From the NCBI RefSeq assembly GCF_000701465.1, contig NZ_JNIY01000004.1:1-64000 (forward strand): 64,000 nt of DNA. Direction: 5' to 3'. Of the stretch, positions 1 to 64,000 are shown in pieces; position 1 is the first letter of the stretch, and every line of letters begins with the position of its first letter. Both the position numbers and the translations under genes were made by a program. The notes under the pieces were generated by a model. It did no database searches and had not been told where the DNA came from. It saw nothing but the letters and a program-made list of their open reading frames with translations. The stretch comes from Paraoerskovia marina DSM 21750 (lineage in GTDB: Bacteria > Actinomycetota > Actinomycetes > Actinomycetales > Cellulomonadaceae).

Positions 1-48
1 AGGACTAAAGACTGCCGCAGCTGACCGGTACTAATCAGCCAACAACTT
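1..48 (+). rRNA. 23S ribosomal RNA, 3' end only
   Basis: The first bases carry the conserved 23S 3'-terminal segment (agctgaccggtactaat followed by an A/C-rich tail), seen just before the 5S gene in actinobacterial rRNA operons. The rest of the gene lies before the window. The exact 3' end is estimated; the spacer to the 5S is about 117 nt. Confidence 0.85.
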
Positions 49-165
49 CACAACCCAACACTTCAATGCTTGCGTCCACTATGCGGTTCCCGAGACACGG
101 GCACCACCAACCCCCACCCGCACCACGCGGCCACCCGGGGGAAGGAAACCCAACATCTCCATAGA

Positions 166-284
166 GTTACGGCGGTCACAGCGAAGGGGAAACGCCCGGT
201 CCCATTCCGAACCCGGAAGCTAAGCCCTTCAGCGCCGATGGTACTGCCCTGGGAACGGGGTGGGAGAGTAGGACACCGCCGGAC
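166..284 (+). rRNA. rrf: 5S ribosomal RNA
   Basis: A 119-nt segment starts gttacggcgg and ends accgccggac, so the ends pair as helix I. Inside are conserved 5S blocks: ggggaaacgcccggtccc, ccgaacccggaagctaag and cgccgatggtactg. It follows the 23S tail and precedes a strong terminator, as the last gene of an rrn operon. Ends may be off by a few bases. Confidence 0.93.
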
Positions 285-293
285 AACCATTCA

Positions 294-327
294 CCAAAGG
301 CCCACCCCAACCGGGGTGGGCCTTTGG
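294..327 (+). terminator. rrn operon terminator hairpin
   Basis: A perfect 15-bp stem (294-308 with 313-327) around the loop aacc lies directly after the 5S gene. There is no long U tract, which is common in high-GC actinobacteria. It closes the rRNA operon and separates it from the Rrf2 gene 45 bp on. Confidence 0.85.
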
Positions 328-335
328 CATACCCC

Positions 336-365
336 GTGATCTTCGTCGTCGCCGGCTGAGATACT
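336..365 (+). promoter_or_regulatory. Possible promoter of the Rrf2 gene, leaderless start
   Basis: A -10-like gatact (360-365) ends 6 nt before the ATG at 372, so initiation at or near the A of the ATG would give a leaderless mRNA. A weak -35-like gtgatc sits at 336-341. No Shine-Dalgarno sequence is seen before this ATG. The match is modest. Confidence 0.4.
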
Positions 366-371
366 GCGTGC

Positions 372-833
372 ATGAGGATCTCAGCACGGGCAGACTACGC
401 AATCCGTGCGGTCGCGGAACTGGCCGCCGCGGACGACGCGCGCGCCGTCACGGCAGCGGAGCTCGCCAGTGCGCAGAGCATCCCGCACAAGTTCCTCGAG
501 GGAATTCTCACCGACCTGCGCCGAGACGGCCTCGTGCTCAGCCAACGCGGTGCGGGCGGCGGCTACAGACTGGCCCGCCGCGCCGACGAGGTCACGTTGG
601 CTGACGTCTTCAGGGCCGTCGACGGACCGCTCGTCTTCGTCCGGGGAGAGCGACCCTCCGACCTCGAGCGGTACAGCGGGGCAGCCTCCGGGCTTCTCGA
701 CGTGTGGGTGGCGCTCCGTGCGAACGTGCGAGCAGTGCTCGAGGCGGTGACGCTCCAGCAGCTCGCCAGCGGCGGCCTGCCTGCCGAGGTGCGAGACCTC
801 GTCGCCGACGAGACGGCGTGGGAGAACCCCTGA
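372..833 (+). CDS. Rrf2-family transcriptional regulator
   Basis: The 153-residue protein has the Rrf2 fold. The N-terminus (MRISARADYAIRAVAELA) leads into a winged helix in which a helix ending SIPHKFLEGILTDLRRDGLV is followed by the glycine wing QRGAGGGYRLAR. A dimerisation helix lies at about residues 110-150. There are no cysteines at all, so it cannot bind an Fe-S cluster as IscR, NsrR or RsrR do. It is more like CymR-type members, which act in sulfur metabolism in known cases. The TauE/SafE exporter gene starts 208 bp downstream on the same strand, so it may be the target. Starting at 372 gives the usual family N-terminus. Confidence 0.9.
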   Translation: MRISARADYAIRAVAELAAADDARAVTAAELASAQSIPHKFLEGILTDLRRDGLVLSQRGAGGGYRLARRADEVTLADVFRAVDGPLVFVRGERPSDLERYSGAASGLLDVWVALRANVRAVLEAVTLQQLASGGLPAEVRDLVADETAWENP

Positions 834-940
834 GCCCCTGACGGTCGGCGTGTGCGCTCAAGGCGCACGCGGTGCACCGATGGGATCGGTGGCCCCGAAG
901 GTCTCTGTTCGTTGTGACAAGGTCTTGCCCGATGGTCATT

Positions 941-959
941 CCCTAGCAACATAGTAGGG
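941..959 (+). promoter_or_regulatory. Inverted repeat CCCTA-N9-TAGGG, candidate operator
   Basis: A perfect 5-bp inverted repeat with a 9-bp spacer lies about 80 bp before the TauE/SafE start, in the gap after the Rrf2 gene. Size and location suit a repressor site. Binding by the Rrf2 protein is inferred only from proximity. Confidence 0.4.
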
Positions 960-1041
960 AGATCGGTAGTCTTTTTGAGCGAAGCAGCCTCGGCACCTGC
1001 GGTGTCCCCGTCCCCTCGTCGATCACGTCCGAAGGAATCCC

Positions 1042-1995
1042 ATGCGCACCCTCGTTCTTCTTGCCCTGATCGGTCTCGGCGCCCAGCTCGTCGACGGAAG
1101 TCTCGGGATGGCGTATGGCGTCACGTCGACGACGCTCCTTCTGGCGGTCGGGACCAATCCGGCAGCGGCGTCGGCGACCGTCCACCTGGCAGAGATCGGC
1201 ACGACGCTCGCCTCCGGTGTCTCGCACTGGCGGTTCGGCAACGTCGACTGGCGGGTCGTCCTCCGGATCGGGGTCCCTGGGGCGGTCGGTGCCTTCGTCG
1301 GGGCGACGTTCCTGTCCTGGTTGGCGACCGACGTCGCGGCTCCCGTCATGGCTCTCGTGCTCCTGACCCTCGGGCTCTACGTCCTGGCGCGGTTCACCTT
1401 CACCGGGATCAGTTCCGAGAATCTGGGCAAGCCCCTGCGGAAGCGGTTCCTGGCGCCGCTCGGGCTGGTGGGCGGATTCGTGGACGCGACGGGCGGCGGT
1501 GGGTGGGGGCCGGTCGGCACCCCGGCGATCCTCGCGAGCGGTCGGCTCGAACCCCGCAAGGTGATCGGGTCGATCGACACCAGCGAGTTCCTCGTGGCGA
1601 TCGCGGCCAGTGCCGGGTTCTTGCTCGGGCTCGGCTCTGCGGGGATCAACGGTGCCTGGGCGCTGGCGCTTCTCGCGGGCGGCCTCGTGGCTGCGCCCGT
1701 CGCGGCGTGGCTGGTACGGATCCTGCCCCCGCGCGTCCTGGGTTCCGCCGTCGGCGGGCTGATCGTCCTCACGAACGTGCGGACGCTTCTGACGCTCGAC
1801 GTGGTCGATGCGGGTGGTGCGGTGCGTTGGGGTGTCTACGCGCTGGTGGTTGCGGTGTGGGCCGGCGCGGTCGCGTACTCCGTCCGTGCGCACCTGCGCA
1901 CCCGGCGCGTGGGGTCGCCCCTGGTCGAGGGGTCGGCGGGCGCGGAGCAGGGAGGGGTCGCGGGCGCCGTCGTTTCTGGTCGGCATGATGCCTGA
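1042..1995 (+). CDS. TauE/SafE-family anion exporter
   Basis: The 317-residue integral membrane protein has about eight hydrophobic helices in the two-half arrangement of the sulfite exporter TauE/SafE family. The first half has LVDGSLGMAYGVTSTTLLL and the second the matching GGFVDATGGGGWGPVGTP, which are the family's repeated signatures. Members export sulfite, sulfoacetate or related small anions; the substrate here is not determined by sequence. The start at 1042 has a Shine-Dalgarno-like gaaggaat just upstream. The C-terminus after about residue 295 is polar and probably cytoplasmic. The preceding Rrf2 gene suggests a sulfur-related stimulus. Confidence 0.88.
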   Translation: MRTLVLLALIGLGAQLVDGSLGMAYGVTSTTLLLAVGTNPAAASATVHLAEIGTTLASGVSHWRFGNVDWRVVLRIGVPGAVGAFVGATFLSWLATDVAAPVMALVLLTLGLYVLARFTFTGISSENLGKPLRKRFLAPLGLVGGFVDATGGGGWGPVGTPAILASGRLEPRKVIGSIDTSEFLVAIAASAGFLLGLGSAGINGAWALALLAGGLVAAPVAAWLVRILPPRVLGSAVGGLIVLTNVRTLLTLDVVDAGGAVRWGVYALVVAVWAGAVAYSVRAHLRTRRVGSPLVEGSAGAEQGGVAGAVVSGRHDA

Positions 1996-2162
1996 TCTTG
2001 GTGGGTCTGCCCCGTTCTTCCTGTGATCCTGCGGTTCGTGGAGGCGAAGGTCACACCGGGGTTGCCGTCATAGACCGGGCAGCGGGGCCGTCTCTGTCGT
2101 TGAATAGAGCGTAGGGACGCCGTAGTCCACGCACTCGGACGGCAACTCTCAAAGGAACTCGC

Positions 2163-2363
2163 ATGGCAGCAGCATCGGTACACAACAAGAAGCGCGGCTA
2201 CCTCGGCTGGTGGATCTTCATCGGCGTCGTGTGCCTCGCGCTGATGACGTTCGGGATGATGCTCGGCGCGAAGGCCGGCGACACGACGAACGACGAGATC
2301 TTCACGAATCCCCTCTCGATCTTCAGCGAGAGCGCGGGTCAGAGTGGCGAGCCCGTCGAGTAG
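2163..2363 (+). CDS. Small single-pass membrane protein, unknown function
   Basis: The 66-residue protein has a basic N-terminus (residues 1-12), one transmembrane helix at about 14-36 (YLGWWIFIGVVCLALMTFG) and an acidic tail. An aaaggaactc ribosome-binding site precedes the ATG. I do not recognise the family. It is transcribed alone, 167 bp after the exporter, and ends in a strong bidirectional terminator. Codon use and the ribosome-binding site support a real gene. Confidence 0.7.
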   Translation: MAAASVHNKKRGYLGWWIFIGVVCLALMTFGMMLGAKAGDTTNDEIFTNPLSIFSESAGQSGEPVE

Positions 2364-2404
2364 CTCGTCGCGCCGGGCAGGCCGCGCGCCGGCCCCCGAA
2401 GCCC

Positions 2405-2442
2405 CGAAGGGCCCTGGACACCGCGGTGTCCAGGGCCCTTCG
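2405..2442. terminator. Bidirectional terminator between convergent genes
   Basis: A perfect 18-bp inverted repeat (2405-2422 with 2425-2442) with a 2-nt loop sits between the small membrane protein (plus) and the sugar permease operon (minus). It can serve both transcripts. Confidence 0.85.
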
Positions 2443-2457
2443 TCGTCCGCGAGCGGT

Positions 2458-3363
2458 TCAGCCCTTCACGGATCCTGACATCAGACCGCCGACGAAGTAC
2501 TTGCCGAGGATGATGTAGACGATCAGCGTCGGCAGGGACGCCAGCAGTGCCCCCGCCATCGAGACGCCGTAGTCCTGCAGCAGGGCGCCGTTGGCGAGGT
2601 TGTTCAGAGCGAGGGTGACGGGCCCGTTCTGGTTGTTGGAGAAGAACACGGCGAACAGGAAGTCGTTCCACGCGTTGGTGAACTGCCAGATGAGGACGAC
2701 CACGAAGCTCGGGATCGAGATCGGCAGGATGATCGACCAGTACGTCCGCAGCATGCCCGCCCCGTCGACGCGACCGGCCTCGACGAGCTCGTGCGGGATG
2801 GTCTGGTAGTAGTTGCGGAAGATCAGCGTCGTGATCGGGATCCCGTAGATGACGTGCAGCAGGATCAGGGACGGCACACCGCTGGGGATGCCGGCGTCGA
2901 GGAAGATCTGCAGCAGCGGGATCATCACGGCCTGGTAGGGGATGAACATCCCGAACAGGATGAGGGCGAACACGGTGTTCGCCCCACGGAAGCTCCACCG
3001 TGAGAGGACGAACCCGTTCATCGAGCCCAGGAACGCCGCGATGATCGACGCCGGGATGACCATCTGGAAGGTTCGCCACAACGACGGCGACAGGGCCGTC
3101 CACGCCTCCTTCCAGTTCTCGAGGGTCCAGATCTGGGGCAGGTTCCAGGCGCGCACCGGCGAGGCGTCGCCCGGGCCCTTGAAGCTCGTCACGAGCAGCA
3201 CGTAGACGGGGATCAGGACGATGACGATCCCGAAGATGAGCGCGGCGTAGCGGAGGGTGCGCCCGACGCCGAACCGTGGGGTTCCCTTGTCGCGTCGGAG
3301 CTCGAGGGGTTCGCCTGCCACGTCGGGCGGCGGGACCGGGGTGCTGAGGGTCGCCGACATCAC
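2458..3363 (-). CDS. Carbohydrate ABC transporter permease, MalG type
   Basis: The 301-residue inner-membrane protein has six predicted helices and the binding-protein-dependent permease loop EAGRVDGAGMLRTYWSIILP at about residues 200-220, which docks on the ATPase. The C-terminus GKYFVGGLMSGSVKG is typical of MalG-like (CUT1) permeases. It overlaps the upstream permease gene by 4 bp, so translation is coupled. No ATPase gene is in this operon. Actinobacterial CUT1 systems often use a shared MsiK-type ATPase encoded elsewhere. The sugar cannot be read from the sequence. Confidence 0.92.
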   Translation of the reverse strand: MMSATLSTPVPPPDVAGEPLELRRDKGTPRFGVGRTLRYAALIFGIVIVLIPVYVLLVTSFKGPGDASPVRAWNLPQIWTLENWKEAWTALSPSLWRTFQMVIPASIIAAFLGSMNGFVLSRWSFRGANTVFALILFGMFIPYQAVMIPLLQIFLDAGIPSGVPSLILLHVIYGIPITTLIFRNYYQTIPHELVEAGRVDGAGMLRTYWSIILPISIPSFVVVLIWQFTNAWNDFLFAVFFSNNQNGPVTLALNNLANGALLQDYGVSMAGALLASLPTLIVYIILGKYFVGGLMSGSVKG

Positions 3364-4259
3364 TTCTCCTGACGGTTCGTCTTGATCAGATACGGGACGA
3401 CGACGATCGCGACGAGCACGAGGAGGATCGTGCCGATGGCGGCGGCGTCCGCGTAGTCGAAGCTCGCCTTGGCGAGATACATGTCGACGGCGGGGACCTT
3501 CGTCTGGTAGTTGGCCGGCTTCGAGATCGACATGATGAGGTCGAAGGACTTAAGCGACATGTGGCCGATGATGATCAGGGCGGAGAGCATGATCGGCGTC
3601 AGCTGCGGGAAGAGCACGTGGCGGTAGACCTGCCACTCGCTCGCGCCGTCCATCCGGCCGGCCTCACGCAGCTCGTCGGGGATCCCGCGGAAGCCCGCGA
3701 GGAAGAGCGCCATGACGTAGCCGGAGAGCTGCCAGATGGCGGGGATGGTGATCGCCAGGATCCCGAAGGTGACGTTGTTCCACCAGTTGTTCTGCAGGAA
3801 GTCGAGGCCGATCATCTGGAACAGCCGGTTGAGGCCGCTCGCGTTCTCGCCCTGGTTCGAGTTCAGGAGCCAGCGCCACACCACGCCCGAGGCGATGAAC
3901 GAGACGGCCATCGGGAACAGATAGATCGAGCGGAAGAACCCCTCGCCCTTGATGGGCTTGTCGAGGAGCCACGCCCAGACGAACCCGATCGCGAGCGTGC
4001 CGAGCAGGAAGACGACGGTGTAGAGGAAGAGGTTGATCAACGAGTGCTGGAAGTCCTCGGACCCGAGCAGCCGCGTGTAGTTCTCGAACCAGACGGTGCT
4101 GGTCGGTTCCACGCCCGTTGCCGTCGCTGCGGAGTGGTTGTCGGTGATCGACGTGGAGAAGTTCGCCCCGATGAGCCCGTAGACGAACACGGCCATGAGG
4201 ATGAGGGACGGGGCGAGCAGCAGGATGGGCGGCCCGTACCGCCTGAAGCGATGGTTCAT
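3360..4259 (-). CDS. Carbohydrate ABC transporter permease, MalF type
   Basis: The 299-residue protein has six membrane helices and the coupling motif EAGRMDGASEWQVYRHVLFP at about residues 198-218. It is the MalF-like partner of the downstream MalG-like permease and forms the heterodimeric channel for an oligosaccharide. It lies 108 bp after the binding-protein gene, with a strong hairpin in that gap. That is a common arrangement for lowering permease expression relative to the binding protein. Confidence 0.92.
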   Translation of the reverse strand: MNHRFRRYGPPILLLAPSLILMAVFVYGLIGANFSTSITDNHSAATATGVEPTSTVWFENYTRLLGSEDFQHSLINLFLYTVVFLLGTLAIGFVWAWLLDKPIKGEGFFRSIYLFPMAVSFIASGVVWRWLLNSNQGENASGLNRLFQMIGLDFLQNNWWNNVTFGILAITIPAIWQLSGYVMALFLAGFRGIPDELREAGRMDGASEWQVYRHVLFPQLTPIMLSALIIIGHMSLKSFDLIMSISKPANYQTKVPAVDMYLAKASFDYADAAAIGTILLVLVAIVVVPYLIKTNRQEK

Positions 4260-4322
4260 GGGGATGTTCCTCCCGGGATCCGGGGTGCGCGTCGCGGCGC
4301 GACGTGAGGGTGGGCGGCGGAC

Positions 4323-4360
4323 GACGGGGCCCGCCCGGGCAGTGCCGGACGGGCCCCGTC
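4323..4360 (-). terminator. Intra-operon hairpin (attenuator) after the binding-protein gene
   Basis: An 11-bp perfect inverted repeat (4323-4333 with 4350-4360) surrounds a 16-nt loop that is itself partly complementary. It lies between the lipoprotein stop and the first permease. It may stabilise the upstream mRNA or stop part of the transcripts. Confidence 0.65.
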
Positions 4361-4367
4361 TACCGGG

Positions 4368-5666
4368 TCAGCCGTTGACGGCCGCGGCGAGCTCGGACTG
4401 GTAGCCGGCGAGGTCGCTGGCACCGGTCGTGAACTTGCTGGTCGCGTCGCTGATGTCGTTCAGCGTGGCGACGGGGACGGCGGCACCGTGGGCGAGGGAC
4501 GAGACGATCGTGTCCTGCCCGAACGACTCGATGGCCGTCTTCTGGTACTCGCTGAAGTCCGACGTGTCGGCGTCGGTGTTGGCCGGGATCGAGCCCTTGG
4601 CCTTGTTGAACGCGGCCTGGCCCTCGGCGGAGCCGACGGTCTCGAGCCAGTTCTTGGCGCCGTCCGGGTGCGGTGCACCGACGGGCAGCGTGAACGAGTC
4701 GGCGAGGAAGTCGAAGACGCCGTCCGTCCCGGGGACCGGGAAGTAGGTGTAATCGGCGGGCGACGACTTGCCGGCCTCGGCGAACGCGGCCTCGGCCCAG
4801 TCGCCCATGACGTTGAAGCCGGCCTGGCCGTCGATGACCTGCTGGGTCGCGTCAGGCCAGTCGAGGCCGTCACGGTCGGTGTTGGTGTAGCCCATGAGCT
4901 TCTCGAAGTCCTCGAGAGCGCCGGTGACCTCGGCACCCTCCCAGTCGGTCGAGCCGTCCCAGAGGCCGTTGTAGCCCTCGGCACCGAGATCCGCGAGGAG
5001 CACGGTCTCGAGCAGGTTGACCTGCGTCCACGTGGTGGCGACCGACAGGGCGGTCACGCCGGACTCCTCGACCGCGTCGAGCGCAGTGAACCAGTCGTCC
5101 ATGCTGTCGTAGGTCGCGGCCGGGTCGAGGCCCGCGTCCTCGAGCACCGTCGGGTTGGCCCAGACGACGTTCGCACGGTGGATGTTGGACGGGATCGAGT
5201 AGATCTTGCCGTCCACCGTCAGGCGGTCGACGAGGTCGGCCGGGAAGGCCTCGGTCAGCCCGAACTCGTCGTAGAGGTCGCTGACGTCCTCGATCTGCCC
5301 GGCGCTGATGTAGTCCTGGAGCTCGGCACCGGCGTGCGCCTGGAACGTGTCCGGCGGGTCGTTGGTCTGCAGACGCGACTGCAGGAGGTCCTTGGCCGCC
5401 GAGCCGGCGCCACCGGCGACGGCGCCGTTGATGAACTCGGTGTCCGGGTGCTGCTCGTTGAAGACGCCGACGAGGGCGTCGAGTCCCGCCTTCTCGGACC
5501 CGGCGGCCCACCAGGTGAAGACCTCGACCTCGCCGGCGCTGTCGCCGGAGGACCCGCCGTCTCCGGAGGAGGTGTCGCTGGAGTCGTCGCCGCCGCATGC
5601 GGTGAGGCCTAGTGCCAGAACTGCGGCACCTGCTGCCGCTGCAGCAAATCGTGTGTTGACGCGCAT
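4368..5666 (-). CDS. Sugar ABC transporter substrate-binding lipoprotein (CUT1)
   Basis: The 432-residue extracellular solute-binding protein (family 1) has a signal peptide with lipobox LTAC at about residues 20-23, then a Ser/Gly/Asp linker and the bilobal fold (EVEVFTWWAAGSEKAGLDAL near the start). The ATG at 5666 gives a proper signal peptide; reading upstream to 5792 adds an unrelated polar stretch. It heads the operon with two permeases and is divergent from a ROK regulator. That regulator is the likely controller. Substrate is unknown; family 1 proteins bind oligosaccharides. Confidence 0.92.
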   Translation of the reverse strand: MRVNTRFAAAAAGAAVLALGLTACGGDDSSDTSSGDGGSSGDSAGEVEVFTWWAAGSEKAGLDALVGVFNEQHPDTEFINGAVAGGAGSAAKDLLQSRLQTNDPPDTFQAHAGAELQDYISAGQIEDVSDLYDEFGLTEAFPADLVDRLTVDGKIYSIPSNIHRANVVWANPTVLEDAGLDPAATYDSMDDWFTALDAVEESGVTALSVATTWTQVNLLETVLLADLGAEGYNGLWDGSTDWEGAEVTGALEDFEKLMGYTNTDRDGLDWPDATQQVIDGQAGFNVMGDWAEAAFAEAGKSSPADYTYFPVPGTDGVFDFLADSFTLPVGAPHPDGAKNWLETVGSAEGQAAFNKAKGSIPANTDADTSDFSEYQKTAIESFGQDTIVSSLAHGAAVPVATLNDISDATSKFTTGASDLAGYQSELAAAVNG

Positions 5667-5750
5667 CGTGATCCCGTCGCCTTCGTTGCCGTGGGGATCG
5701 CACCGTGGTGCGACCGGACGCATCATCACGTCCGTGGTGGCTCGCTCCCC

Positions 5751-5779
5751 ATCAAAGGGCTCCGAATCCTTGGTGTCAA
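5751..5779 (-). promoter_or_regulatory. Promoter of the minus-strand sugar ABC operon
   Basis: On the minus strand a perfect -35 TTGACA (5774-5779) is followed after 17 bp by TTTGAT (5751-5756). It lies about 85 bp before the binding-protein ATG. The -35 box is inside an imperfect palindrome, cttggtgtcaag (5769-5780), a plausible operator position for the divergent ROK regulator. Confidence 0.6.
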
Positions 5780-5853
5780 GAAGTGAAGACAAGAATCACC
5801 CAACCGTGACCATCGCGTTATAACGTCAACTCAAGGAGTGCTCGCTCTGCCCG

Positions 5854-7053
5854 ATGTATCCTGACTCGGTGCGGACGACGCGGGAGACGCCCGGATCGCA
5901 GACTTCACTGCGTGAGGCCAACAGGGCCAGGATCGTCGCTGCCGTGCAACAGCACGGGTCGCTGACCCAGGTCGAGCTCTCGGGGATCACGGGGCTCTCG
6001 CCCGCGACGATCTCGAACATCGTCAAGGAGCTCACCGGCACCGGGGTGCTGAGCACGGCGCCGTCGACGCGCTCCGGGCGACGCGCCCAGCTCGTCACCC
6101 TGGCACGCAGCCTCGGCCTCGTGGCCGGCGTCGACTTCGGTTCTCGTACCATGCGGGTCGTCCTCGCCGACGCGTCGATGCGCCTGCTCGCGTCCGAGCA
6201 GATGCCGCTCGCGCCCGACCACCGCGCCGACATGGGCATGCAGCGCGCCTCGATGCTGATCCAGGAGATGACCGACTCCGTCGAGGCGGGCGTGGGAGAG
6301 CTCCTCGCGGTCGGGATCGGCGTCCCCGCGCCCGTCGACACGGCCCGGGGCGTCGTCTCGAGCGCCGGTCTGCTGCGCGGCTGGGACGGTGCCGACGTCG
6401 CCGCGAACCTCTCCGCGCAGCTGGGCGTGCCGGTCAGCGTCGACAACGACGCCAACCTCGGAGCACTCGCGGAGGCACGGTACGGCGCCGCCGTCGGGTA
6501 CGACCCGGTCGTCTACGTCCGTGCGTCGCACGGGATCGGCGGCGGGATAGTCCTCGGGGGGCGCCTGCTCCACGGCCGGGCCGGGTCCGCGGGCGAGATC
6601 GGCCACGTCACCATCGACGAGAACGGGCCGATCTGCCGGTGCGGGAACCGCGGGTGCCTCGAGACGTTCGTCGGGTCGCCTGTCCTGCTCGGCATGCTCG
6701 CCGCCAGCCACGGGCACCTGACGCTCGGCGACGTCGTCACCCGCGCCCAGGACGGGGACGCCGGCTGCCGTCGGGTCCTGTCCGACGCCGGGGCCCACCT
6801 GGGCGCGGCCGTCGCCAACCTCTGCAACCTCGTCGACCCCGAGGTGGTGGTCGTCGGTGGCCAGCTCGCCGCGGCGGGCGACATCATCCTCGCTCCGCTC
6901 CGCTCCGCCGTCGAGCAGCGGACCGTCCCCAGCGCGGAGGGCCCGCCCGTCGTCGTCCCCTCCGAGTTCGGCGAGTGGGCCGAGGCGCGTGGTGCGCTCG
7001 CCGTGGCGCTCGACCGGGCGCGGTCCGACGGCGCGCTGGGGGTGAGCGCATGA
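5854..7053 (+). CDS. ROK-family transcriptional regulator (XylR/NagC-like)
   Basis: The 399-residue protein has an N-terminal winged helix (about residues 18-75, QVELSGITGLSPATISNIVKEL) joined to a ROK sugar-kinase-like domain. The zinc motif CRCGNRGCLE is intact at about residues 256-265, followed by the second lobe (DPEVVVVGGQLA). ROK repressors sense a sugar or sugar phosphate. The gene overlaps the next gene, a xylose-type binding protein, by 4 bp and is divergent from another sugar ABC operon. It therefore probably controls both. The start codon is assigned from the family N-terminus; upstream ATGs were not seen. Confidence 0.9.
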   Translation: MYPDSVRTTRETPGSQTSLREANRARIVAAVQQHGSLTQVELSGITGLSPATISNIVKELTGTGVLSTAPSTRSGRRAQLVTLARSLGLVAGVDFGSRTMRVVLADASMRLLASEQMPLAPDHRADMGMQRASMLIQEMTDSVEAGVGELLAVGIGVPAPVDTARGVVSSAGLLRGWDGADVAANLSAQLGVPVSVDNDANLGALAEARYGAAVGYDPVVYVRASHGIGGGIVLGGRLLHGRAGSAGEIGHVTIDENGPICRCGNRGCLETFVGSPVLLGMLAASHGHLTLGDVVTRAQDGDAGCRRVLSDAGAHLGAAVANLCNLVDPEVVVVGGQLAAAGDIILAPLRSAVEQRTVPSAEGPPVVVPSEFGEWAEARGALAVALDRARSDGALGVSA

Positions 7054-8129
7054 GGCGGGCACTCGCCGGGGTCGCCCTGGCCGCCGTCGCCGCGCTGGGC
7101 CTCGGCGCCTGCACCGGGCAGACGGACGCCGAGCAGGAGCGTGCCGGGACGATCGCGCTGCTCCTGCCCGAGGCACAGGCTGCGCGGTACGAGACCAGCG
7201 ACCGGCCGACGTTCGAGGAGGTTGCGCGTCAACGCTGTCCCGACTGCCAGCTGCTGTACGCGAATGCGGAGCAGGACGCGGCGGCGCAGCAGGAGCAGGC
7301 CGAGGCGATGATCGCGCGCGGCACCGACGTGCTCGTCATCGACGCGGTGGACACGACCGCGGCCACGAGCATCGTCGCCGCGGCCGAGCGCAACGACGTC
7401 GCGGTCATCGCCTACGACCGCTTCATCGACGACCCCCGCGTCGACTACTACGTCTCGTTCGACTCCCGGATGATCGGCTACGAGCAGGGCAAGGCGATCG
7501 TGAGGGCGCTCGCCGACGCCGAGCCGGGGGAGGAGCCGCCCGGCGCACTCCTCGTCCACGGCTCGCCCACCGACCCGAACTCGGCGGCGCTGAAGGCCGG
7601 CGTCCATCAGGCGCTCGACGGCGCGGACGTGACGATCCTGGCCGAGTACGACACCCCGGACTGGAGCCCCACCCGGGCGCAGGAGTGGGTCACTGCCCAG
7701 CTCACGCAGTACGCCGGTCGGGTGGACGCCGTCTACGCGGCCAACGACGGAATCGCCGGTGGGTCGATCGCCGCGATGAAGGCCGCGGGCTATGAGCCGA
7801 TCCCGCCGGTGACCGGTCAGGACGCCGAGCTCTCCGCGGTCCAGCGGATCGTCGACGGCGACCAGCTCATGACCGTGGCGAAGGCCACCGACCAGCAGGC
7901 CCGGACCGCCGCCGAGGTCGCCGTCCGGGTGCTGCGCGGCGAGGACCCGGTCGCCTCCACCACGATCGGCGGCGTCCCGAGCTTCCTGCTCGCCCCCACC
8001 AGTATCTGGGCGGACGACGTCGAGCGCGTGGTGGTCCAGGGCCGGATCCACGCGGTCGACGAGATCTGCACCGACCCGTATGCCGACGCGTGCGCGCGGC
8101 TCGGCCTGACCGATGAAGGAGCGTCGTGA
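7050..8129 (+). CDS. Xylose-type ABC transporter substrate-binding lipoprotein
   Basis: The 359-residue protein starts with a lipoprotein signal peptide (lipobox LGAC near residues 17-20), then a periplasmic-binding-protein domain of the ribose/xylose group. Features include ALLLPEAQAARYETSDRPTF, the VIDAVDTTAA strand and the XylF-like C-terminal GGVPSFLLAPTSI. Members bind D-xylose or other monosaccharides outside the cell. The ATG overlaps the ROK stop (ATGA). ATPase and permease follow with 4-bp overlaps, forming one operon. D-xylose is the best guess by similarity, not proven. Confidence 0.88.
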   Translation: MRRALAGVALAAVAALGLGACTGQTDAEQERAGTIALLLPEAQAARYETSDRPTFEEVARQRCPDCQLLYANAEQDAAAQQEQAEAMIARGTDVLVIDAVDTTAATSIVAAAERNDVAVIAYDRFIDDPRVDYYVSFDSRMIGYEQGKAIVRALADAEPGEEPPGALLVHGSPTDPNSAALKAGVHQALDGADVTILAEYDTPDWSPTRAQEWVTAQLTQYAGRVDAVYAANDGIAGGSIAAMKAAGYEPIPPVTGQDAELSAVQRIVDGDQLMTVAKATDQQARTAAEVAVRVLRGEDPVASTTIGGVPSFLLAPTSIWADDVERVVVQGRIHAVDEICTDPYADACARLGLTDEGAS

Positions 8130-8878
8130 CCGCAGCGATCACCCTCGCCGGAGTCTCCAAGAGCTTCGGTGCAGCCCAGGCCCTCGTCGACGTCGATCTC
8201 GAGGTCAACACGCACGAGGTCCTCGCGGTCGTCGGCGACAACGGGGCCGGCAAGTCCACGCTCGCCGGCCTGCTGTCCGGCGTGCACACCCCCGACCGCG
8301 GGCAGGTGCGGATCGACGGCGAGCCCGTGCACCTCACCTCCCCGGCCGCGGCACGGCGCGAAGGGATCGCCGCGGTGTTCCAGGAGCTCGCGCTCTGCGA
8401 CAACCTCGACGTGGTCGAGAACCTCTTCCTCGGGCACGAGGCCGCGGCCGGGATCTTCCTCGACGAGGTGTCGATGGAACGTCAGGCGTGGGAGCTCCTC
8501 GACCAGCTCGCCGCGCGCGTCCCCAGCGTCCGCGTCCCGGTCGCGGCGCTCTCCGGCGGTCAGCGCCGCACGATCGCGATCGCGCGGGCGCTCCTCGGCG
8601 ACCCGCGGGTGATCGTGCTCGACGAACCGACCACTGCCCTGGGCATCCGCCAGACGGCCCAGGTGCTCACCCTGGTGGAACGTCTGCGCGAGCGAGGGCA
8701 CGCCGTCGTGCTGATCAGCCACTCGATCACCGACGTGCAGGCCGTCGCGGACCGGATCGCCGTGCTGCGGCTGGGCCACCTGATCGGGGAGTTCGACGCC
8801 GAGACGACCACCACTGAAGACCTGCTCGGGGCGATCACCGGTGCGGTCGCCCCGCGTGCGGGCGGGAGGGCATCATGA
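8126..8878 (+). CDS. Sugar ABC transporter ATPase, single nucleotide-binding domain
   Basis: The 250-residue ATPase has Walker A GDNGAGKST (about 37-45), Q-loop VFQELALCDN, signature LSGGQRRTIAIARA (about 141-154), Walker B VIVLDEPT and switch His in LISHS. It is half-size. XylG, RbsA and MglA of enterobacteria carry two fused ATPase domains in about 500 residues. A single domain must act as a homodimer, as seen in many actinobacterial members. It starts with GTG overlapping the binding-protein stop and energises the adjacent permease. Confidence 0.92.
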   Translation: MTAAITLAGVSKSFGAAQALVDVDLEVNTHEVLAVVGDNGAGKSTLAGLLSGVHTPDRGQVRIDGEPVHLTSPAAARREGIAAVFQELALCDNLDVVENLFLGHEAAAGIFLDEVSMERQAWELLDQLAARVPSVRVPVAALSGGQRRTIAIARALLGDPRVIVLDEPTTALGIRQTAQVLTLVERLRERGHAVVLISHSITDVQAVADRIAVLRLGHLIGEFDAETTTTEDLLGAITGAVAPRAGGRAS

Positions 8879-10086
8879 CGACGGCACGCACAGCCCCGCG
8901 CACGGACGGCGGGCGGATCTCGTCGGCGTGGCAGACGTGGACCGACGGCGACCACCGGCTCGCGCCGATCGCCGGGGCGCTGGTCGTGATCTGGGTGGCG
9001 TTCGGCATCGCCAACCCCACGTTCTGGACGCCCGAGAACCTGGTCAACCTCTCGTTGCAGTCCGTCTCGACCGGTGTCATCGCGCTCGGGATCGTCATCG
9101 TGCTGCTGGCCGGCCAGATCGACCTCTCGGTGGGGTCCGTGAGCGGTCTCGCGGCCGCGATCGTGGCGGTCGGGGCGGTCGCGGGCGACTGGCCCGTCGC
9201 GCTCGGGGTCGTCGTCGCGCTCGTCGCGGGCGCGCTGATCGGGCTCCTCTATGGTGTGCTCGTCGCCCGGTTCGGCCTCCCGGGGTTCGTGATCACGCTC
9301 GCCGGTCTGCTCGTCGTCGCAGGTGTCCAGTGGCGGGTGCTCGGCGCCGACGGCTCGGTCAACCTGCCGTTCGACTCGTGGCTCGTGAAGTTCAACCAGG
9401 CGTGGTTCGTGCCCGACGGCGTGGCCTGGGTCGGGGCGGCGGTCGTCGTCGCCGGGGTCGCCACGATCGGGATCGTCGAACGACGACGGCGCGTGCTCGC
9501 CGAGCTCCCGGCACCCACCGTGCTCGGCGTCCTGATCAGGCCGGCGGTCCTTGCCGTCCTCCTGGCCGTGGTCGTCGGCTATCTGGGCCAGGCGCGAGGC
9601 ATCGGGTACAGCGTCGTGCTCTTCGTCGTCCTGGTCGCCGTCACCGACGTCCTGCTGCGCCGGACCCGGTGGGGGCGGCACGTGCGCGCGGTCGGGGGCG
9701 ACCACCGTGCGTCTCTGCTCGCCGGCGTACCGGTCCGGCGCACCCTCGTCTCCGCGTTCGTCGCCTGCTCGACGCTGGCCGCCCTCGGGGGAGTGCTGGC
9801 GGCCGGACGCCTCGCCGCGGCGAACCAGGGCACCGGGGGAGGAGGTCTCTTCCTGACCGCGATCGCGGCCGCCGTCATCGGGGGGACCAGTCTCTTCGGC
9901 GGGCGTGGCAGTGCCTGGTCGGCCCTGCTCGGGGTGCTCGTCATCCAGTCGATCGCGAACGGGCTCACCCTGCTCGACCTCGACGCCGCGACCCGGAACA
10001 TCGTGACCGGGCTCGTCCTCGCCTTCGCCGTCTCGATCGACACGCTCCTGCGACAGCGTCAGCAGCGGTCGGTCACCCGTGTGTGA
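8875..10086 (+). CDS. Xylose/ribose-type ABC transporter permease
   Basis: The 403-residue integral membrane protein belongs to the BPD_transp_2 (RbsC/XylH) family. It has about ten helices, the characteristic LLAGQIDLSVGSVSGLAAAI at about residues 77-96, and GGTSLFGGRGSAWSALLGVL near residue 340. The length fits XylH (about 390-400) better than RbsC (about 320). It overlaps the ATPase gene by 4 bp and completes the binding-protein/ATPase/permease set. The next gene, an AGE-family epimerase, begins 32 bp later and may act on the imported sugar. Confidence 0.92.
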   Translation: MTTARTAPRTDGGRISSAWQTWTDGDHRLAPIAGALVVIWVAFGIANPTFWTPENLVNLSLQSVSTGVIALGIVIVLLAGQIDLSVGSVSGLAAAIVAVGAVAGDWPVALGVVVALVAGALIGLLYGVLVARFGLPGFVITLAGLLVVAGVQWRVLGADGSVNLPFDSWLVKFNQAWFVPDGVAWVGAAVVVAGVATIGIVERRRRVLAELPAPTVLGVLIRPAVLAVLLAVVVGYLGQARGIGYSVVLFVVLVAVTDVLLRRTRWGRHVRAVGGDHRASLLAGVPVRRTLVSAFVACSTLAALGGVLAAGRLAAANQGTGGGGLFLTAIAAAVIGGTSLFGGRGSAWSALLGVLVIQSIANGLTLLDLDAATRNIVTGLVLAFAVSIDTLLRQRQQRSVTRV

Positions 10087-10118
10087 CCCGGGTCGCAGTC
10101 CGGGGTAGCGTTCTGGAT

Positions 10119-11279
10119 GTGGCAGACCACGCAGGGGTGAGTCCCTCGGCAGACGCACAGCTCGAGCCCGTCAGCGATCCGGGCCGTGCGGCGGTGCGGC
10201 GCGCGGCCAGGCTGCGAGCGCTCCTGGACGGGTGTGCCGCCGTCGACGTCGAGCGCATCGGGGTGAGGACGGACGTCGCAGCGCGACTCGCGCACGTCCA
10301 CTCCCTCGGGCACCTCGTCGGTGCCGAGAACAGCGCGGAGCGCGCCGACGCCGCCCTGGCCAGCCTCCGGACGATGCTCGCCGACCCGGACCACGGCGGC
10401 TGGTTCGCCGGTCGGGGCCCAGGCGACGGCGTCGACGGGGCCAAGGACGCCGGGACCCACACTGCCGTCGTCCTCGCGGCCGCCACGGCGGCGCTCGCGG
10501 ACAGGCCGGGGGCGCGCGTGATGCTCGACGAGGCGCTGGTGGTGCTCGGCCAGCGGTTCTGGGACCCCGAGGCGTCGATGCTGCGCACGGAGTGGGACCG
10601 TGCCTGGAACGCACCCGGGCCGTACCGCGGACTCGCCGCCAACATGTACGGGGTGGAGGCGATGCTGGCCGCCTACGACGCCACCGCCGACCTGCAGTGG
10701 CTCGAGAGCTCCGGTGCCGTCGTCGACCGTGTCGTCGGTTGGGCCTCGGCCAACCGCTGGCGGCTGCCCGAGCACTTCACCCCCGACTGGATCCCCGACC
10801 GCGACTACAACGTCCACGACCCGCGGGACGCCGAGCGGCCCTACGGATCGGTCCCTGGGCACGGGTTCGTCTGGGCGCGTCTGCTGCTCTCGCTCGAGGC
10901 GGCGCACGGGTCGACCGGGCGACGGACCGACGCCGCGATCTCCCTGTTCGAACGGGCGCTCGCCGACGCGTGGACGGGCGACGGGTTCGTCGCGACCGTC
11001 GACTGGCAGGGCAACGCGCTCGACACCCGAACGCCGGTCGCGGCGCGCTGTGCCGCGATCACCACGGCCTACCAGCTGGCCCGGGTGACCGGGGACGAAC
11101 GGTACGCCCGCCGGGCGGAGGACTGGTGGCCCGCCGACCCGGACCCGTGGTGCAGCGGGCCGCAGGACGTTCACGTCGCCGTCCAGGCGCTGCTCGCGCC
11201 AGACCTCCCGGTGGGTGCGTCGTTCGGCGGGGCCGTGCGCCAGGGGTTGCGGGCGACGGGACCGACGGCGACGCGCTAG
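10119..11279 (+). CDS. AGE-family sugar epimerase/isomerase
   Basis: The 386-residue protein has the alpha/alpha-barrel of N-acylglucosamine 2-epimerases and mannose/cellobiose isomerases. Family hallmarks include the HVHSLGHLVGAEN start, DPDHGGWF at about residue 88, GPYRGLAANMYGVEAMLA, and PEHFTPDW with PGHGFVWARLLLSLE, which supply active-site histidines and glutamates. Such enzymes interconvert free sugars in the cytoplasm, for example mannose/fructose or cellobiose epimerisation. It lies at the end of the xylose-type transporter operon. A GTG at 10119 is the likely start; GTG 10137 is possible. Its stop overlaps the stop of the convergent mod gene. Confidence 0.8.
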   Translation: MADHAGVSPSADAQLEPVSDPGRAAVRRAARLRALLDGCAAVDVERIGVRTDVAARLAHVHSLGHLVGAENSAERADAALASLRTMLADPDHGGWFAGRGPGDGVDGAKDAGTHTAVVLAAATAALADRPGARVMLDEALVVLGQRFWDPEASMLRTEWDRAWNAPGPYRGLAANMYGVEAMLAAYDATADLQWLESSGAVVDRVVGWASANRWRLPEHFTPDWIPDRDYNVHDPRDAERPYGSVPGHGFVWARLLLSLEAAHGSTGRRTDAAISLFERALADAWTGDGFVATVDWQGNALDTRTPVAARCAAITTAYQLARVTGDERYARRAEDWWPADPDPWCSGPQDVHVAVQALLAPDLPVGASFGGAVRQGLRATGPTATR

Positions 11280-13267
11280 AGCCCGACCACGCGCACCTCG
11301 GCGGCTTTCACGACGAACAGCAGCCGCTCGCCGGCCCGCACGTCGAGGTCGGCCAGGGCGGCCGGGGTGAGGTCGGCGGCCAGGTGCGTCCCGTCGTCGG
11401 ACGTGGCGTGCACGCGGACGAGCGCACCGTGCGGCCGGACGCCGGTGACCCTCACGGGAATCGTGTTGCGCGGGCTGCCGCCGGGAGGCGTGCGGTGCAC
11501 CGCCACCGCCGCGGGGTCGAAGACCGCGACGCCGCCCGCTCCCACCTCCGGTGGCCCGCCGTCGCCGGGGACCCCGCTGATCCGGCCGGTCGGGGTGTCG
11601 AGCCCGTCGGCGACGGCGGTTCCACGGAGAAGGTTGATGCCCGCCAGGCGCGCCGTGAACGTGGTCCGGGGTGCGCCGAGGACGTCGGCGACGGGCCGGT
11701 CGTCGACCACGCGCCCGTCCTCCATCACGACGACGCGGTCGGCCAGCAGCAGGAGGTCCAGCGGGTCGTGGGTGACGAGCAGGGTCGAACAGGGACTGGC
11801 GGCCAGGCGGTCCCGGAGGGCTGTCCGGACCTCGTGCGCGACGGCGGTGTCGAGCGACGCGAACGGTTCGTCGAGAAGCAGGAGGCGCGGGTCGGCGGCG
11901 AGTGCGCGGGCGATCGCGACCCGCCGGGCCTGGCCTCCGGACAGCGCCGTGCTGGGGACCTCCGCGAGGTGATCGGCATCCAGCAGTCTGAGCTCAGCGT
12001 GCGCCCGGCCGTGGGCCGCGTCCGGGCGAAGGCCTGCCGCGCGGGGGCCGAACGCGACGTCGTCGAGAGTCCGGCGGGCCACCGCGGTCGGCTGCTGCGG
12101 CACCCACCCGACGCGCCGCCGGTGGACCGGGGCGGCCTCGACCGGCCCGTCGTCGACGGCGAGGGTTCCCGGGACGAGGCCCGCGGCAGCCGCGAGCAGG
12201 GTCGACTTCCCGGCGCCGTTCGGGCCGACCACGGCGACGACCTCGCCGGCGGCCACCGAGATCGTGGCGTCCACGTCCCGGTCCGGGACCCGGGCGGTGA
12301 CGGTCGCCGCGGCGGGCGCGGGGCGTGCGACGTCGACCGCAGGTCCCGACGGTCCTGGGTCGGCCGGCGCGGTGGTGGTCGGTGCGGTGGTGGTCGGAGG
12401 TGGGCCCGACGACGCCGCCGCCGGGTCGGGGGCCCGAGCCGCGCGGGGTCGCTGCGGCGGGCGGTAGACCGCGGTCGTGACGACGAGCGCGACGACGACG
12501 AGCAGGAGGGACATCGCGATCGCGCCCTCGGGGTCCGAGGACCGCGTCACGTAGACGTGCAGCGGGAGGGTCTGCGTCACGCCCGGGAGGGAGCCGGCGA
12601 ACGTGATCGTGGCCCCGAACTCGCCCAGCGCGCGCGCCCACGCGAGGACCAGCCCGGAGACGAGCCCCGGGGCGACCGCGGGCAGCGTCACCCGCGTGAG
12701 CACCCGGCTCGGCGCGGCCCCGAGGGTGGCCGCGACGTCCTCGGCGCCCTCGCGACGGCCCCGGAGAGCGCCCTCGAGGGACAGCACCAAGAACGGCAGG
12801 GCGACGAACGTCTGCGCGAGCACCACGGCCGCCGTCGTGAAGCCGATCTCGAGGCCGAGCACCGCCAGCGGCTCACCGACGAGCCCGCGTCGGCCGAACG
12901 CCTCCAGCAGGGCGACGCCCCCGACGACCGGGGGGAGTGCGAGCGGCAGAAGCACGAGGGCCCTGACCACGCGTTGCCCCGGGAACGACGCGCGTGCCAG
13001 GACGAGTGCGAGCGGCACCCCGAGGGCCGCGCAGATCACCGTCGCGAGCACCGACGTCCGCAGGGAGAGCCACAGCGCTTCCACCGCGGACCGGGACGTC
13101 AGGAGGTCGGGCAGGTCCGGCCACGGCGTTGCGAGAACAAGTGCGACCACGGGCACGACGACGAGTGCGAGCCCGACTGCGGCGGGCACCAGAACCCACC
13201 GTGGCAGGACGGCGCCGCCCCGACCCCGCCACGTCATGCCGGCTCCCGCATCCGCGTCCGCGGTCAT
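11276..13267 (-). CDS. modBC: Fused molybdate ABC transporter permease-ATPase (ModB-ModC)
   Basis: A single 663-residue protein joins two normally separate subunits. Residues 1-about 245 form a ModB permease with GEFGATITFAG and the coupling loop EDVAATLGAAPSRVLTRVTLP. A Pro/Thr/Ala linker follows (about 250-300). Residues about 300-510 are the ModC ATPase with Walker A GPNGAGKST, signature LSGGQARRVAIARA and Walker B LLLLDEP. The last 70 residues form a Mop/TOBE domain. It imports molybdate for the nitrate reductase cofactor. It overlaps modA by 4 bp. The frame is open throughout, so the fusion is genuine in this sequence. Confidence 0.9.
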   Translation of the reverse strand: MTADADAGAGMTWRGRGGAVLPRWVLVPAAVGLALVVVPVVALVLATPWPDLPDLLTSRSAVEALWLSLRTSVLATVICAALGVPLALVLARASFPGQRVVRALVLLPLALPPVVGGVALLEAFGRRGLVGEPLAVLGLEIGFTTAAVVLAQTFVALPFLVLSLEGALRGRREGAEDVAATLGAAPSRVLTRVTLPAVAPGLVSGLVLAWARALGEFGATITFAGSLPGVTQTLPLHVYVTRSSDPEGAIAMSLLLVVVALVVTTAVYRPPQRPRAARAPDPAAASSGPPPTTTAPTTTAPADPGPSGPAVDVARPAPAAATVTARVPDRDVDATISVAAGEVVAVVGPNGAGKSTLLAAAAGLVPGTLAVDDGPVEAAPVHRRRVGWVPQQPTAVARRTLDDVAFGPRAAGLRPDAAHGRAHAELRLLDADHLAEVPSTALSGGQARRVAIARALAADPRLLLLDEPFASLDTAVAHEVRTALRDRLAASPCSTLLVTHDPLDLLLLADRVVVMEDGRVVDDRPVADVLGAPRTTFTARLAGINLLRGTAVADGLDTPTGRISGVPGDGGPPEVGAGGVAVFDPAAVAVHRTPPGGSPRNTIPVRVTGVRPHGALVRVHATSDDGTHLAADLTPAALADLDVRAGERLLFVVKAAEVRVVGL

Positions 13268-14052
13268 GGTGGGCCGAACCCGGCGTCGCGGAGTGACTGG
13301 CGGCCGTGAGAGCTGGTCACCGCGGCGACGAACTCGCCTGCGAGCCCGTGGTCTTGCGCGTCCGCGGTCTCGGCGATCGGGTAGCGGTTGACGACGCCCT
13401 CGGCCTCGGGCGTGTCGATCACGAGCACGTCGTCGCCCGCAGCCCGCGCGTCGGTCGCGTACACGACACCCGCGTCCGCCTGGCCGGCCGCGACCTTCGC
13501 GAGCACGTCCGTCACCGAGCGTTCCTCGGAGACCCGGTGGATCGTGACGCCCGCCCGTTCCTCGAGCGCGCGGGTCGCGGCCCCGCACGGGACCTCGGGC
13601 GCGCAGACCACGGCGTCGACGTCGGGATCGGCGAGGTCGGCGAGCGCCCCCACGTCGGCCGGGTTGTCGGACGGCACGACGACCGTCGGGGCGTTCGACG
13701 CGAACAGCACCGGGTCGTACGCGACGTCGGCGTCGACAGCCCGCTGCATCGTCGCCTGGTCGGCGGTGGCCAGGACGTCCGCGGGTGCTCCGGCGACGAG
13801 CTGGTCGACGAGCGTGTCGGAGCCCGCGTACGAGACCCGGACGTCGACGTCGGGGTGGTCGGCCTCGAACCGTGCGGTGATCTCGTCGAAGGGGGCGGCG
13901 AGGGAGGCGGCGGCCAGCACCGTGATCTCTGACGTCCGGGCGACGTCGTCCGGTTGTGTACCCGGGGTCGAGCACGCGCTCAGCACTCCGAGCGCGAGGA
14001 CCGTGGCGCTCGCCGCGGTCGCTCGTCCGGCCGTGCCGCTCATGCCGCTCAT
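13264..14052 (-). CDS. modA: Molybdate-binding lipoprotein ModA
   Basis: The 262-residue periplasmic-type protein has a signal peptide with lipobox LSAC at about residues 22-25. A ModA domain follows: TVLAAASLAAPFDEI, VSYAGSDTLVDQL, GAPADVLATAD and GQADAGVVYATDA, which place the Ser/Asp/Tyr anion-binding residues. It captures molybdate or tungstate for the ModBC fusion. Its ATG overlaps the upstream regulator stop and its stop overlaps modBC, so all three are translationally coupled. Confidence 0.92.
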   Translation of the reverse strand: MSGMSGTAGRATAASATVLALGVLSACSTPGTQPDDVARTSEITVLAAASLAAPFDEITARFEADHPDVDVRVSYAGSDTLVDQLVAGAPADVLATADQATMQRAVDADVAYDPVLFASNAPTVVVPSDNPADVGALADLADPDVDAVVCAPEVPCGAATRALEERAGVTIHRVSEERSVTDVLAKVAAGQADAGVVYATDARAAGDDVLVIDTPEAEGVVNRYPIAETADAQDHGLAGEFVAAVTSSHGRQSLRDAGFGPP

Positions 14053-14453
14053 GCCGGGCCTCCGGGCGTCTCGACGACGACGGTGGTCGCCTTGACGACG
14101 GCGACGGCGAGGCTTCCCGGCTCCAGGCCGAGCTCGCGCACCGCCTCCGTCGACATCAGGGAGACCACGCGCTGACCCCGGCACGTCATCTCCACCTGGG
14201 ACATCACGGTGTCGGACTGCACCCGAGTGACGAGCCCGACGAACCGGTTCCGGGCAGAGCGTGCCACCCCCGACGGGTCGGGCGCCTGGGCCGTCAGCGT
14301 CGCCGAGTGCTCGGCGAGAGCCGCTCCGTCGACGACCATGCGACCGACGTCGTCCCGGCGCGAGGGGAGCATCCCCTGGTCGACCCACCGGCGGACGGTG
14401 TCGTCGCTGACGCCGAGCAGGTCGGCGGCCTCGCTTATCCGATAGTGCGGCAT
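14049..14453 (-). CDS. HTH (MerR/excisionase type)-Mop domain molybdate-binding regulator
   Basis: The 134-residue protein starts with a short helix-turn-helix (HYRISEAADLLGVSDDTVRRW, about residues 3-22). It ends with a Mop/TOBE domain (ARNRFVGLVTRVQSDTVMSQVEM and AVVKATTVVVE) that binds molybdate. Unlike E. coli ModE it lacks the LysR-like HTH and has only one Mop domain. It heads the mod operon and should sense molybdate to control uptake or act as a store. ATG 14453 gives the usual N-terminus; GTG 14462 is an alternative. Confidence 0.85.
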   Translation of the reverse strand: MPHYRISEAADLLGVSDDTVRRWVDQGMLPSRRDDVGRMVVDGAALAEHSATLTAQAPDPSGVARSARNRFVGLVTRVQSDTVMSQVEMTCRGQRVVSLMSTEAVRELGLEPGSLAVAVVKATTVVVETPGGPA

Positions 14454-14549
14454 GAAGGTCACGATAGTGCCGCACCTGCGGTTGAGCGAGGTGTTGTGGG
14501 ACCACGTGGCTCGACGGCACGGCGTGAGCCCGCCCGCTACCGTGGGCGG

Positions 14550-15077
14550 ATGACCACCCCGCGCACCGCCGTCGTCGTCACCGTCTCCGACCGCTGCGCC
14601 CGCGGCGAGGCCGAGGACCGCTCCGGGCCCACGCTGGTCGACGGTCTCGAGGCGCTGGGCTTCACGACCACGCTGGTCCTGGTGCCCGACGGCGTCCCCA
14701 CCGTGCGCTCGGCCGTCGCCGAGGCGATCGGTGCGGGGACCGACGTCGTCCTCACCACCGGGGGCACCGGCGTCGGACCGCGGGACGCCACGCCCGAGGC
14801 GCTGGCGCCGCTCCTCGCCCAGGAGCTGCCCGGGGTCGCCGACGCCGTCCGTCGGGCGGGGGCCTCCGTCGTCCCCACCGCGGTGCTCTCACGGGGCGTC
14901 GCCGGGATCGCGCGGCGCGGCTCCGCGGCTCCGGACGGGACGTGGACGCAGGGTGGCGGGACCGTCGTCGTCGCGCTGCCCGGGTCCGTGGGCGGGGTGC
15001 GGGACGGGCTGGCCGTCGTCGGGCCGCTGCTCGGGCACCTCGTCGATCAGCTCGCGGGGGGAGACCACGCGGGTTGA
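14550..15077 (+). CDS. Molybdenum cofactor biosynthesis protein, MogA/MoaB family
   Basis: The 175-residue protein has the MoCF-binding fold: VVVTVSDRCARGEAEDRSGP at the start, the phosphate-binding VVLTTGGTGVGPRDATPEAL at about residues 65-84, and ALPGSVGGVRDGL near the C-terminus. It adenylylates molybdopterin before molybdenum insertion. It is divergent from the mod operon (about 96 bp apart) and convergent with the nitrate reductase operon. That groups molybdate uptake, cofactor maturation and a Mo enzyme. No MoeA or MoaA is in the window. Confidence 0.9.
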   Translation: MTTPRTAVVVTVSDRCARGEAEDRSGPTLVDGLEALGFTTTLVLVPDGVPTVRSAVAEAIGAGTDVVLTTGGTGVGPRDATPEALAPLLAQELPGVADAVRRAGASVVPTAVLSRGVAGIARRGSAAPDGTWTQGGGTVVVALPGSVGGVRDGLAVVGPLLGHLVDQLAGGDHAG

Positions 15078-15086
15078 GCCGGCGGG

Positions 15087-15313
15087 GGTTGAGCGTGTCT
15101 AAACCGGGTCTCGACGGGGCTCGACCGACGAGGGTTGAGCGTGTCGAAACCGGGTCTCGACGGGGCTCGACCGACAGGGCTCGACCTGCGGGGGTTGAGT
15201 TTGTCGAAACCTGGTCTCGACGGGGCTCGACCGACGAGGGTTGAGCGTGTCTAAACCGGGTCTCGACGGGGCTCGACCGACAGGGCTCGACCGACGGGGC
15301 TCGACCGACGGGG
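15087..15313. repeat. Tandem hairpin-forming intergenic repeat, four long units plus short units
   Basis: Four near-identical units of about 43 bp start at 15087, 15133, 15193 and 15239. Each begins ggttgagcgtgtc(g/t)aaacc and continues ggtctcgacggggctcgacc. The two halves are roughly inverse complements, so each unit can fold. Extra 14-bp pieces (ggggctcgaccgac) trail from about 15282. The block fills the gap between the convergent mog and narH-like genes. Related 'ggtttcgacaagctcaacc' palindromes are scattered between genes in many actinobacteria. No spacers and no mobile gene are present. Confidence 0.85.
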
Positions 15314-15326
15314 CTCGACCGGCGGG

Positions 15327-16889
15327 TCAGACGCGGTCCGGGAAGAGCTGGTGCGGGCGGTCCTTGCCGCTCCACCCCAGGAGGTTGAACCGACTGCCGC
15401 GGGTCTTCTCCGCCGCGGTCGGCCCGTTCTCCGCACCCGCACCCGGGCCCGTGCCGCCGGGGCCCCCGAGGTCGTCGAGCGAGCACCCGCCCGGCGGCGC
15501 GGACCCAGGCTCGGGGGCCGGCGGGATGATGTTGCGGTCCGCGTAGTCGGCGTTCGTGAGGAGCTGGTGCAGCTCGCCGAGGTCGGCGGGGGACAGGTCG
15601 ACGGCGCGGGCCACCTTCGGGTCGGGGCGCCGGGCCCGCGGCGCCCGGCCGGTGGGTCCCTTGGCCCCGGAGCCAGCGGTCAGGGAGCGTACGGCCGCGA
15701 GCCGCCGCAGGACCCCCGCCACGACGTCGCGGTCCCCGGCGCTGAACGTCTCGGCCAGGTAGTCGACGGGAAGGTCGAGCTGCTCGAAGGCGGCGACGAG
15801 GGTGTCGAAGTCCTCGCCGTCGGCCCCGGTGGACGCGACGACGTCGACGACGGGCGACAGCGGCGGGACGTACCAGATCATCGGCAGTGTCCGGTACTCC
15901 GGGTGCAGGGGCAGAGCCACCTGGAAGCGCGAGACCAGCTGGTATATCGGCGAGTACTGCGCCGCCATGATCCAGTCCTCGTCGAACCCCGCCGCTTCCG
16001 CAGCGGCGACGACCTCGGGGTCGTGCGGGTCCAGGATGATGTCGCGCTGGGCCTGCAGGAGGTCCTGCGGGTCCTCGACCGACGCCGCCTCCTCGACCCG
16101 GTCGCCGTCGTACAGCACGATCCCGGTGTACCGGAGCCTGCCCACGCAGGTCTCCGAGCACAGCGTCGGCTCTCCGACCTCGATCCGCTCGACGCAGAGC
16201 GTGCACTTCGCGGCCTTGCCCGTCACCGGGTTGATGTACATCTTCCCGTAGGGGCACGCCGGGACGCAGGAGCGCCAGCCGCGGCACCGGTCCTGGTCGA
16301 CCAGGACGATCCCGTCCTCGACGCGCTTGCTCAGCGCCCCCGAGGGGCACGCCGCCACACAGGCCGGGTTGATGCAGTGCTCGCAGATGCGTGGAAGGTA
16401 GAACGAGAACGTCTGGGCGATCTCCGCGGTGGCGTGCTCCCCGAGGTGGCGGAGCACGGGGTCGGCCGCCCGGTCGGCGGGGGGCGCCGGACGCCACTCG
16501 GGCTCAGGGCCACGGGCGCCACCCATCCGCTCCGGTGCGGGTCCGCCCACGCGGGGACGCAGGGCGTCCTCCGCGGGGGCGACGTACTCGTCGATCGTCG
16601 GCATCCCCGGCACCGCGAAGAGCCGGAACAGGTGTCGGAGGCGGCCTCCGTCGCGCAGCCGCAGCTCGCCGGCGGAGGTACGCACCCAGCCCGCGACCGA
16701 GTCGGGGCCGCCCGGCGCTCGCGGGCCCGACGGGTACGGGCGTCCGGGCCGCGTCTCGACGTCGTTGAACCAGGCGTACTCCAGGCCCTCGGCAGCGGAC
16801 TGCACCTGCTTGCACGCCACCGAGCACGTGTGGCACCCGATGCACCGGTCGAGGTGCATCACCATCCCCATGTGGGCAAGAACCCTCAT
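15327..16889 (-). CDS. Second nitrate reductase beta subunit-like iron-sulfur protein (NarH paralogue)
   Basis: The 520-residue protein aligns along its full length with the NarH encoded upstream. All cysteine groups are kept: CIGCHTC at the N-terminus, CEHCINPACVAACP, CRGWRSCVPACPYGK (Trp as in the 3Fe-4S site of NarH) and CTLC...CSETC. The region after the first cluster (about 75-150) and the C-terminus (about 400-520) differ most, and are richer in Pro, Gly and Arg. It follows narI by 132 bp in the same direction, but no second NarG or NarI accompanies it. It could replace NarH in the complex or pair with another molybdoenzyme. Confidence 0.85.
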   Translation of the reverse strand: MRVLAHMGMVMHLDRCIGCHTCSVACKQVQSAAEGLEYAWFNDVETRPGRPYPSGPRAPGGPDSVAGWVRTSAGELRLRDGGRLRHLFRLFAVPGMPTIDEYVAPAEDALRPRVGGPAPERMGGARGPEPEWRPAPPADRAADPVLRHLGEHATAEIAQTFSFYLPRICEHCINPACVAACPSGALSKRVEDGIVLVDQDRCRGWRSCVPACPYGKMYINPVTGKAAKCTLCVERIEVGEPTLCSETCVGRLRYTGIVLYDGDRVEEAASVEDPQDLLQAQRDIILDPHDPEVVAAAEAAGFDEDWIMAAQYSPIYQLVSRFQVALPLHPEYRTLPMIWYVPPLSPVVDVVASTGADGEDFDTLVAAFEQLDLPVDYLAETFSAGDRDVVAGVLRRLAAVRSLTAGSGAKGPTGRAPRARRPDPKVARAVDLSPADLGELHQLLTNADYADRNIIPPAPEPGSAPPGGCSLDDLGGPGGTGPGAGAENGPTAAEKTRGSRFNLLGWSGKDRPHQLFPDRV

Positions 16890-16902
16890 GCGAGAACCCT
16901 CG

Positions 16903-16947
16903 TCATGCGTGCGTCGCTCCTTCGGTGGCGATCATGGTCCGACCATA
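16903..16947 (-). promoter_or_regulatory. Possible promoter and micro-ORF leader before the second narH
   Basis: On the minus strand a -10-like TATGGT (16942-16947) is followed after 6 nt by an ATG at 16935, which opens a 10-codon ORF (MIATEGATHA). Its stop overlaps the ATG at 16906 of a 6-codon ORF (MTRVLA). That stop in turn overlaps the narH-like ATG at 16889. This looks like an internal start with chained coupling, but no good -35 box is evident. Confidence 0.35.
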
Positions 16948-17021
16948 GCGAGCGCGGGCCACCGGGAGGGCGTCCGCCCCGGGTGACCCGCGCCGTCGTG
17001 CGTCACGGCCTGCGGGGTGCG

Positions 17022-17771
17022 CTAGTTCTTGGGCCGCCCGGAGGGGTCCCAGCCAGGACGCGACTCGCGCGACTGCACGGCGGCGTCGCGCGAGCGGTAG
17101 ACCACGTACGGGCGGAAGACGTACGGCACGGGGGCCGAGAACGCGTGCACGAGCCGCGTGAAGGGCCACAGGATGAAGAGGAGCTCGGCGGCGATGATGT
17201 GCAACTTGAATGCCAGGGGGACACCGGCCATCAGCGCGGGTTCGGGCTGCAGGACGAAGATGCTCCGGAACCACGGCGAGATCGTCTCGCGGTAGTCGTA
17301 CCCGTGGTCGCCGGCCAGGATCTGCGTCTCGACGGTGGCCCACGAGCCGATGAGGATCGATGCGGCGAGGAAGACGTACATCGTCTTGTCCATGCGGGTG
17401 GTCGCGCTGAAGACCGGACCCGTGGTGCGTCGTCGGACGATGAGGATGATGAGGCCGGCGACCACCAGGAGCGCGCCGAACGAACCCATCCACGTCGCGA
17501 CGAAGTGGTAGGCGGCCTCGGGGATGCCCACGGCCTCCGTCCAGGACTTCGGGATCAGCAGGCCCACCAGGTGGCCGAGGATCACGAGGATCAGGCCGAA
17601 GTGGAACATCGGCGAGCCCCAGCGCAGCAGCCGGTTCTCGTAGAGCTGGCTCGAGCGCGTGGTCCACCCGAACTTGTCGTAGCGGTAGCGCCAGAACAGG
17701 CCGATCACGAAGGCCGCGATCGTCACGTAGGGCAGAACGCCCCAGAGCAGGGCGTCCAGGGTGCTGGTCAT
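17022..17771 (-). CDS. narI: Respiratory nitrate reductase gamma subunit (cytochrome b)
   Basis: The 249-residue membrane protein has five helices. Four histidines that can ligate the two b hemes lie at 57 and 67 (MFHFGLILVILGHLVG) and at 191 and 209 (FKLHIIAAELLFILWPFTRLVH), with the same spacing as the known NarI ligands. It takes electrons from menaquinol and anchors NarGH to the membrane. The ATG overlaps the narJ stop by 4 bp. The polar C-terminal tail faces the cytoplasm. Confidence 0.96.
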   Translation of the reverse strand: MTSTLDALLWGVLPYVTIAAFVIGLFWRYRYDKFGWTTRSSQLYENRLLRWGSPMFHFGLILVILGHLVGLLIPKSWTEAVGIPEAAYHFVATWMGSFGALLVVAGLIILIVRRRTTGPVFSATTRMDKTMYVFLAASILIGSWATVETQILAGDHGYDYRETISPWFRSIFVLQPEPALMAGVPLAFKLHIIAAELLFILWPFTRLVHAFSAPVPYVFRPYVVYRSRDAAVQSRESRPGWDPSGRPKN

Positions 17772-18526
17772 CGGCGAGCCTCCTCGGCAGAGGCGCCGCC
17801 CAGGGCGAACGGCGCGAGGGTCCCGGAGGGACCGGATTCGTGCGGACCCATGGCAGAGAGTCCGACCATCTCCGTCGGCGGGCCGGACGTGACCAGCTCG
17901 ACGAATCGCTTCTCGGTGGCCCGGTCGAGGGCGGGCAGGGTCAGGCAGACGGCCTCGACGACGCCCGTCCACGGGCTCGTCATGGACGCCAGCGCGGACC
18001 GCAGCACCTCGACACCCTCGCGGTGCGACCCGAGCAGACCCGCGGCGATCTGCGCCGCCTCGGGGGAGTCGTCGCCCGCCTTCGCGGAGAGCTCGAGGAC
18101 GGCGGGCAGGTAGTCGGGGAGCTCGTCGTCGGCGATCTCCCAGCCCGCCGCCTTGTAGGCCTCGACGAAGCGGACGAGCGCCGTCCCGCGCTTGCGGGTG
18201 TCTCCGGTGGCGAAGTACGTCAGGTACATCGAGCACTTGCGCTTGAGGTCGAAGGTCCTGACGTACTCGGCCTCGAGGTCGGCGGGGTCCCGGGTCTCCG
18301 TGTAGTCGCAGAACGCCGTGAACCGCGCGGCCACCGGGTCGGGCAGGCCGACGACGGCGCGGCGCACCTCGGCGACGATCTGCGGCGTGCGCGGGCTCGG
18401 GTAGCCGAGCAGCAGCGACGCCGCCATGTGGGTGGTGCGACGCTGGGAGGCGGTGGCAGGGACCGGGCTCAGCGGGGCCAGCTGCGGCGTGCGCCGCGTC
18501 GGCTTCGGCAGGAACGTGGTCTTCAC
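17768..18526 (-). CDS. narJ: Nitrate reductase assembly chaperone NarJ
   Basis: The 252-residue cytoplasmic chaperone has the all-helical TorD/NarJ fold. Signs are SLLLGYPSPRTPQIVAEV at about residues 37-54 and YVRTFDLKRKCSMYLTYF at about 88-105, the NarJ family core. It holds NarG during Mo-cofactor insertion and docking to NarI and is not part of the final enzyme. It starts with GTG overlapping the narH stop. The C-terminal 30 residues are variable. Confidence 0.94.
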   Translation of the reverse strand: MKTTFLPKPTRRTPQLAPLSPVPATASQRRTTHMAASLLLGYPSPRTPQIVAEVRRAVVGLPDPVAARFTAFCDYTETRDPADLEAEYVRTFDLKRKCSMYLTYFATGDTRKRGTALVRFVEAYKAAGWEIADDELPDYLPAVLELSAKAGDDSPEAAQIAAGLLGSHREGVEVLRSALASMTSPWTGVVEAVCLTLPALDRATEKRFVELVTSGPPTEMVGLSAMGPHESGPSGTLAPFALGGASAEEARR

Positions 18527-20187
18527 CGCTCCTCCTTCTGCTGCTCCGGCGAGCCGGGCGGGAAGAGCCCGTCGGTGCTGCCGTTGCCGTCCCAGTTGAG
18601 GAGGTTCACGCGCCCGGGGGTCGACGGGCCGGCCGGGTCGTCCGCGTTCTGCCGGTTCTTCAGCGCGTGGAAGTTCTCCACGGCCACCGGTGTCGGTGTC
18701 CCGCTCGAGCTGCCGAAGGGTCCTGCGCCGCCCATCCCGGGCCCGCCCTCGTAGTCGAGCGAGCAGCTGAGCTCCTCGAGCTCGCGCGCGATCTCCTGGT
18801 GAGCGGTGGGGATGACGTAGCGGTCCTCGTACTTGGCGATGGCGAGGAGGCGGTACATCTCCTCGACCTCCCGGCCGGTCATGCCCACGGCGGCGGCGGT
18901 CTGCTCGTCCGGCTCGTTGCCGAGGTTGATCTCGCGCATGTACGAGCGCATGGCCGCCAGTCGGCGCAGCGTCCGCTCGACGGGGACGGTGTCGCCCGCG
19001 GTGAACAGGCCCGCGAGGTACTCCAGCGGGATCCGGAGCTTGGAGATCGCCGCGAAGAGGGTCTTGGGGTCCTCCGCGTCGTTGCCCGACGTGCCGACGA
19101 TGTCGACGACGGGGGACAGCGGCGGGATGTACCAGACCATCGGCATCGTGCGGTACTCGGGGTGCAGGGGCAGGGCGACCTTGTACTTCTGGATCAGCGA
19201 CCAGATCGGGGACGCCTGGGCGGCCTCGATCCAGTCCTCCGGGATGCCCTCGGCCCGCGCGGCCTCGACGACGGCAGGGTCGTTCGGGTCGAGAAAGACG
19301 CTGCGCTGGGCCTCGAGGAGGTCGTGCTCGTTCTCGACCGACGCCGCCTCGGTGACCTTGTCGGCGTCGTACAGAACCAGGCCGAGGTACCGCAGCCGAC
19401 CGACGCACGTCTCCGAGCAGACGGTGGGCAGGCCCACCTCGATGCGCGGGTAGCACATCGTGCACTTCTCGGCCTTGCCGGTCTTGTGGTTGAAGTAGAC
19501 CTTCTTGTACGGGCACCCCGAGACGCACATCCGCCAGCCGCGGCACTGGTCCTGGTCCACGAGGACGATGCCGTCCTCCACGCGCTTGTACATCGCCCCC
19601 GAGGGGCACGACGCCACGCACGCGGGGTTCAGGCAGTGCTCGCAGATGCGCGGCAGGTAAAACATGAACGTCTGCTCGAGCTCTTCGGTGACGTGCTCGC
19701 TCATGTGCATGAGGACCGGGTCGTCCTGCATGGTCTCCGTCGACCCGCCGAGGTCGTCGTCCCAGTTCGCCGACCACTCGATCGCCATGTCCTCACCGGT
19801 GATGAGCGACTTCGGCTTCGCGACGGGCGTGTAGTCCGTCTGCGGGGACGAGAGCAGCATGTCGTACTCGTACGTCCACGGCTCGTAGTAGTCCTTCATG
19901 GACGGGAGCTTGGGGTTGGAGAAGATCGTCGCGAGCTTCTTGAACTTTCCGCCCGAGCGCAGCTTGAGCTTGCCGCGCTTGGTGCGGACCCACCCACCGC
20001 CCCACTTCTCCTGGTCCTGATAGGTGCGGGGGTAGCCGAGCCCGGGGCGCGTCTCGACGTTGTTGAACCAGACGTACTCCGTGCCCGTCCGGTTGGTCCA
20101 CGCCTGCTTGCACGTGACCGAGCACGTGTGACACCCGATGCACTTGTCGAGGTTCATCACCATCGACATCTGCGCCATGACCTTCAC
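18523..20187 (-). CDS. narH: Respiratory nitrate reductase beta subunit
   Basis: The 554-residue cytoplasmic electron-transfer subunit carries four Fe-S clusters. The ligands are C16, C19, C22, C26 (CIGCHTCSVTCK), the CEHCLNPACVASCP group, CRGWRMCVSGCPYKK (Trp marks the 3Fe-4S site) and CTMC...CSETC. Length and the conserved ALPLHPEYRTMPMVWYIPPLSP block match classical NarH. It passes electrons from NarI hemes to NarG. The GTG start overlaps the narG stop by 4 bp. Confidence 0.96.
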   Translation of the reverse strand: MKVMAQMSMVMNLDKCIGCHTCSVTCKQAWTNRTGTEYVWFNNVETRPGLGYPRTYQDQEKWGGGWVRTKRGKLKLRSGGKFKKLATIFSNPKLPSMKDYYEPWTYEYDMLLSSPQTDYTPVAKPKSLITGEDMAIEWSANWDDDLGGSTETMQDDPVLMHMSEHVTEELEQTFMFYLPRICEHCLNPACVASCPSGAMYKRVEDGIVLVDQDQCRGWRMCVSGCPYKKVYFNHKTGKAEKCTMCYPRIEVGLPTVCSETCVGRLRYLGLVLYDADKVTEAASVENEHDLLEAQRSVFLDPNDPAVVEAARAEGIPEDWIEAAQASPIWSLIQKYKVALPLHPEYRTMPMVWYIPPLSPVVDIVGTSGNDAEDPKTLFAAISKLRIPLEYLAGLFTAGDTVPVERTLRRLAAMRSYMREINLGNEPDEQTAAAVGMTGREVEEMYRLLAIAKYEDRYVIPTAHQEIARELEELSCSLDYEGGPGMGGAGPFGSSSGTPTPVAVENFHALKNRQNADDPAGPSTPGRVNLLNWDGNGSTDGLFPPGSPEQQKEER

Positions 20188-23100
20188 TGGTAACGCACCT
20201 CCTGGCTGCGACGGCGGATGGTCGTGACCTCGTCGCGCTGGTTCCCCGTGGGGCCCATGTAGTTGAACGCGAACGACAGCTGCGCGTACCCGCCCGCGAG
20301 GTGGCTGGGCTTGAGCAGGATCCGGGTCAGCGAGTTGTGGATGCCGCCGCGCAGACCCGAGGTCTCGGCGAGCGGGACGTCGATCGTGCGGTCCGTGGCG
20401 TGGTGCATGTAGACCGTGCCCTCGGGCATCCGGTGGCTGACGACGGCGCGGGCGACCACGACGCCGTTGCGGTTGTACGCCTCGATCCACTCGTTGTCCC
20501 GGACCCCCACCTTCGCGGCGTCCTGCGGCGACATCCAGATGTTGGGGCCGCCACGGGACAGCGAGAGCATGAAGAGGTTGTCCTGGTACTCCGAGTGGAT
20601 CGACCACTTCGAGTGCGGCGTCAGGTAGCGCACCGAGACCTCGGCGTGCCCGTCGGCCCCGGGACGACCCGTCGGCGACGTGTCTCCTGGCTCCCGGTCG
20701 CCCGTGAACATGCGGTGCATGTCCAGCGGCGGGCGGAACACCGGCATCTGCTCGCCGAGCTCGGTCATCCAGTCGTGGTCGAGGAAGAAGTGCTGGCGCC
20801 CCGTGAGGGTGTGCCACGGCTTCAGGCGCTCGACGTTGACCGCGAACGCCGTGTACCGGCGCCCGCCGTGCTCGGAGCCGGACCACTCGGGAGACGTGAT
20901 CACCGTCGTCGGGCGCGACTGCACGTCCGGGAAGGTCACCCGTTTGCCGGCCTCGTCGCGCGAGAGGTCCGCGAGCTCGGTGCCGGTGCGCTTCTCGAGC
21001 GTCTCGAACCCCTGCGTCGCGAGCCGGCCGTTCGTGGTGCCGGAGAGCGCCAGGATCATCTCGCAGGCGTGGATGTCCTTGTCGAGACGGGGTCGCCCGG
21101 CGGTCGGTCCGTCCTTGACGAGACCGTTCACCTCGCCGAGCCGCTTGACCTCGACGTCGGGCCGGAACGTGACGCCCTTCGTCGTCATCCCCGCCTTCTC
21201 CGTGAGCGGGCCGAGCGCCTTCATCTGCGCGGCGAGCGCCGGGTAGTCGCGGGTCACCGTGATCAGCTTGGGCATCGTGACGCCCGGGATCAACGGGCGG
21301 TCCTTCACTCCCGCCCCCGAGTTCTCGATCGTGCCGTGCGGCACGGCCATCGCGTCGGGCGTGTCGTGCTGCAGCGGCGCCGCGACGACGTCCTCACGGA
21401 CGCCGAGGTGCTCGACCGCCATCTCGGAGAACCGGTCGGCGATGGCCTGGAACGTCGCGAAGTCCGTCTTCGTCTGCCACGGCGGGTTGATCGCCGGGTT
21501 GAACGAGTGGACGAACGGGTGCATGTCCGTCGAGCTCAGGTCGTACTTCTCGTACCACGTGGCGGCAGGGAGGACGACGTCGGAGTAGAGCGTCGTGCTC
21601 GTCATCCGGAAGTCGAGCGTCGTCAGCAGGTCGAGCTTGCCCTGCGGGGCCTCCTCGCTCCACTCCATCGACGCCGGGCGACGTCCGGGGCCGGACTCCT
21701 CGGCGAGGATCGCCGAGTCCGCACCCAGCAGGTGCTTGAGGAAGTACTCGTTGCCCTTGCCCGAGGACCCGAGGATGTTCGCGCGCCACACCGTGACGCA
21801 GCGGGGAAAGTTCTTGGGGTCGTCCGGTGCCTCGACGGCAAAGCGCAGGCCCCCGGACCTCAGCTCGTCGACGACGTGGTCCGCCGGCTCCTTACCCGCC
21901 GCCCGGGCCTCGTCCACGAGGTCGAGGGGGTTGCGGTCGAACGTCGGGTAGCTCGGCATCCAGCCGCGCTGGGCCGACTCGACCAGGATGTCGGCGGTGG
22001 TGCGGTCCTTGAACATCCCCGTGCCGGTCGTCGCCGACAGGGTGTCGGCCGGCAGCCCGTCGTAGCGCCACTGGTCGGTGGCGATGTACCAGAACGCCGT
22101 GCCGATCATGTGCCGGGGCGGACGGACCCAGTCCAGGCCGTTGGCGTACTGGGTGTAGCCCGTGATGGGTCGGACCTTCTCCTGCCCGACGTAGTGGGCC
22201 CAGCCGCCTCCGTTGACCCCCTGGCAGCCGGTCATCGTCGTCAGCGCGAGGAAGGCGCGGTAGATGGTGTCGGAGTGGAACCAGTGGTTGGTCCCGGCCC
22301 CCATGATGATCATCGAGCGCCCGCCCGAGTCCTCGGCGTTCTGCGCGAACTCGCGACCGATCCGCGCCGCCTGGCCGGCGTCGACGCCGGTGAACTGCTC
22401 CTGCCAGGCGGGGGTGCCCGGCGAGTCCGCGTCGTCGTAGCCGGTGGGCCACTCGCCGGGAAGGTTCAGCTCCTCGCGCTCGACGCCGTACTGGGCGAGG
22501 AGGAGGTCGTAGACGGTCGTGACGAGGTGGCCCTCGACCTCGTGGACGGGGACACCGCGGGTGACGGTGCCGGCGCGGCCGGTGTGGGCGCCGGTGTCGT
22601 CGTCCACGGTCGGTGAGATGTCGAAGCGCGGCAGGTCGATCGCCACCGTGCGCGGTGCGCCGTCGACGTCGGCCACCGACAGTGCGGGGGTGACGTCGCC
22701 GAGGTCGAGGTTCCAGGAGCCTGCGTCGGCGTCGCCGTAGCGGTGACCGAGAGAGCCGTTCGGGACGACGAGCGAGCCGTCGGCGTCGAGGAGCGCGGTC
22801 TTGAACTGCGCGTTGGGGGTCTCCGCCTGCGACGGCAGGTCGGCCGCGGTGAGGAACTTGCCCGCCGTGTACGTGCTCGCCTCGCCCTCGGTACGGGGCA
22901 GGAGGCGGACCAGGTACGGCGAGTCCGTGAACCGCTTCATGTAGTCGACGAACCGCTCGGTGCGGCGTCCGACGAGGAACTCCCGCAGGATCACGTGCCC
23001 CATGCTGATCGCGAGCGCCCCGTCCGTCCCGGGATGGACGGCGAGCCACTCGTCCGCGAACTTGGTGTTGTCGGCGTAGTCGGGGGAGACGGTGACGACC

Positions 23101-23972
23101 TTCTGGCCGCGGTAGCGGGCCTCGGTCATGAAGTGCGCGTCCGGGGTCCGCGTCACGGGGATGTTGGAGCCCCACATGATGCAGTAGGTCGAGTTCCACC
23201 AGTCGGCGGACTCGGGGACGTCGGTCTGGTCGCCGAACACCTGCGGGGAGGCGATGGGGAGGTCGGCGTACCAGTCGTAGAACGAGAGCATCGTCCCGCC
23301 GAGCATGGTGATGAACCGCGAGCCCACACCGTGCGAGACCATCGACATCGCGGGGATCGGCGAGAACCCGGCGATGCGGTCGGGGCCGTACTCCTTGACC
23401 GAGTGGACGTGGGCGGCGGCGACGATCTCCGCGGCCTCGTCCCACGACGCCCGGACGAGACCGCCCTTGCCGCGAGCCGACTTGTAGCGGCGTGAGACCT
23501 CCGGGTCGCCCGTCACCGCGGCCCACGCGAGCACGGGGTCGCCGCCGACCTGCTTCTTGGCGGCGCGATAGGCCTCGAGAAGGACAGCCCGCACGTAGGG
23601 GTACCGGACCCGGGTGGGGGAGTAGGTGTACCAGCTGAATGCGGCACCCCGGGGACATCCGCGGGGCTCGTACTCGGGGGAGTCCGGGCCGACGGACGGG
23701 TAGTCCGTCTGCTGGGTCTCCCACGTGATGATCCCGTCCTTGACGTAGACCTTCCACGAACAGGACCCGGTGCAGTTCACGCCGTGGGTCGAGCGCACCA
23801 CCTTGTCGTGCGACCAGCGGTCGCGGTAGAACGCGTCGCCCTCGCGGCCGCCCTGGAGGAAGAGCTGCCGCAGGTCGGACGAGACCTCGCCCTTCCGCAG
23901 ATGGCTGCCGAGCCGGACGAGGGAGTCCTCGAACCCTCCCGTGCTCTCGGAATCGATCGTCGACTGCGCCAT
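20184..23972 (-). CDS. narG: Respiratory nitrate reductase alpha subunit (molybdoenzyme)
   Basis: The 1262-residue catalytic subunit reduces nitrate to nitrite with a bis-MGD molybdenum cofactor. The FS0 4Fe-4S ligands are His63, Cys67, Cys71 and Cys106 (STHGVNCTGSCSWK and GCPRGAAFSW). The conserved DLPIASPQVFGDQTDVPESA at about residues 237-256 includes the expected aspartate Mo ligand. Length matches NarG (about 1240). There is no twin-arginine signal, so it is the cytoplasm-facing membrane-bound type. The gene follows moaD by 87 bp and begins the tightly overlapped narGHJI set. Confidence 0.97.
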   Translation of the reverse strand: MAQSTIDSESTGGFEDSLVRLGSHLRKGEVSSDLRQLFLQGGREGDAFYRDRWSHDKVVRSTHGVNCTGSCSWKVYVKDGIITWETQQTDYPSVGPDSPEYEPRGCPRGAAFSWYTYSPTRVRYPYVRAVLLEAYRAAKKQVGGDPVLAWAAVTGDPEVSRRYKSARGKGGLVRASWDEAAEIVAAAHVHSVKEYGPDRIAGFSPIPAMSMVSHGVGSRFITMLGGTMLSFYDWYADLPIASPQVFGDQTDVPESADWWNSTYCIMWGSNIPVTRTPDAHFMTEARYRGQKVVTVSPDYADNTKFADEWLAVHPGTDGALAISMGHVILREFLVGRRTERFVDYMKRFTDSPYLVRLLPRTEGEASTYTAGKFLTAADLPSQAETPNAQFKTALLDADGSLVVPNGSLGHRYGDADAGSWNLDLGDVTPALSVADVDGAPRTVAIDLPRFDISPTVDDDTGAHTGRAGTVTRGVPVHEVEGHLVTTVYDLLLAQYGVEREELNLPGEWPTGYDDADSPGTPAWQEQFTGVDAGQAARIGREFAQNAEDSGGRSMIIMGAGTNHWFHSDTIYRAFLALTTMTGCQGVNGGGWAHYVGQEKVRPITGYTQYANGLDWVRPPRHMIGTAFWYIATDQWRYDGLPADTLSATTGTGMFKDRTTADILVESAQRGWMPSYPTFDRNPLDLVDEARAAGKEPADHVVDELRSGGLRFAVEAPDDPKNFPRCVTVWRANILGSSGKGNEYFLKHLLGADSAILAEESGPGRRPASMEWSEEAPQGKLDLLTTLDFRMTSTTLYSDVVLPAATWYEKYDLSSTDMHPFVHSFNPAINPPWQTKTDFATFQAIADRFSEMAVEHLGVREDVVAAPLQHDTPDAMAVPHGTIENSGAGVKDRPLIPGVTMPKLITVTRDYPALAAQMKALGPLTEKAGMTTKGVTFRPDVEVKRLGEVNGLVKDGPTAGRPRLDKDIHACEMILALSGTTNGRLATQGFETLEKRTGTELADLSRDEAGKRVTFPDVQSRPTTVITSPEWSGSEHGGRRYTAFAVNVERLKPWHTLTGRQHFFLDHDWMTELGEQMPVFRPPLDMHRMFTGDREPGDTSPTGRPGADGHAEVSVRYLTPHSKWSIHSEYQDNLFMLSLSRGGPNIWMSPQDAAKVGVRDNEWIEAYNRNGVVVARAVVSHRMPEGTVYMHHATDRTIDVPLAETSGLRGGIHNSLTRILLKPSHLAGGYAQLSFAFNYMGPTGNQRDEVTTIRRRSQEVRYQ

Positions 23973-24059
23973 GCTGCCCTCCGAATTGCGGTGTGACCTG
24001 CGTAACTCACTATGTCGTCGATCGGTCGCGACAGCGACCTCTCGGGTCAGATGCTCGGG

Positions 24060-24296
24060 CTACCCCCCGGCGAACGGCGGGAGGACGTCGACGGTGCTGC
24101 CCGGCGAGAGCGGCGTCGCAGGGTCGTGGACCCGGATCCCGTCGGCGAGCACCGAGCATCGGGGCAGGACGTCGGCGAGCGTCGGGTGCGTCGCGACGAT
24201 CTGCTCGGTGAGCGTCCCGAGAGTTCCCGTGTCGACCGTCTCGGTCTCGGTCCCGGCCGCGTCACGGGCCCCGGCGAAGTAGCGCACGGTGATCAT
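24060..24296 (-). CDS. moaD: Molybdopterin synthase small subunit, MoaD/ThiS family
   Basis: The 78-residue ubiquitin-like protein ends in the required Gly-Gly (VDVLPPFAGG), the site of C-terminal thiocarboxylate that donates sulfur to the molybdopterin precursor. The N-terminal ITVRYFAGARDAAG is typical of MoaD. It overlaps moaC by 4 bp and precedes narG, so cofactor supply is co-transcribed with the enzyme. The large subunit MoaE is not in the window. Confidence 0.9.
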   Translation of the reverse strand: MITVRYFAGARDAAGTETETVDTGTLGTLTEQIVATHPTLADVLPRCSVLADGIRVHDPATPLSPGSTVDVLPPFAGG

Positions 24297-24784
24297 CGAG
24301 ACCCTCCGGCGGACGCGGGGTCGCGGTACCAGTCGCCCGACTTCCCGCCGCTCTTGGCGAGGAGCCGGATGTCCGTGAGCACGATCGACTTGTCCAGGCC
24401 CTTGAGCATGTCGACCGTCGCGAGGCCGGCGACGCTCACCGCGGTGAGTGCCTCCATCTCGACGCCCGTCCGGTCGGCGGTCCGGACGGTCGCCGTGATC
24501 TCGACGCCGTCGTCCGTGACGGTGAGGTCGACGGTCGCGCCGTGCACCCCGATGACGTGGGCCAGCGGCAGGAGCTCGGCGGTGCGCTTGGCCCCGGCGA
24601 TGCCGGCGATCCGCGCGACGGCCAGGACGTCGCCCTTGGGGACGGTCCCGTCGCGCAGTGCGGCGACCACGGGGGGCGGTGCGAGGACGGTGCCGGCGGC
24701 CGTCGCGGACCGGACGGTGGGCGTCTTCTCGGTGACGTCGACCATGCGGGCGTGGCCGGCGTCGTCCAGGTGCGTGAATGTCAT
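24293..24784 (-). CDS. moaC: Cyclic pyranopterin monophosphate synthase MoaC
   Basis: The 163-residue enzyme converts the MoaA product to cyclic pyranopterin monophosphate. Family motifs are THLDDAGHARMVDVTEK at the start, KGDVLAVARIAGIAGAKRT, LPLAHV(I)G, TGVEMEALTAVSVA and DMLKGLDKS with the downstream KSGGKSG. The ATG at 24784 gives the standard N-terminus. It lies 25 bp after narK and overlaps moaD. Confidence 0.95.
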   Translation of the reverse strand: MTFTHLDDAGHARMVDVTEKTPTVRSATAAGTVLAPPPVVAALRDGTVPKGDVLAVARIAGIAGAKRTAELLPLAHVIGVHGATVDLTVTDDGVEITATVRTADRTGVEMEALTAVSVAGLATVDMLKGLDKSIVLTDIRLLAKSGGKSGDWYRDPASAGGSR

Positions 24785-24809
24785 GGGGTGATCATGCTCG
24801 ATCGGGCGG

Positions 24810-26042
24810 TCAGGATGCCCGGCCGCGTGCGGCACGGCGCCTGACCGGGCCGAGCGTGAAGAGCAGCGTCGCCAGCGCGGTGACGGCGAGCAGGATGAAG
24901 CCGATGTCGTAGTCGCCCTGGGCGCCGTAGACGGCCCCCATGATCAGCGGCGGGATGAAGCCGCCGAGGCCGCCGGCCGCGCCGACGAGGCCGGTGACAC
25001 CGCCGACCTTGTCGGGCGGTGCGAGGTCGGAGACCAGGGCGAACGTCGCGCCGGAGGATGCGCCGAGCGCCGCCGCCATGGTGAGGAACGCGATCGTGCC
25101 CACCGGAAAGAGGGAGGGCTGGAACGCGATCACGGCGGCGCCGAGGGTCACCAGGGCGAAGCAGACGACGTTGACCGCGACACCACCGAACCGGTCGGAG
25201 AGCGTCCCTCCGATCGGGCGCATGATGACGGCGAGGACGACGAACCCGGCCGTGCGGTTGGCGGCGTCGGCCGCCTCGAGCCCGTAGGCGTTCGTCAGGA
25301 ACGTCGGCAGGTAGACGGAGAACGCGACGAACCCGCCGAACCCGATCGCGTAGAGCCACGAGAGCTGCAGCGTCGCAGGGAGCTTGAACGTGCTCCACGT
25401 CCGGGACCAGAATCCGCCCGAGGCCGGCGCGGGGCGGCTGGGCGAGTCGCGCAGCCAGATCCACGAGACGACCGCGAAGATCGCGAGCACGGTGGCGACG
25501 AGGACGAACGGGGCCTCCTCGCCCCACGCGTCGCGGATCGGCACCGTGGTGAACGCCGCGATCGCGGTACCACCCATGCCGGCGCCGAAGAGCCCGAGCG
25601 CCGTCCCGCGCCGTGACGGCGGGAACCAGGCGTTGTTGAACGGAATCCCGATCGCGAACGTCGTGCCGCCGAGTCCCAGGAAGAACCCGCCGACGATCAG
25701 GCCCGGCAGGCTGTCGGCGAGGAACCCGAGGTAGAGCACCGGCAGGATCGTCAGCGCGCTGACCAGCGGGAACATGATGCGGGCGCCGAAGCGGTCGGTC
25801 AGTGCGCCGACCGGGATCCGCCCGAGCGAGCCGACGATCACCGGGACCGCCACGACCACGGAGGTCTCGACGTCGGACAGGCCCAGCGCCTCCTGGAACG
25901 TCCCGCCCAGCGGGCTGAGCAGGGCCCAGGCCCAGAAGTTCAGCGCGAAGCCGACGGTGGAGAGGACCAGCTGGACCGTGGCCCGGCTGCCGTACCCCTC
26001 GTCGGGGATGGCCTGCGGGGGTGCCGTCGAACCTGTGGTCAT
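24810..26042 (-). CDS. narK: Nitrate/nitrite transporter NarK (MFS)
   Basis: The 410-residue, 12-helix major facilitator protein shows both nitrate-signature glycine-rich stretches: GLGGTTFAIGIPFNNAWFPP with GTALGLFGAGMGGTA in the first half and DKVGGVTGLVGAAGGLGGFI in the second. The conserved substrate Arg lies in the first half (LGRIPVGALTDRFGAR). It imports nitrate and/or exchanges it for nitrite. It is the first gene of the narK-moaC-moaD-narGHJI-narH2 series, all in the same direction with short gaps. Confidence 0.94.
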   Translation of the reverse strand: MTTGSTAPPQAIPDEGYGSRATVQLVLSTVGFALNFWAWALLSPLGGTFQEALGLSDVETSVVVAVPVIVGSLGRIPVGALTDRFGARIMFPLVSALTILPVLYLGFLADSLPGLIVGGFFLGLGGTTFAIGIPFNNAWFPPSRRGTALGLFGAGMGGTAIAAFTTVPIRDAWGEEAPFVLVATVLAIFAVVSWIWLRDSPSRPAPASGGFWSRTWSTFKLPATLQLSWLYAIGFGGFVAFSVYLPTFLTNAYGLEAADAANRTAGFVVLAVIMRPIGGTLSDRFGGVAVNVVCFALVTLGAAVIAFQPSLFPVGTIAFLTMAAALGASSGATFALVSDLAPPDKVGGVTGLVGAAGGLGGFIPPLIMGAVYGAQGDYDIGFILLAVTALATLLFTLGPVRRRAARGRAS

Positions 26043-26132
26043 CGTGCTCTCCTCGGCTGGATGCGTGGCTTCAACGTAGCGTTCTGGTGTCTCTCCGTCT
26101 ATTGATCTTGAAAATCTCGTAAAAAAGGGTGT

Positions 26133-26444
26133 TTACGGCTCGACGTCAGGAACCGCGTGGGGGTTGCCGCCGGTCAGCCGCGCGCTCACCCTCGTCGCCT
26201 GCCCGGCCGCGAGACGGCGCGCCAGCACGCCGACGCCACCCGTGATCGCGGCGAAGGCCATCGCCTCGGGGAGGGAGATGTCGGGATCGTCGGTGTCGGT
26301 CGGGGCGTCGTGCCCCGAGGCCTTCTTCCAGATCGTCGAGACCACCTTGGTGGCGATCCACCCGGCCGCGAAGGTCAGGGCCAGGGTCGCGACCTTGGTC
26401 GCCATGTCCTGGTCGTCGTTCTTCTTCTGCTTCTTCTTCGACAC
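26133..26444 (-). CDS. DUF4235 small membrane protein
   Basis: The 103-residue protein has a Lys-rich N-terminus, one hydrophobic helix at about residues 17-37 (VATLALTFAAGWIATKVVSTIWKK region) and a second at about 63-82. It matches the actinobacterial DUF4235 pattern (TKVATLA...A.KVV..IWKK..G). Function is unknown. It stands alone between narK and the thiamine operon and is transcribed away from the latter. Confidence 0.8.
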   Translation of the reverse strand: MSKKKQKKNDDQDMATKVATLALTFAAGWIATKVVSTIWKKASGHDAPTDTDDPDISLPEAMAFAAITGGVGVLARRLAAGQATRVSARLTGGNPHAVPDVEP

Positions 26445-26557
26445 GTCGTCTCCTCAGCCGCTCCGTTGGACGATTCCCACCGTAGTGCGACCGGGGCGAC
26501 TCCGCCGGACCACGGACCCACGGGCATTGCGCGGCGTCGTAGACTGCGGCTGTACGA

Positions 26558-26640
26558 CAGGGGAGCGCCCCAGAGCGCTGAGAGTGCGGCACGCCGCAGA
26601 CCCTTGAACCTGATCCGGTCAGCACCGGCGGAGGAAGTCG
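26558..26640 (+). promoter_or_regulatory. TPP (THI-box) riboswitch
   Basis: The conserved thiamine pyrophosphate aptamer is visible: ggggagcgcc, the CTGAGAG core at 26578-26584, cagacccttgaacctgatcc from about 26598, and the closing ccggcggaggaagtc. It lies directly before thiB. Its 3' edge is within about 20 nt of the start codon, so ligand binding probably hides the ribosome-binding site. Binding of TPP would lower thiamine import. Confidence 0.95.
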
Positions 26641-26657
26641 ACGTCCGAGGAGGACTC

Positions 26658-27731
26658 TTGCGCACCACCATCACCACCCGTTCCGTCGCCGCGTCCGGCG
26701 CGGTCCTCGCGCTCGCCCTGACGGGCTGCGCGAGCAGCGACACCGGCGACGCCGAGGGCTCGTCGGCCGAGACGGGGAGCAGCTCCGTCACCCTGGTCAC
26801 CCACGACTCGTTCGCCCTCAGCGACGGCCTGCTCGACGAGTTCACCGCGGAGTCGGGGTACGACGTCGAACTGGTCGCCCCCGGGGACGGCGGCACCCTG
26901 GTCAACCAGCTGATCCTCACGAAGGACTCGCCCCTCGGCGACGCCGTCTTCGGGGTCGACAACACCTACGCGAGCCGCGCCGTCGACGAGGGCGTCTTCG
27001 ACCCGTACCTCTCCTCCGCGCTCCCCGAGTCGGCGGCCGCCGAGGTGCCCGCGGGCGAGAGCCTGACCCCGGTCGACCGGGGGGACGTCTGCATCAACGC
27101 CGACCTCGCCTGGTTCGAGGAGAACGACCTCGACGCCCCGACCACGCTCGACGACCTGGCAGACCCCGCCTACCAGGACCTCCTCGTCGTCACGAACCCC
27201 GCGACGTCGTCGCCCGGACTGGCCTTCCTGCTCGCGACCGTCGGGGCCAAGGGCGAGCACGGGTGGACCGACTACTGGACGGCGCTCTCGGAGAACGGCG
27301 TCAAGATCGCCGACGGCTGGGAGGACGCGTACTACGTGGACTTCACGGGTGCCGGCGGAGCCGGTGACCGTCCGCTCGTGCTCTCCTACGCCACCTCACC
27401 GGCGTTCACCGTGACCGAGGACGGCTCGGAGACCACCACCACGGCGTTGCTGGACACCTGCTTCCGCCAGGTCGAGTACGCGGGCGTGCTCGCCGGTGCG
27501 GAGAACCCCGACGGCGCCCGGGAGCTCGTGGACTTCCTCGTGAGCCGCACGGTCCAGGAGGACATCCCCGGCCAGATGTACATGTACCCCGTCGACGGCG
27601 ACGCCGCGCTGCCCGACGAGTGGGCCCAGTTCGCCCCGCTCGCCGACGACCCGTTCGACGTCGACCCGGCCGAGATCTCCGCGCACCGCGGCGACTGGAT
27701 CGAGACCTGGACCGCCACGGTCCTCGGCTGA
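26658..27731 (+). CDS. thiB: Thiamine ABC transporter substrate-binding lipoprotein
   Basis: The 357-residue lipoprotein (lipobox LTGC at about residues 21-24) has a ThiB/Fe-binding-like domain: VTLVTHDSFALSDGLLDEF, GDAVFGVDNTYASRA, and PVDRGDVCINADLAWF, matching TPP/thiamine binding proteins. Control by the TPP riboswitch immediately upstream confirms the substrate class. The TTG at 26658 is the likely start: it is 5 nt after a strong gaggagg and no in-frame ATG or GTG is nearby. Confidence 0.93.
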   Translation: MRTTITTRSVAASGAVLALALTGCASSDTGDAEGSSAETGSSSVTLVTHDSFALSDGLLDEFTAESGYDVELVAPGDGGTLVNQLILTKDSPLGDAVFGVDNTYASRAVDEGVFDPYLSSALPESAAAEVPAGESLTPVDRGDVCINADLAWFEENDLDAPTTLDDLADPAYQDLLVVTNPATSSPGLAFLLATVGAKGEHGWTDYWTALSENGVKIADGWEDAYYVDFTGAGGAGDRPLVLSYATSPAFTVTEDGSETTTTALLDTCFRQVEYAGVLAGAENPDGARELVDFLVSRTVQEDIPGQMYMYPVDGDAALPDEWAQFAPLADDPFDVDPAEISAHRGDWIETWTATVLG

Positions 27732-27733
27732 CC

Positions 27734-29428
27734 ATGCGCCCGGCTCGCGCGCGCCGCAGCCGGCCCCCGGTGGCACGCGTCGTGCTCTGGGGGCTGGCGG
27801 CAGGCGTGCCGCTCGCCTTCCTCGCGATCTTCTTCGCGTGGCCCGTCCTCGCCCTCGTCGGACGAGGCTTCGTGACCGACGGATCCCTGGACCTGAGCGG
27901 GGTCGCCGAGGTGTTCGGCGAGTCGCGCACCTGGCGTCTGCTCGGGATCACGCTGGGCCAGGCGGTGGCCGGGACCGTCGCCTCGCTGGTGCTCGGAGTC
28001 CCCGGCGCCTACGTCCTGTACAGATGCCAGTTCCGCGGTCGTACGTTCCTCCGCGGTCTGGTGACGGTGCCTTTCGTCCTGCCCACCGTCGTCGTCGGCG
28101 TCGCGTTCCGCGCGCTCCTCGCCCCCGGCGGACCGCTCGCGTTCCTCGGCATCGACCAGACCTTCACCGCGATCGTGCTCGCGCTCGTCTTCTTCAACTA
28201 CGCCGTCGTCGTCCGGACTGTCGGCGGCCTCTGGGAACGGCTCGACCCCCGGGCCGAGCAGGCCGCGCGGGCGCTCGGAGCCTCCCCGGCCCGGGCGTTC
28301 CGGACGGTCACCCTGCCCGCCCTGACCCCCGCGATCACCTCCGCCGCATCGCTCGTCTTCCTCTACTGCGCGACGGCGTTCGGCACCGTCCTCGTCCTCG
28401 GCCCGCCCGGGTACGGCACCATCGAGACGGAGATCTACGTCCAGACGACGCAGTTCCTCGACCTGCGCTCGGCGGCCGTCCTGTCCGTGGTCCAGCTCGT
28501 CGTCGTGGCCGGGGCGCTCGTCACCGCTGACCGCACCCGGGCGCGCCGCGAGAACGCCCTGGGCCTGCTCCCCGAGGCGCACGGCGGGCGGCGGCTGAGC
28601 CTGCGCGCCGACGCCGTGCCGACCGCCGTGACGGCCGCCGTCGTGATCCTGCTCCTGGCCCTGCCGGTCGCCACCCTGGTCACCCGCTCCCTGCATGCCG
28701 CCGACGGCACCTGGACGCTGGACAACTACCGCAACCTCGCGACGACCGGTGGCCCCAACGCGCTGTCCGTCACGGTGTGGGAGGCCGCGGGCAACTCGTT
28801 GCGGGCCGCTGCGCTCGCAGCGCTGATCGCGGTCGTCGTCGGCGGTCTGGTGGCCCTCGTGGTCTCGCGCCGACCACGGGCACGCGTCGGCAGGCGTGCC
28901 CTGCGAGCCCTCGACTCCGTCTTCATGCTCCCGCTCGGCGTCTCCGCCGTCACCGTCGGCTTCGGGTTCCTGATCACGCTCGACCGGCCGCTGGGGCTCG
29001 ACGTCGACCTGCGCACCTCCGGGCTCCTCGTCCCGATCGCGCAGGCCGTCGTCGCGATCCCGCTGGTGGTCCGTGTGGTGCTGCCCGTGCTGCGGGCGAT
29101 CGACCCGCGCCTGCGCGAGGCCGCCGCGACGCTCGGCGCCGGGCCGGGCCGGGTTCTTGCCACCGTGGACCTGCCCGTCGTGCTCCGCCCTGTCGGACTG
29201 GCCGTGGGGTTCGCGTTCGCGACCTCCCTCGGGGAGTTCGGCGCCACGTCGTTCCTCGCCCGCCCCGACACCGCGACCCTCCCGGTCGTGATCTTCCGGC
29301 TCATCGGCAAGCCCGGGGCCGAGAACTACGGGATGGCGCTCGCCGCGAGCGTCGTCCTCGCCCTCGTCACCGCGACGGTCATGCTCCTCGCGGAGCGGCT
29401 GCGCGGAGAAAGTGCAGGAGAGCTATGA
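27734..29428 (+). CDS. thiP: Thiamine ABC transporter permease
   Basis: The 564-residue membrane protein contains two fused permease halves with coupling loops EQAARALGASPARAFRTVTLP (about residue 180) and REAAATLGAGPGRVLATVDLP (about 465). It has about twelve helices, as expected of ThiP. It starts 2 bp after thiB and overlaps thiQ by 4 bp. The riboswitch upstream ties it to thiamine or thiamine phosphates. Confidence 0.93.
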   Translation: MRPARARRSRPPVARVVLWGLAAGVPLAFLAIFFAWPVLALVGRGFVTDGSLDLSGVAEVFGESRTWRLLGITLGQAVAGTVASLVLGVPGAYVLYRCQFRGRTFLRGLVTVPFVLPTVVVGVAFRALLAPGGPLAFLGIDQTFTAIVLALVFFNYAVVVRTVGGLWERLDPRAEQAARALGASPARAFRTVTLPALTPAITSAASLVFLYCATAFGTVLVLGPPGYGTIETEIYVQTTQFLDLRSAAVLSVVQLVVVAGALVTADRTRARRENALGLLPEAHGGRRLSLRADAVPTAVTAAVVILLLALPVATLVTRSLHAADGTWTLDNYRNLATTGGPNALSVTVWEAAGNSLRAAALAALIAVVVGGLVALVVSRRPRARVGRRALRALDSVFMLPLGVSAVTVGFGFLITLDRPLGLDVDLRTSGLLVPIAQAVVAIPLVVRVVLPVLRAIDPRLREAAATLGAGPGRVLATVDLPVVLRPVGLAVGFAFATSLGEFGATSFLARPDTATLPVVIFRLIGKPGAENYGMALAASVVLALVTATVMLLAERLRGESAGEL

Positions 29429-30402
29429 GCCGCGGGCTCGAGGTGCGCGACGCCGTCGTGCGGTACGGGACGACGACGGCGGTCGACGGGGTGAGCCTCG
29501 ACGTCGCCGAGGGCGAGGTGCTCGCCCTGCTCGGTCCGAGCGGCTGCGGCAAGTCGTCGCTGCTGCGCGCGGTCGCCGGCCTCGAGCCGCTGGCGGATGG
29601 GTCCGTCGCGTGGCACGGGCGGGACCTGGCGGCCGTGCCGGTGCACCGCCGGGCGTTCGGGCTGCTCTTCCAGGACGGACAGCTGTTCGCGCACGCCGAC
29701 GTCGCGAGCAACGTCGGGTACGGGCTGCGCGTCGCCGGCGTACGCCGTACGGACCGCGAGGCCCGGGTGGACGAGCTGCTCGGGCTCGTCGGGCTCTCCG
29801 GGTACGGGTCCCGGGCGGTCACGGCGCTGTCGGGAGGGGAGAGGCAGCGCGTCGCGCTCGCACGTGCCCTCGCGCCCCGGCCCCGCCTGCTGCTGCTCGA
29901 CGAGCCGCTCTCCGCGCTCGACCGTGCGCTGCGGGAGCGACTCGCGGCCGAGCTCCGGGAGATCCTCACGGCCACGGGCACCACCGGGATCTTCGTCACG
30001 CACGACCACGACGAGGCGTTCGCCGTCGCGGACCGCGTCGCCGTGATGGACGCCGGCACGATCCTGCAGGTCGCCCCGCCGGAGGAGCTCTGGGCCGCAC
30101 CGGTGTCGTGGCGGGTCGCAGACTTCCTCGGGTACCAGGCGGTCGCCGACGTCGACCACGAGCGGGTCGCCGTCGGCCCGACGGGGCTCGAGACGACGGT
30201 GCCCGACGTCGGCCGGTGGGTGGGCGACGTCGTCCGGTCGGTCCGGCGGCGCGGCCGCACCGAGGTGACGGTCGACGTGGACCTGGGAGGCGGCGTCGGA
30301 CGCTACACGGCGGTGCCGGGCGCCGAGCTCACCGACGGCAGCGACACCTCGGTCGGCCTGCGCCTGCGCGCCGACGGGTGCGCGCCCCTCCCGGCCCCGT
30401 GA
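29425..30402 (+). CDS. thiQ: Thiamine ABC transporter ATPase
   Basis: The 325-residue ATPase has Walker A GPSGCGKSS (about 35-43), Q-loop LLFQDGQLF, signature LSGGERQRVALARA, Walker B LLLLDEP and switch FVTHDHDEAF. A C-terminal extension of about 100 residues resembles a TOBE-type domain, longer than E. coli ThiQ (about 232). It overlaps thiP by 4 bp and completes the operon. It ends 21 bp from a convergent GNAT gene. Confidence 0.92.
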   Translation: MSRGLEVRDAVVRYGTTTAVDGVSLDVAEGEVLALLGPSGCGKSSLLRAVAGLEPLADGSVAWHGRDLAAVPVHRRAFGLLFQDGQLFAHADVASNVGYGLRVAGVRRTDREARVDELLGLVGLSGYGSRAVTALSGGERQRVALARALAPRPRLLLLDEPLSALDRALRERLAAELREILTATGTTGIFVTHDHDEAFAVADRVAVMDAGTILQVAPPEELWAAPVSWRVADFLGYQAVADVDHERVAVGPTGLETTVPDVGRWVGDVVRSVRRRGRTEVTVDVDLGGGVGRYTAVPGAELTDGSDTSVGLRLRADGCAPLPAP

Positions 30403-30423
30403 CCGCGCGCGGCCAGAGCTCGG

Positions 30424-31548
30424 TCAGCCCCCGCTCGACGCGAGCGGCTTCTCCCACAGCGCGCAGACGCCCGCTCCGCGGAACCCGAGCGCGACGTTGA
30501 TGTCCAGCATCGGGCCGTTCTCCTCGGCGTTCCACGTGTGGATGCGCGTCATCCCCGGGCGGTCGGCCTGCAGCGCGAGCAGGTTCGCCGCCTTCATCAG
30601 CATGCCGAGACGGCGCCCCCGGTGCTCGGACAGCACGAGCGTGTCCTCCTGGAACGCGAACTGGTCGGTCGCCGGGCCGACGACGATCGTGAACCCGGCG
30701 AGCGTGCCCGACGGGACGTGCTCGGCCACCGCCATGCGGAAGACGTTGCCGCGCGCGTGCTGCTCGTCGATCAGCGACCGGTAGCGCTCGGCGTCCCACG
30801 CCTCCTCGGAGACCTCGAGGTCGCCGTGCGGGATGTCGGTGCTCATCCGCTGCTGCAGGTGGGCGACCTGGTCGATCCACTCGTCCGGCACGACGTCGTC
30901 CCACACGTGCGTGCGGTAGTCGTCACCGGCGTGCTCCGCGGCCTCCGCGTGCAGGCGCCCGAGCAGGCCGGTGTCCACCGGCAGCGTCAGCACCGAGTAC
31001 CGCTCCACCTGGCGCAGGGTGAACCCGGCGCGGAGCGCGGCACGGACGGTCGGGTCGTCGGCCGGAACGCGGCCGCTGCCGGTCGGTGCCTCGATCGCAC
31101 CGGGTCCCGGAGGCGGCTCGGGTGCGTGGTCCGTCGCGAGGCCGACCGTCCGGCGCCCGGCCTCCGCCGCGTCGCGCTCCACCGCGGCGAGAAGCGCGTC
31201 GTGCACCACGCCGTCCTCGTGCCCCGGACGGACCGTGAGCGTGGCGTCGAGCAGGTGCGTGTTGTCCGTCAGCGGCATCGCGTAGGACGCGAACCCGACG
31301 ACGTCGCGCGGTCGCGGAGGGTCGGCGGTGGCCGCGGGGTCGACCGCGACGAGCACGGCGCGCCGGGCGTACCGCTGGTTCCCCTGGATGACCAGGATCT
31401 GGTCGGCCGGGAAGACGAGGTCGTCGTGGCCGAACGTCGCGAGCTCGGCCTCGACCTCGACGTCGGCACGCCCCTTGTACGCCCACGCGTCGGGGTGGTC
31501 CAGGTGCGGGGGATGCGGGGCGCGGACGACGCGCGGGCCGGAGGTCAC
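30424..31548 (-). CDS. Two-domain GNAT-family N-acetyltransferase
   Basis: The 374-residue protein holds two GNAT-like halves. The C-terminal half (about 235-365) has the acetyl-CoA loop LSEHRGRRLGMLMKAANL and the motif NAEENGPMLDINVALGF. The N-terminal half (about 60-160) is degenerate and may be structural. Tandem GNATs of this type are common in actinobacteria and acetylate small molecules, but the substrate is unknown. It starts with GTG at 31548 and is not clearly linked to neighbours. Confidence 0.8.
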   Translation of the reverse strand: MTSGPRVVRAPHPPHLDHPDAWAYKGRADVEVEAELATFGHDDLVFPADQILVIQGNQRYARRAVLVAVDPAATADPPRPRDVVGFASYAMPLTDNTHLLDATLTVRPGHEDGVVHDALLAAVERDAAEAGRRTVGLATDHAPEPPPGPGAIEAPTGSGRVPADDPTVRAALRAGFTLRQVERYSVLTLPVDTGLLGRLHAEAAEHAGDDYRTHVWDDVVPDEWIDQVAHLQQRMSTDIPHGDLEVSEEAWDAERYRSLIDEQHARGNVFRMAVAEHVPSGTLAGFTIVVGPATDQFAFQEDTLVLSEHRGRRLGMLMKAANLLALQADRPGMTRIHTWNAEENGPMLDINVALGFRGAGVCALWEKPLASSGG

Positions 31549-31605
31549 CCGTCAATCGTCACCCGGTGGGTCGGCGTCGTCCACACAATTACCGTCCGCG
31601 TCACC

Positions 31606-31666
31606 GCCGACCACGTGGTTCCGTGTACTTCCGGGGGCGGGAAGTGGACAAAACCGCGTGGTCGGC
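31606..31666 (-). terminator. Long imperfect palindrome, probable terminator of pgi
   Basis: Arms of about 27 bp (starting gccgaccacg and ending cgtggtcggc) are interrupted by a few mismatches and enclose a short G-rich centre. The element lies 27 bp after the pgi stop on the minus strand. It is longer and less perfect than the other terminators here, so it may be a degenerate palindromic repeat. Confidence 0.55.
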
Positions 31667-31692
31667 AGCGGGCGGGCCGACGACGCGCGGGA

Positions 31693-33381
31693 TCAGCCGC
31701 GCAGCGCCTGGTACGTCTCGATCAGGGCCTTGGTCGACGAGTCCTGGGCGGCGAGCGCCTCGGCGTCGCCGGCGACGGCCGGGGCGACCTCGAGCGCGAG
31801 CTTCTTGCCCAGCTCGACGCCCCACTGGTCGAACGAGTCGATGCCCCACACGACGCCCTGGACGAACGTGATGTGCTCGTACAGCGCGACGAGCTGACCC
31901 AGGACCGCCGGGGTGAGGGCCGGGGCGAGGATCGACGTCGTCGGCCGGTTCCCCGAGAACACGCGGGCGGGCACGATCGACTCGTCGGTGCCCTCGGCCC
32001 GCACCTCGTCCGCCGTCTTGCCGAACGCCAGCGCCTTCGTCTGGGCGAAGAAGTTGGCGAGGAAGAGGCCGTGGACGTCCGTGTCCCCGTCCGCGAGCGG
32101 GTACGCCGGCTGCGCGAACGCGATGAAGTCGGCGGGGATCAGGCGGGTGCCCTGGTGGATCAGCTGGTAGAACGCGTGCTGCCCGTTGGTGCCGGGCTCG
32201 CCCCAGAAGACCTCGCCCGTCTGCGACGTGACGGGTGAGCCGTCCCATCGCACGGACTTGCCGTTGGACTCCATGGTGAGCTGCTGCAGGTACGCCGGGA
32301 AGCGGTTGAGCTGCTGCGCGTAGGGGAGCACGGCGTGCGTCTCGGCACCGAGGAAGTTCACGTTCCAGATGTTCAGCAGGCCCATGAGCGCGGGGACGTT
32401 CTCGCTGATCGGTGCGGTCCGGAAGTGCTCGTCCATCGTGTGGAAGCCGCCGAGGAACTCCTCGAACCCGTCCGGGCCGATCGCGATGGCCAGCGACAGG
32501 CCGATCGCGGAGTCGACGGAGTAGCGACCGCCCACCCAGTCCCAGAACCCGAACGCGTTGGCCGGGTCGATCCCGAAGTCCGCGACCTTGTCGAGCGCCG
32601 TCGAGACGGCGACGAAGTGCTTGGCGACGGCGTCACGACGGGCGTCGTCGGTGTCGGCCAGCGCCCCGGCCCCGGCCAGCGACGTCCACAGCCACTCACG
32701 GGCCAGGCGCGCGTTGGTCAGGGTCTCGAGCGTGCCGAACGTCTTGGACGCGACGATGAACAGCGTGGTCTCGGGGTCGAGGTCCGCGGTCTTCTGCGCG
32801 ACGTCGGTCGGGTCGATGTTGGAGACGAACCGCACCTCGAGGCCGTCCTGGACGTAGGGCTCGAGCGCCTCGTACGCCATGACGGGGCCCAGGTCGGAGC
32901 CCCCGATGCCGATGTTCACGACCGTCTCGACACGCTTGCCCGTGACGCCGGTCCACTCGCCGGAGCGGACCTTGTCGGCGAACTCGGCGAGCGCCGCGCG
33001 GACCTCGTGCACGTCCTCGTCCACGTCCTGGCCGTCCACGACGAGGTGCGCGTCGCCGTCCTCGGGCAGCGGGCGTCGCAGGGCGGTGTGCAGGACGGCG
33101 CGGTCCTCGGTGACGTTGATGTGCTCGCCGGTGAACATGGCGTCCAGGCGGCCGGCGAGACCGACCTCGTCCGCGAGACGCGTCAGCAGGGCGACGGTCT
33201 CCTCGGTGATCAGGTTCTTCGACAGGTCGACGTAGAGGTCGCCCGCCCGGTGCGTGAAGCGCTCGGCGCGCTGCGGGTCCGCGGCGAACCATCCGCGCAG
33301 GTCGCTCGTGAGGTCGGAGTGGTGGGCGGTCAGGTCCGCCCAGGCCGTGGTCGTCGTCGCATCGATGGGTGCCGTGCTCAC
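31693..33381 (-). CDS. pgi: Glucose-6-phosphate isomerase
   Basis: The 562-residue enzyme interconverts glucose 6-phosphate and fructose 6-phosphate in glycolysis. Signatures are present: [12 protein letters not shown] region ([18 protein letters not shown]), [23 protein letters not shown], and ESNGKSV with [18 protein letters not shown], covering the phosphate-binding loop, the catalytic Glu and the His. The length matches bacterial Pgi (549 in E. coli). A GTG at 33381 starts the gene. It is likely monocistronic. Confidence 0.97.
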
Positions 33382-33523
33382 GCCAGGTGCCTGCCTTCGG
33401 TCGCTGTGTCTCGGGGGAGGCGTCGTCGTCGACCGCCACCCACCACCGTATGACGTGCGCGGTGCGCGCGCCGCCGTAGCCGCAGTGCGAGCAGAAGGCA
33501 GGGGTGCTCCCGAGACGGTCGGG

Positions 33524-34531
33524 CTACCGGCGGGGCGGTGCGGTCGACGCGCGCTCGACGAGCGTGGTCTCGAGGCGTACGTGGTGCGGACGGTCGCCTC
33601 CGGCGAGGAGGTCGAGCAGAAGTCGCAGCGCCTCGGCGCCCATCCGCCGCAGGGGTTGCTCGACGGTCGTCAGGGGCGGGGTGCAGAGCGCGGACTCGGG
33701 GACGTTGTCGAACCCGACGACGCTGACGTCGCCCGGGACGTCCAGCCCGAGCGACCGGGCCACCTCGACGGTCCGGATCGCGGTGAGGTCGTTGGCGGCG
33801 AAGACGGCGGTCGGTGCGTCGGGCAGCGTGAGCAGCTCGTGGGCGGGCAGGTCGGCCGTGTCGGAGCGATAGCCGCCGACACGCAGCAGGTCGGGGTCGA
33901 CGGCGATCCCGGCCTCGGCGAGCGCGGCCCGGTACCCCTCCTCGCGCAGTCGCGAGCTCTCCAGGTCCTCGCGTCCACCGAGGAACCCGATGCGTCGGTG
34001 GCCGAGCCCGACGAGGTGTGAGGTCGCGAGGCGCGCCCCGCCCAGGTTGTCCGAGTCGACCGTCGGGGGCCCCTCGGGGCCGAGGTGCGGGTCGACGGCG
34101 ACGACGGGGATTCCCGGGTGCGGGTCGACCACCGTGGGGGTGACGAGGATGGCACCGTCGATGAGCGTTCCGCTCAGCCGGGAGAGGTATCGCTGCTCCC
34201 ATCCGACGTCCGCCCCGGGGCGGCCGCCGGCGGAGTAGGCGAGCAACTCGTACCCGGTGTCGGCGACGGCGTCGGAGATTCCCTTGAGGAGCTCGGTGCT
34301 GAACGGCTCGAACTCGGCGACGAGAATTCCGATGACGTTGGTGCGGGTCGACCGCAGGCTTCGTGCGACGAGCGACGACTCGTACCCCAGCCTCTCGATG
34401 ACCTCGTGGACGCGCGCCGACGTGGCGACCGCGACTCCGTAGCGACCGTTGATCACCTTGGAGACCGTCGCGACCGAGACGCCGGCGTCGCGTGCGACGT
34501 CTCCGATGGTCACTCTTCCCGTTGGCTGCAC
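33524..34531 (-). CDS. LacI-family transcriptional repressor
   Basis: The 335-residue protein has the LacI HTH ([20 protein letters not shown], about residues 7-26), the hinge, and a periplasmic-binding-protein-like sensor domain ending in [13 protein letters not shown] and a C-terminal [11 protein letters not shown]. The GTG at 34531 gives the standard length and N-terminus. It is divergent from an ABC-transporter and GH3 operon. A perfect LacI-type palindrome lies between them, so it almost certainly represses that operon until an oligosaccharide or its product binds. Confidence 0.93.
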
Positions 34532-34602
34532 GAGGGTGACCCTACCCGCGCACCCGTGCCGCCTCGACCTGATTCGGGGACGAGAACGCCACGTGTCGAA
34601 AA

Positions 34603-34623
34603 CGTTATCGATAACGATTGACA
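34603..34623 (+). promoter_or_regulatory. LacI-type operator next to the -35 box of the sugar operon
   Basis: A perfect 14-bp palindrome with a central CG (cgttatcgataacg, 34603-34616) is typical of LacI-family operators. A perfect TTGACA (34618-34623) begins 2 bp later, so bound repressor would block the promoter. The -10 region is weak (gagact at 34642 with 18-bp spacing). The site lies between the divergent repressor and binding-protein genes. Confidence 0.8.
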
Positions 34624-34683
34624 CGCACCATGACCCGGGGTGAGACTTCGACCGTTCAGTCAATGACGACCGAGGGGAATCCC

Positions 34684-35973
34684 ATGAGGACCGCACGATT
34701 CGCAACCGCCGTCGCGCTGACGGCGAGCATCGGGCTGCTGACCGCCTGCGGCGGTGACGACGGCTCCACGACGAACGCCGACGGCGATGTCGTCATCACC
34801 TGGTGGCACAACGCCAACACCGGCGAGGGCAAGACGTTCTACGACGACGTGGCCGCGGAGTTCGAGGCGGAGCACCCCGGCGTCGTCGTCGAGGTCAGCG
34901 CGATGCAGCACGAGGACATGCTCACCAAGCTCGACGCTGCCTTCCAGAGCGGCGAGGCGCCGTCGCTCTACATGGAACGTGGTGGCGGTGAGCTGCAGGA
35001 CCACGTGGAGGCGGGCCTCACCAAGGACCTGACCGACCTAGTCCCCGAGACGATCGACAGCATCGGCGGCTCGATCGCCGGGTGGCAGGTCGACGACCGC
35101 ACGTACGGCCTGCCCTTCTCCGTCGGAGTCGTCGGATTCTGGTACAACAAGGCGCTGTTCGCGGACGCCGGCATCGACACGCCCCCGACGACTGTCGACG
35201 AGTTCGACGACGCCGTTGCTCAGCTCAAGGACGCCGGAATCACGCCGGTCTCGGTGGGCGCGGGTGACAAGTGGCCAGCAGCGCACTACTGGTACTACTT
35301 CGCGATGCGCGAGTGCTCCGAGCAGGTGCTCTCTGACGCGGTCGGCACGCTCGACTTCTCTGACGACTGCTTTGTCCGCGCAGGCGGCGACCTGGAGCAA
35401 CTGGTCGGCACTGAACCCTTCAACGCCGGATTCCTCTCGACCCCGGCGCAGTCGGGCCCGACGAGCGCCTCGGGTCTCCTGGCCACCGACAAGGTCGCGA
35501 TGGAGCTCGCCGGGCACTGGGAGCCTGGCGTCATGCAGGGTCTCACCGAGGACGAGCAGGGTCTTGGTGACGACACCGGATGGTTCGCCTTCCCATCGGT
35601 CGACGGGGGAGAGGGCGCTCCGGACGCGGCGCTCGGCGGCGGCGATGCGTGGGCTGTCTCACAGGACGCACCTGACGAGGCCGTCGAGCTCGCGGAGTAC
35701 CTGCTGTCGGATGACGTGCAGAAGCGATTTGCCGAGCTAGACATGGGACTGCCGACGAACAGCAGCGCATCAGAGTTCGTCGCCGACCCCGCGCTCGCCC
35801 AGCTTCTCGAGGTGCGCGACGCAGCACCCTACGTCCAGCTCTACTTCGACACCGCGTTCGGCCCCTCGGTCGGCGGGGCGATGAACGACGAGATCGCGCT
35901 GATGTTCGCCGGCCAGGCCGGCCCGCAGGACGTCGTGGACGCCACGCAGGCCGCGGCCGACGCGGAGAAGTGA
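34684..35973 (+). CDS. Sugar ABC transporter substrate-binding lipoprotein (CUT1)
   Basis: The 429-residue protein has a lipoprotein signal (lipobox LTAC at about residues 18-21) and a family 1 solute-binding domain beginning DVVITWWHNANTGEGKTFYD. Aromatic residues line the expected sugar cleft (WQVDDRTYGLPFSVGVVGFWYN). The ATG at 34684 follows aggggaatccc and gives a proper signal peptide. It is the first gene of an operon ending in a GH3 glycosidase, so the ligand is probably a short oligosaccharide that the GH3 hydrolyses inside the cell. Confidence 0.92.
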   Translation: MRTARFATAVALTASIGLLTACGGDDGSTTNADGDVVITWWHNANTGEGKTFYDDVAAEFEAEHPGVVVEVSAMQHEDMLTKLDAAFQSGEAPSLYMERGGGELQDHVEAGLTKDLTDLVPETIDSIGGSIAGWQVDDRTYGLPFSVGVVGFWYNKALFADAGIDTPPTTVDEFDDAVAQLKDAGITPVSVGAGDKWPAAHYWYYFAMRECSEQVLSDAVGTLDFSDDCFVRAGGDLEQLVGTEPFNAGFLSTPAQSGPTSASGLLATDKVAMELAGHWEPGVMQGLTEDEQGLGDDTGWFAFPSVDGGEGAPDAALGGGDAWAVSQDAPDEAVELAEYLLSDDVQKRFAELDMGLPTNSSASEFVADPALAQLLEVRDAAPYVQLYFDTAFGPSVGGAMNDEIALMFAGQAGPQDVVDATQAAADAEK

Positions 35974-36971
35974 GTCCGGTGTCCCTCGACGGTTCGACCG
36001 CGGTCGCCGATCGTGCTGCGGCACGACCGGCGGCCGCGCCGCGGCAGTTCCGCAGCGGTGGCGGTACGTCCCTGCGGATGCGGCTTGAGATCCTCTTCTT
36101 CGTCGCGCCCGCACTGTGCCTGTTCGGGTTCTTCGTCGTCTGGCCGATCGCCAAGGCCATCCAGTTCTCGCTCTACCGCTGGAAGGGCTTTGGGCCGCTC
36201 GTCGACTTCGTCGGGCTCCAAAACTACGTTGCCGTGCTGCAGAACGAGGTCTTCACCGACGCGCTCGTGCACAACCTGATCATCGTGGTCGCGTCGATCG
36301 CGCTGCAGCTGCCGCTCGGCCTCGCGATCGCGCTCTTGCTCAACCGCACGATGTGGGGGCAGGGAGCACTGCGAACCATCATCTTCGTGCCGTACGTGCT
36401 GGCCGAGGTAATTGCCGGGGTCATCTGGTTCCAACTCCTCCAGCCGCGCTACGGCGTCGTGGACACGCTGCTCGCGGCGGTCGGGCTCCAGGGCCCCGAG
36501 CAAGGCTGGCTCGGTGACCCGCGCTACGCGCTGGCGACAGTCATCGTCGTCCTGACCTGGAAGTACCTCGGTCTCGCCGTGATCCTCTTCCTCGCCGGGC
36601 TGCAGGGCGTCCCGCCGGAGCTCCACGAAGCCGCACAGATCGACGGCGCGAGCTGGTGGCAGTCCCAGCGGAGCATCACGATCCCGCTCCTGGGCCCGAC
36701 CATCCGGACGTGGGCGTTCCTGTCGATGATCGGCTCGCTTCAGCTCTTCGACATGGTCTGGATCCTGACCAAGGGAGGGCCGGCGAACTCGACCATGACG
36801 ATGGCGACGTTCCTCATCACCGAGGGGACCAAGAGGCAGAACTACGGCACTGCTGCGGCTGCGTCCGTGATCCTCTTCGTCGTCGCACTCGTGATGGCGT
36901 TGCTCTACCAGCGACTCGTTCTGCGCCGCGACACGGCCGCGGACCGTCCTGAGAAGAAGGTGAAGCGATGA
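35970..36971 (+). CDS. Carbohydrate ABC transporter permease, MalF type
   Basis: The 333-residue protein has a polar N-terminal segment of about 35 residues and six membrane helices. The coupling loop HEAAQIDGASWWQSQRSITIP is at about residues 219-239. It starts with GTG overlapping the binding-protein stop (GTGA). It pairs with the next permease. As with the operon at 2458-5666, no ATPase gene is nearby, which suggests a shared ATPase. Confidence 0.92.
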   Translation: MSPVSLDGSTAVADRAAARPAAAPRQFRSGGGTSLRMRLEILFFVAPALCLFGFFVVWPIAKAIQFSLYRWKGFGPLVDFVGLQNYVAVLQNEVFTDALVHNLIIVVASIALQLPLGLAIALLLNRTMWGQGALRTIIFVPYVLAEVIAGVIWFQLLQPRYGVVDTLLAAVGLQGPEQGWLGDPRYALATVIVVLTWKYLGLAVILFLAGLQGVPPELHEAAQIDGASWWQSQRSITIPLLGPTIRTWAFLSMIGSLQLFDMVWILTKGGPANSTMTMATFLITEGTKRQNYGTAAAASVILFVVALVMALLYQRLVLRRDTAADRPEKKVKR

Positions 36972-37864
36972 GCACCACGACCCGACCCGGCCCGGTGACC
37001 ACCGGGCCCGCCCACCGGGCCGAGACCAGCTCCCGGCGCCGTCGGCCCCGCCACGACGCCGGTCCGCTCGTGTACGGGATCGCTCTCGTCGTCGTGGCCG
37101 TCACGCTCGGGCCCGTCGTCTACGGGGTGCTCGGGGGCTTCCGGACCAACGCGCAGCTCGCGGAGGCACCTGCCGCGATGCCGGACCCCTGGGTGCTCAC
37201 GAACTACGTCGGTGTGCTCTCGAACCCGGACTTCTGGCGCTATACGCTCAACTCGACGGCCATCGCGGTGATCACGACCGCGCTCGTCGTGCTCTTCGGC
37301 GTCATGGCGGCCTACCCGCTCGCGCGCTACCGGTTCCGCGGTCGCGAGAAGCTGTTCATGGTCTTCGTGACCGGCCTGCTGTTCCCCGCGACCGTTGCCA
37401 TCATCCCGCTCTTCATCCTCGTGTCGCGAGACCTCGGCCTCGGCAACACGTGGTGGGGTGTCGCACTGCCCCAGGCGGCGTTCGGGCTGCCGATGACGGT
37501 GGTAATCCTGCGCCCGTTCCTCATGGCGCTGCCCGACGAGATCGAGGAGGCTGCACTCCTTGACGGTGCGACGCGCGTCGGCTTCTTCTGGCGAATCCTG
37601 CTGCCGCTCTCCGGCCCGGGCATGGTGACGGTCGGGGTGCTCGCGTTCGTCGGGTCCTGGAACTCGTACCTGCTCCCGCTGCTGCTGCTCCAGGACGAGA
37701 CCAAGACGCTCCCGCTCGGCGTCGCCGACTTCTCGAGCGAACACTCGGCCGACACGGCAGGTGTCTTCGCATTCACGACCCTGGCGATGATCCCGGCCCT
37801 GATCTTCTTCCTCGCCATGCAGAAGCGGATCGTCAACGGGCTCCAGGGAGCGGTCAAGGGATGA
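36968..37864 (+). CDS. Carbohydrate ABC transporter permease, MalG type
   Basis: The 298-residue protein has six helices and the loop EEAALLDGATRVGFFWRILLP at about residues 195-215. The C-terminus MQKRIVNGLQGAVKG is the usual MalG-like ending. It overlaps the MalF-type gene by 4 bp. The GH3 gene follows within 54 bp, or overlaps if translated from an alternative upstream ATG. Confidence 0.92.
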   Translation: MSTTTRPGPVTTGPAHRAETSSRRRRPRHDAGPLVYGIALVVVAVTLGPVVYGVLGGFRTNAQLAEAPAAMPDPWVLTNYVGVLSNPDFWRYTLNSTAIAVITTALVVLFGVMAAYPLARYRFRGREKLFMVFVTGLLFPATVAIIPLFILVSRDLGLGNTWWGVALPQAAFGLPMTVVILRPFLMALPDEIEEAALLDGATRVGFFWRILLPLSGPGMVTVGVLAFVGSWNSYLLPLLLLQDETKTLPLGVADFSSEHSADTAGVFAFTTLAMIPALIFFLAMQKRIVNGLQGAVKG

Positions 37865-37917
37865 GCTATCAGACTGTAGAGGTGCACCGTGCACCCGACC
37901 CACGAAGGAGTACTCCG

Positions 37918-40209
37918 ATGACGGACCGGACGGCCTCGGCCGCCGCATCTGACCGTGTCCGGGCGATGGTCGCCCGGATGACGCTCGAGCAGAAGCTCGC
38001 CCAGATCGTCGGGTACTGGCTCGACCAGGGTGGTGAGGTCGTGGCCCCGATGCAGGGGGAGATGTCCGGCGTGCCCGAGGACCTTGCCGACATCACCCGG
38101 CACGGCATCGGGCACTTCACCCGCGTGTACGGGACCCGCCCGGTCGACGCGGCCGAACGCGCCCGGTGGCTCTGGACGGAGCAGCGGAGGCTGGTGGCGG
38201 AGACCGGGATCCCGGCGCTCGTGCACGAGGAGTGCCTGACCGGGCTGGCCGCGTGGCGTGCCGCCACGTTCCCGACCCCGCTCGCCTGGGGCGCCTCGTT
38301 CGACCCGGGGCTGGTCGAGGAGATGGGGTCGGCGATCGGCGGATCCATGCGGGAGCTCGGCATCCACCAGGGGCTCGCCCCGGTGCTGGACGTCGTCCGG
38401 GACCCCCGCTGGGGTCGCGTCGACGAGTGCATCGCCGAGGACCCGTACGTCGTGGGCACGCTCGGCACCGCCTACGTCCGCGGACTGCAGGGCGCCGGCG
38501 TCCACGCCACCCTCAAGCACTTTGCGGGGTACTCGGCCTCCCGCGCGGGGCGCAACCACGCCCCGGTGTCCGCGGGCCCCCGGGAGATGGCCGACGTGCT
38601 GCTGCCGCCGTTCGAGATGGCCGTGCTCGACGGCGGGGTGCGGTCGGTGATGCAGGCGTACGTCGACGTCGACGGCGTCCCGATGGCGTCCAGCGAGGAG
38701 TACCTCACCGGCATCTTGCGCGACCGCTGGGGGTTCGACGGGACCGTCGTCGCCGACTACTTCGGGGTCGCCTTCCTCCACGTCATGCACAAGGTCGCCG
38801 CCGATCTCGGCGAGGCCGCGGGCCTCGCGCTCGCCGCCGGCGTCGACATCGAGCTCCCCACGGGCGACGCGTACCTGGAACCGCTGGCGGCGCGTGTCCG
38901 GGACGGGCTCGTGGACGAGGACCTGGTCGACCGTGCCGTGCTCCGGGCCCTGCGTCAGAAGGAGGAGCTCGGCCTGCTCGACGAGACGTTCGACGACGAG
39001 CCCCCGGCAGTCGTCGACCTCGACCCGCCGGGCCACCGGGCCATCGCGCGCCGGCTCGCCGAGGAGTCCGTGGTGCTGCTCGCGAACGACGGCGTCCTGC
39101 CCCTTGTCGCACCGGGGCGTCCGGCGCCCGCTCGTGTCGCCGTCGTCGGGCCCAACGCGGACCGCGCCGAGGCGCTCATGGGGTGCTACTCGTTCGCCAA
39201 CCACGTCCTGGCCCACCACCCCGGCACCGAGCTCGGGTTCGAGATCCCGACCGTCGCCGAGGCGTTGCGCTCCGAGCTCCCAGACGCCGAGATCACCGTG
39301 TCCGCGGGCTGCGACGTGGACGGGGACGACCGCTCGGGGTTCGCGGCCGCGGTCGAGGACGCCGCCGCGGCCGACGTCGCGGTGCTCGTCCTCGGGGACC
39401 AGGCGGGCCTCTTCGGGCGCGGCACCGTCGGCGAGGGCAACGATGCCGAGAGCCTGGAGCTCCCTGGCGTGCAGGCCGACCTCGTCGAGGCCGTCCGCGC
39501 GACCGGTACCCCGACCGTCGTCGTGCTCCTGACCGGACGACCGTACGCCGTCGGCCCCATGCTGGAGGACGGGGCGGTGCTGCAGGCCTTCTTCCCCGGG
39601 GAGGAGGGCGGGACGGCGCTCGCGGGCATCATCACCGGGCGGGTCTGCCCGTCGGGCCGCCTGCCGGTCTCCCTCCCGCGCTCTGGCGGCGCCCAGCCGT
39701 ACTCGTACCTGCACCCGACGCTCGGCGGCCCCAGCGAGGTCACGAGCACGGACTCGACCCCCGCCCGGCCGTTCGGCTTCGGGCTCTCGTACACCAGGTT
39801 CGAGCGCACCGGTCTTGTCGCCGACGCCCGGGTGGCGAGCGGTGGGACGTTCGCGGCCTCGGTGCGCGTGACCAACACCGGCGACCGCGCCGGGACCGAC
39901 GTCGTCCAGCTCTACGCGCACGACGTCGTGGGCTCGATCCCGCGCCCCGTCGCGCTGCTCCTCGGGTACGCGCGCGTCGACCTCGCCGCGGGGGAGTCCG
40001 CCGTCGTGCACCTCGAGGTCCCCACGACGAGGTTGGCCTTCACGGATCGCTCGATGGTGCGGGTGGTCGAGCCGGGAGAGGTCGAGCTCTGGGTCGGCCC
40101 CGACTGCGCGACCCGGGAGTCCGAGGCCTCGATCGTCGTCGACAGCCCCGCCCACGCGGTCACGGTCGACGACCCGCGGGTCGTGGGAGTCAGGGTGGAG
40201 CGCGCCTGA
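37918..40209 (+). CDS. Glycoside hydrolase family 3 (beta-glucosidase or beta-xylosidase)
   Basis: The 763-residue enzyme has the GH3 N-terminal barrel with GLAPVLDVVRDPRWGRVDE and KHFAGYSASRAGRN, and the catalytic nucleophile Asp280 in GTVVADYFGV. The C-terminal alpha/beta domain (about 375-610) contains FFPGEEGGTALAGIITG, followed by a fibronectin type III-like domain. There is no signal peptide, so it cleaves imported oligosaccharides in the cytoplasm. The ATG at 37918 is preferred because gaaggag lies 8 nt upstream; an ATG at 37861 overlapping the permease stop is possible. Specificity for glucose or xylose cannot be decided by eye. Confidence 0.92.
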   Translation: MTDRTASAAASDRVRAMVARMTLEQKLAQIVGYWLDQGGEVVAPMQGEMSGVPEDLADITRHGIGHFTRVYGTRPVDAAERARWLWTEQRRLVAETGIPALVHEECLTGLAAWRAATFPTPLAWGASFDPGLVEEMGSAIGGSMRELGIHQGLAPVLDVVRDPRWGRVDECIAEDPYVVGTLGTAYVRGLQGAGVHATLKHFAGYSASRAGRNHAPVSAGPREMADVLLPPFEMAVLDGGVRSVMQAYVDVDGVPMASSEEYLTGILRDRWGFDGTVVADYFGVAFLHVMHKVAADLGEAAGLALAAGVDIELPTGDAYLEPLAARVRDGLVDEDLVDRAVLRALRQKEELGLLDETFDDEPPAVVDLDPPGHRAIARRLAEESVVLLANDGVLPLVAPGRPAPARVAVVGPNADRAEALMGCYSFANHVLAHHPGTELGFEIPTVAEALRSELPDAEITVSAGCDVDGDDRSGFAAAVEDAAAADVAVLVLGDQAGLFGRGTVGEGNDAESLELPGVQADLVEAVRATGTPTVVVLLTGRPYAVGPMLEDGAVLQAFFPGEEGGTALAGIITGRVCPSGRLPVSLPRSGGAQPYSYLHPTLGGPSEVTSTDSTPARPFGFGLSYTRFERTGLVADARVASGGTFAASVRVTNTGDRAGTDVVQLYAHDVVGSIPRPVALLLGYARVDLAAGESAVVHLEVPTTRLAFTDRSMVRVVEPGEVELWVGPDCATRESEASIVVDSPAHAVTVDDPRVVGVRVERA

Positions 40210-40228
40210 GGCGTGCCAGACTCGGACC

Positions 40229-40588
40229 ATGCGCGTGGACAGCTGGTTGTGGGCCGTGCGGTTGACCAAGAGCCGGTCGATCGCGACGGCGGCGTGCCGG
40301 GCCGGTCACGTCCGGATCGACGGGGTACGGGTCAAGCCGTCGGCCAAGGTCGTGATCGGCAGCCGTGTCTCGTTCCGCGGGGCCGACCACCGGTTCCGGG
40401 ACGTCGAGGTGGTGCAGCTGCTCGCCAAGCGGGTCGGTGCGTCGGTCGCCGTCGCGGCGTACGTCGACCACTCGCCGCCGCCTCCGCCGCCCGAGGCCGT
40501 CGCTCCCGCCGGCGTCCGTGACCGGGGCGCCGGACGGCCCACCAAGCGGGAACGCCGGGAGATCGACCGGCTCCGGGGACGCGACTGA
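40229..40588 (+). CDS. S4-domain RNA-binding protein (Hsp15-like)
   Basis: The 119-residue protein opens with an S4 domain (MRVDSWLWAVRLTKSRSIATAACRAGHVRIDG), the heat-shock protein 15 type that in E. coli rescues stalled 50S subunits carrying nascent chains. The C-terminus has a proline run and a basic GRPTKRERREIDRLRG tail, typical of actinobacterial members. It follows the GH3 gene by 19 bp, but a functional link is unlikely. Confidence 0.9.
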   Translation: MRVDSWLWAVRLTKSRSIATAACRAGHVRIDGVRVKPSAKVVIGSRVSFRGADHRFRDVEVVQLLAKRVGASVAVAAYVDHSPPPPPPEAVAPAGVRDRGAGRPTKRERREIDRLRGRD

Positions 40589-40625
40589 GCGCGCGTCGTC
40601 GTGCACCCGGTGTCACAGTGGCGGC

Positions 40626-41258
40626 ATGAGCAACCAGTACGGACGGGCCTATCTGCTGCGCCACGGTGAGACCGAGTGGAGCCGCGACGGCCGGCACACG
40701 GGCCTGACCGACCTTCCCCTGACCGAGCGGGGTGAGCGGCAGGCCCGGGCCGCGGGGCCGATGCTCGCCGACCGCGACATCAGCCACGTCTTCGTCAGCC
40801 CCCTGCAGCGTGCACGGCGCACGGCCGAGCTGGCCGGGTTCAGCGACGTGCAGGTCGACGACAACCTCGTCGAGTGGGACTACGGGGTCACCGAGGGGAT
40901 CTCGACGCTGCAGATCCGCGAGATCGTCGGGTACGACTGGGAGCTGTGGTCCGACGGCGTGCACATCGACCTGCCGGAGAGCGCCCAGGTCGTGGACCCG
41001 CCCAGCCCCGGGGAGACCGTCGACGACGTCGCGCGGCGGGCCAGCGCCGTCGTGCGGCGGATCGAGCCGCACCTCCGCGACGGGCAGGACGTGCTGATCG
41101 TCGCGCACGGGCACCTGCTCCGGGTCCTGACCGCGATGTGGCTGGAGCTCGCGCCGGTCGACGGGTCGCGGTTCGTGCTCGAGACGGCCACCGTCAGCAC
41201 GCTCGCGTTCGAGCGGGAGCGCCACGTGATCGCCGGCTGGAACGTGCGGGAGGACTGA
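40626..41258 (+). CDS. Histidine phosphatase superfamily protein
   Basis: The 210-residue protein carries the catalytic RHGET motif (LLRHGETEWSRDGRHTGLTD, His about residue 12). The second active-site Arg is in SPLQRARRTA, then an acid Glu (NLVEWDYG) and the second His in VAHGHLLRVL. It resembles broad-specificity or sugar-phosphate phosphatases of the phosphoglycerate mutase family. Its substrate is unknown. It is followed by a strong terminator. Confidence 0.92.
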   Translation: MSNQYGRAYLLRHGETEWSRDGRHTGLTDLPLTERGERQARAAGPMLADRDISHVFVSPLQRARRTAELAGFSDVQVDDNLVEWDYGVTEGISTLQIREIVGYDWELWSDGVHIDLPESAQVVDPPSPGETVDDVARRASAVVRRIEPHLRDGQDVLIVAHGHLLRVLTAMWLELAPVDGSRFVLETATVSTLAFERERHVIAGWNVRED

Positions 41259-41283
41259 CTGCGCACGGCTCGCTCACGCGGAC

Positions 41284-41335
41284 GGCCCCGGGGTGCACGG
41301 CATCCGTGAGGGCGGACGCCGTGCACCCCGGGGCC
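41284..41335. terminator. Bidirectional terminator hairpin
   Basis: A perfect 18-bp inverted repeat (41284-41301 with 41318-41335) with a 16-nt loop lies between the phosphatase (plus) and the first LPMO (minus). It can end both transcripts. Confidence 0.85.
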
Positions 41336-41359
41336 GGGTGCGGGCTCAGCGGTTCTCGG

Positions 41360-42148
41360 TCAGCAGGCCCCGAGGTCCTGCCAGACTCCCCATTGGCTCG
41401 GAGCCGGGGTGTCGCCGAGCGTCCACCATTTGGCTCGCCAGAGGTGCCCGTCGTGGCTGACCTGGTTGCCACCGGTGTAGACGGTCGAGCCGGACCAGGC
41501 CGCTGCGGAGCAGTCCGGCGGGGTCGTCGTCGGGTCGGTCGTCGGGTCGGTCGTCGGATCCGTGGTCGGGTCCGGCGTCGGGTCGGTCGGCCCGGTTCCG
41601 TTCACGTTGAGGTCGACGCAGTTGTAGAACGCCATCGCGGTGTTCGAGACGTTCCAGCGGGCGAGGACCGTGTGGTTGCCGCTCGGCAGGCCCGTCAGCG
41701 TGTGCGAGATGTTGCTCGGCGGCTGCTGGCCGTTCTGGTTGAACGTCTTGAACAGCTTGCCGTCGACGAAGTACTCCCACGTGCTCGTGTTGTGCGCGGC
41801 GGTGAGCTTCCACTTGAACGTCACCGACGACCCCGTGGTCGTGCGGGGCCACGGCTTCGAGCTGTCGTCCAGGATGTCGAACCCGCTGCCGCCGGAGCAC
41901 TGCATCGACCCCTTCGGGGCCTCGACGGACTGGGGCTCGTACTTGATGGCGCCGCAGTCGAACGACGTCGCGCCGTTGGCGCAGTTGTCCTGGCGGCTGG
42001 GCGGCGAGGTGATCCAGCCGTGCGCCTCGGCGGACGGCGCGACGAACGCAGGGGCCACGACGGCGCCCGCGAAGGCCAGAGCGAGGACGACGACGGCGGC
42101 ACGGACGCGGCCGATCGGCGTGGAACGGACTGTTGATCTCAAGGACAT
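41360..42148 (-). CDS. AA10 lytic polysaccharide monooxygenase with CBM5/12 module
   Basis: The 262-residue secreted protein has a signal peptide ending APSAEA, so the mature chain begins at His43 (HGWITSPPSRQDNC). This His and His119 (TAAHNTSTW) form the copper-binding histidine brace. The AA10 core runs to about residue 190. A short Thr-Asp-Pro linker and a C-terminal aromatic module (AWSGSTVYTGGNQVSHDGHLWRAKWW) of the CBM5/12 chitin/cellulose-binding type follow. It oxidatively cleaves crystalline chitin or cellulose. A close paralogue lies just upstream. Confidence 0.94.
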   Translation of the reverse strand: MSLRSTVRSTPIGRVRAAVVVLALAFAGAVVAPAFVAPSAEAHGWITSPPSRQDNCANGATSFDCGAIKYEPQSVEAPKGSMQCSGGSGFDILDDSSKPWPRTTTGSSVTFKWKLTAAHNTSTWEYFVDGKLFKTFNQNGQQPPSNISHTLTGLPSGNHTVLARWNVSNTAMAFYNCVDLNVNGTGPTDPTPDPTTDPTTDPTTDPTTTPPDCSAAAWSGSTVYTGGNQVSHDGHLWRAKWWTLGDTPAPSQWGVWQDLGAC

Positions 42149-42357
42149 GAAGGGCGCTCCTCGGGTCGACGGGATCTCGGACCTCCTCGTCCGAGACGTG
42201 GGCGGCGTCGGTGCCGCAACCGTTGTCGACGCTAGGGAGGCCGGGTGCGCCCGGCAATCGTGGAGGTTCCGTACGGGGACACCCGCACGGGCCGCCCCGC
42301 AGGGTGCGTACACAGGCCTTTGCGCAGGTGAGCGTGCAGTTCGGGGCGCGGCCTCGT

Positions 42358-42369
42358 CGAATCGATTCG
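42358..42369. promoter_or_regulatory. Perfect 12-bp palindrome, candidate operator
   Basis: cgaatcgattcg is a perfect palindrome about 210 bp before the ATG of the downstream LPMO. It has the central CG of LacI-family sites but is shorter than most operators. Role as a regulator site is a guess. Confidence 0.25.
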
Positions 42370-42447
42370 GGTGGGGCGTAGGGCAATCTGCGGGAACCAC
42401 GTAGGCGCTCGCGGCCGCCGAGAGGCGACAGGGGCAGAGACACGACA

Positions 42448-42478
42448 GCGGGGTTGCCGACCGTGTCGACAACCCCGC
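42448..42478 (-). terminator. Hairpin after the second LPMO gene
   Basis: A 9-bp perfect stem (gcggggttg, 42448-42456, with 42470-42478) and a 13-nt loop lie 56 bp after the stop of the upstream LPMO on the minus strand. Confidence 0.6.
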
Positions 42479-42534
42479 CGCCGGCGCGACGTGAGGGGGA
42501 GTTCACGTCATGCCGGGTCTATCGGTGGATCGGC

Positions 42535-43425
42535 TCAGCAGGCGCCGAGGTCCCGCCACACACCCCAGTCGCTCGCGACCGGGGCCGAGTTGGTGGTCCA
42601 CCACTTGGCCTGCCAGAAGTGGCCGTCGTGGATCACGACGTCACCGCCGACGTAGACCGCCGAGTCGGACCACGGCTCACCGGAGCACTGGCCCGGGTCG
42701 GTCGTGGGATCCGTCGTGGGATCCGTCGTCGGGTCGGTGGTGGGGTCCGTGGTCGGGTCCGTGGTGGGGTCGGTCGTGGGATCCGTGGTGGGGTCCGTGG
42801 TCGGGTCCGTGGTGGGGTCCGTCGTGGGGTCCGTGGTCGGGTCGGTCGTCGGGTCCGTGCCCGGGTCCGTCCCGTCCGCGGTCACGGTGATGTCGACGCA
42901 GTTGTAGAACGCCATCGGCGTGTCGGCGATGTTCCAGCGCGCGAAGATCGTGTGGTCGCCCTCGGGCAGACCGGTCAGCGTGTGGCTGATGTCCTTCGGC
43001 GGCTGCGCGCCACCCTGGCTGCGGGTGTCGAAGAGCTCTCCGTCGACGAAGTACTCCCACGTGCTCGTCGAGTGGTTCGCGGTGAGCTTCCACTGGAACG
43101 TCACGTCGCGGCCGGTGACGGTGCTCGGCCACGCGAGCGACTCGTCGTCGAGGATGTCGTATCCGCTGTCCCCGGAGCACTTCATCGAGCCCTTGACGGC
43201 CTCGACGGACTGGGGCTCGTACTTGATGCCACCGCAGTCGAACGGCGTCGCGCCGGTCGAGCAGTTGTCCTGGCGGCTCGGTGGCGAGGTGATCCAGCCG
43301 TGCGCCTCGGCAGACGGTGCGAGCGCCACCGGGGCGACGATCGCGCCTCCGATCGCAAGCGCCAGCGTCACCACCGCGGTGCGTACGCGCCGTGCGGCGC
43401 TACTGGTCATGGTCGTGCTCGTCAT
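42535..43425 (-). CDS. AA10 lytic polysaccharide monooxygenase with long Thr-Asp-Pro linker and CBM5/12
   Basis: The 296-residue secreted LPMO has mature N-terminal His42 (PSAEA|HGWITSPPSRQDNC) and the second brace His in LTANHSTSTW. It is strongly similar to the neighbouring LPMO over the AA10 core and the C-terminal binding module (VYVGGDVVIHDGHFWQAKWW). The linker is about 14 TDPT-type units instead of about 5. ATG 43425 with aggggag-like aggga upstream is preferred over GTG 43431. The pair looks like a tandem duplication with separate promoters. Confidence 0.94.
   Translation of the reverse strand: MTSTTMTSSAARRVRTAVVTLALAIGGAIVAPVALAPSAEAHGWITSPPSRQDNCSTGATPFDCGGIKYEPQSVEAVKGSMKCSGDSGYDILDDESLAWPSTVTGRDVTFQWKLTANHSTSTWEYFVDGELFDTRSQGGAQPPKDISHTLTGLPEGDHTIFARWNIADTPMAFYNCVDITVTADGTDPGTDPTTDPTTDPTTDPTTDPTTDPTTDPTTDPTTDPTTDPTTDPTTDPTTDPTTDPGQCSGEPWSDSAVYVGGDVVIHDGHFWQAKWWTTNSAPVASDWGVWRDLGAC
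42695..42866. repeat. 12-bp coding tandem repeat (LPMO linker)
   Basis: About 14 units of a 12-bp repeat (gggtccgtggtc and variants) encode Thr-Asp-Pro-Thr units on the minus strand. Synonymous variation among units is limited, so the tract is likely expanded recently and prone to slippage. Unit changes keep the frame. Confidence 0.9.
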
Positions 43426-43568
43426 CAACACTCCCTGGTCGGGTGAAGTGGCGGCAGGGAGGAGTCCCTCAGGGGCCGACGTCGGCGCCGGCGCTCACCA
43501 CCCGGGGAACGCTATGGATGGCTGCAGGTGGGCACAATTGTGCGAAATGCGTACGCAGGAGTGCGTAG

Positions 43569-43850
43569 TCAGGCCCCGGCGGGACGTTCGGCGCGTGCGC
43601 CGGAGCGCTCCGGGAGCGCGGCATTCCGGGCATTCTGCCGTTCGCGCGCCGTGGTCCGGGCGCGGGGGTGGCCCGGTGCTGCGTCGGTGTGGTCCGTGGT
43701 GCCGACCGGCCAGATGGCGACGAGTGCGGCTGCAAGTGTCACGACGGCAGCCAGGATCACGAGGAATCCGTTCCCGTGCGCCCAGGCGAATCCGGCGCCC
43801 ACGCCACCCAGCAGGGCGGTGACGCCCGCTGCGAGAGTCGTGCGCATCAT
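43569..43850 (-). CDS. Small membrane protein, unknown function
   Basis: The 93-residue protein has two hydrophobic helices (about residues 6-24 and 29-48, the second VILAAVVTLAAALVAIWPV) and a basic, Arg/Ala-rich tail. A good ribosome-binding site (caggag) lies 7 nt before the first of two adjacent ATGs. I do not recognise the family. It is divergent from the MerR gene, 147 bp away. Confidence 0.55.
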   Translation of the reverse strand: MMRTTLAAGVTALLGGVGAGFAWAHGNGFLVILAAVVTLAAALVAIWPVGTTDHTDAAPGHPRARTTARERQNARNAALPERSGARAERPAGA

Positions 43851-43997
43851 CGTGGCTCCTGAGGTGCTTGGTGTGGTGGTCGTTCCTGGTTACCTGTTCC
43901 ATGACACGTCGGATCGGCGCGGGTCGCCACCGCAGCACCCGATCGTCACCGGGTCGTGACCTGATCGATAGAATCGACCACCGGCGGAAGGAGCCAC

Positions 43998-44378
43998 GTG
44001 AGCAACCGGCACAAGATCGGCGAGGTCGCCGAGCGGACAGGGCTCTCCCTCCGCACGATCCGCTACTACGAGGAGGTCGGCCTGGTCCGGCCGACGGCCC
44101 GGACGGACGGCGGGTTCCGCCTCTTCACGGACGACGACGTCGCCCGGCTCGAGGTGCTGAAGGGCATGAAGCCGCTCGGCTTCTCCCTCGACGAGATGCG
44201 CGAGCTCGTCGACGTCCTCGACGGACACGGGGGCGCGGACGGGCGGTCGAGCGAGGCGACGCTCGCCGAGTTCCACGCCCGGGCGGTCGACCGGTGCACG
44301 TCGCTGCGGCGCAAGCTCGCGAGCGCCGAGGCGCTGACCGAGGACCTCGGTCGACGGTTGGAGGGCGGCGGGGGGTAG
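43998..44378 (+). CDS. MerR-family transcriptional regulator
   Basis: The 126-residue protein has a MerR HTH (HKIGEVAERTGLSLRTIRYYEEVGLVRP, about residues 5-32), a second wing motif (GGFRLFTDDDVARL) and a C-terminal dimerisation helix (about 85-120). It lacks the cysteines of metal-sensing MerR proteins. Start is GTG at 43998, after ggaaggag. The SulP transporter gene follows by 158 bp in the same direction and may be its target. Confidence 0.9.
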   Translation: MSNRHKIGEVAERTGLSLRTIRYYEEVGLVRPTARTDGGFRLFTDDDVARLEVLKGMKPLGFSLDEMRELVDVLDGHGGADGRSSEATLAEFHARAVDRCTSLRRKLASAEALTEDLGRRLEGGGG

Positions 44379-44536
44379 AACCCTCCCGCTACGTCAGGGT
44401 AGGCTCTGGTCGTCTCCGTCGCGTGCGCCGTCGTCCGTGCGCACCCGGAGGCGTGCGCGTCGACGCGCCCCACCTCTTGCCCTGATCGAGGGATACCCGT
44501 GCGCGGGCGTCCCGCCCGAACGAACGGATCCACATC

Positions 44537-46054
44537 GTGTCTGCCGCTCCCGTGAGCCCTGCCGTCCCCGAGGCGGACGAGGCGAACTCCGTCCTGGCCG
44601 CGCTCAGGTCGCCCCGGCGGCTGCGCACCGAGGTGCTCGCCGGGCTCGTCGTCGCGCTCGCCCTGATCCCCGAGGCGATCAGCTTCTCGATCATCGCGGG
44701 CGTCGACCCGCGCATCGGGCTCTTCGCCTCGTTCACCATGGCCGTCTCGATCGCGTTCCTGGGCGGTCGCCCGGCGATGATCTCGGCGGCCACGGGTGCG
44801 ATCGCCCTCGTCATCGCCCCGGTGATGGCCGAGTACGGGTACGACTACCTGATCGCGACCGTGCTCCTCGGCGGGCTGATCCAGGTGCTCCTGGGCGTGC
44901 TCGGCGTCGCCAAGCTGATGCGGTTCATCCCCCGCTCGGTGATGGTCGGCTTCGTCAACGCGCTCGCGATCCTGATCTTCTCCTCCCAGGTCCCGCACCT
45001 GCTCGGGGTGCCGTGGCTGGTGTACCCGATGGTCGCCGTCGGCATCGCGATCATGGTCTACCTGCCGCGCGTCACCACCGTGATCCCCGCCCCGCTGATC
45101 GCGATCGTGCTGCTCACCGTCGTCACCGTCGTCGGAGCGCTCGCCGTCCCGACCGTCGGCGACGAGGGCGCGCTGCCGGAGTCGCTGCCGGCGCTGTTCT
45201 TCCCCGACGTGCCGATGAACCTCGAGACGCTCCAGATCATCCTGCCGTACGCCGTCGGGATGGCCCTCGTGGGCCTGATGGAGTCGCTGATGACGGCGAA
45301 GCTCGTCGACGACGTGACCGACACGCACTCGAACAAGACCCGTGAGGCCTGGGGCCAGGGCGCCGCCAACATCATCACCGGCTTCTTCGGCGGCATGGGT
45401 GGCTGCGCGATGATCGGGCAGACGATGATCAACACCAAGGTGTCGGGCGCGCGCACCCGGATCTCGACGTTCCTCGCGGGTGTGTTCCTGCTGATCCTCG
45501 TCGTCGGGCTGGGCGACGTCGTCGCGATGATCCCGATGGCCGCGCTGGTCGCCGTGATGATCATGGTCTCGGTCGGCACGTTCGACTGGCACTCGATCCG
45601 GCCGGGCACGCTGCGCCGCATGCCGAAGTCGGAGACGGCGGTCATGGTGACCACGGTCGTCGTCACCGTCGCCACGGACAACCTCGCGATCGGCGTGGTC
45701 GTGGGCGTCGTTGTGGCGTCCGTGCTCTTCGCGCAGCGCGTCGCGCACTTCACGACCGTCACCCGCCTGGACGCCTCGGACGACGACGGCCAGCGCGTCT
45801 ACGCCGTCACCGGCGAGCTGTTCTTCGCCTCGTCGAACGACCTGGTCTACCAGTTCGACTACGTCGGCGACCCCGCAGATGTCGTCATCGACCTGTCGGG
45901 CGCGCACGTGTGGGACGCCTCGACCGTCGCCACGCTCGACGCGATCACCCAGAAGTACGCCTCGAAGGGCAAGACCGTCACGATCCGCGGTCTGAACGAG
46001 GACTCCGCGGCACGCCACGAGCGGCTCGCGGGGAACCTCGGCGCCGGGCACTGA
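44537..46054 (+). CDS. SulP-family inorganic anion transporter
   Basis: The 505-residue protein has a SulP membrane domain of about twelve helices ([22 protein letters not shown] near residue 41; [26 protein letters not shown] near 287) and a cytoplasmic STAS domain (about 410-490, [19 protein letters not shown]). Family members carry sulfate, bicarbonate or other anions with protons or sodium. Substrate is not fixed by sequence. The GTG at 44537 has only a weak ribosome-binding site. The 158-nt leader before it has no riboswitch I recognise. Confidence 0.93.
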
Positions 46055-46128
46055 CCGCGGGCGCTGAGGACGGGCACTGACGGCGGGCGCAGCCGTCGCG
46101 CCGGTCGCGGCCCGGCCCGTAGCGCTGC

Positions 46129-47373
46129 TCAGGTCGCGGCGCTGAGCCGCTCGGTCGCCTCGAGGAACGCGATGTCGCGGGCCACGCGCAGGCCGCTGAT
46201 CAGCGCCCCCTGCAGCACCGACTCCTCGCCGAGCGAGGCCGTCACGAGGTTCGGCCGCATCGGGGTGATCTGCTCCATGCGTGCGGTCAGGGCGGGCAGC
46301 AGTGCGTCGAGGTTCTGCCCGACGCCGCCGCCCACGACGATCATCTCGGGGTCCAGGAGCGCGGCGACGCCCGTGACGACGTCGGCGAGCTGGCGTGCCT
46401 CGGTCTCGACCGCCGCGACCGCGCGCGGGTCCCCGGCGGCCGCGAGCCGGAACACCTCGGCGGCGGTGACGTCGTCGTCGAGCCCCTCGTCGACGGCGTA
46501 CCGCACCACCGAGTCGGCGGCCGACCTCCACTCGAGCACGCCACGCCTGCCCTCGGCGGCGTGGTCGTCGATGCGCTCGCCCACGGGCATGAAGGCGATC
46601 TCTCCGGCGGCCCCGGTCGCACCCTGGTAGGTCTCGCCGTCGACGATGATGCCGAGCCCGATCCCGGTGCCGACGTGGAGGTAGGCCATGTGGCGGGTCC
46701 CGACGCCGGCGCCGGTCGCGTGCTCGGCGACGGCCGCCAGGTTCGCGTCGTTCTCGATGGCGAACGACCCGCCGATCCGTGCGGCGAGCGCGCCCGCGAG
46801 CCCCGGCCGCTGCCACGCCGGGAGCTGGGCCGCGAACATCAGCGCCTGCTCCTCGGCCTGGAAGACGCCGGGCGCGGCGATCAGCGTGTGGGTGGACGGG
46901 CCGGTGATCCCCGCCTGGGCCCGTACCTGCTCGGCGGCTGCGCCGACGGCGTCGACGAGGTCGTCCGGGGCGGCGGTGTTGGGGATGTCGAGGCGCGCGA
47001 GCCGGTCACCCGCCAGGTCGGCCACGGCGAGCCGGATCCATCGGCGGCCGATGTCGACGGCGGTCACCGAGCCGGCGGTGGGGTCCGGCTCGTACACGAC
47101 GGCCGGTCGGCCGGTCGTCGTCTCGGGCCGGCCGGCGGCGCGGACGAGGCCGCCACGCTCGAGGTCGCTGAGGGCGGCGAGCACCGTGGGCTGCGACAGG
47201 CCGGCGCGTCGGGCGAGCTGCGGCCTGCTGAGAGGGCTGGCCTCGTACAGGTGCCCGAGGAGCACCTGGCGGTTGACGGTGCGCATTCCGGCGGGCTCGA
47301 CGGCGGCGGCGAGCGCTGCGGTCGGTCGGGCGCGCAGGCGGTCCGTCGGGCCGCCCGGGGGAGTCGCGGTCAT
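46129..47373 (-). CDS. ROK-family transcriptional regulator lacking the zinc motif
   Basis: The 414-residue protein has an N-terminal winged helix (PLSRPQLARRAGLSQPTVLAALSDL, about residues 46-70) and a ROK domain (SVTAVDIGRRWIRLAVADLA, HVGTGIGLGIIVDG, DPEMIVVGGGVG). The usual zinc motif CxCGxxGCxE is replaced by a region without cysteines (EGRRGVLEWRSA). It is divergent from a ROK kinase gene with a 46-bp gap containing a palindrome, and should repress the kinase-YhfX-Php operon and itself. Confidence 0.9.
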   Translation of the reverse strand: MTATPPGGPTDRLRARPTAALAAAVEPAGMRTVNRQVLLGHLYEASPLSRPQLARRAGLSQPTVLAALSDLERGGLVRAAGRPETTTGRPAVVYEPDPTAGSVTAVDIGRRWIRLAVADLAGDRLARLDIPNTAAPDDLVDAVGAAAEQVRAQAGITGPSTHTLIAAPGVFQAEEQALMFAAQLPAWQRPGLAGALAARIGGSFAIENDANLAAVAEHATGAGVGTRHMAYLHVGTGIGLGIIVDGETYQGATGAAGEIAFMPVGERIDDHAAEGRRGVLEWRSAADSVVRYAVDEGLDDDVTAAEVFRLAAAGDPRAVAAVETEARQLADVVTGVAALLDPEMIVVGGGVGQNLDALLPALTARMEQITPMRPNLVTASLGEESVLQGALISGLRVARDIAFLEATERLSAAT

Positions 47374-47383
47374 TGCTTCCTCA

Positions 47384-47413
47384 TTGACAGGTAGGAGACT
47401 TTATTAAAGACTC
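47384..47413 (+). promoter_or_regulatory. Overlapping promoter and palindromic operator of the ROK kinase cassette
   Basis: A perfect TTGACA (47384-47389) is followed after 17 bp by the weak -10 aagact (47407-47412). The start codon ATG at 47420 is 7 nt later, so the mRNA is probably leaderless. A 19-bp palindrome (47395-47413) with 8 of 9 matched positions (gagactttaTtaaagactc) covers the spacer and -10. It is the likely site of the divergent ROK regulator. Confidence 0.65.
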
Positions 47414-47419
47414 TTCATC

Positions 47420-48337
47420 ATGACAGGTCTCGCGCACGGCGTGATAGCCATCGACATCGGTGGGACGAAGATCGACGTCGCCCTGGCAGGCCCGGACGGT
47501 GCCGTGCACGACCGCCAGCGCCTGCCCACCCGCGCGGGCGACGGTCCCCGCCAGGCTATCGCCCGCATCGGGTCGACGGCGCGGGATCTCGGCGCCGACG
47601 CGAGCCGGTTCGGCCTCACGGTCACGGGGGCAGCCGCCGTCAGCCCGGGGGTGGTGCACGACGGCGGCCTGCAGCTGGTGCCGACGATGCCCGGGTGGGA
47701 CGACTACCCCCTCGCGCAGGAGGTCGGCACCGAGCTCGGATTCTCGGACGTCCCTGTCTGGAACGACGTGCACGCCGCCGGCCTCGCCGAGGCACGGAGC
47801 GGGGCCCTCGTCGACGCCGACCCGGGGCTCTACGTGAACCTCGGCACCGGCGTCTCCGCCGCGATCGTCGTCGGTGGCACCGTCCTGCGCGGCGCGCACC
47901 GTGCCGCGGGCGAGATCGGGTACCTCACGCCGCACGAGTCCGCGCTGACGCCCGTCGGGACGGCGCCGCTCGAGGAGATCGTCGGGGGCGGGCTCCTCGG
48001 CCCGCGGATCGGGGCGCTCACCGGGCGTGCCTTCACGTCGGCCGACGTGCTCGCGAGCACCGACCCCGTCGTCCAGGGGCTCGTCCACCAGGCCGTCCTC
48101 ACCCTCGCCCGCGAGATCGCGAACATCGCGGTCACGCTGGACCCCGCCGTGGTCGCGATCGGCGGGGGGATGACCGCCGCGGCCGGCCTGATCCTGCCCG
48201 TCGTCGAGGCCGAGGTGCGCCGTCGCGTCCCGTTCCCGCCCGCCGTCGTCCTGGCGTCCTACCGCACCGACGCGGCGCTGCACGGGGCGGTCGCCCTGGC
48301 GCTCGGTGCCGTCGACCGTATCCCGGCCGCGTCGTAG
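47420..48337 (+). CDS. ROK-family sugar kinase
   Basis: The 305-residue protein is a stand-alone ROK kinase without HTH. The phosphate loop AIDIGGTKIDVAL (about residues 9-21), the catalytic Asp in VWNDVHAAGLAEA, LYVNLGTGVSAAIVVGG and AIGGGMTAA are in place. The cysteine zinc motif is missing (ESALTPVGTAPLEEI instead). It should phosphorylate a hexose, N-acetylhexosamine or related compound. It is the first gene of an operon with a YhfX-like enzyme and a Php-like protein. Confidence 0.88.
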   Translation: MTGLAHGVIAIDIGGTKIDVALAGPDGAVHDRQRLPTRAGDGPRQAIARIGSTARDLGADASRFGLTVTGAAAVSPGVVHDGGLQLVPTMPGWDDYPLAQEVGTELGFSDVPVWNDVHAAGLAEARSGALVDADPGLYVNLGTGVSAAIVVGGTVLRGAHRAAGEIGYLTPHESALTPVGTAPLEEIVGGGLLGPRIGALTGRAFTSADVLASTDPVVQGLVHQAVLTLAREIANIAVTLDPAVVAIGGGMTAAAGLILPVVEAEVRRRVPFPPAVVLASYRTDAALHGAVALALGAVDRIPAAS

Positions 48338-48369
48338 CGCCGGCACACCCACCGCTCAAAGGAGAGACC

Positions 48370-49566
48370 GTGTTCCTCGAGACCGTCCGGCGTCGCAACC
48401 CCGGCCTGATCGCCGCCGCCGTCGCCCTGCACCAGGCGGGCAAGATCCCCGCCGGGACGTACGTCTACGACCTCGACGCCGTCGGGCACAACGCCCGGAC
48501 GCTGGCGGCGGAGGCCGCGCGGCTGGGGTTGACGCCGTACGCGATGCTCAAGCAGGTCGGCCGCAACCCCGACCTCACCCGCACCGTCCGGGCCGCGGGG
48601 ATCGGCGCCTCGGTCGCGGTCGACACCGCCTGCGCACGGGCCACGACCTCCGCCGGGATGCCGCTCGGGCACGTCGGGCACCTCGTCCAGGTTCCCCGGC
48701 ACGAGGCGGCGGCCGTCGCGGCGATGCAGCCGGCCCAGTGGACCGTCTTCTCCCACGAGAAGGCGGCCGAGGCCGCACGCGCCGCACGGGAGATCGGCCG
48801 CGAGCAGGACCTCCTCGCACGCATCCACGCCGACGGCGACGAGTTCTACGCCGGCCACGAGGGAGGGTTCGCCGCCGACGACGTCCTCGCCGTCGCCGAC
48901 CGCGTCGACGCCCTCGACGGTGCCCGGCTGGCCGGTGTCACCACGTTCCCCGCCCTGCTCTTCGACGCCGAGGTCCGCACCGTCCGGCCCACGCGCAACG
49001 CCGCAACCCTGGCCAGGGCCGCCGCGCGACTGCGGGACTCCGGCCGCGACGTCGTCGTCAACGGGCCCGGGACGACGTCGACCCGCACCCTCGCGACACT
49101 GGCCGAGCTGGGCGTCACCCACGTCGAGCCCGGGCACGCGCTGACGGGGACCACGCCGTGGCACGCCGTCACCGACGGCGACGACGACCTGCCCGAGATC
49201 CCCGCGGCCGTGCACGTCAGCGAGGTCAGCCACCACCACGGCGGGCGCGCGTACTTCTTCGGCGGCGGCCTCTACGTCGACCCCGTGCTCGGGCGCAGCC
49301 CCGTCCACGGCCTCGTCGGGTCCGACCCGGACGGGCTGACCCGCGTGCGGGCAGAGCTCCCGCCGCGCGAGGCGATCGACTACTACGGTCAGCTCGACCG
49401 GGAGCGCGGCAGCGCGGCCGCGGGCGACACCGTGGTGCTCGGCTTCCGCGGGCAGGCGTTCGTCACCCGTGCCTGCACGGCCGGGGTCACCGGGGTCTCG
49501 ACGGGCGACCCGCAGGTCGCCGGCATCTGGGCGTCCGACGGCAGCGCGGTCGCGTGGCCGGCGTGA
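48370..49566 (+). CDS. YhfX-like PLP-dependent enzyme (alanine racemase-type barrel)
   Basis: The 398-residue protein resembles E. coli YhfX and other fold-type III PLP enzymes. The likely PLP lysine is Lys61 in YAMLKQVGRNPDL. The barrel continues with ARIHADGDEFYAGHEGG, VNGPGTTSTRTL and GVTHVEPGHALTGTTPW, which have the expected phosphate- and substrate-binding pattern. Family activity is not established; racemase, epimerase or lyase chemistry on an amino acid or amino sugar derivative is possible. GTG 48370 has aaaggagag just before it. Confidence 0.82.
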   Translation: MFLETVRRRNPGLIAAAVALHQAGKIPAGTYVYDLDAVGHNARTLAAEAARLGLTPYAMLKQVGRNPDLTRTVRAAGIGASVAVDTACARATTSAGMPLGHVGHLVQVPRHEAAAVAAMQPAQWTVFSHEKAAEAARAAREIGREQDLLARIHADGDEFYAGHEGGFAADDVLAVADRVDALDGARLAGVTTFPALLFDAEVRTVRPTRNAATLARAAARLRDSGRDVVVNGPGTTSTRTLATLAELGVTHVEPGHALTGTTPWHAVTDGDDDLPEIPAAVHVSEVSHHHGGRAYFFGGGLYVDPVLGRSPVHGLVGSDPDGLTRVRAELPPREAIDYYGQLDRERGSAAAGDTVVLGFRGQAFVTRACTAGVTGVSTGDPQVAGIWASDGSAVAWPA

Positions 49567-50588
49567 GGACCGCCCAGACCGTCCTCGGCCCGGTCCCGAC
49601 GGCCGAGCTCGGGCGCGTCCTCGTCCACGAGCACCTGCTCGCCCTGACCCCCGGGCCGTGGCTCGCCGGGGCCCGCGGGGACGACGACGCCGCGCACGCC
49701 GCCGACCAGGTCGAGCGCGCGGTCGCAGCCCTCGCCGGGGTGCGGGAGGACGGGTTCGGGACGGTCGTCGACCTCAGCCCCTACGGCGTCGTCGGACGCG
49801 ACGAGGAGGGGAAGAACGTCGTATGGCTGCAGGAGATCTCCCGCCGCACCGGGCTGCACGTCGTGACGGGGACAGCGGTGTACCTCGAGGCGTTCAGCCC
49901 GCGGTGGGCCGTCGAGGCTAGTCTCGACGACATGACGGCGCGGTTCGTCCGCGATGCCACTGGGGGCGTCGCGGGCACTGGGGTCCGCGCCGGAGTGCTG
50001 GGGGAGCAGGCCACCGGTCTCGGCGTCGTCACGCCGCACGAGGAGAAGTGCCTGCGTGCGGCGGCACGCGCGCACGCCGAGACCGGACTTGCCCTGATGA
50101 CCCACACCACGCACGGGACGATGGCGCTCGAGCAGGTGCGGATCCTCCGCTCGGAGGGTGCCGACCTCGACCGTGTCGTCGTCGGGCACATGGACACCCA
50201 CCCGGAGACCGACTACGTCCGCCGCGTGCTCGACACCGGGGTGCGCGTCGCGTTCGACACGGTCGGCAAGCAGCTCTGGGACTTCCGCGTCGAGCCTCTG
50301 CCCGACCGGCTCCCCGACGGCCCGATGGTCAAGGACGCCTATCACCGGGCCGACGCCACCCGGGCCGCACGGATCGCCGCGCTCGTCGCGGACGGCTGGG
50401 CCGAGCGGATCGTCCTGGCCCACGACCTCACGGGCGAGGAGGTCTACCTCAACCCGCAGACGCACGGGCGCTGGGGCTACCGCTACCTCGCGGGGCCGTT
50501 CTGCGACCTGCTCCGCGCGCACGGCGTGACGGACGAGCAGATCGACCTGATGCTGCGCCGCACACCCCAGGAGATCCTCGGCGTCTGA
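49563..50588 (+). CDS. Phosphotriesterase-family hydrolase (Php-like)
   Basis: The 341-residue protein has a TIM-barrel amidohydrolase fold of the phosphotriesterase homology group. Metal ligands are His22 and His24 (VLVHEHLL), a bridging Glu (GVLGEQ), His in MTHTTHGT, His in VVGHMDTHP and Asp in AHDLTG. Related proteins act as lactonases or phospho-lactone hydrolases; E. coli Php sits beside YhfX with unknown role. GTG 49563 overlaps the yhfX-like stop, so both are translated together. Confidence 0.85.
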   Translation: MRTAQTVLGPVPTAELGRVLVHEHLLALTPGPWLAGARGDDDAAHAADQVERAVAALAGVREDGFGTVVDLSPYGVVGRDEEGKNVVWLQEISRRTGLHVVTGTAVYLEAFSPRWAVEASLDDMTARFVRDATGGVAGTGVRAGVLGEQATGLGVVTPHEEKCLRAAARAHAETGLALMTHTTHGTMALEQVRILRSEGADLDRVVVGHMDTHPETDYVRRVLDTGVRVAFDTVGKQLWDFRVEPLPDRLPDGPMVKDAYHRADATRAARIAALVADGWAERIVLAHDLTGEEVYLNPQTHGRWGYRYLAGPFCDLLRAHGVTDEQIDLMLRRTPQEILGV

Positions 50589-50643
50589 CGTGCTCCGGTG
50601 GGCAATCCCCCGCACCGGACGGGTGTTTTGGCACACTAGGGGT

Positions 50644-51231
50644 GTGAACGACGGCGAAGATACAGCCCATCACACGGACGCCGAGGCGGCACGGGCCGCA
50701 CTCGGGACGGTCGACCACGCCGTGCGCGACGCGACCGACGACGACGCGGCCGGCATCGGAGCCGTCTACGAGTACTACGTCCGTGAGTCCACCGCGACGT
50801 TCGAGACCGACCCTCCGGACGTCGAGTTCTGGCGCGAACGGATGCACTCCACACAGTCCGAGGGGTGGCCGTTCGTGGTCGCCGAGGGGCCGGACGGAAC
50901 CATCCTCGGCTGGGCCTACGTCGGCTGGTGGCGTCCCCGCCCCGCCTACCGGTACACGGTCGAGACGAGCATCTACCTGCTGCCCGGACAGGCGGGCAAG
51001 GGCCTCGGGAGCGCGCTCCTGCAGCGCGTCCTCGACGGGTCCCGGGCCGCCGGTGCCCGTGAGGCCGTGGCGATCATCAGCTCCGGGGCCTCGCCCGCCT
51101 CGCGCAAGCTCCACGAGAAGCTGGGGTTCCACGAGATCGGCCGGCTGACCGACGTCGGGTACAAGCACGGCCAGTGGCTCGACACCGCCATCATGCAGAT
51201 GCACCTCGGTCCGGGGCCCGAGGAGCCGTAG
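50644..51231 (+). CDS. GNAT N-acetyltransferase (phosphinothricin/MddA-like)
   Basis: The 195-residue enzyme has a GNAT domain (about residues 27-185) with DDDAAGIGAVYEYYVRESTATFE, WAYVGWWRPRPAYRYTVE and the acetyl-CoA loop LLPGQAGKGLGSALLQ, close to phosphinothricin/methionine-sulfone acetyltransferases. The N-terminal 25 residues are extra. GTG at 50644 fits the domain; an ATG is not seen. It follows the Php gene by 55 bp in the same direction and may belong to that operon. Confidence 0.85.
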   Translation: MNDGEDTAHHTDAEAARAALGTVDHAVRDATDDDAAGIGAVYEYYVRESTATFETDPPDVEFWRERMHSTQSEGWPFVVAEGPDGTILGWAYVGWWRPRPAYRYTVETSIYLLPGQAGKGLGSALLQRVLDGSRAAGAREAVAIISSGASPASRKLHEKLGFHEIGRLTDVGYKHGQWLDTAIMQMHLGPGPEEP

Positions 51232-51236
51232 CCCGC

Positions 51237-51932
51237 TCAGAGCTGCTGGCGCACACCCGCCTCCCGGGCGATGCCCTCGACCTGCTCCTCCATGTCGTCG
51301 CGCAGCGGCTTGCGGCCGTCGCCGCGCCGCATCACGGGCAGCTGGGTGCGCGACCCGCCCTCCTCGAGGACGAACCCGAAGGCCGCGTAGAGCGCGAGGG
51401 CGGCGAGCGCCAGCCCGAGGGCGCCGGCCGCGACGTCCCACGCGCTCACCGCCGTGACCTGGGCGACGCCGGTCAGCGCGAACCGGACCGCGGAGCCGAT
51501 CATGATCGCCGCGGCCAGCGGCTTGCCCCGTCCGGCGGAGGCGGGCACGAGCATCGCCACGCCCGCCGTGAGCAGCAGGACGCCCAGCGCCGGGCTCGTG
51601 GACCCGGGCGGCGACGTCAGCGTCGTGACCGCGAGCATCGCCCAGACCCCCGACACCATCGCCATGCCGGTGCCGGCGATCGGGTCGCGCGCACCGAAGC
51701 CGATGATCGCGGACAACAGCTGGAGCGGCACCGTGAGCACCAGGACGGCGAGCGCCATCGTCGACGCCTCGCCCTCGCCGACGATCCCGAGCTGGAGGGT
51801 GCTGAAGCCGACGGTCCCGAGCGCGAGCGCCATGAATCCGAGGGGGAGAGGGTTGCCGGTCGGGCGGAGCACGATCCGGGTGAGCTGCAGCTCTTCGCTG
51901 CGGGTCCGGTCGGTGTCGGTGGTGTCGTCCAT
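51237..51932 (-). CDS. GPR1/FUN34/YaaH-type membrane protein (probable)
   Basis: The 231-residue protein has six hydrophobic helices between about residues 30 and 185 and a polar C-terminus. The NPLPLGFMALALGTVGFSTLQ motif near residue 25 resembles the NPAPLGL motif of acetate/succinate transporters of the YaaH family. Similarity elsewhere is weak, so the family call is tentative. The ATG at 51932 (MDDTTDTDRT) is chosen because residues upstream look like out-of-frame sequence. It converges with the GNAT gene. Confidence 0.6.
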   Translation of the reverse strand: MDDTTDTDRTRSEELQLTRIVLRPTGNPLPLGFMALALGTVGFSTLQLGIVGEGEASTMALAVLVLTVPLQLLSAIIGFGARDPIAGTGMAMVSGVWAMLAVTTLTSPPGSTSPALGVLLLTAGVAMLVPASAGRGKPLAAAIMIGSAVRFALTGVAQVTAVSAWDVAAGALGLALAALALYAAFGFVLEEGGSRTQLPVMRRGDGRKPLRDDMEEQVEGIAREAGVRQQL

Positions 51933-52011
51933 CGCCCCACCGAACACGGTCGCTGGCCTGCCCACAAACGGGCGACGAGCCGGTGGGGGTGCTCCGGGGC
52001 GCTCCGGGGCG

Positions 52012-52584
52012 CTACGTCGGCTCGGAGCGCAGCCTCGGCTCGGTGCGGTTGGCCGGGTTGAGCCCGGCCTTGTCCGCGTAGAACGCGCGGATCGCGTCCA
52101 TGTCGGCGCGCACGTCGCCGGTGGCACGCAGCGTGATGCCGAGACCCGTCGTCATGGTCGTGCGGTCGACGTACCCGAGGGTGATCGGCAGCCCGGAGTC
52201 CTGGGCGATCCGGTAGAAGCCGGACTTCCAGTACTCGCCGGCGCTGCGGGTGCCCTCGGGGGTGACCACGAGCGAGAACTTCTCACCCGCACGGAGGCGT
52301 TCGAGCACCTCGTCGACCACCCTGCTCGGGTCCCGGCGGTCCACGGGGATGCCGCCGAGCCTGCGCATGATCGGCCCGCGCCACCCGGTGAACAGGGTGT
52401 GCTTGCCGAGCCACCGCATCGGGATCTCCTCCTGCCAGGTGATCGCGAGCATGAGCACGAAGTCCCAGTTGGAGGTGTGGGGTGCGCCGATGAGCAGGCG
52501 CGGCTCGGTGACGGGCGGGTCCTCGGGGACGAACGTCCAGCGGCTGAACCGCCAGTAGGCGCTTGCGAGTCTGCGGCGGATCAT
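52012..52584 (-). CDS. PlsC-like acyltransferase
   Basis: The 190-residue protein has the acyltransferase motif HTSNWD (APHTSNWDFVLM, in place of HxxxxD) and the second block VVTPEGTRS with KSGFYRIAQDSGLPI. These match the 1-acylglycerol-3-phosphate acyltransferase superfamily in a short actinobacterial form. Such enzymes esterify a lysophospholipid or other acceptor at the membrane. The ATG at 52584 is preferred over an upstream start at 52653. Confidence 0.85.
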   Translation of the reverse strand: MIRRRLASAYWRFSRWTFVPEDPPVTEPRLLIGAPHTSNWDFVLMLAITWQEEIPMRWLGKHTLFTGWRGPIMRRLGGIPVDRRDPSRVVDEVLERLRAGEKFSLVVTPEGTRSAGEYWKSGFYRIAQDSGLPITLGYVDRTTMTTGLGITLRATGDVRADMDAIRAFYADKAGLNPANRTEPRLRSEPT

Positions 52585-52627
52585 GTGCTCACGGTACTCG
52601 GGGTCGTGGCGCACGGTCGTCGTGCGT

Positions 52628-52688
52628 GCCGAGCGGCACGTTGGTGTCGTCACGCGACCCGGGTGGCAGCAGCAACGTGCCGCTCGGC
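52628..52688. terminator. Terminator-like inverted repeat
   Basis: Two 16-bp perfect arms (52628-52643 with 52673-52688) flank a 29-nt loop in the gap after the antiporter stop on the minus strand and before the acyltransferase start. It probably ends the antiporter transcript. Confidence 0.7.
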
Positions 52689-52701
52689 GGCCGAGGCCGC
52701 G

Positions 52702-53982
52702 TCAGCCCATCTTGCTGTCCCGCGGGCGCATCGTCACGACGTCGGCCGACCGCCGGTCTCCGGGTCGGTCCATCCCGCTCGTGGTTCCGTACCGTGCGGC
52801 GGCGGGGCCGGCGGTCGCGCCGTGCAGGATCACGGAGAGCAGGACCGTCGTGGCGATCGTCCCGACGGCGAACTCGACCTCGGGCCGCTCGGTCAGCTCC
52901 TCGAGGGCGAGCAGGGCGAACACCACGGACGCGAGCCCGCGCGGGCCGAACCAGCCGAGGAACGCGACGTCCTGCCAGCTCAGGTGCGTGCCCATCAGGG
53001 AGATCGCGACGGGCACCGCGCGGATCAGGGTCAGGCTCAGCAGCGAGTACCCGACCGTCGCGACGGACAGGTGCGTGACCGCTATCGGCACCAGGGCTGC
53101 ACCGAACAGGAACCAGACCACGAGCGTGAGCAGCTCGCCGCCGAGCTCGCTCAGCTCGGCGAACTGCTCCTGCTCGCACTCCTCCCGGTCGGCCACGATG
53201 CCGAAGATCAGACCACCCGCGAACGCGGCCACGAACCCGTTGCCGTCCACGGCGACCGCGGCCGAGAATGCGGCGATCGCGGTGGCGAAGGTGCCGATCC
53301 GCAGTGTGCCGACCTCGGCCCACCCGCGCCGCGAGGAGGCGGTGAGCGCCCAGGCGCCGAGCGCGCCGATCGCGAGCCCGATCCCGACCCCGAGCCCGAG
53401 CTCGAGCAGCGCCTCCGGGATCCCGAGCTCCTGCGCGTCGGCTCCGTCGAGGGACTCGGCAGCCAGCGCGATCGCGAGCGCCACGACCGGGGTCGCGAGC
53501 CCGTCGTTGAGCCCGCTCTCGACGTTGAGCGCCGTGCGGAGCTTGGCGGGGACCCGCCGGTCGCTGATCACCTGGGCGCTCAGCGCGGCGTCGGTGGGGG
53601 CGAGCGCCGCGGCGACGAAGAACGCGAGCTCCCACGGCAGGTCGGTGAGAATCAGGACGGCGAGCCCGGTGCCGAGCACGAGGGTCAGCGGCATGCCGAT
53701 CAGCAGCATGCGCGCGGGCAGCCCGGCGGAGCGGCGCAGGCTCTTGAGGTCGATCCGGACGGCGTCGGAGAAGAGGACGAGCGCCAGGGAGAGCTCGGCG
53801 AGGGTGTGCACCGAGCCGGTCTCCACGCTGACGGGCAGGATGCCCCACGCGTCGTTGGCGAGCAGGGCGCCCGCGGCCACGAAGATCAGCGGGCCGGTGA
53901 TGTCCCGCCGGGCGAGCGCCCCGGACAGTGCGGACCAGCCGAGGATCAGCAGGGCCAGGGGAGCGAGGAGTGCAACGCTCAT
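52702..53982 (-). CDS. CPA1-family sodium (or potassium)/proton antiporter
   Basis: The 426-residue membrane protein has about twelve helices. Diagnostic stretches are FVAAALAPTDAALSAQVI (about residues 120-137), NVESGLNDGLATPVV (about 150-164, the ion-binding ND) and FLGWFGPRGLASVVF. These fit NhaP/CPA1-type exchangers that expel Na+ or K+ and help pH control. The C-terminal tail after about residue 395 is polar. Ion specificity is not shown. Confidence 0.92.
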   Translation of the reverse strand: MSVALLAPLALLILGWSALSGALARRDITGPLIFVAAGALLANDAWGILPVSVETGSVHTLAELSLALVLFSDAVRIDLKSLRRSAGLPARMLLIGMPLTLVLGTGLAVLILTDLPWELAFFVAAALAPTDAALSAQVISDRRVPAKLRTALNVESGLNDGLATPVVALAIALAAESLDGADAQELGIPEALLELGLGVGIGLAIGALGAWALTASSRRGWAEVGTLRIGTFATAIAAFSAAVAVDGNGFVAAFAGGLIFGIVADREECEQEQFAELSELGGELLTLVVWFLFGAALVPIAVTHLSVATVGYSLLSLTLIRAVPVAISLMGTHLSWQDVAFLGWFGPRGLASVVFALLALEELTERPEVEFAVGTIATTVLLSVILHGATAGPAAARYGTTSGMDRPGDRRSADVVTMRPRDSKMG

Positions 53983-54068
53983 CGCTCGACCTCCTCAGCG
54001 GGTAGGGGAGGCGGCGGGCCGCCGGGTCAACGTCTGGATCCTGACGCTACCCGGCTCCCGCCGGAGCG

Positions 54069-54440
54069 CTACCTGACCCAGGAAACCGTGACCGGGTACT
54101 CCGTGGCCTCGGCGCGCTGGACCTTCTGGAAGTTGATGATCCCGAAGACGACGGAGACGACCCAGACCCCGAACGTGACGAGCGTTCCCAGGAACCCGAG
54201 GGGCAGGACCGCGGCGACGACGTAGACGATCAGGGCGAGGAGCTGGAAGTTCAGCGCCTTCTTGCTCTCCTCGGCGACGTAGGCGCTGCGCTCGCGGAAG
54301 ACGAGCCAGATCACGAGCGGTGCGAGGAACCCGAGGATCCCGCCGAGCAGGTGGGAGAGGCCGGCCCACTGCCGCGTGTCGGAGTCGGACAGGGGCTGCG
54401 GCGCCGAGGCGGGCGGGGGCAGGGGAGGCGTCTGGGACAT
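54069..54440 (-). CDS. DUF4870 membrane protein
   Basis: The 123-residue protein has a proline-rich N-terminus and three to four hydrophobic segments: WAGLSHLLGGILGFLAPLVIWL and the SKKALNFQLLALIVYVVAAVL core of DUF4870. The function of the family is unknown. It starts with ATG at 54440 preceded by aggaga. It is 128 bp from the FGE stop. Confidence 0.88.
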   Translation of the reverse strand: MSQTPPLPPPASAPQPLSDSDTRQWAGLSHLLGGILGFLAPLVIWLVFRERSAYVAEESKKALNFQLLALIVYVVAAVLPLGFLGTLVTFGVWVVSVVFGIINFQKVQRAEATEYPVTVSWVR

Positions 54441-54546
54441 GGGTTCTCCTGGTGATCAGGTCGGGTGGATGGGGGCCAACCTACCGATCCCGCCTCCTGA
54501 CCCGGTCCCGGGGCCAACCCGCGGACCTGCTGCCCGACCGCGCGGC

Positions 54547-55551
54547 CTACGGGGCGACGTCGGCCGCGACGCGGAACCCCATGTTGCCGGTGCTGGAGTC
54601 GGGGGTGTTCGAGCTTCGCGAGTCCACGCGATACCGCCAGCAGTAGGAGTCGTGGCACAGGTGCGAGCCGCCGCGGGTGACGCGTGCCTGCCCGTGCTCG
54701 GGCCCCGTGGGGGCGTGGCGTGGCGAGCGCGCGTACCAGGTGGGGTCGAACCAGTCGGCGCACCACTCCCACACGTTGCCGGTGACCTCGTAGAGGCCGT
54801 TTCCGTTGGGCGGGAACGTGCCGACCGGACAGGTGCCGCGCCACCCGTCCTCGCCGGTGTCCTCGCGGGGGAAGACTCCTTGGAAGACGTTCATCCGGTG
54901 CTCGCCGCCGGGCTCGCGCTCGTCGCCCCACGGGTAGTGGCCGCGCTCGCCGGCACGTGCCGCGAACTCCCACTCCGCCTCGGTGGGCAGGCGGGTGCCG
55001 CTCCAGGCGCAGTAGGCCAGCGCGTCGTCGTGGCTGACGTGCACCGCGGGGTGGTCCTCCTGGCCGACGACGTCGTTGCCCGGGCCGTACGGGTGACGCC
55101 AGCTCGCGCCGATCACCTCGCGCCACCACGGCACGGCGGCGACGGCGCGCGTCGGCGGGTGGTCGGGCGGCAGGTAGGCCGCGAAGACGAAGGACGAGTT
55201 GAACTGCTCGGCCGTCGTGACGTACCCCGTGGCCTCGACGAAGGCGGCGAACTGCTCGACGGTCACCGTGTGGGCCGCGATCGCGAACGACGGCACCTCG
55301 ACCTCGTGGGGCGGCCCCTCTCCGTCCGAGGCGTACCCGCGCGGGTCGTCGGTCCCCATCAGGAACGTGCCTCCCTCGATCGGGACGAGGGTCGGCATCG
55401 GGGTGTCCCCGGTCGGCGACCGACGGGCGGTGGGCGGTGCCCCGAGGGTGACGGGCTGCGGTCCGCCCGACGTCGCGTGCTCCCGGTCCGCGGACGGGGC
55501 GCAGCAGCTGGGGCGCGCCGCGGTCGAGTGGTCGGTCTCGTCGTGCGGCAT
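54547..55551 (-). CDS. Formylglycine-generating enzyme (FGE)
   Basis: The 334-residue enzyme has the SUMF1 fold: MVPIEGGTFLMG-like LVPIEGGTFLMGTDD, GTRLPTEAEWEFAARAG and LYEVTGNVWEWCADWF. The two copper-binding catalytic cysteines of true FGE are present as Cys299 and Cys304 (GGSHLCHDSYCWRYRV). FGE oxidises a CxPxR cysteine of sulfatases to formylglycine. An N-terminal SCCAPS motif is typical of actinobacterial FGEs. No sulfatase gene is in the window. ATG 55551 is preceded by gaggag. Confidence 0.93.
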   Translation of the reverse strand: MPHDETDHSTAARPSCCAPSADREHATSGGPQPVTLGAPPTARRSPTGDTPMPTLVPIEGGTFLMGTDDPRGYASDGEGPPHEVEVPSFAIAAHTVTVEQFAAFVEATGYVTTAEQFNSSFVFAAYLPPDHPPTRAVAAVPWWREVIGASWRHPYGPGNDVVGQEDHPAVHVSHDDALAYCAWSGTRLPTEAEWEFAARAGERGHYPWGDEREPGGEHRMNVFQGVFPREDTGEDGWRGTCPVGTFPPNGNGLYEVTGNVWEWCADWFDPTWYARSPRHAPTGPEHGQARVTRGGSHLCHDSYCWRYRVDSRSSNTPDSSTGNMGFRVAADVAP

Positions 55552-55639
55552 GGGTGCTCCTCGTCGTACGGTCCGGGCCACGCCAGTCTAGGGACGGCGT
55601 CCGGGTGCGCGACGCGGCAGCACCCGCGACGATGATCCG

Positions 55640-56689
55640 ATGACCGACGCCGAGGCCCCGTCCGACGCCGCACCCGCGGCCTCGCCGTGGAAGAAGGTGG
55701 CCCTCGGAGGCGTCGTGGTTGTCCTCGCCGCTCTGCTCGTCGTCGCGTTCACGCCGCTCTTCGACGACGACCTCTCGGGCGAGCCGGAGGCGATGCTGAC
55801 CTACGACGAGGCGGTGACGGCGGCGAGGGCGCTCGAGGCACGAGACGGGGACGACGTCGCACCCGAGTGTCGCTCGAGGGTGGTCGACCAGGGTGAGCGG
55901 ACCGCGAAGGCCGTCGTCCTGCTCCACGGGTTCACCAACTGCCCGGCGCAGTTCGAGGTGATCGCCGAGGCGTACGCCGACCAGGGCGTGAGCGTCGTCG
56001 TCCCGCGGTTGCCGCACCACGGGCTGAGCGACCGCCTCACCGACGACCTCTCTGAGCTGACGCCGGGGGAGCTCGTCGAGCTGACGGGGGACGCCGTCGA
56101 CATCGCGGCCGGTCTCGGGGACGAGGTCACCGTCGTGGGGCTCTCCGCCGGTGGCTCCCTTGCCGCGTGGGCCGCGGCCAACCGCGACGACGTCGGCGAG
56201 GCCGTACTCATCGCGCCGCTGGTCGCGCCCAAGGTGCTGCCCGTCCCCGTCGTCGAGCCGTTCGCCCGGCTCGCGCGGCTGGGGCCCGACGTGCACCTGT
56301 GGTGGGACAGCGACCTGAAGGGGGATCTGGCGACACCGCCGTACGCCTACCCCCGGTACTCGTTGCGCTCGCTCGGCGCGGTGCTCGCCGTCGGGCGCGC
56401 GGCCCACGGGGACATCGGCCGCGACGAACCCTTGGATCGCCTGGTGGTCGTGACGAACGAGAACGACGGCGCGGTGAGCAACGCCGCCGTGGGGATTCTT
56501 GCCTCCGCCCTCGTGCAGGTCGCGGACGCGGAGACGATCTACGTGTTCCCCGAGGACCTGGGGCTCGGGCACGACGTCGTCGATCCCGAGGGGGAGGACA
56601 AGGACGGCCTGCCCGAGTCGTACGCCGTGCTCGGCGACCTCCTCGACCTGCCGGAGCTCGTCGAGCGGCTCGACGACCGCGAGGGATAG
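55640..56689 (+). CDS. Membrane-anchored alpha/beta hydrolase
   Basis: The 349-residue protein has an N-terminal signal anchor (about residues 18-40, KVALGGVVVVLAALLVVAF), then an alpha/beta hydrolase. The oxyanion region is VVLLHGFTNCPAQF, the nucleophile Ser is in VGLSAGGSLAAW (GxSxG), and an acid and late His (GHDVV) follow. Outside-facing esterase or lipase activity is likely; substrate unknown. It starts divergent from FGE, 88 bp away. Confidence 0.88.
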   Translation: MTDAEAPSDAAPAASPWKKVALGGVVVVLAALLVVAFTPLFDDDLSGEPEAMLTYDEAVTAARALEARDGDDVAPECRSRVVDQGERTAKAVVLLHGFTNCPAQFEVIAEAYADQGVSVVVPRLPHHGLSDRLTDDLSELTPGELVELTGDAVDIAAGLGDEVTVVGLSAGGSLAAWAAANRDDVGEAVLIAPLVAPKVLPVPVVEPFARLARLGPDVHLWWDSDLKGDLATPPYAYPRYSLRSLGAVLAVGRAAHGDIGRDEPLDRLVVVTNENDGAVSNAAVGILASALVQVADAETIYVFPEDLGLGHDVVDPEGEDKDGLPESYAVLGDLLDLPELVERLDDREG

Positions 56690-56732
56690 CAGCGACGTCG
56701 TGGCGGCCGGAGCGCGAGCCCCCCGTGCATGA

Positions 56733-57470
56733 TCAGGAGAGTCGATCCGCGTCGCGCCGGTACATCGCGGCATGCCCGCGGAGCTCAGGGTTGTCGGTGG
56801 CGGCCGCGTGCGCGTCGGTCCAGTCCGCCAGGTCGTGCAGACGCTCCACCATGGTCGAGAGCACCGACTCGGGCGACGGGCCGCCCGGCCCGTACCCCTC
56901 CAGAAGGTCGGCGAGGCGCGCGGCCGGGGTGACGTCGTCGGGCGCGGGTGAGTCCTCGCACCAGCCGCAGATCCGGTAGGCAAGGTACGCGAGGTCCCAG
57001 GCGCGGGGGCCGGGCGAGGCCATGTCCACGTCGATGAACCCGACGACGCGCTCGCCGTCGTGGACCAGGTTGTACGGCGCGACGTCGTTGAGGCAGACGA
57101 CCTCCGCGGGCTCGTGGACGGCAGACCTCCACGTCGCGCCGGCTGTCGAGAATCCCGCGGAGACGTCGTGGACCGCACGCAGCATCGGTCCCACCTCGAG
57201 GCGGGACCGTCGTGCCCACACCCAGGCCGCGTGCGGCCAGCCGGCTGTCTCGCCCGGGGTCCAGCTCAGGATCTCCCGCCCGCGGCCGTCGACCCCGAGC
57301 GGCGCCGGGACGGTCAGGACACCGTGGGCGCGGACCCACGCGAGCCAGGCGTGGACCGTGGGGGTCCAGGGCCCTGCGGACCGGCGCACGGTGTCGCCGG
57401 AGCGCATGACCTCGTTGACGTTCCCGCCGCTCAGGGGCTGCTCGTGCTCAGAGTCCGCGTCGAGGTGCAT
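56733..57470 (-). CDS. Aminoglycoside-phosphotransferase-like kinase
   Basis: The 245-residue protein matches the APH/choline-kinase family: the catalytic loop CLNDVAPYNLV (Asp/Asn with the Brenner-type pattern) and the metal-binding VVGFIDVDMASPGPRAWDLAYL. The N-lobe is short and starts GGNVNEVMRSGDTVRR, a common form in these enzymes. The phosphate acceptor is unknown. It overlaps the DUF2238 gene by 23 bp. ATG 57470 is chosen; an upstream start at 57512 is possible. Confidence 0.85.
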   Translation of the reverse strand: MHLDADSEHEQPLSGGNVNEVMRSGDTVRRSAGPWTPTVHAWLAWVRAHGVLTVPAPLGVDGRGREILSWTPGETAGWPHAAWVWARRSRLEVGPMLRAVHDVSAGFSTAGATWRSAVHEPAEVVCLNDVAPYNLVHDGERVVGFIDVDMASPGPRAWDLAYLAYRICGWCEDSPAPDDVTPAARLADLLEGYGPGGPSPESVLSTMVERLHDLADWTDAHAAATDNPELRGHAAMYRRDADRLS

Positions 57471-58086
57471 CCGTCGATGCTGCCGTCCGGCGGTCGTCCG
57501 GCGCCACCTCATTGCGCCGCGACAGTGCCATGACGATCAGGCCCGCGCACAGCGCCCCCAGGGTGCCGAGCGTGAGGTCGCCGAGCGTGTCCTGGTACGC
57601 CACGTCGAGCTCGGTGCCGTGGCGGATGAAGGTGTACCACTCACCAAGCTCCCAGCAGATCGCGAGGATCGCACCGGCACCCGTGATCATCAGCAGCTGC
57701 GCCCAGTGCGGGCGGATCCGCTGTCCGATCAGCAGGCCGATCCCCGAGAGCAGCAGGAGCCAGTTGAAGAAGTGGTTGGCGTCGTCCCACCAGACGATCG
57801 TGTCGTAGAGATTGAAGCTGTTGCCGGTCACGTCGATCAGGAACGGGAGCATGATCAGCGTGAACGCGCCCCACGGCGGCCGGGCGGAGCTGTCACGACG
57901 TCGGACGACGAGCCACCACAGCGCCGGGGCGAGCAGCATCATCACCGGATAGGCGACGAGCCGCGCCCCGAACGCCTTGTCCGCGAACCGCTCGATCCCG
58001 GGCCACCACTCGGCGACCGCGAGCTGCCCGACGGTGAGCACAACGACGAGGACGGGCACCCACACGGGGACGGTTCGCCGTTGCAT
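57448..58086 (-). CDS. DUF2238 (YjdF-like) membrane protein
   Basis: The 212-residue protein has six hydrophobic segments. The family blocks are WWDDANHFFNWLLLLSGIGLL, ICWELGEWYTFIRHGTELDV and AYQDTLGDLTLGTLGAL, with conserved His, Asp and Glu in the membrane. Function is unknown. It lies upstream of, and overlaps, the phosphotransferase gene. Confidence 0.88.
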   Translation of the reverse strand: MQRRTVPVWVPVLVVVLTVGQLAVAEWWPGIERFADKAFGARLVAYPVMMLLAPALWWLVVRRRDSSARPPWGAFTLIMLPFLIDVTGNSFNLYDTIVWWDDANHFFNWLLLLSGIGLLIGQRIRPHWAQLLMITGAGAILAICWELGEWYTFIRHGTELDVAYQDTLGDLTLGTLGALCAGLIVMALSRRNEVAPDDRRTAASTDAPRRGL

Positions 58087-58122
58087 AGACGGATAGTGGC
58101 AGCATTCGCGCCCGACGGCGCG

Positions 58123-58818
58123 TCAGATCTCACGCTCGAGGACGTCCGCCAGGAGGCCGGGGCGGCTCAGCGGCAGGAGGTGCCCGCCCGGCATCTCGAC
58201 CACGTCGAGGCCGAGGCGCTCGCGGGCGACGCGTCGCTGGAGCTCGGGCGGGAAGAGTCGGTCGTCCCGGCCCTGCACGACGACGGTCCGCGTCCCGGGC
58301 CAGCGCGTCGCCGGCCAGGGCTCGGCGAAGGACCGGGCCGAGGGCTCTCTCGGTGCGGCGGCGAGCGCGCGTCGTCGTACCGCGTCGGGGACGTCGTGGA
58401 AGAAGCCCTCGACCGGGTCGAACGGCCCCAGCCCCGCGGCCTCTCGTGCGCGCTCGTGCCCGACGGCGTCCCACCACTCACCCGCCGACTCGCCGGGGAG
58501 CGGGATCATCGGGTTGAGCAGCACGAGTACGTGCACCGGACGGCGCTCGCACACCAGCGCACCGACGTACGCCCCCATCGACAGCGCGAGGACGACGACG
58601 TCGTCGGCGGGGTCGAGAGCCTCCACGGCCAGGTCGCACTGGTCGGTCCAGCCGAGGCTCTCGTCCTGCGCCGGGAGGTCGAGGGGGATCGCGCGGTAGC
58701 CCCGCCGCTCGAGCTCGGGCGCGAGCTCGCTGAAGACGGACGCGTCGCCCCCGGCGCCGGGGATCAGGAGAATCGTCGGGGCCGACCCGTGCTCGACGGG
58801 GCTCCGGTTGCGAGGCAT
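58123..58818 (-). CDS. Alpha/beta hydrolase
   Basis: The 231-residue protein has the fold's landmarks: [13 protein letters not shown] (oxyanion loop), the nucleophile Ser in [12 protein letters not shown] (GxSxG variant LSMGA), the acid Asp in [12 protein letters not shown] and His in [12 protein letters not shown]. It has no signal peptide, so it is cytoplasmic. The substrate is unknown. It lies just upstream of the DUF2238 gene in the same direction, and 223 bp from the divergent cold-shock gene. Confidence 0.88.
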
Positions 58819-59041
58819 CGGTCACGTCCTTCCGGTGCGGCCGACCGGCCGTGTCGACGGCCGCGGCGCGCGGGTGCGCAGGTCTGCGCCCGTACGAGGC
58901 GCTGATCTCTCGATTCTGGCGTGCCTCCGCCGTCGTGCAAGAGGGGCCTCTCCGTCGCGCGCCAGACGATCTGGCAGGGCGGCGGCGCCGGTGTCGGGGA
59001 CACTAGGAGAAACACTGCTTGACGAGACTGAGGAGTCCTCC

Positions 59042-59971
59042 GTGCCACAAGGAACTGTCCGCTGGTTCGACGCCGACCGTGGGTTCGGCTTCATCGACCT
59101 CGGGACCGAGGCCGACGACCTGTTCGTCCACGCCTCCGAGATCGTCGGCGACGACGGTCCGAAGCAGCTCCGGGAGGGGCAGGCCGTCGAGTTCGAGGTG
59201 CGTCAGGGCGACCGTGGTCCGCAGGCGCGCCACGTCGTCGTGACCGGCGAGCGGGCCGCCGACGCGCCGCTCGGCGTGCTCGGCACCGTGTCCTGGTACG
59301 AGCCGGCCAAGGGGTACGGCTTCATCACGCCCGACGACGGTCGCGGCGAGATCTTCGCGCACAGTTCCGCCATCGTCGGGGGCGGCGTGATCACGGAGGG
59401 TCAGCGGGTGGCGTTCCTCGTGGTCCCGGGCGAGAAGGGGCCGCAGGCGGACCATCTTCTCCCGCTCGGCGCCGAGGCGGCGCGCCCGGCCACCGACGGC
59501 GCCGACGGCACCGTGACGTGGTTCGACGACACCAAGGGCTTCGGGTTCATCGCGCCCGACGGCGGCGGCGCAGACATCTTCGTGCACGTGAAGGCGCTCG
59601 GCGGCGGGCTGACCGAGCTCGACGAGGGTGCGCGCGTGACCTACGACGTCGTCGAGGGCGACAAGGGTCCCAACGCCCGCAACGTGCAGCTCGTCGGTGG
59701 TTCCCGTCGCTCGCACGCGGCGCCCGACCGCGGCCGGTCCACCGGTCGGTCCTCCGCCGGAGGTCCCGTGCGCGGCGGCGAGGGCACGGTCTCGCGCTAC
59801 GACGCGGACCGCGGCTTCGGCTTCATCACCCCCGACAGCGGTGGCGACGACCTGTTCGTGCACGTCTCCGTCGTCCGCGGCGACGAGGTCCTCGAGCAGG
59901 GAGACCGGGTCCGGTTCAAGACCCGCCAGAGCGACCGCGGGCCGCAGGCCGACGGTGTCGAGCTGATCTGA
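59042..59971 (+). CDS. Four tandem cold-shock domains in one protein
   Basis: The 309-residue protein consists of four consecutive cold-shock domains. Each shows RNP1 and RNP2 type motifs: [15 protein letters not shown] (residues 1-67), [15 protein letters not shown] (about 76-140), [15 protein letters not shown] (about 150-215) and [15 protein letters not shown] (about 248-309). A basic Ser/Gly/Arg linker separates the third and fourth. Single-domain Csp proteins are about 67 residues. It should bind single-stranded RNA or DNA. GTG 59042 follows gaggag and gives the canonical start [14 protein letters not shown]. Confidence 0.92.
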
Positions 59972-60478
59972 CCGGGCGTCGTCCGGCACGAATCACGCAC
60001 GATGCGTTGCGAACCGGGCGCCTTCTCCACTGCCACAGAAGGATCCTGCGGGTAGTCGCGAGAGAGGTCGCGCAGGGGCGGTGTGCTGTGGACCAGGCTG
60101 CCGCTGAGGCTCGCCTGACGGGGCGACGTGGGCGGAGACCCGCGCTGCCGTCGTTGCGTCACACTCGATCTCGACCGGCGACGGTGCTCTCGTCGCTGTT
60201 CCTCAACGTGGCGAGATTCCTCAGCGTGGCCGGAGCATTCGGCCAGGACGTGCCTGGCTCGCGTCCCGGCGATTGCTTCGGGCACGGCTGTGAGAAACTC
60301 CGTGTCCAGTCGACGTGGAATTGAGTCGGCTGGACGTGTCGAGCGGCATCCTCGGAAACCTTGCATCGTGGGCAAGATGCGATCGTTCCAAGGGCCCGGC
60401 CGACGGTGGAATCACTGAAAGCGACACTCGATCGCAAGAGGTGCTGATCACAGGAAACACATTGAAGGGGCGATAGTC
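59972..60478. other. 507-bp gap without a convincing gene
   Basis: Short open frames occur in this stretch (for example 60128-60418 on the plus strand), but their residue composition is not protein-like and they lack good ribosome-binding sites. No tRNA, clear hairpin or repeat was recognised. Third-position GC bias is visibly weaker than in the flanking genes. Confidence 0.5.
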
Positions 60479-60799
60479 ATGGGAACCGTTGGTGCACGAA
60501 CTCTGGCGGTCGGCACTGTGCTTGTTGTCATCGGGGCGTTGTCCGTCATCTATGTTCCTGATATCTACGGCCTGGTGACCAGGCGCAATGCCGGCGGGGT
60601 GGTCGAAGTCGGAGACGCCGTGGCGAACTATCGGGGCGCAGAGATTCTCAATGTCGTCGTGACAATCGTTCGATCATCGTTCATCGCGCTCGGCTCTTCG
60701 CTCATCGGGGCAGGGGTGGTTCTCAAGGTGTTGAGCCGCTACGTCGATGACAACGGTGCGGAAGATCGTTCGGACAGTTCCGAGCAACGGCCTATCTGA
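60479..60799 (+). CDS. Small membrane protein, unknown function
   Basis: The 106-residue protein has a helix at about residues 8-30 (TLAVGTVLVVIGALSVIYV) and a second at about 60-86 (VVVTIVRSSFIALGSSLIGAGVVL), joined by an external polar loop. A polar, acidic tail follows. An aaggggcg ribosome-binding site precedes the ATG. I do not recognise the family. It is the only credible gene in a gene-poor 1.8-kb stretch and uses less GC-rich codons than its neighbours. Confidence 0.65.
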   Translation: MGTVGARTLAVGTVLVVIGALSVIYVPDIYGLVTRRNAGGVVEVGDAVANYRGAEILNVVVTIVRSSFIALGSSLIGAGVVLKVLSRYVDDNGAEDRSDSSEQRPI

Positions 60800-61741
60800 A
60801 CCTGCACATCTGCGGCGGTGGTCAATGAGGTCCACTTGCCAGAGCTGCTGGCCGCGGTGCTGCGATGAGGCCGTGGCGTCGCCAGCGCGTCGGGTCCTGC
60901 GGCGCCGTGTCGGTATCGAAAAGGAGGGCCAGTGTTGGCCCAGAGATTCGCGTGATTTTCGATCGTGCGAGCCTCGACGCGCCCGGAGAGTTCCTCGACC
61001 GGGTGCGTCGTTGACTCACCGCGACTCGCCGCGCAGATCAGCGACCGTGGCGATATGCCGTGACGTTCGGATCTCGTGCGCTCACGCGAGTATGAACTTC
61101 CGAAGCGCCGGCGGCACGAGTTGTGGCATGTGATTCCCGGATCTCGATGCCGACCGTGTGCCGACTACCTGCTTGAAGCTCTCAATCCGCTCGACTTCTG
61201 TCCCTTCTGACCTGGACTCCGGTGACGACGTCCAGGTGTTTCGGACCTGACCAGGTACCCGGTCTGGATCTATCCGCCGAACCCGACTCCGTCTGCGATA
61301 TCGCCGTCGAGCACACCCTCGTCGTGTCGGTCTCGAACCATCCTGTTTCCACACGACCGCGACATCTGTGCTCGCAGTGCTCCGCCTGTGACGACGAACC
61401 CAAGGGGAAGTCCGTATGGCGGCGGGTGCGCATACCAGGGCTTGTCCGCAGTGGGCTGGCTTCGAGGTCCCGTACCGGGCCGCCGGGCTCCGCATAGCGG
61501 TCAGCACAGCTCCCATCTCGTGGCGGAACCGGGCTCGCACGACCCTGTGCACCAGCCAAGGGTGTCACGTCGGCTCGATGATCTGCGGCGCTAGAGGGGC
61601 CCGACGCCTCGACGGGACAGCGCCGCGCTCGATTCGTGGTTGGCCTCCATGTCCGCTGTCCGGCCGTTCGGGTGTCGCAAGGCGGTCTCCTGGGATTCTG
61701 AGTGCTATCAGGCTGAATGAGTCGTTCTTTCTGACTAGCCA
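60800..61741. other. 942-bp gene-poor stretch
   Basis: No intact gene is supported. Several short frames exist in both directions (for example 61182-61754 minus, 61416-61745 plus), but none has a convincing start, composition or homology I recognise. A fragment at about 60813-60870 reads VVNEVHLPELLAAVLR and then stops, possibly the remnant of a decayed gene. The promoter of the ROK gene begins at 61742. Confidence 0.45.
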
Positions 61742-61770
61742 TTGACAGAACCAAGTGGTGTCCGTACGGT
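61742..61770 (+). promoter_or_regulatory. Promoter of the ROK-NitT/TauT operon, leaderless
   Basis: A perfect TTGACA (61742-61747), a 17-bp spacer and the -10-like tacggt (61765-61770) lie 7 nt before the ATG at 61778. Initiation at the A of the ATG would make a leaderless mRNA. There is no Shine-Dalgarno sequence. The TTG inside the -35 box opens the same frame but is not a plausible start. Confidence 0.65.
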
Positions 61771-61777
61771 TCCTCAC

Positions 61778-63010
61778 ATGTCGACGACGACGGGGATCAA
61801 CGCAGAGGTGCGCCGAGCGAACGAGCAGCGTGTGCTCGCCGCGCTCCGAGTCGAGGGAGCTCTCAGCCGGGCTGCGCTCGCGAGGCGGGTGAGACTGTCC
61901 CGGACCACGCTGTCGGAGATCACGGCGGACCTCCTCGGGCGCGGCGCGATCACCAAGGTCGACACGGACGCCGACGTTCGTCGCGGGAGCGGTCGCCCGG
62001 CCGAGCGTCTGGCTCTGGACCCGGCCGCCGGTCAGTACCTCGGCGTGGACTTCGGGCATCGACGCGTGCATGTGGCTATCGCCAACGCGTCGCATGAAAT
62101 TGTCGCCTCCGGTCTCGTCCGCTACGACGACTCGACGCCGTGGGACGATCGGCTAGACCTCGCGTTCGACGCCGTCGAAGCGCTCTCCGTCGAGCACAGC
62201 CTGCACCTCAGCGCGCTGCAGGGCGTCGGCATCGGCGTCCCGGGTCCGTACACGGGGACCCGATCAGGCGAGGCAGCTCCAGTTGCCTGGAATCGCAATG
62301 CCACGCCGGTGGGCGTCGACAGGGCCTTCGCCGAGCGGTACGACTCCCCGGTGGTGGTCGACAACAACACCCGCCTTGCGGCTCTCGCCGAGGCGATGTC
62401 CGGGCCAGACGGCCTCAGCGACCTCACCTATGTCAGGCTGTCCGACGGAGTTGGTGGTGGCTTCGTGGTCGCCGGACGCCTGGTCCGCGGATCACGGGGA
62501 TTCGCCGGCGAGCTCGGTCACGTGACCTCCGACCCGGGCGGCGTCCTCTGCCGTTGCGGCAAACGGGGGTGTCTCGAGACGGTCGCCTCCGTCCCCGCGA
62601 TCCTGGCGGCGTGCCGGAGTCGTGGGGCGGACGTCCAGGACCTCGACGACCTCGCCGTCGCGGTCGATCGCGCCGACCCGGTGGTCGACGCCGTCCTGCG
62701 CGAGGTCGGTGCCGCGGTCGGCCGCGTGCTCGGGGCGGCCGCCATGACCCTGGACCCCACCGAGGTGGTCATCGGCGGCGAGATCGTGCACGTCGCCCCG
62801 GTGATCGTCGAACAAGCCGCCTCGACCCTCCGGTACGAGCTCCACTCGATCCCGACCTCTGACACGTGCACCGTGCGCGCCGGTCGGCTCCGCGACAGCG
62901 ACGGCGCCCAGGGCGCCCTCGCCGCGACCTTCCATCAATCCCCACTGCTCGCGGGCTACCCGGAACCCGGGTCGTTCGGCGCGAGCGAGACGCAAAGGAG
63001 CGCACAGTGA
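61778..63010 (+). CDS. ROK-family transcriptional regulator
   Basis: The 410-residue protein has an N-terminal winged helix ([21 protein letters not shown], about residues 27-47) and a ROK domain with the intact zinc motif [10 protein letters not shown] (about residues 259-268) and [12 protein letters not shown]. It overlaps a NitT/TauT-type permease gene by 4 bp, so it probably controls that transporter in response to a sugar or sugar-like ligand. It is the third ROK repressor in this window. Confidence 0.92.
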
Positions 63011-63915
63011 CCACCTCGACCTACAGCGTGGCGCGCAACGGGCCGGAGCCCGGCGGCGACGCCGTCGCCGCCGGGACGGCCGCAGCCGTCCCGGTCAGCA
63101 CGGACGGGACGTCCGGGGGAACCGACGGACCGCCGTCCCCCCGGCCGACGACGCGTCGGCGCACCATGGACAAGAAGTCCAGGCTCCGCCTGCTCAACGC
63201 CTTCTCGATCGTCATGGGCATCGCCACCTGGTGGGTCATGTCGCTGGCCGGGTTCCAGTTCCCGACACCGCCCGAGGTCGTGGCGAAGGCGGGTGAGATG
63301 TGGTCGAGCGGGATTCTGCAGGAGGACATCCTCGCCAGTCTCGGTCGCGTGCTCACAGGATTCCTCATCGGTTCGGCGCTCGCGATCCCCGTCGGGTTCC
63401 TCATGGGCTGGTACACCGTCGCCCGAGGACTGTTCGAGCCGTGGATCCAGTTCTTCCGCACGATCCCGCCGCTCGCGCTGCTCCCGCTCGTCCTCGTGCT
63501 GATGGGGATCGGCGAGCTCCCCAAGGTCTTCGTGATCTTCCTCGCGGCCTTCCTCGCGTGCGTCATCTCGACGTACCAGGGCGTCGTCGGGGTCGACAAG
63601 ACGCTCATCAACGCGGCACGCGTCCTCGGTGCGAAGGACGGCCGCATCTTCGCCCGCGTCGTGGTCCCGGCATCCACGCCGTTCATCCTCGTGGGCATGC
63701 GCGTCGGCCTCGGTTCCGCCTGGGCGACGCTCGTCGCCGCGGAGCTCCTCGCCGCGCAGGCCGGCCTCGGCTACCGGATGCAGCAGGCACAGCTCTACTA
63801 CGACCTGGCGACGATCTTCGTCGACATCATCGCGATCGGGATCCTCGGTCTCGTGATGGACCGGCTCCTTCTCCTCGCCGAGACCAAGCTCACCGGATGG
63901 CAGGAACGACGATGA
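63007..63915 (+). CDS. NitT/TauT (SsuC-like) ABC transporter permease
   Basis: The 302-residue protein has a long polar N-terminus (about 55 residues, Gly/Ser/Thr-rich) and six helices. The coupling loop is [21 protein letters not shown] at about residues 200-220, with [23 protein letters not shown] upstream. This is the sulfonate/nitrate/taurine permease type, also used for thiamine precursors and other small compounds. GTG 63007 overlaps the ROK stop; the ATPase gene overlaps its own stop. Confidence 0.92.
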
Positions 63916-64000
63916 CGACCACGACCCCCGGACAGCGGACCGAGGCCAAGATCTCCGTCCAGGACGTCCGCAAGACCTTCGACCTCAAGAACGAGGAGTT
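63912..64000 (+). CDS. ABC transporter ATPase, partial at window end
   Basis: The ATG at 63912 overlaps the permease stop (ATGA). The first 29 codons read [20 protein letters not shown] and onward into KTFDLKNEE, the opening strand of an SsuB/TauB-type ATPase. The gene is cut by the window edge before Walker A. Assignment rests on the start pattern and operon position. Confidence 0.8.

Follow-up and report, generated by a model that had tools for sequence, protein, structure and literature searches.

A locally repressed YhfX cassette in Paraoerskovia marina as a candidate reduced operon for amino-sugar salvage

Structures have been solved for YhfX and Php, two conserved orphan enzymes encoded in Escherichia coli by the yhf operon (yhfZ-yhfY-yhfX-yhfW-php-yhfU-yhfT-yhfS), whose role is not established. 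A search of the PMC literature found no functional account of YhfX, Php, or the cassette described here, nor a published assignment of the cassette to a known pathway, which agrees with its description in the original prediction as a set of unassigned function. Two other systems offer points of comparison: the Nag pathway, made up of N-acetylglucosamine kinase, NagA, and NagB or NagB-II, and PTER, an N-acetyltaurine amidohydrolase with a bridging glutamate, E169 (PMC11374699).

We analyzed a window of 64,000 nucleotides from P. marina DSM 21750 (contig NZ_JNIY01000004.1, positions 1 to 64,000), in which the following features were located:

46129-47373, minus strand: ROK-family repressor, 414 aa, with an N-terminal winged HTH and a ROK domain (PF00480 and HTH_24 matches)
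47384-47412, plus strand: promoter of the kinase operon, TTGACA (47384-47389), 17-nt spacer, AAGACT (47407-47412)
47399-47409, no strand assigned: palindrome CTTTATTAAAG, a putative ROK operator that overlaps both spacer and AAGACT hexamer
47420-48337, plus strand: ROK sugar kinase, type A, 305 aa (PF00480)
48370-49566, plus strand: YhfX PLP enzyme, 398 aa, GTG start (PF01168, Ala_racemase_N, and PF21279, YhfX-like_C)
49563-50588, plus strand: PTE/Php-type metal hydrolase, GTG start (PF02126)
50644-51231, plus strand: GNAT gene, a flank gene outside the cassette

The five genes predicted earlier all turned out to be present, with profile matches, as did the 4-bp overlap of the YhfX and PTE genes (GTGA, 49563-49566, which holds the GTG start of PTE and the stop of YhfX), the 55-bp distance from the PTE end to the GNAT start, and the lack of a transporter gene in the cassette. 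The inclusion of the GNAT gene in the cassette was rejected, because two congeners (G024 and G060), neither of which has a YhfX match, carry it without the cassette, and in G024 the SulP and GNAT genes are adjacent, the gap at this empty site being about 50 bp. The cassette thus consists of four genes (46129-50588), and the GNAT and SulP genes are its flank. In a further congener, Sediminihabitans luteus, the set of four recurs with the same genes on either side, and its repressor is about 60% identical to that of the window. Chance does not account for the grouping, given that ROK repressor, kinase, YhfX, and PTE stay together in S. luteus and that, across phyla, YhfX is accompanied by a ROK regulator plus either hydrolase, PTE or M20.

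Several features of the flanks were noted in passing. The GNAT gene product, from a genus-level flank gene, is nearest to arsinothricin/phosphinothricin N-acetyltransferases, below their cut-offs. In G060 an MFS-transporter-like stretch, seemingly broken by frameshifts, lies between SulP and GNAT at the site of the cassette (L175, 4449-5730). Elsewhere in the flank, 41360-43431 (minus strand) encodes a tandem pair of secreted LPMO_10 proteins that carry CBM_5_12 modules linked via Thr-Asp-Pro repeats, adjoined by a GH3 enzyme (37861-40209); both LPMOs likewise lie near SulP in S. luteus. The LPMO_10 and GH3 genes look like genes for attack on a polysaccharide, possibly chitin.

The start codon of the kinase lies 7 nt beyond the AAGACT hexamer. 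The layout TTGAC[A/G], 17 to 18 nt, AA[G/T]ACT, 7 nt, ATG was found upstream of the kinase in six loci, those of the window, S. luteus, three Pseudonocardia genomes, and one genome of the streptomycete family that holds G370 (matches in L014, L027, L028, L032, and L139; in L027 the ATG at 7 nt was taken from the sequence by eye, the automated start being a GTG two bases on). Since the start codon is this close to the hexamer in a layout common to all six, the kinase mRNA is probably leaderless. The palindrome CTTTATTAAAG occurs without mismatch in the window, L027, L028, and L139 and with a single one in L032; it was not found in S. luteus when two mismatches were allowed. An extended 17-base operator motif, searched with up to 3 mismatches, occurred a single time in the whole 2.95-Mb genome of the window, which suggests that the repressor works locally, on CTTTATTAAAG and on nothing else in the genome. 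An unlinked importer or deaminase under the control of the cassette operator was ruled out by the same result. A different near-perfect palindrome, TAATTAATAAACTTTATTAATTA, lies upstream of the regulator in the Lachnospiraceae YhfX cassettes L074 (4657-11699) and L099, which have a ROK-type regulator and a BadF-type kinase.

To place the cassette among its relatives, GTDB contigs were scanned with a YhfX profile, which gave 527 relatives, and the best 80 of the 527 were kept; extra loci came from plasmids and other genomes, and a codon model served to call the cassette genes, which were then clustered. As only the best-matching relatives were sampled, distant contexts are under-represented. 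YhfX is rare, with matches in 5 of the 200 genomes from the window's bacterial family and in 5 of the 396 from its phylum, the window's own genome counted. Among 102 full-length YhfX loci, 83 had ABC importer genes nearby, 6 had an APC amino-acid permease only, 11 belonged to the yhf type of E. coli, and the remaining 2, those of the window and S. luteus, had no transporter; their cassettes also lack a deaminase. A typical set comprises a ROK regulator, an RbsB-type ABC importer or an amino-acid permease, YhfX, and an M20 or PTE/Php hydrolase. The common order is ROK regulator / SBP-PTE-kinase-permease-YhfX-ATPase-SIS in Actinobacteria and ROK regulator-M20-SBP-permease-YhfX-ATPase, sometimes with SIS, in Alphaproteobacteria. 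The original prediction had staked itself on co-occurrence of the ROK kinase, YhfX, and PTE genes in other genomes, and this was borne out. The importer's binding protein gave no lead to the ligand, since its nearest solved homologues are generic sugar binders.

The hydrolase was M20 in 56 of the 102 loci and PTE in 32, and no locus had both. This exclusivity clusters on the tree, with about two switches, and therefore partly reflects shared ancestry. PTE occurs in most actinobacterial relatives, M20 also in the actinobacterial loci L033, L034, L075, and L114, and the APC-type sister cassettes have neither.

We tentatively read the locus, at slightly short of an even chance, as a locally repressed catabolic operon, a reduced YhfX cassette for the salvage of a 2-amino sugar in amide linkage (N-acyl or N-aminoacyl), the full form being widespread. 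The ROK repressor would sit on CTTTATTAAAG, a conserved site, over the kinase promoter until a sugar-type ligand frees it; the amide would be opened by the Php-type hydrolase, as by its M20 substitute elsewhere; the ROK kinase would phosphorylate the amino sugar, either ahead of that opening or following it; and NagB, for which genes are present, would deaminate glucosamine-6-phosphate to fructose-6-phosphate. The deaminase would be the unlinked housekeeping NagB in the case of the window and an encoded SIS or NagB in that of the sister cassettes. In the weakest step of the scheme, the amino-acid moiety would be the substrate of YhfX, whose likeliest role is that of a racemase/epimerase or of a relative of the D-threonine aldolase family. 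This scheme retains the repressor-controlled salvage with a sugar-type kinase that had been predicted, and abandons the lactone or phosphoester step and the GNAT protein; it adds the importer of most relatives and the amino-sugar-phosphate deaminase of many, on which the prediction was silent.

The window kinase, a ROK domain without an HTH (PF00480, 110 bits), can be classed from its sequence as a ROK sugar kinase. Its DIGGTK motif and N115-D116 are invariant in aligned relatives; in the kinase alignment the catalytic N-D pair is kept, EIGY replaces the usual EIGH, and the Cys zinc motif is absent. It matched no named ROK equivalog (NanK, glucokinase, or others), the best curated NCBIfam score being 89.7 bits against a cut-off of 283, and the nearest curated model was NanK, far under its cut-off. 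The alignment separated two ROK kinase subtypes among the cassettes, and across the family the kinase, where present, is of the ROK, BadF, or PfkB type: L075 and L114 have a PpgK-like ROK kinase, the Lachnospiraceae cassettes have in its place a BadF kinase nearest to N-acetylglucosamine kinase (NagK), and L044, from an Acetobacteraceae genome, has a PfkB kinase. At this last locus (2733-10197), GATase1-like, weakly polysaccharide-deacetylase-like, and ribokinase-family kinase genes replace M20/PTE and ROK.

YhfX of the window belongs to its family over its full length, with PF01168 and PF21279 both above cut-off, and its Lys61, the expected PLP lysine, is invariant. The E. coli YhfX structure 4kbx was matched by sequence (phmmer E value, 3e-74) and by the window YhfX model (pLDDT, 93.7; Z, 52.9), followed by D-threonine aldolases and related D-hydroxyamino-acid enzymes over the full length (Z, 26 to 29) and, further down, by decarboxylases and alanine racemases (Z, about 25). 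A profile scan gave no match to PF14031, the C-terminal domain being PF21279, and the profile alignment of this domain with those of D-serine dehydratases was not significant; in GFRxQAFVTR, viewed by eye without a significant alignment, an H-x-C/D metal motif was not apparent. Judged from the model, the fold leaves the chemistry of YhfX unfixed. YhfX might be a PLP C2-epimerase (e.g., mannosamine to glucosamine) in an N-acetylhexosamine route, in which M20 or PTE would replace NagA as the N-deacetylase and the kinase and NagB would follow. The NagB/SIS proteins and amino-sugar-type kinases of the family fit such a route, as does NanK as the best, if far sub-threshold, match of the window kinase, and the C2-H of an amino aldose Schiff base should in principle be acidic. 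We nevertheless consider it unlikely: yhf operons pair YhfX with PTE without a kinase or NagB, sister cassettes carry amino-acid permeases, and we know of no fold-type III PLP enzyme that acts on amino sugars.

A SIS protein is encoded in 31 of the 102 loci, and many cassettes end in one that is NagB-II-like. Of two curated models scanned, NagB-II was the better, at 175 to 179 bits, a score under its cut-off, versus 20 bits or none for fructoselysine-6-P deglycase; GlmS-type catalytic residues were kept in 7 of the 7 SIS proteins checked. Three SIS-free loci carry NagB type I, a glucosamine-6-phosphate deaminase, with scores above the curated cut-off in L046 and L052 and just below it in L075, where the order is M20-SBP-permease-YhfX-ATPase-kinase-NagB, with 4-bp overlaps from YhfX on. 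The cassette family thus includes a glucosamine-6-phosphate deaminase, which the window cassette does not. Taken together, the replacements of hydrolase, deaminase, and kinase suggest that glucosamine-6-phosphate is the form in which an amino sugar enters metabolism. They bear also on an frl-like salvage of Amadori compounds (fructosamines), with APC or ABC import, a kinase, a SIS deglycase that frees the amino acid, racemization of the amino acid by YhfX, and trimming of acyl or peptide groups by M20 or PTE. The permease-kinase-SIS layout of the APC-type sister cassettes speaks for this route, as do the frl genes adjoining yhf in E. coli; it is made quite improbable by the SIS proteins, which are far closer to NagB-II than to the deglycase, and by their exchange for NagB type I, which fits deamination and not deglycation.

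The PTE protein has the features of the Php/PTE superfamily, its metal ligands H21, H23, E147, H180, H208, and D287 being invariant in 28 relatives. The metal bridge is a glutamate, as in E. coli Php, and takes the place of the bridging lysine on the fourth strand that marks PTE-like lactonases and organophosphate hydrolases and is found in the chains of both that we aligned. The PTE model (pLDDT, 89.7) had the PTER structure 9efa among its top matches (Z, 40.2), tied by fold with phosphotriesterases; the fold therefore leaves the subfamily undecided, and its assignment in this way was given up. The original prediction, in which Php opens a sugar-acid lactone or phosphoester, the kinase traps the product, and YhfX epimerizes or cleaves it, could draw on the lactonases of the PTE superfamily and a weak match to a phospho-furanose lactonase model (83 bits against a cut-off of 630), but is disfavored to the point of being very improbable by the glutamate bridge of the Php/PTER kind in place of the lactonase lysine, by the M20 amidohydrolases that stand in for PTE in sister cassettes, and by the glucosamine-6-phosphate deaminases encoded in cassettes. 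Amide opening in the salvage of an amino-sugar conjugate would be in keeping with a bridge common to Php and the amidohydrolase PTER.

Window YhfX groups with that of Pseudonocardia and L139, whose cassettes have kinase A, SIS, and an importer or permease, and the simplest reading of the window copy is a fuller cassette minus the importer and SIS. A sequence search found no dedicated SIS deaminase elsewhere in the window's genome, the sole SIS-like match, 28% identical within a 780-aa frame, being read as GlmS; a search for the importer SBP of the sister cassettes, run with no positive control, gave no match. The NagB gene of this genome, unlinked to the cassette and with a ROK gene and an ABC permease as neighbors, could provide the last step. 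Its surroundings (L180; G000:C3:1005614-1007253) are a housekeeping amino-sugar operon in which a sugar ABC permease, a ROK gene, and NagB have overlapping ends.

Against the salvage of an amide-linked amino sugar stand the lack of importer and deaminase in the window copy, the SIS scores below the NagB-II cut-off, the APC-type sisters without PTE or M20, and the E. coli-type yhf operons, which have YhfX and PTE and, in the clusters examined, no ROK kinase or SIS. The wider proposal of a new salvage pathway of Actinobacteria, Alphaproteobacteria, and Lachnospiraceae, in which amino-sugar conjugates are handled by YhfX as a fold-type III PLP enzyme and by PTEs of the Php type as amidohydrolases of amide-linked (aminoacyl) hexosamines, is rather doubtful. 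The window cassette is an abridged version of a gene set that is widespread but undescribed and that likely serves amino-sugar breakdown via glucosamine-6-phosphate, and the replacements (PTE/M20, SIS/NagB, ROK/BadF/PfkB) narrow the candidate pathway of YhfX and Php to a route forming that compound. They also single out three enzymes, an operator, and a class of substrates that can be assayed directly, for which the minimal window operon is a handy three-enzyme test set.

The locus resembles the E. coli yhf operon in having YhfX (39 to 40% identical) and Php (34%) as neighbors, and differs from it in adding a ROK repressor and a ROK kinase; with no YhfS, YhfT, YhfU, YhfW, or YhfZ gene near the window YhfX, it is not of the yhf-operon type. 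With the Nag pathway it shares a sugar kinase, an amidohydrolase step, and, in its relatives, a deaminase, whereas M20 or PTE stands in for NagA, YhfX is extra, and the deaminase is missing from the window copy. The PTE fold and the glutamate bridge are common to the window hydrolase and PTER, at about 29% identity and with a fold no closer than that of phosphotriesterases. The D-threonine aldolase/D-serine dehydratase family, finally, is the closest to YhfX in fold after 4kbx, yet YhfX has PF21279 and not PF14031.
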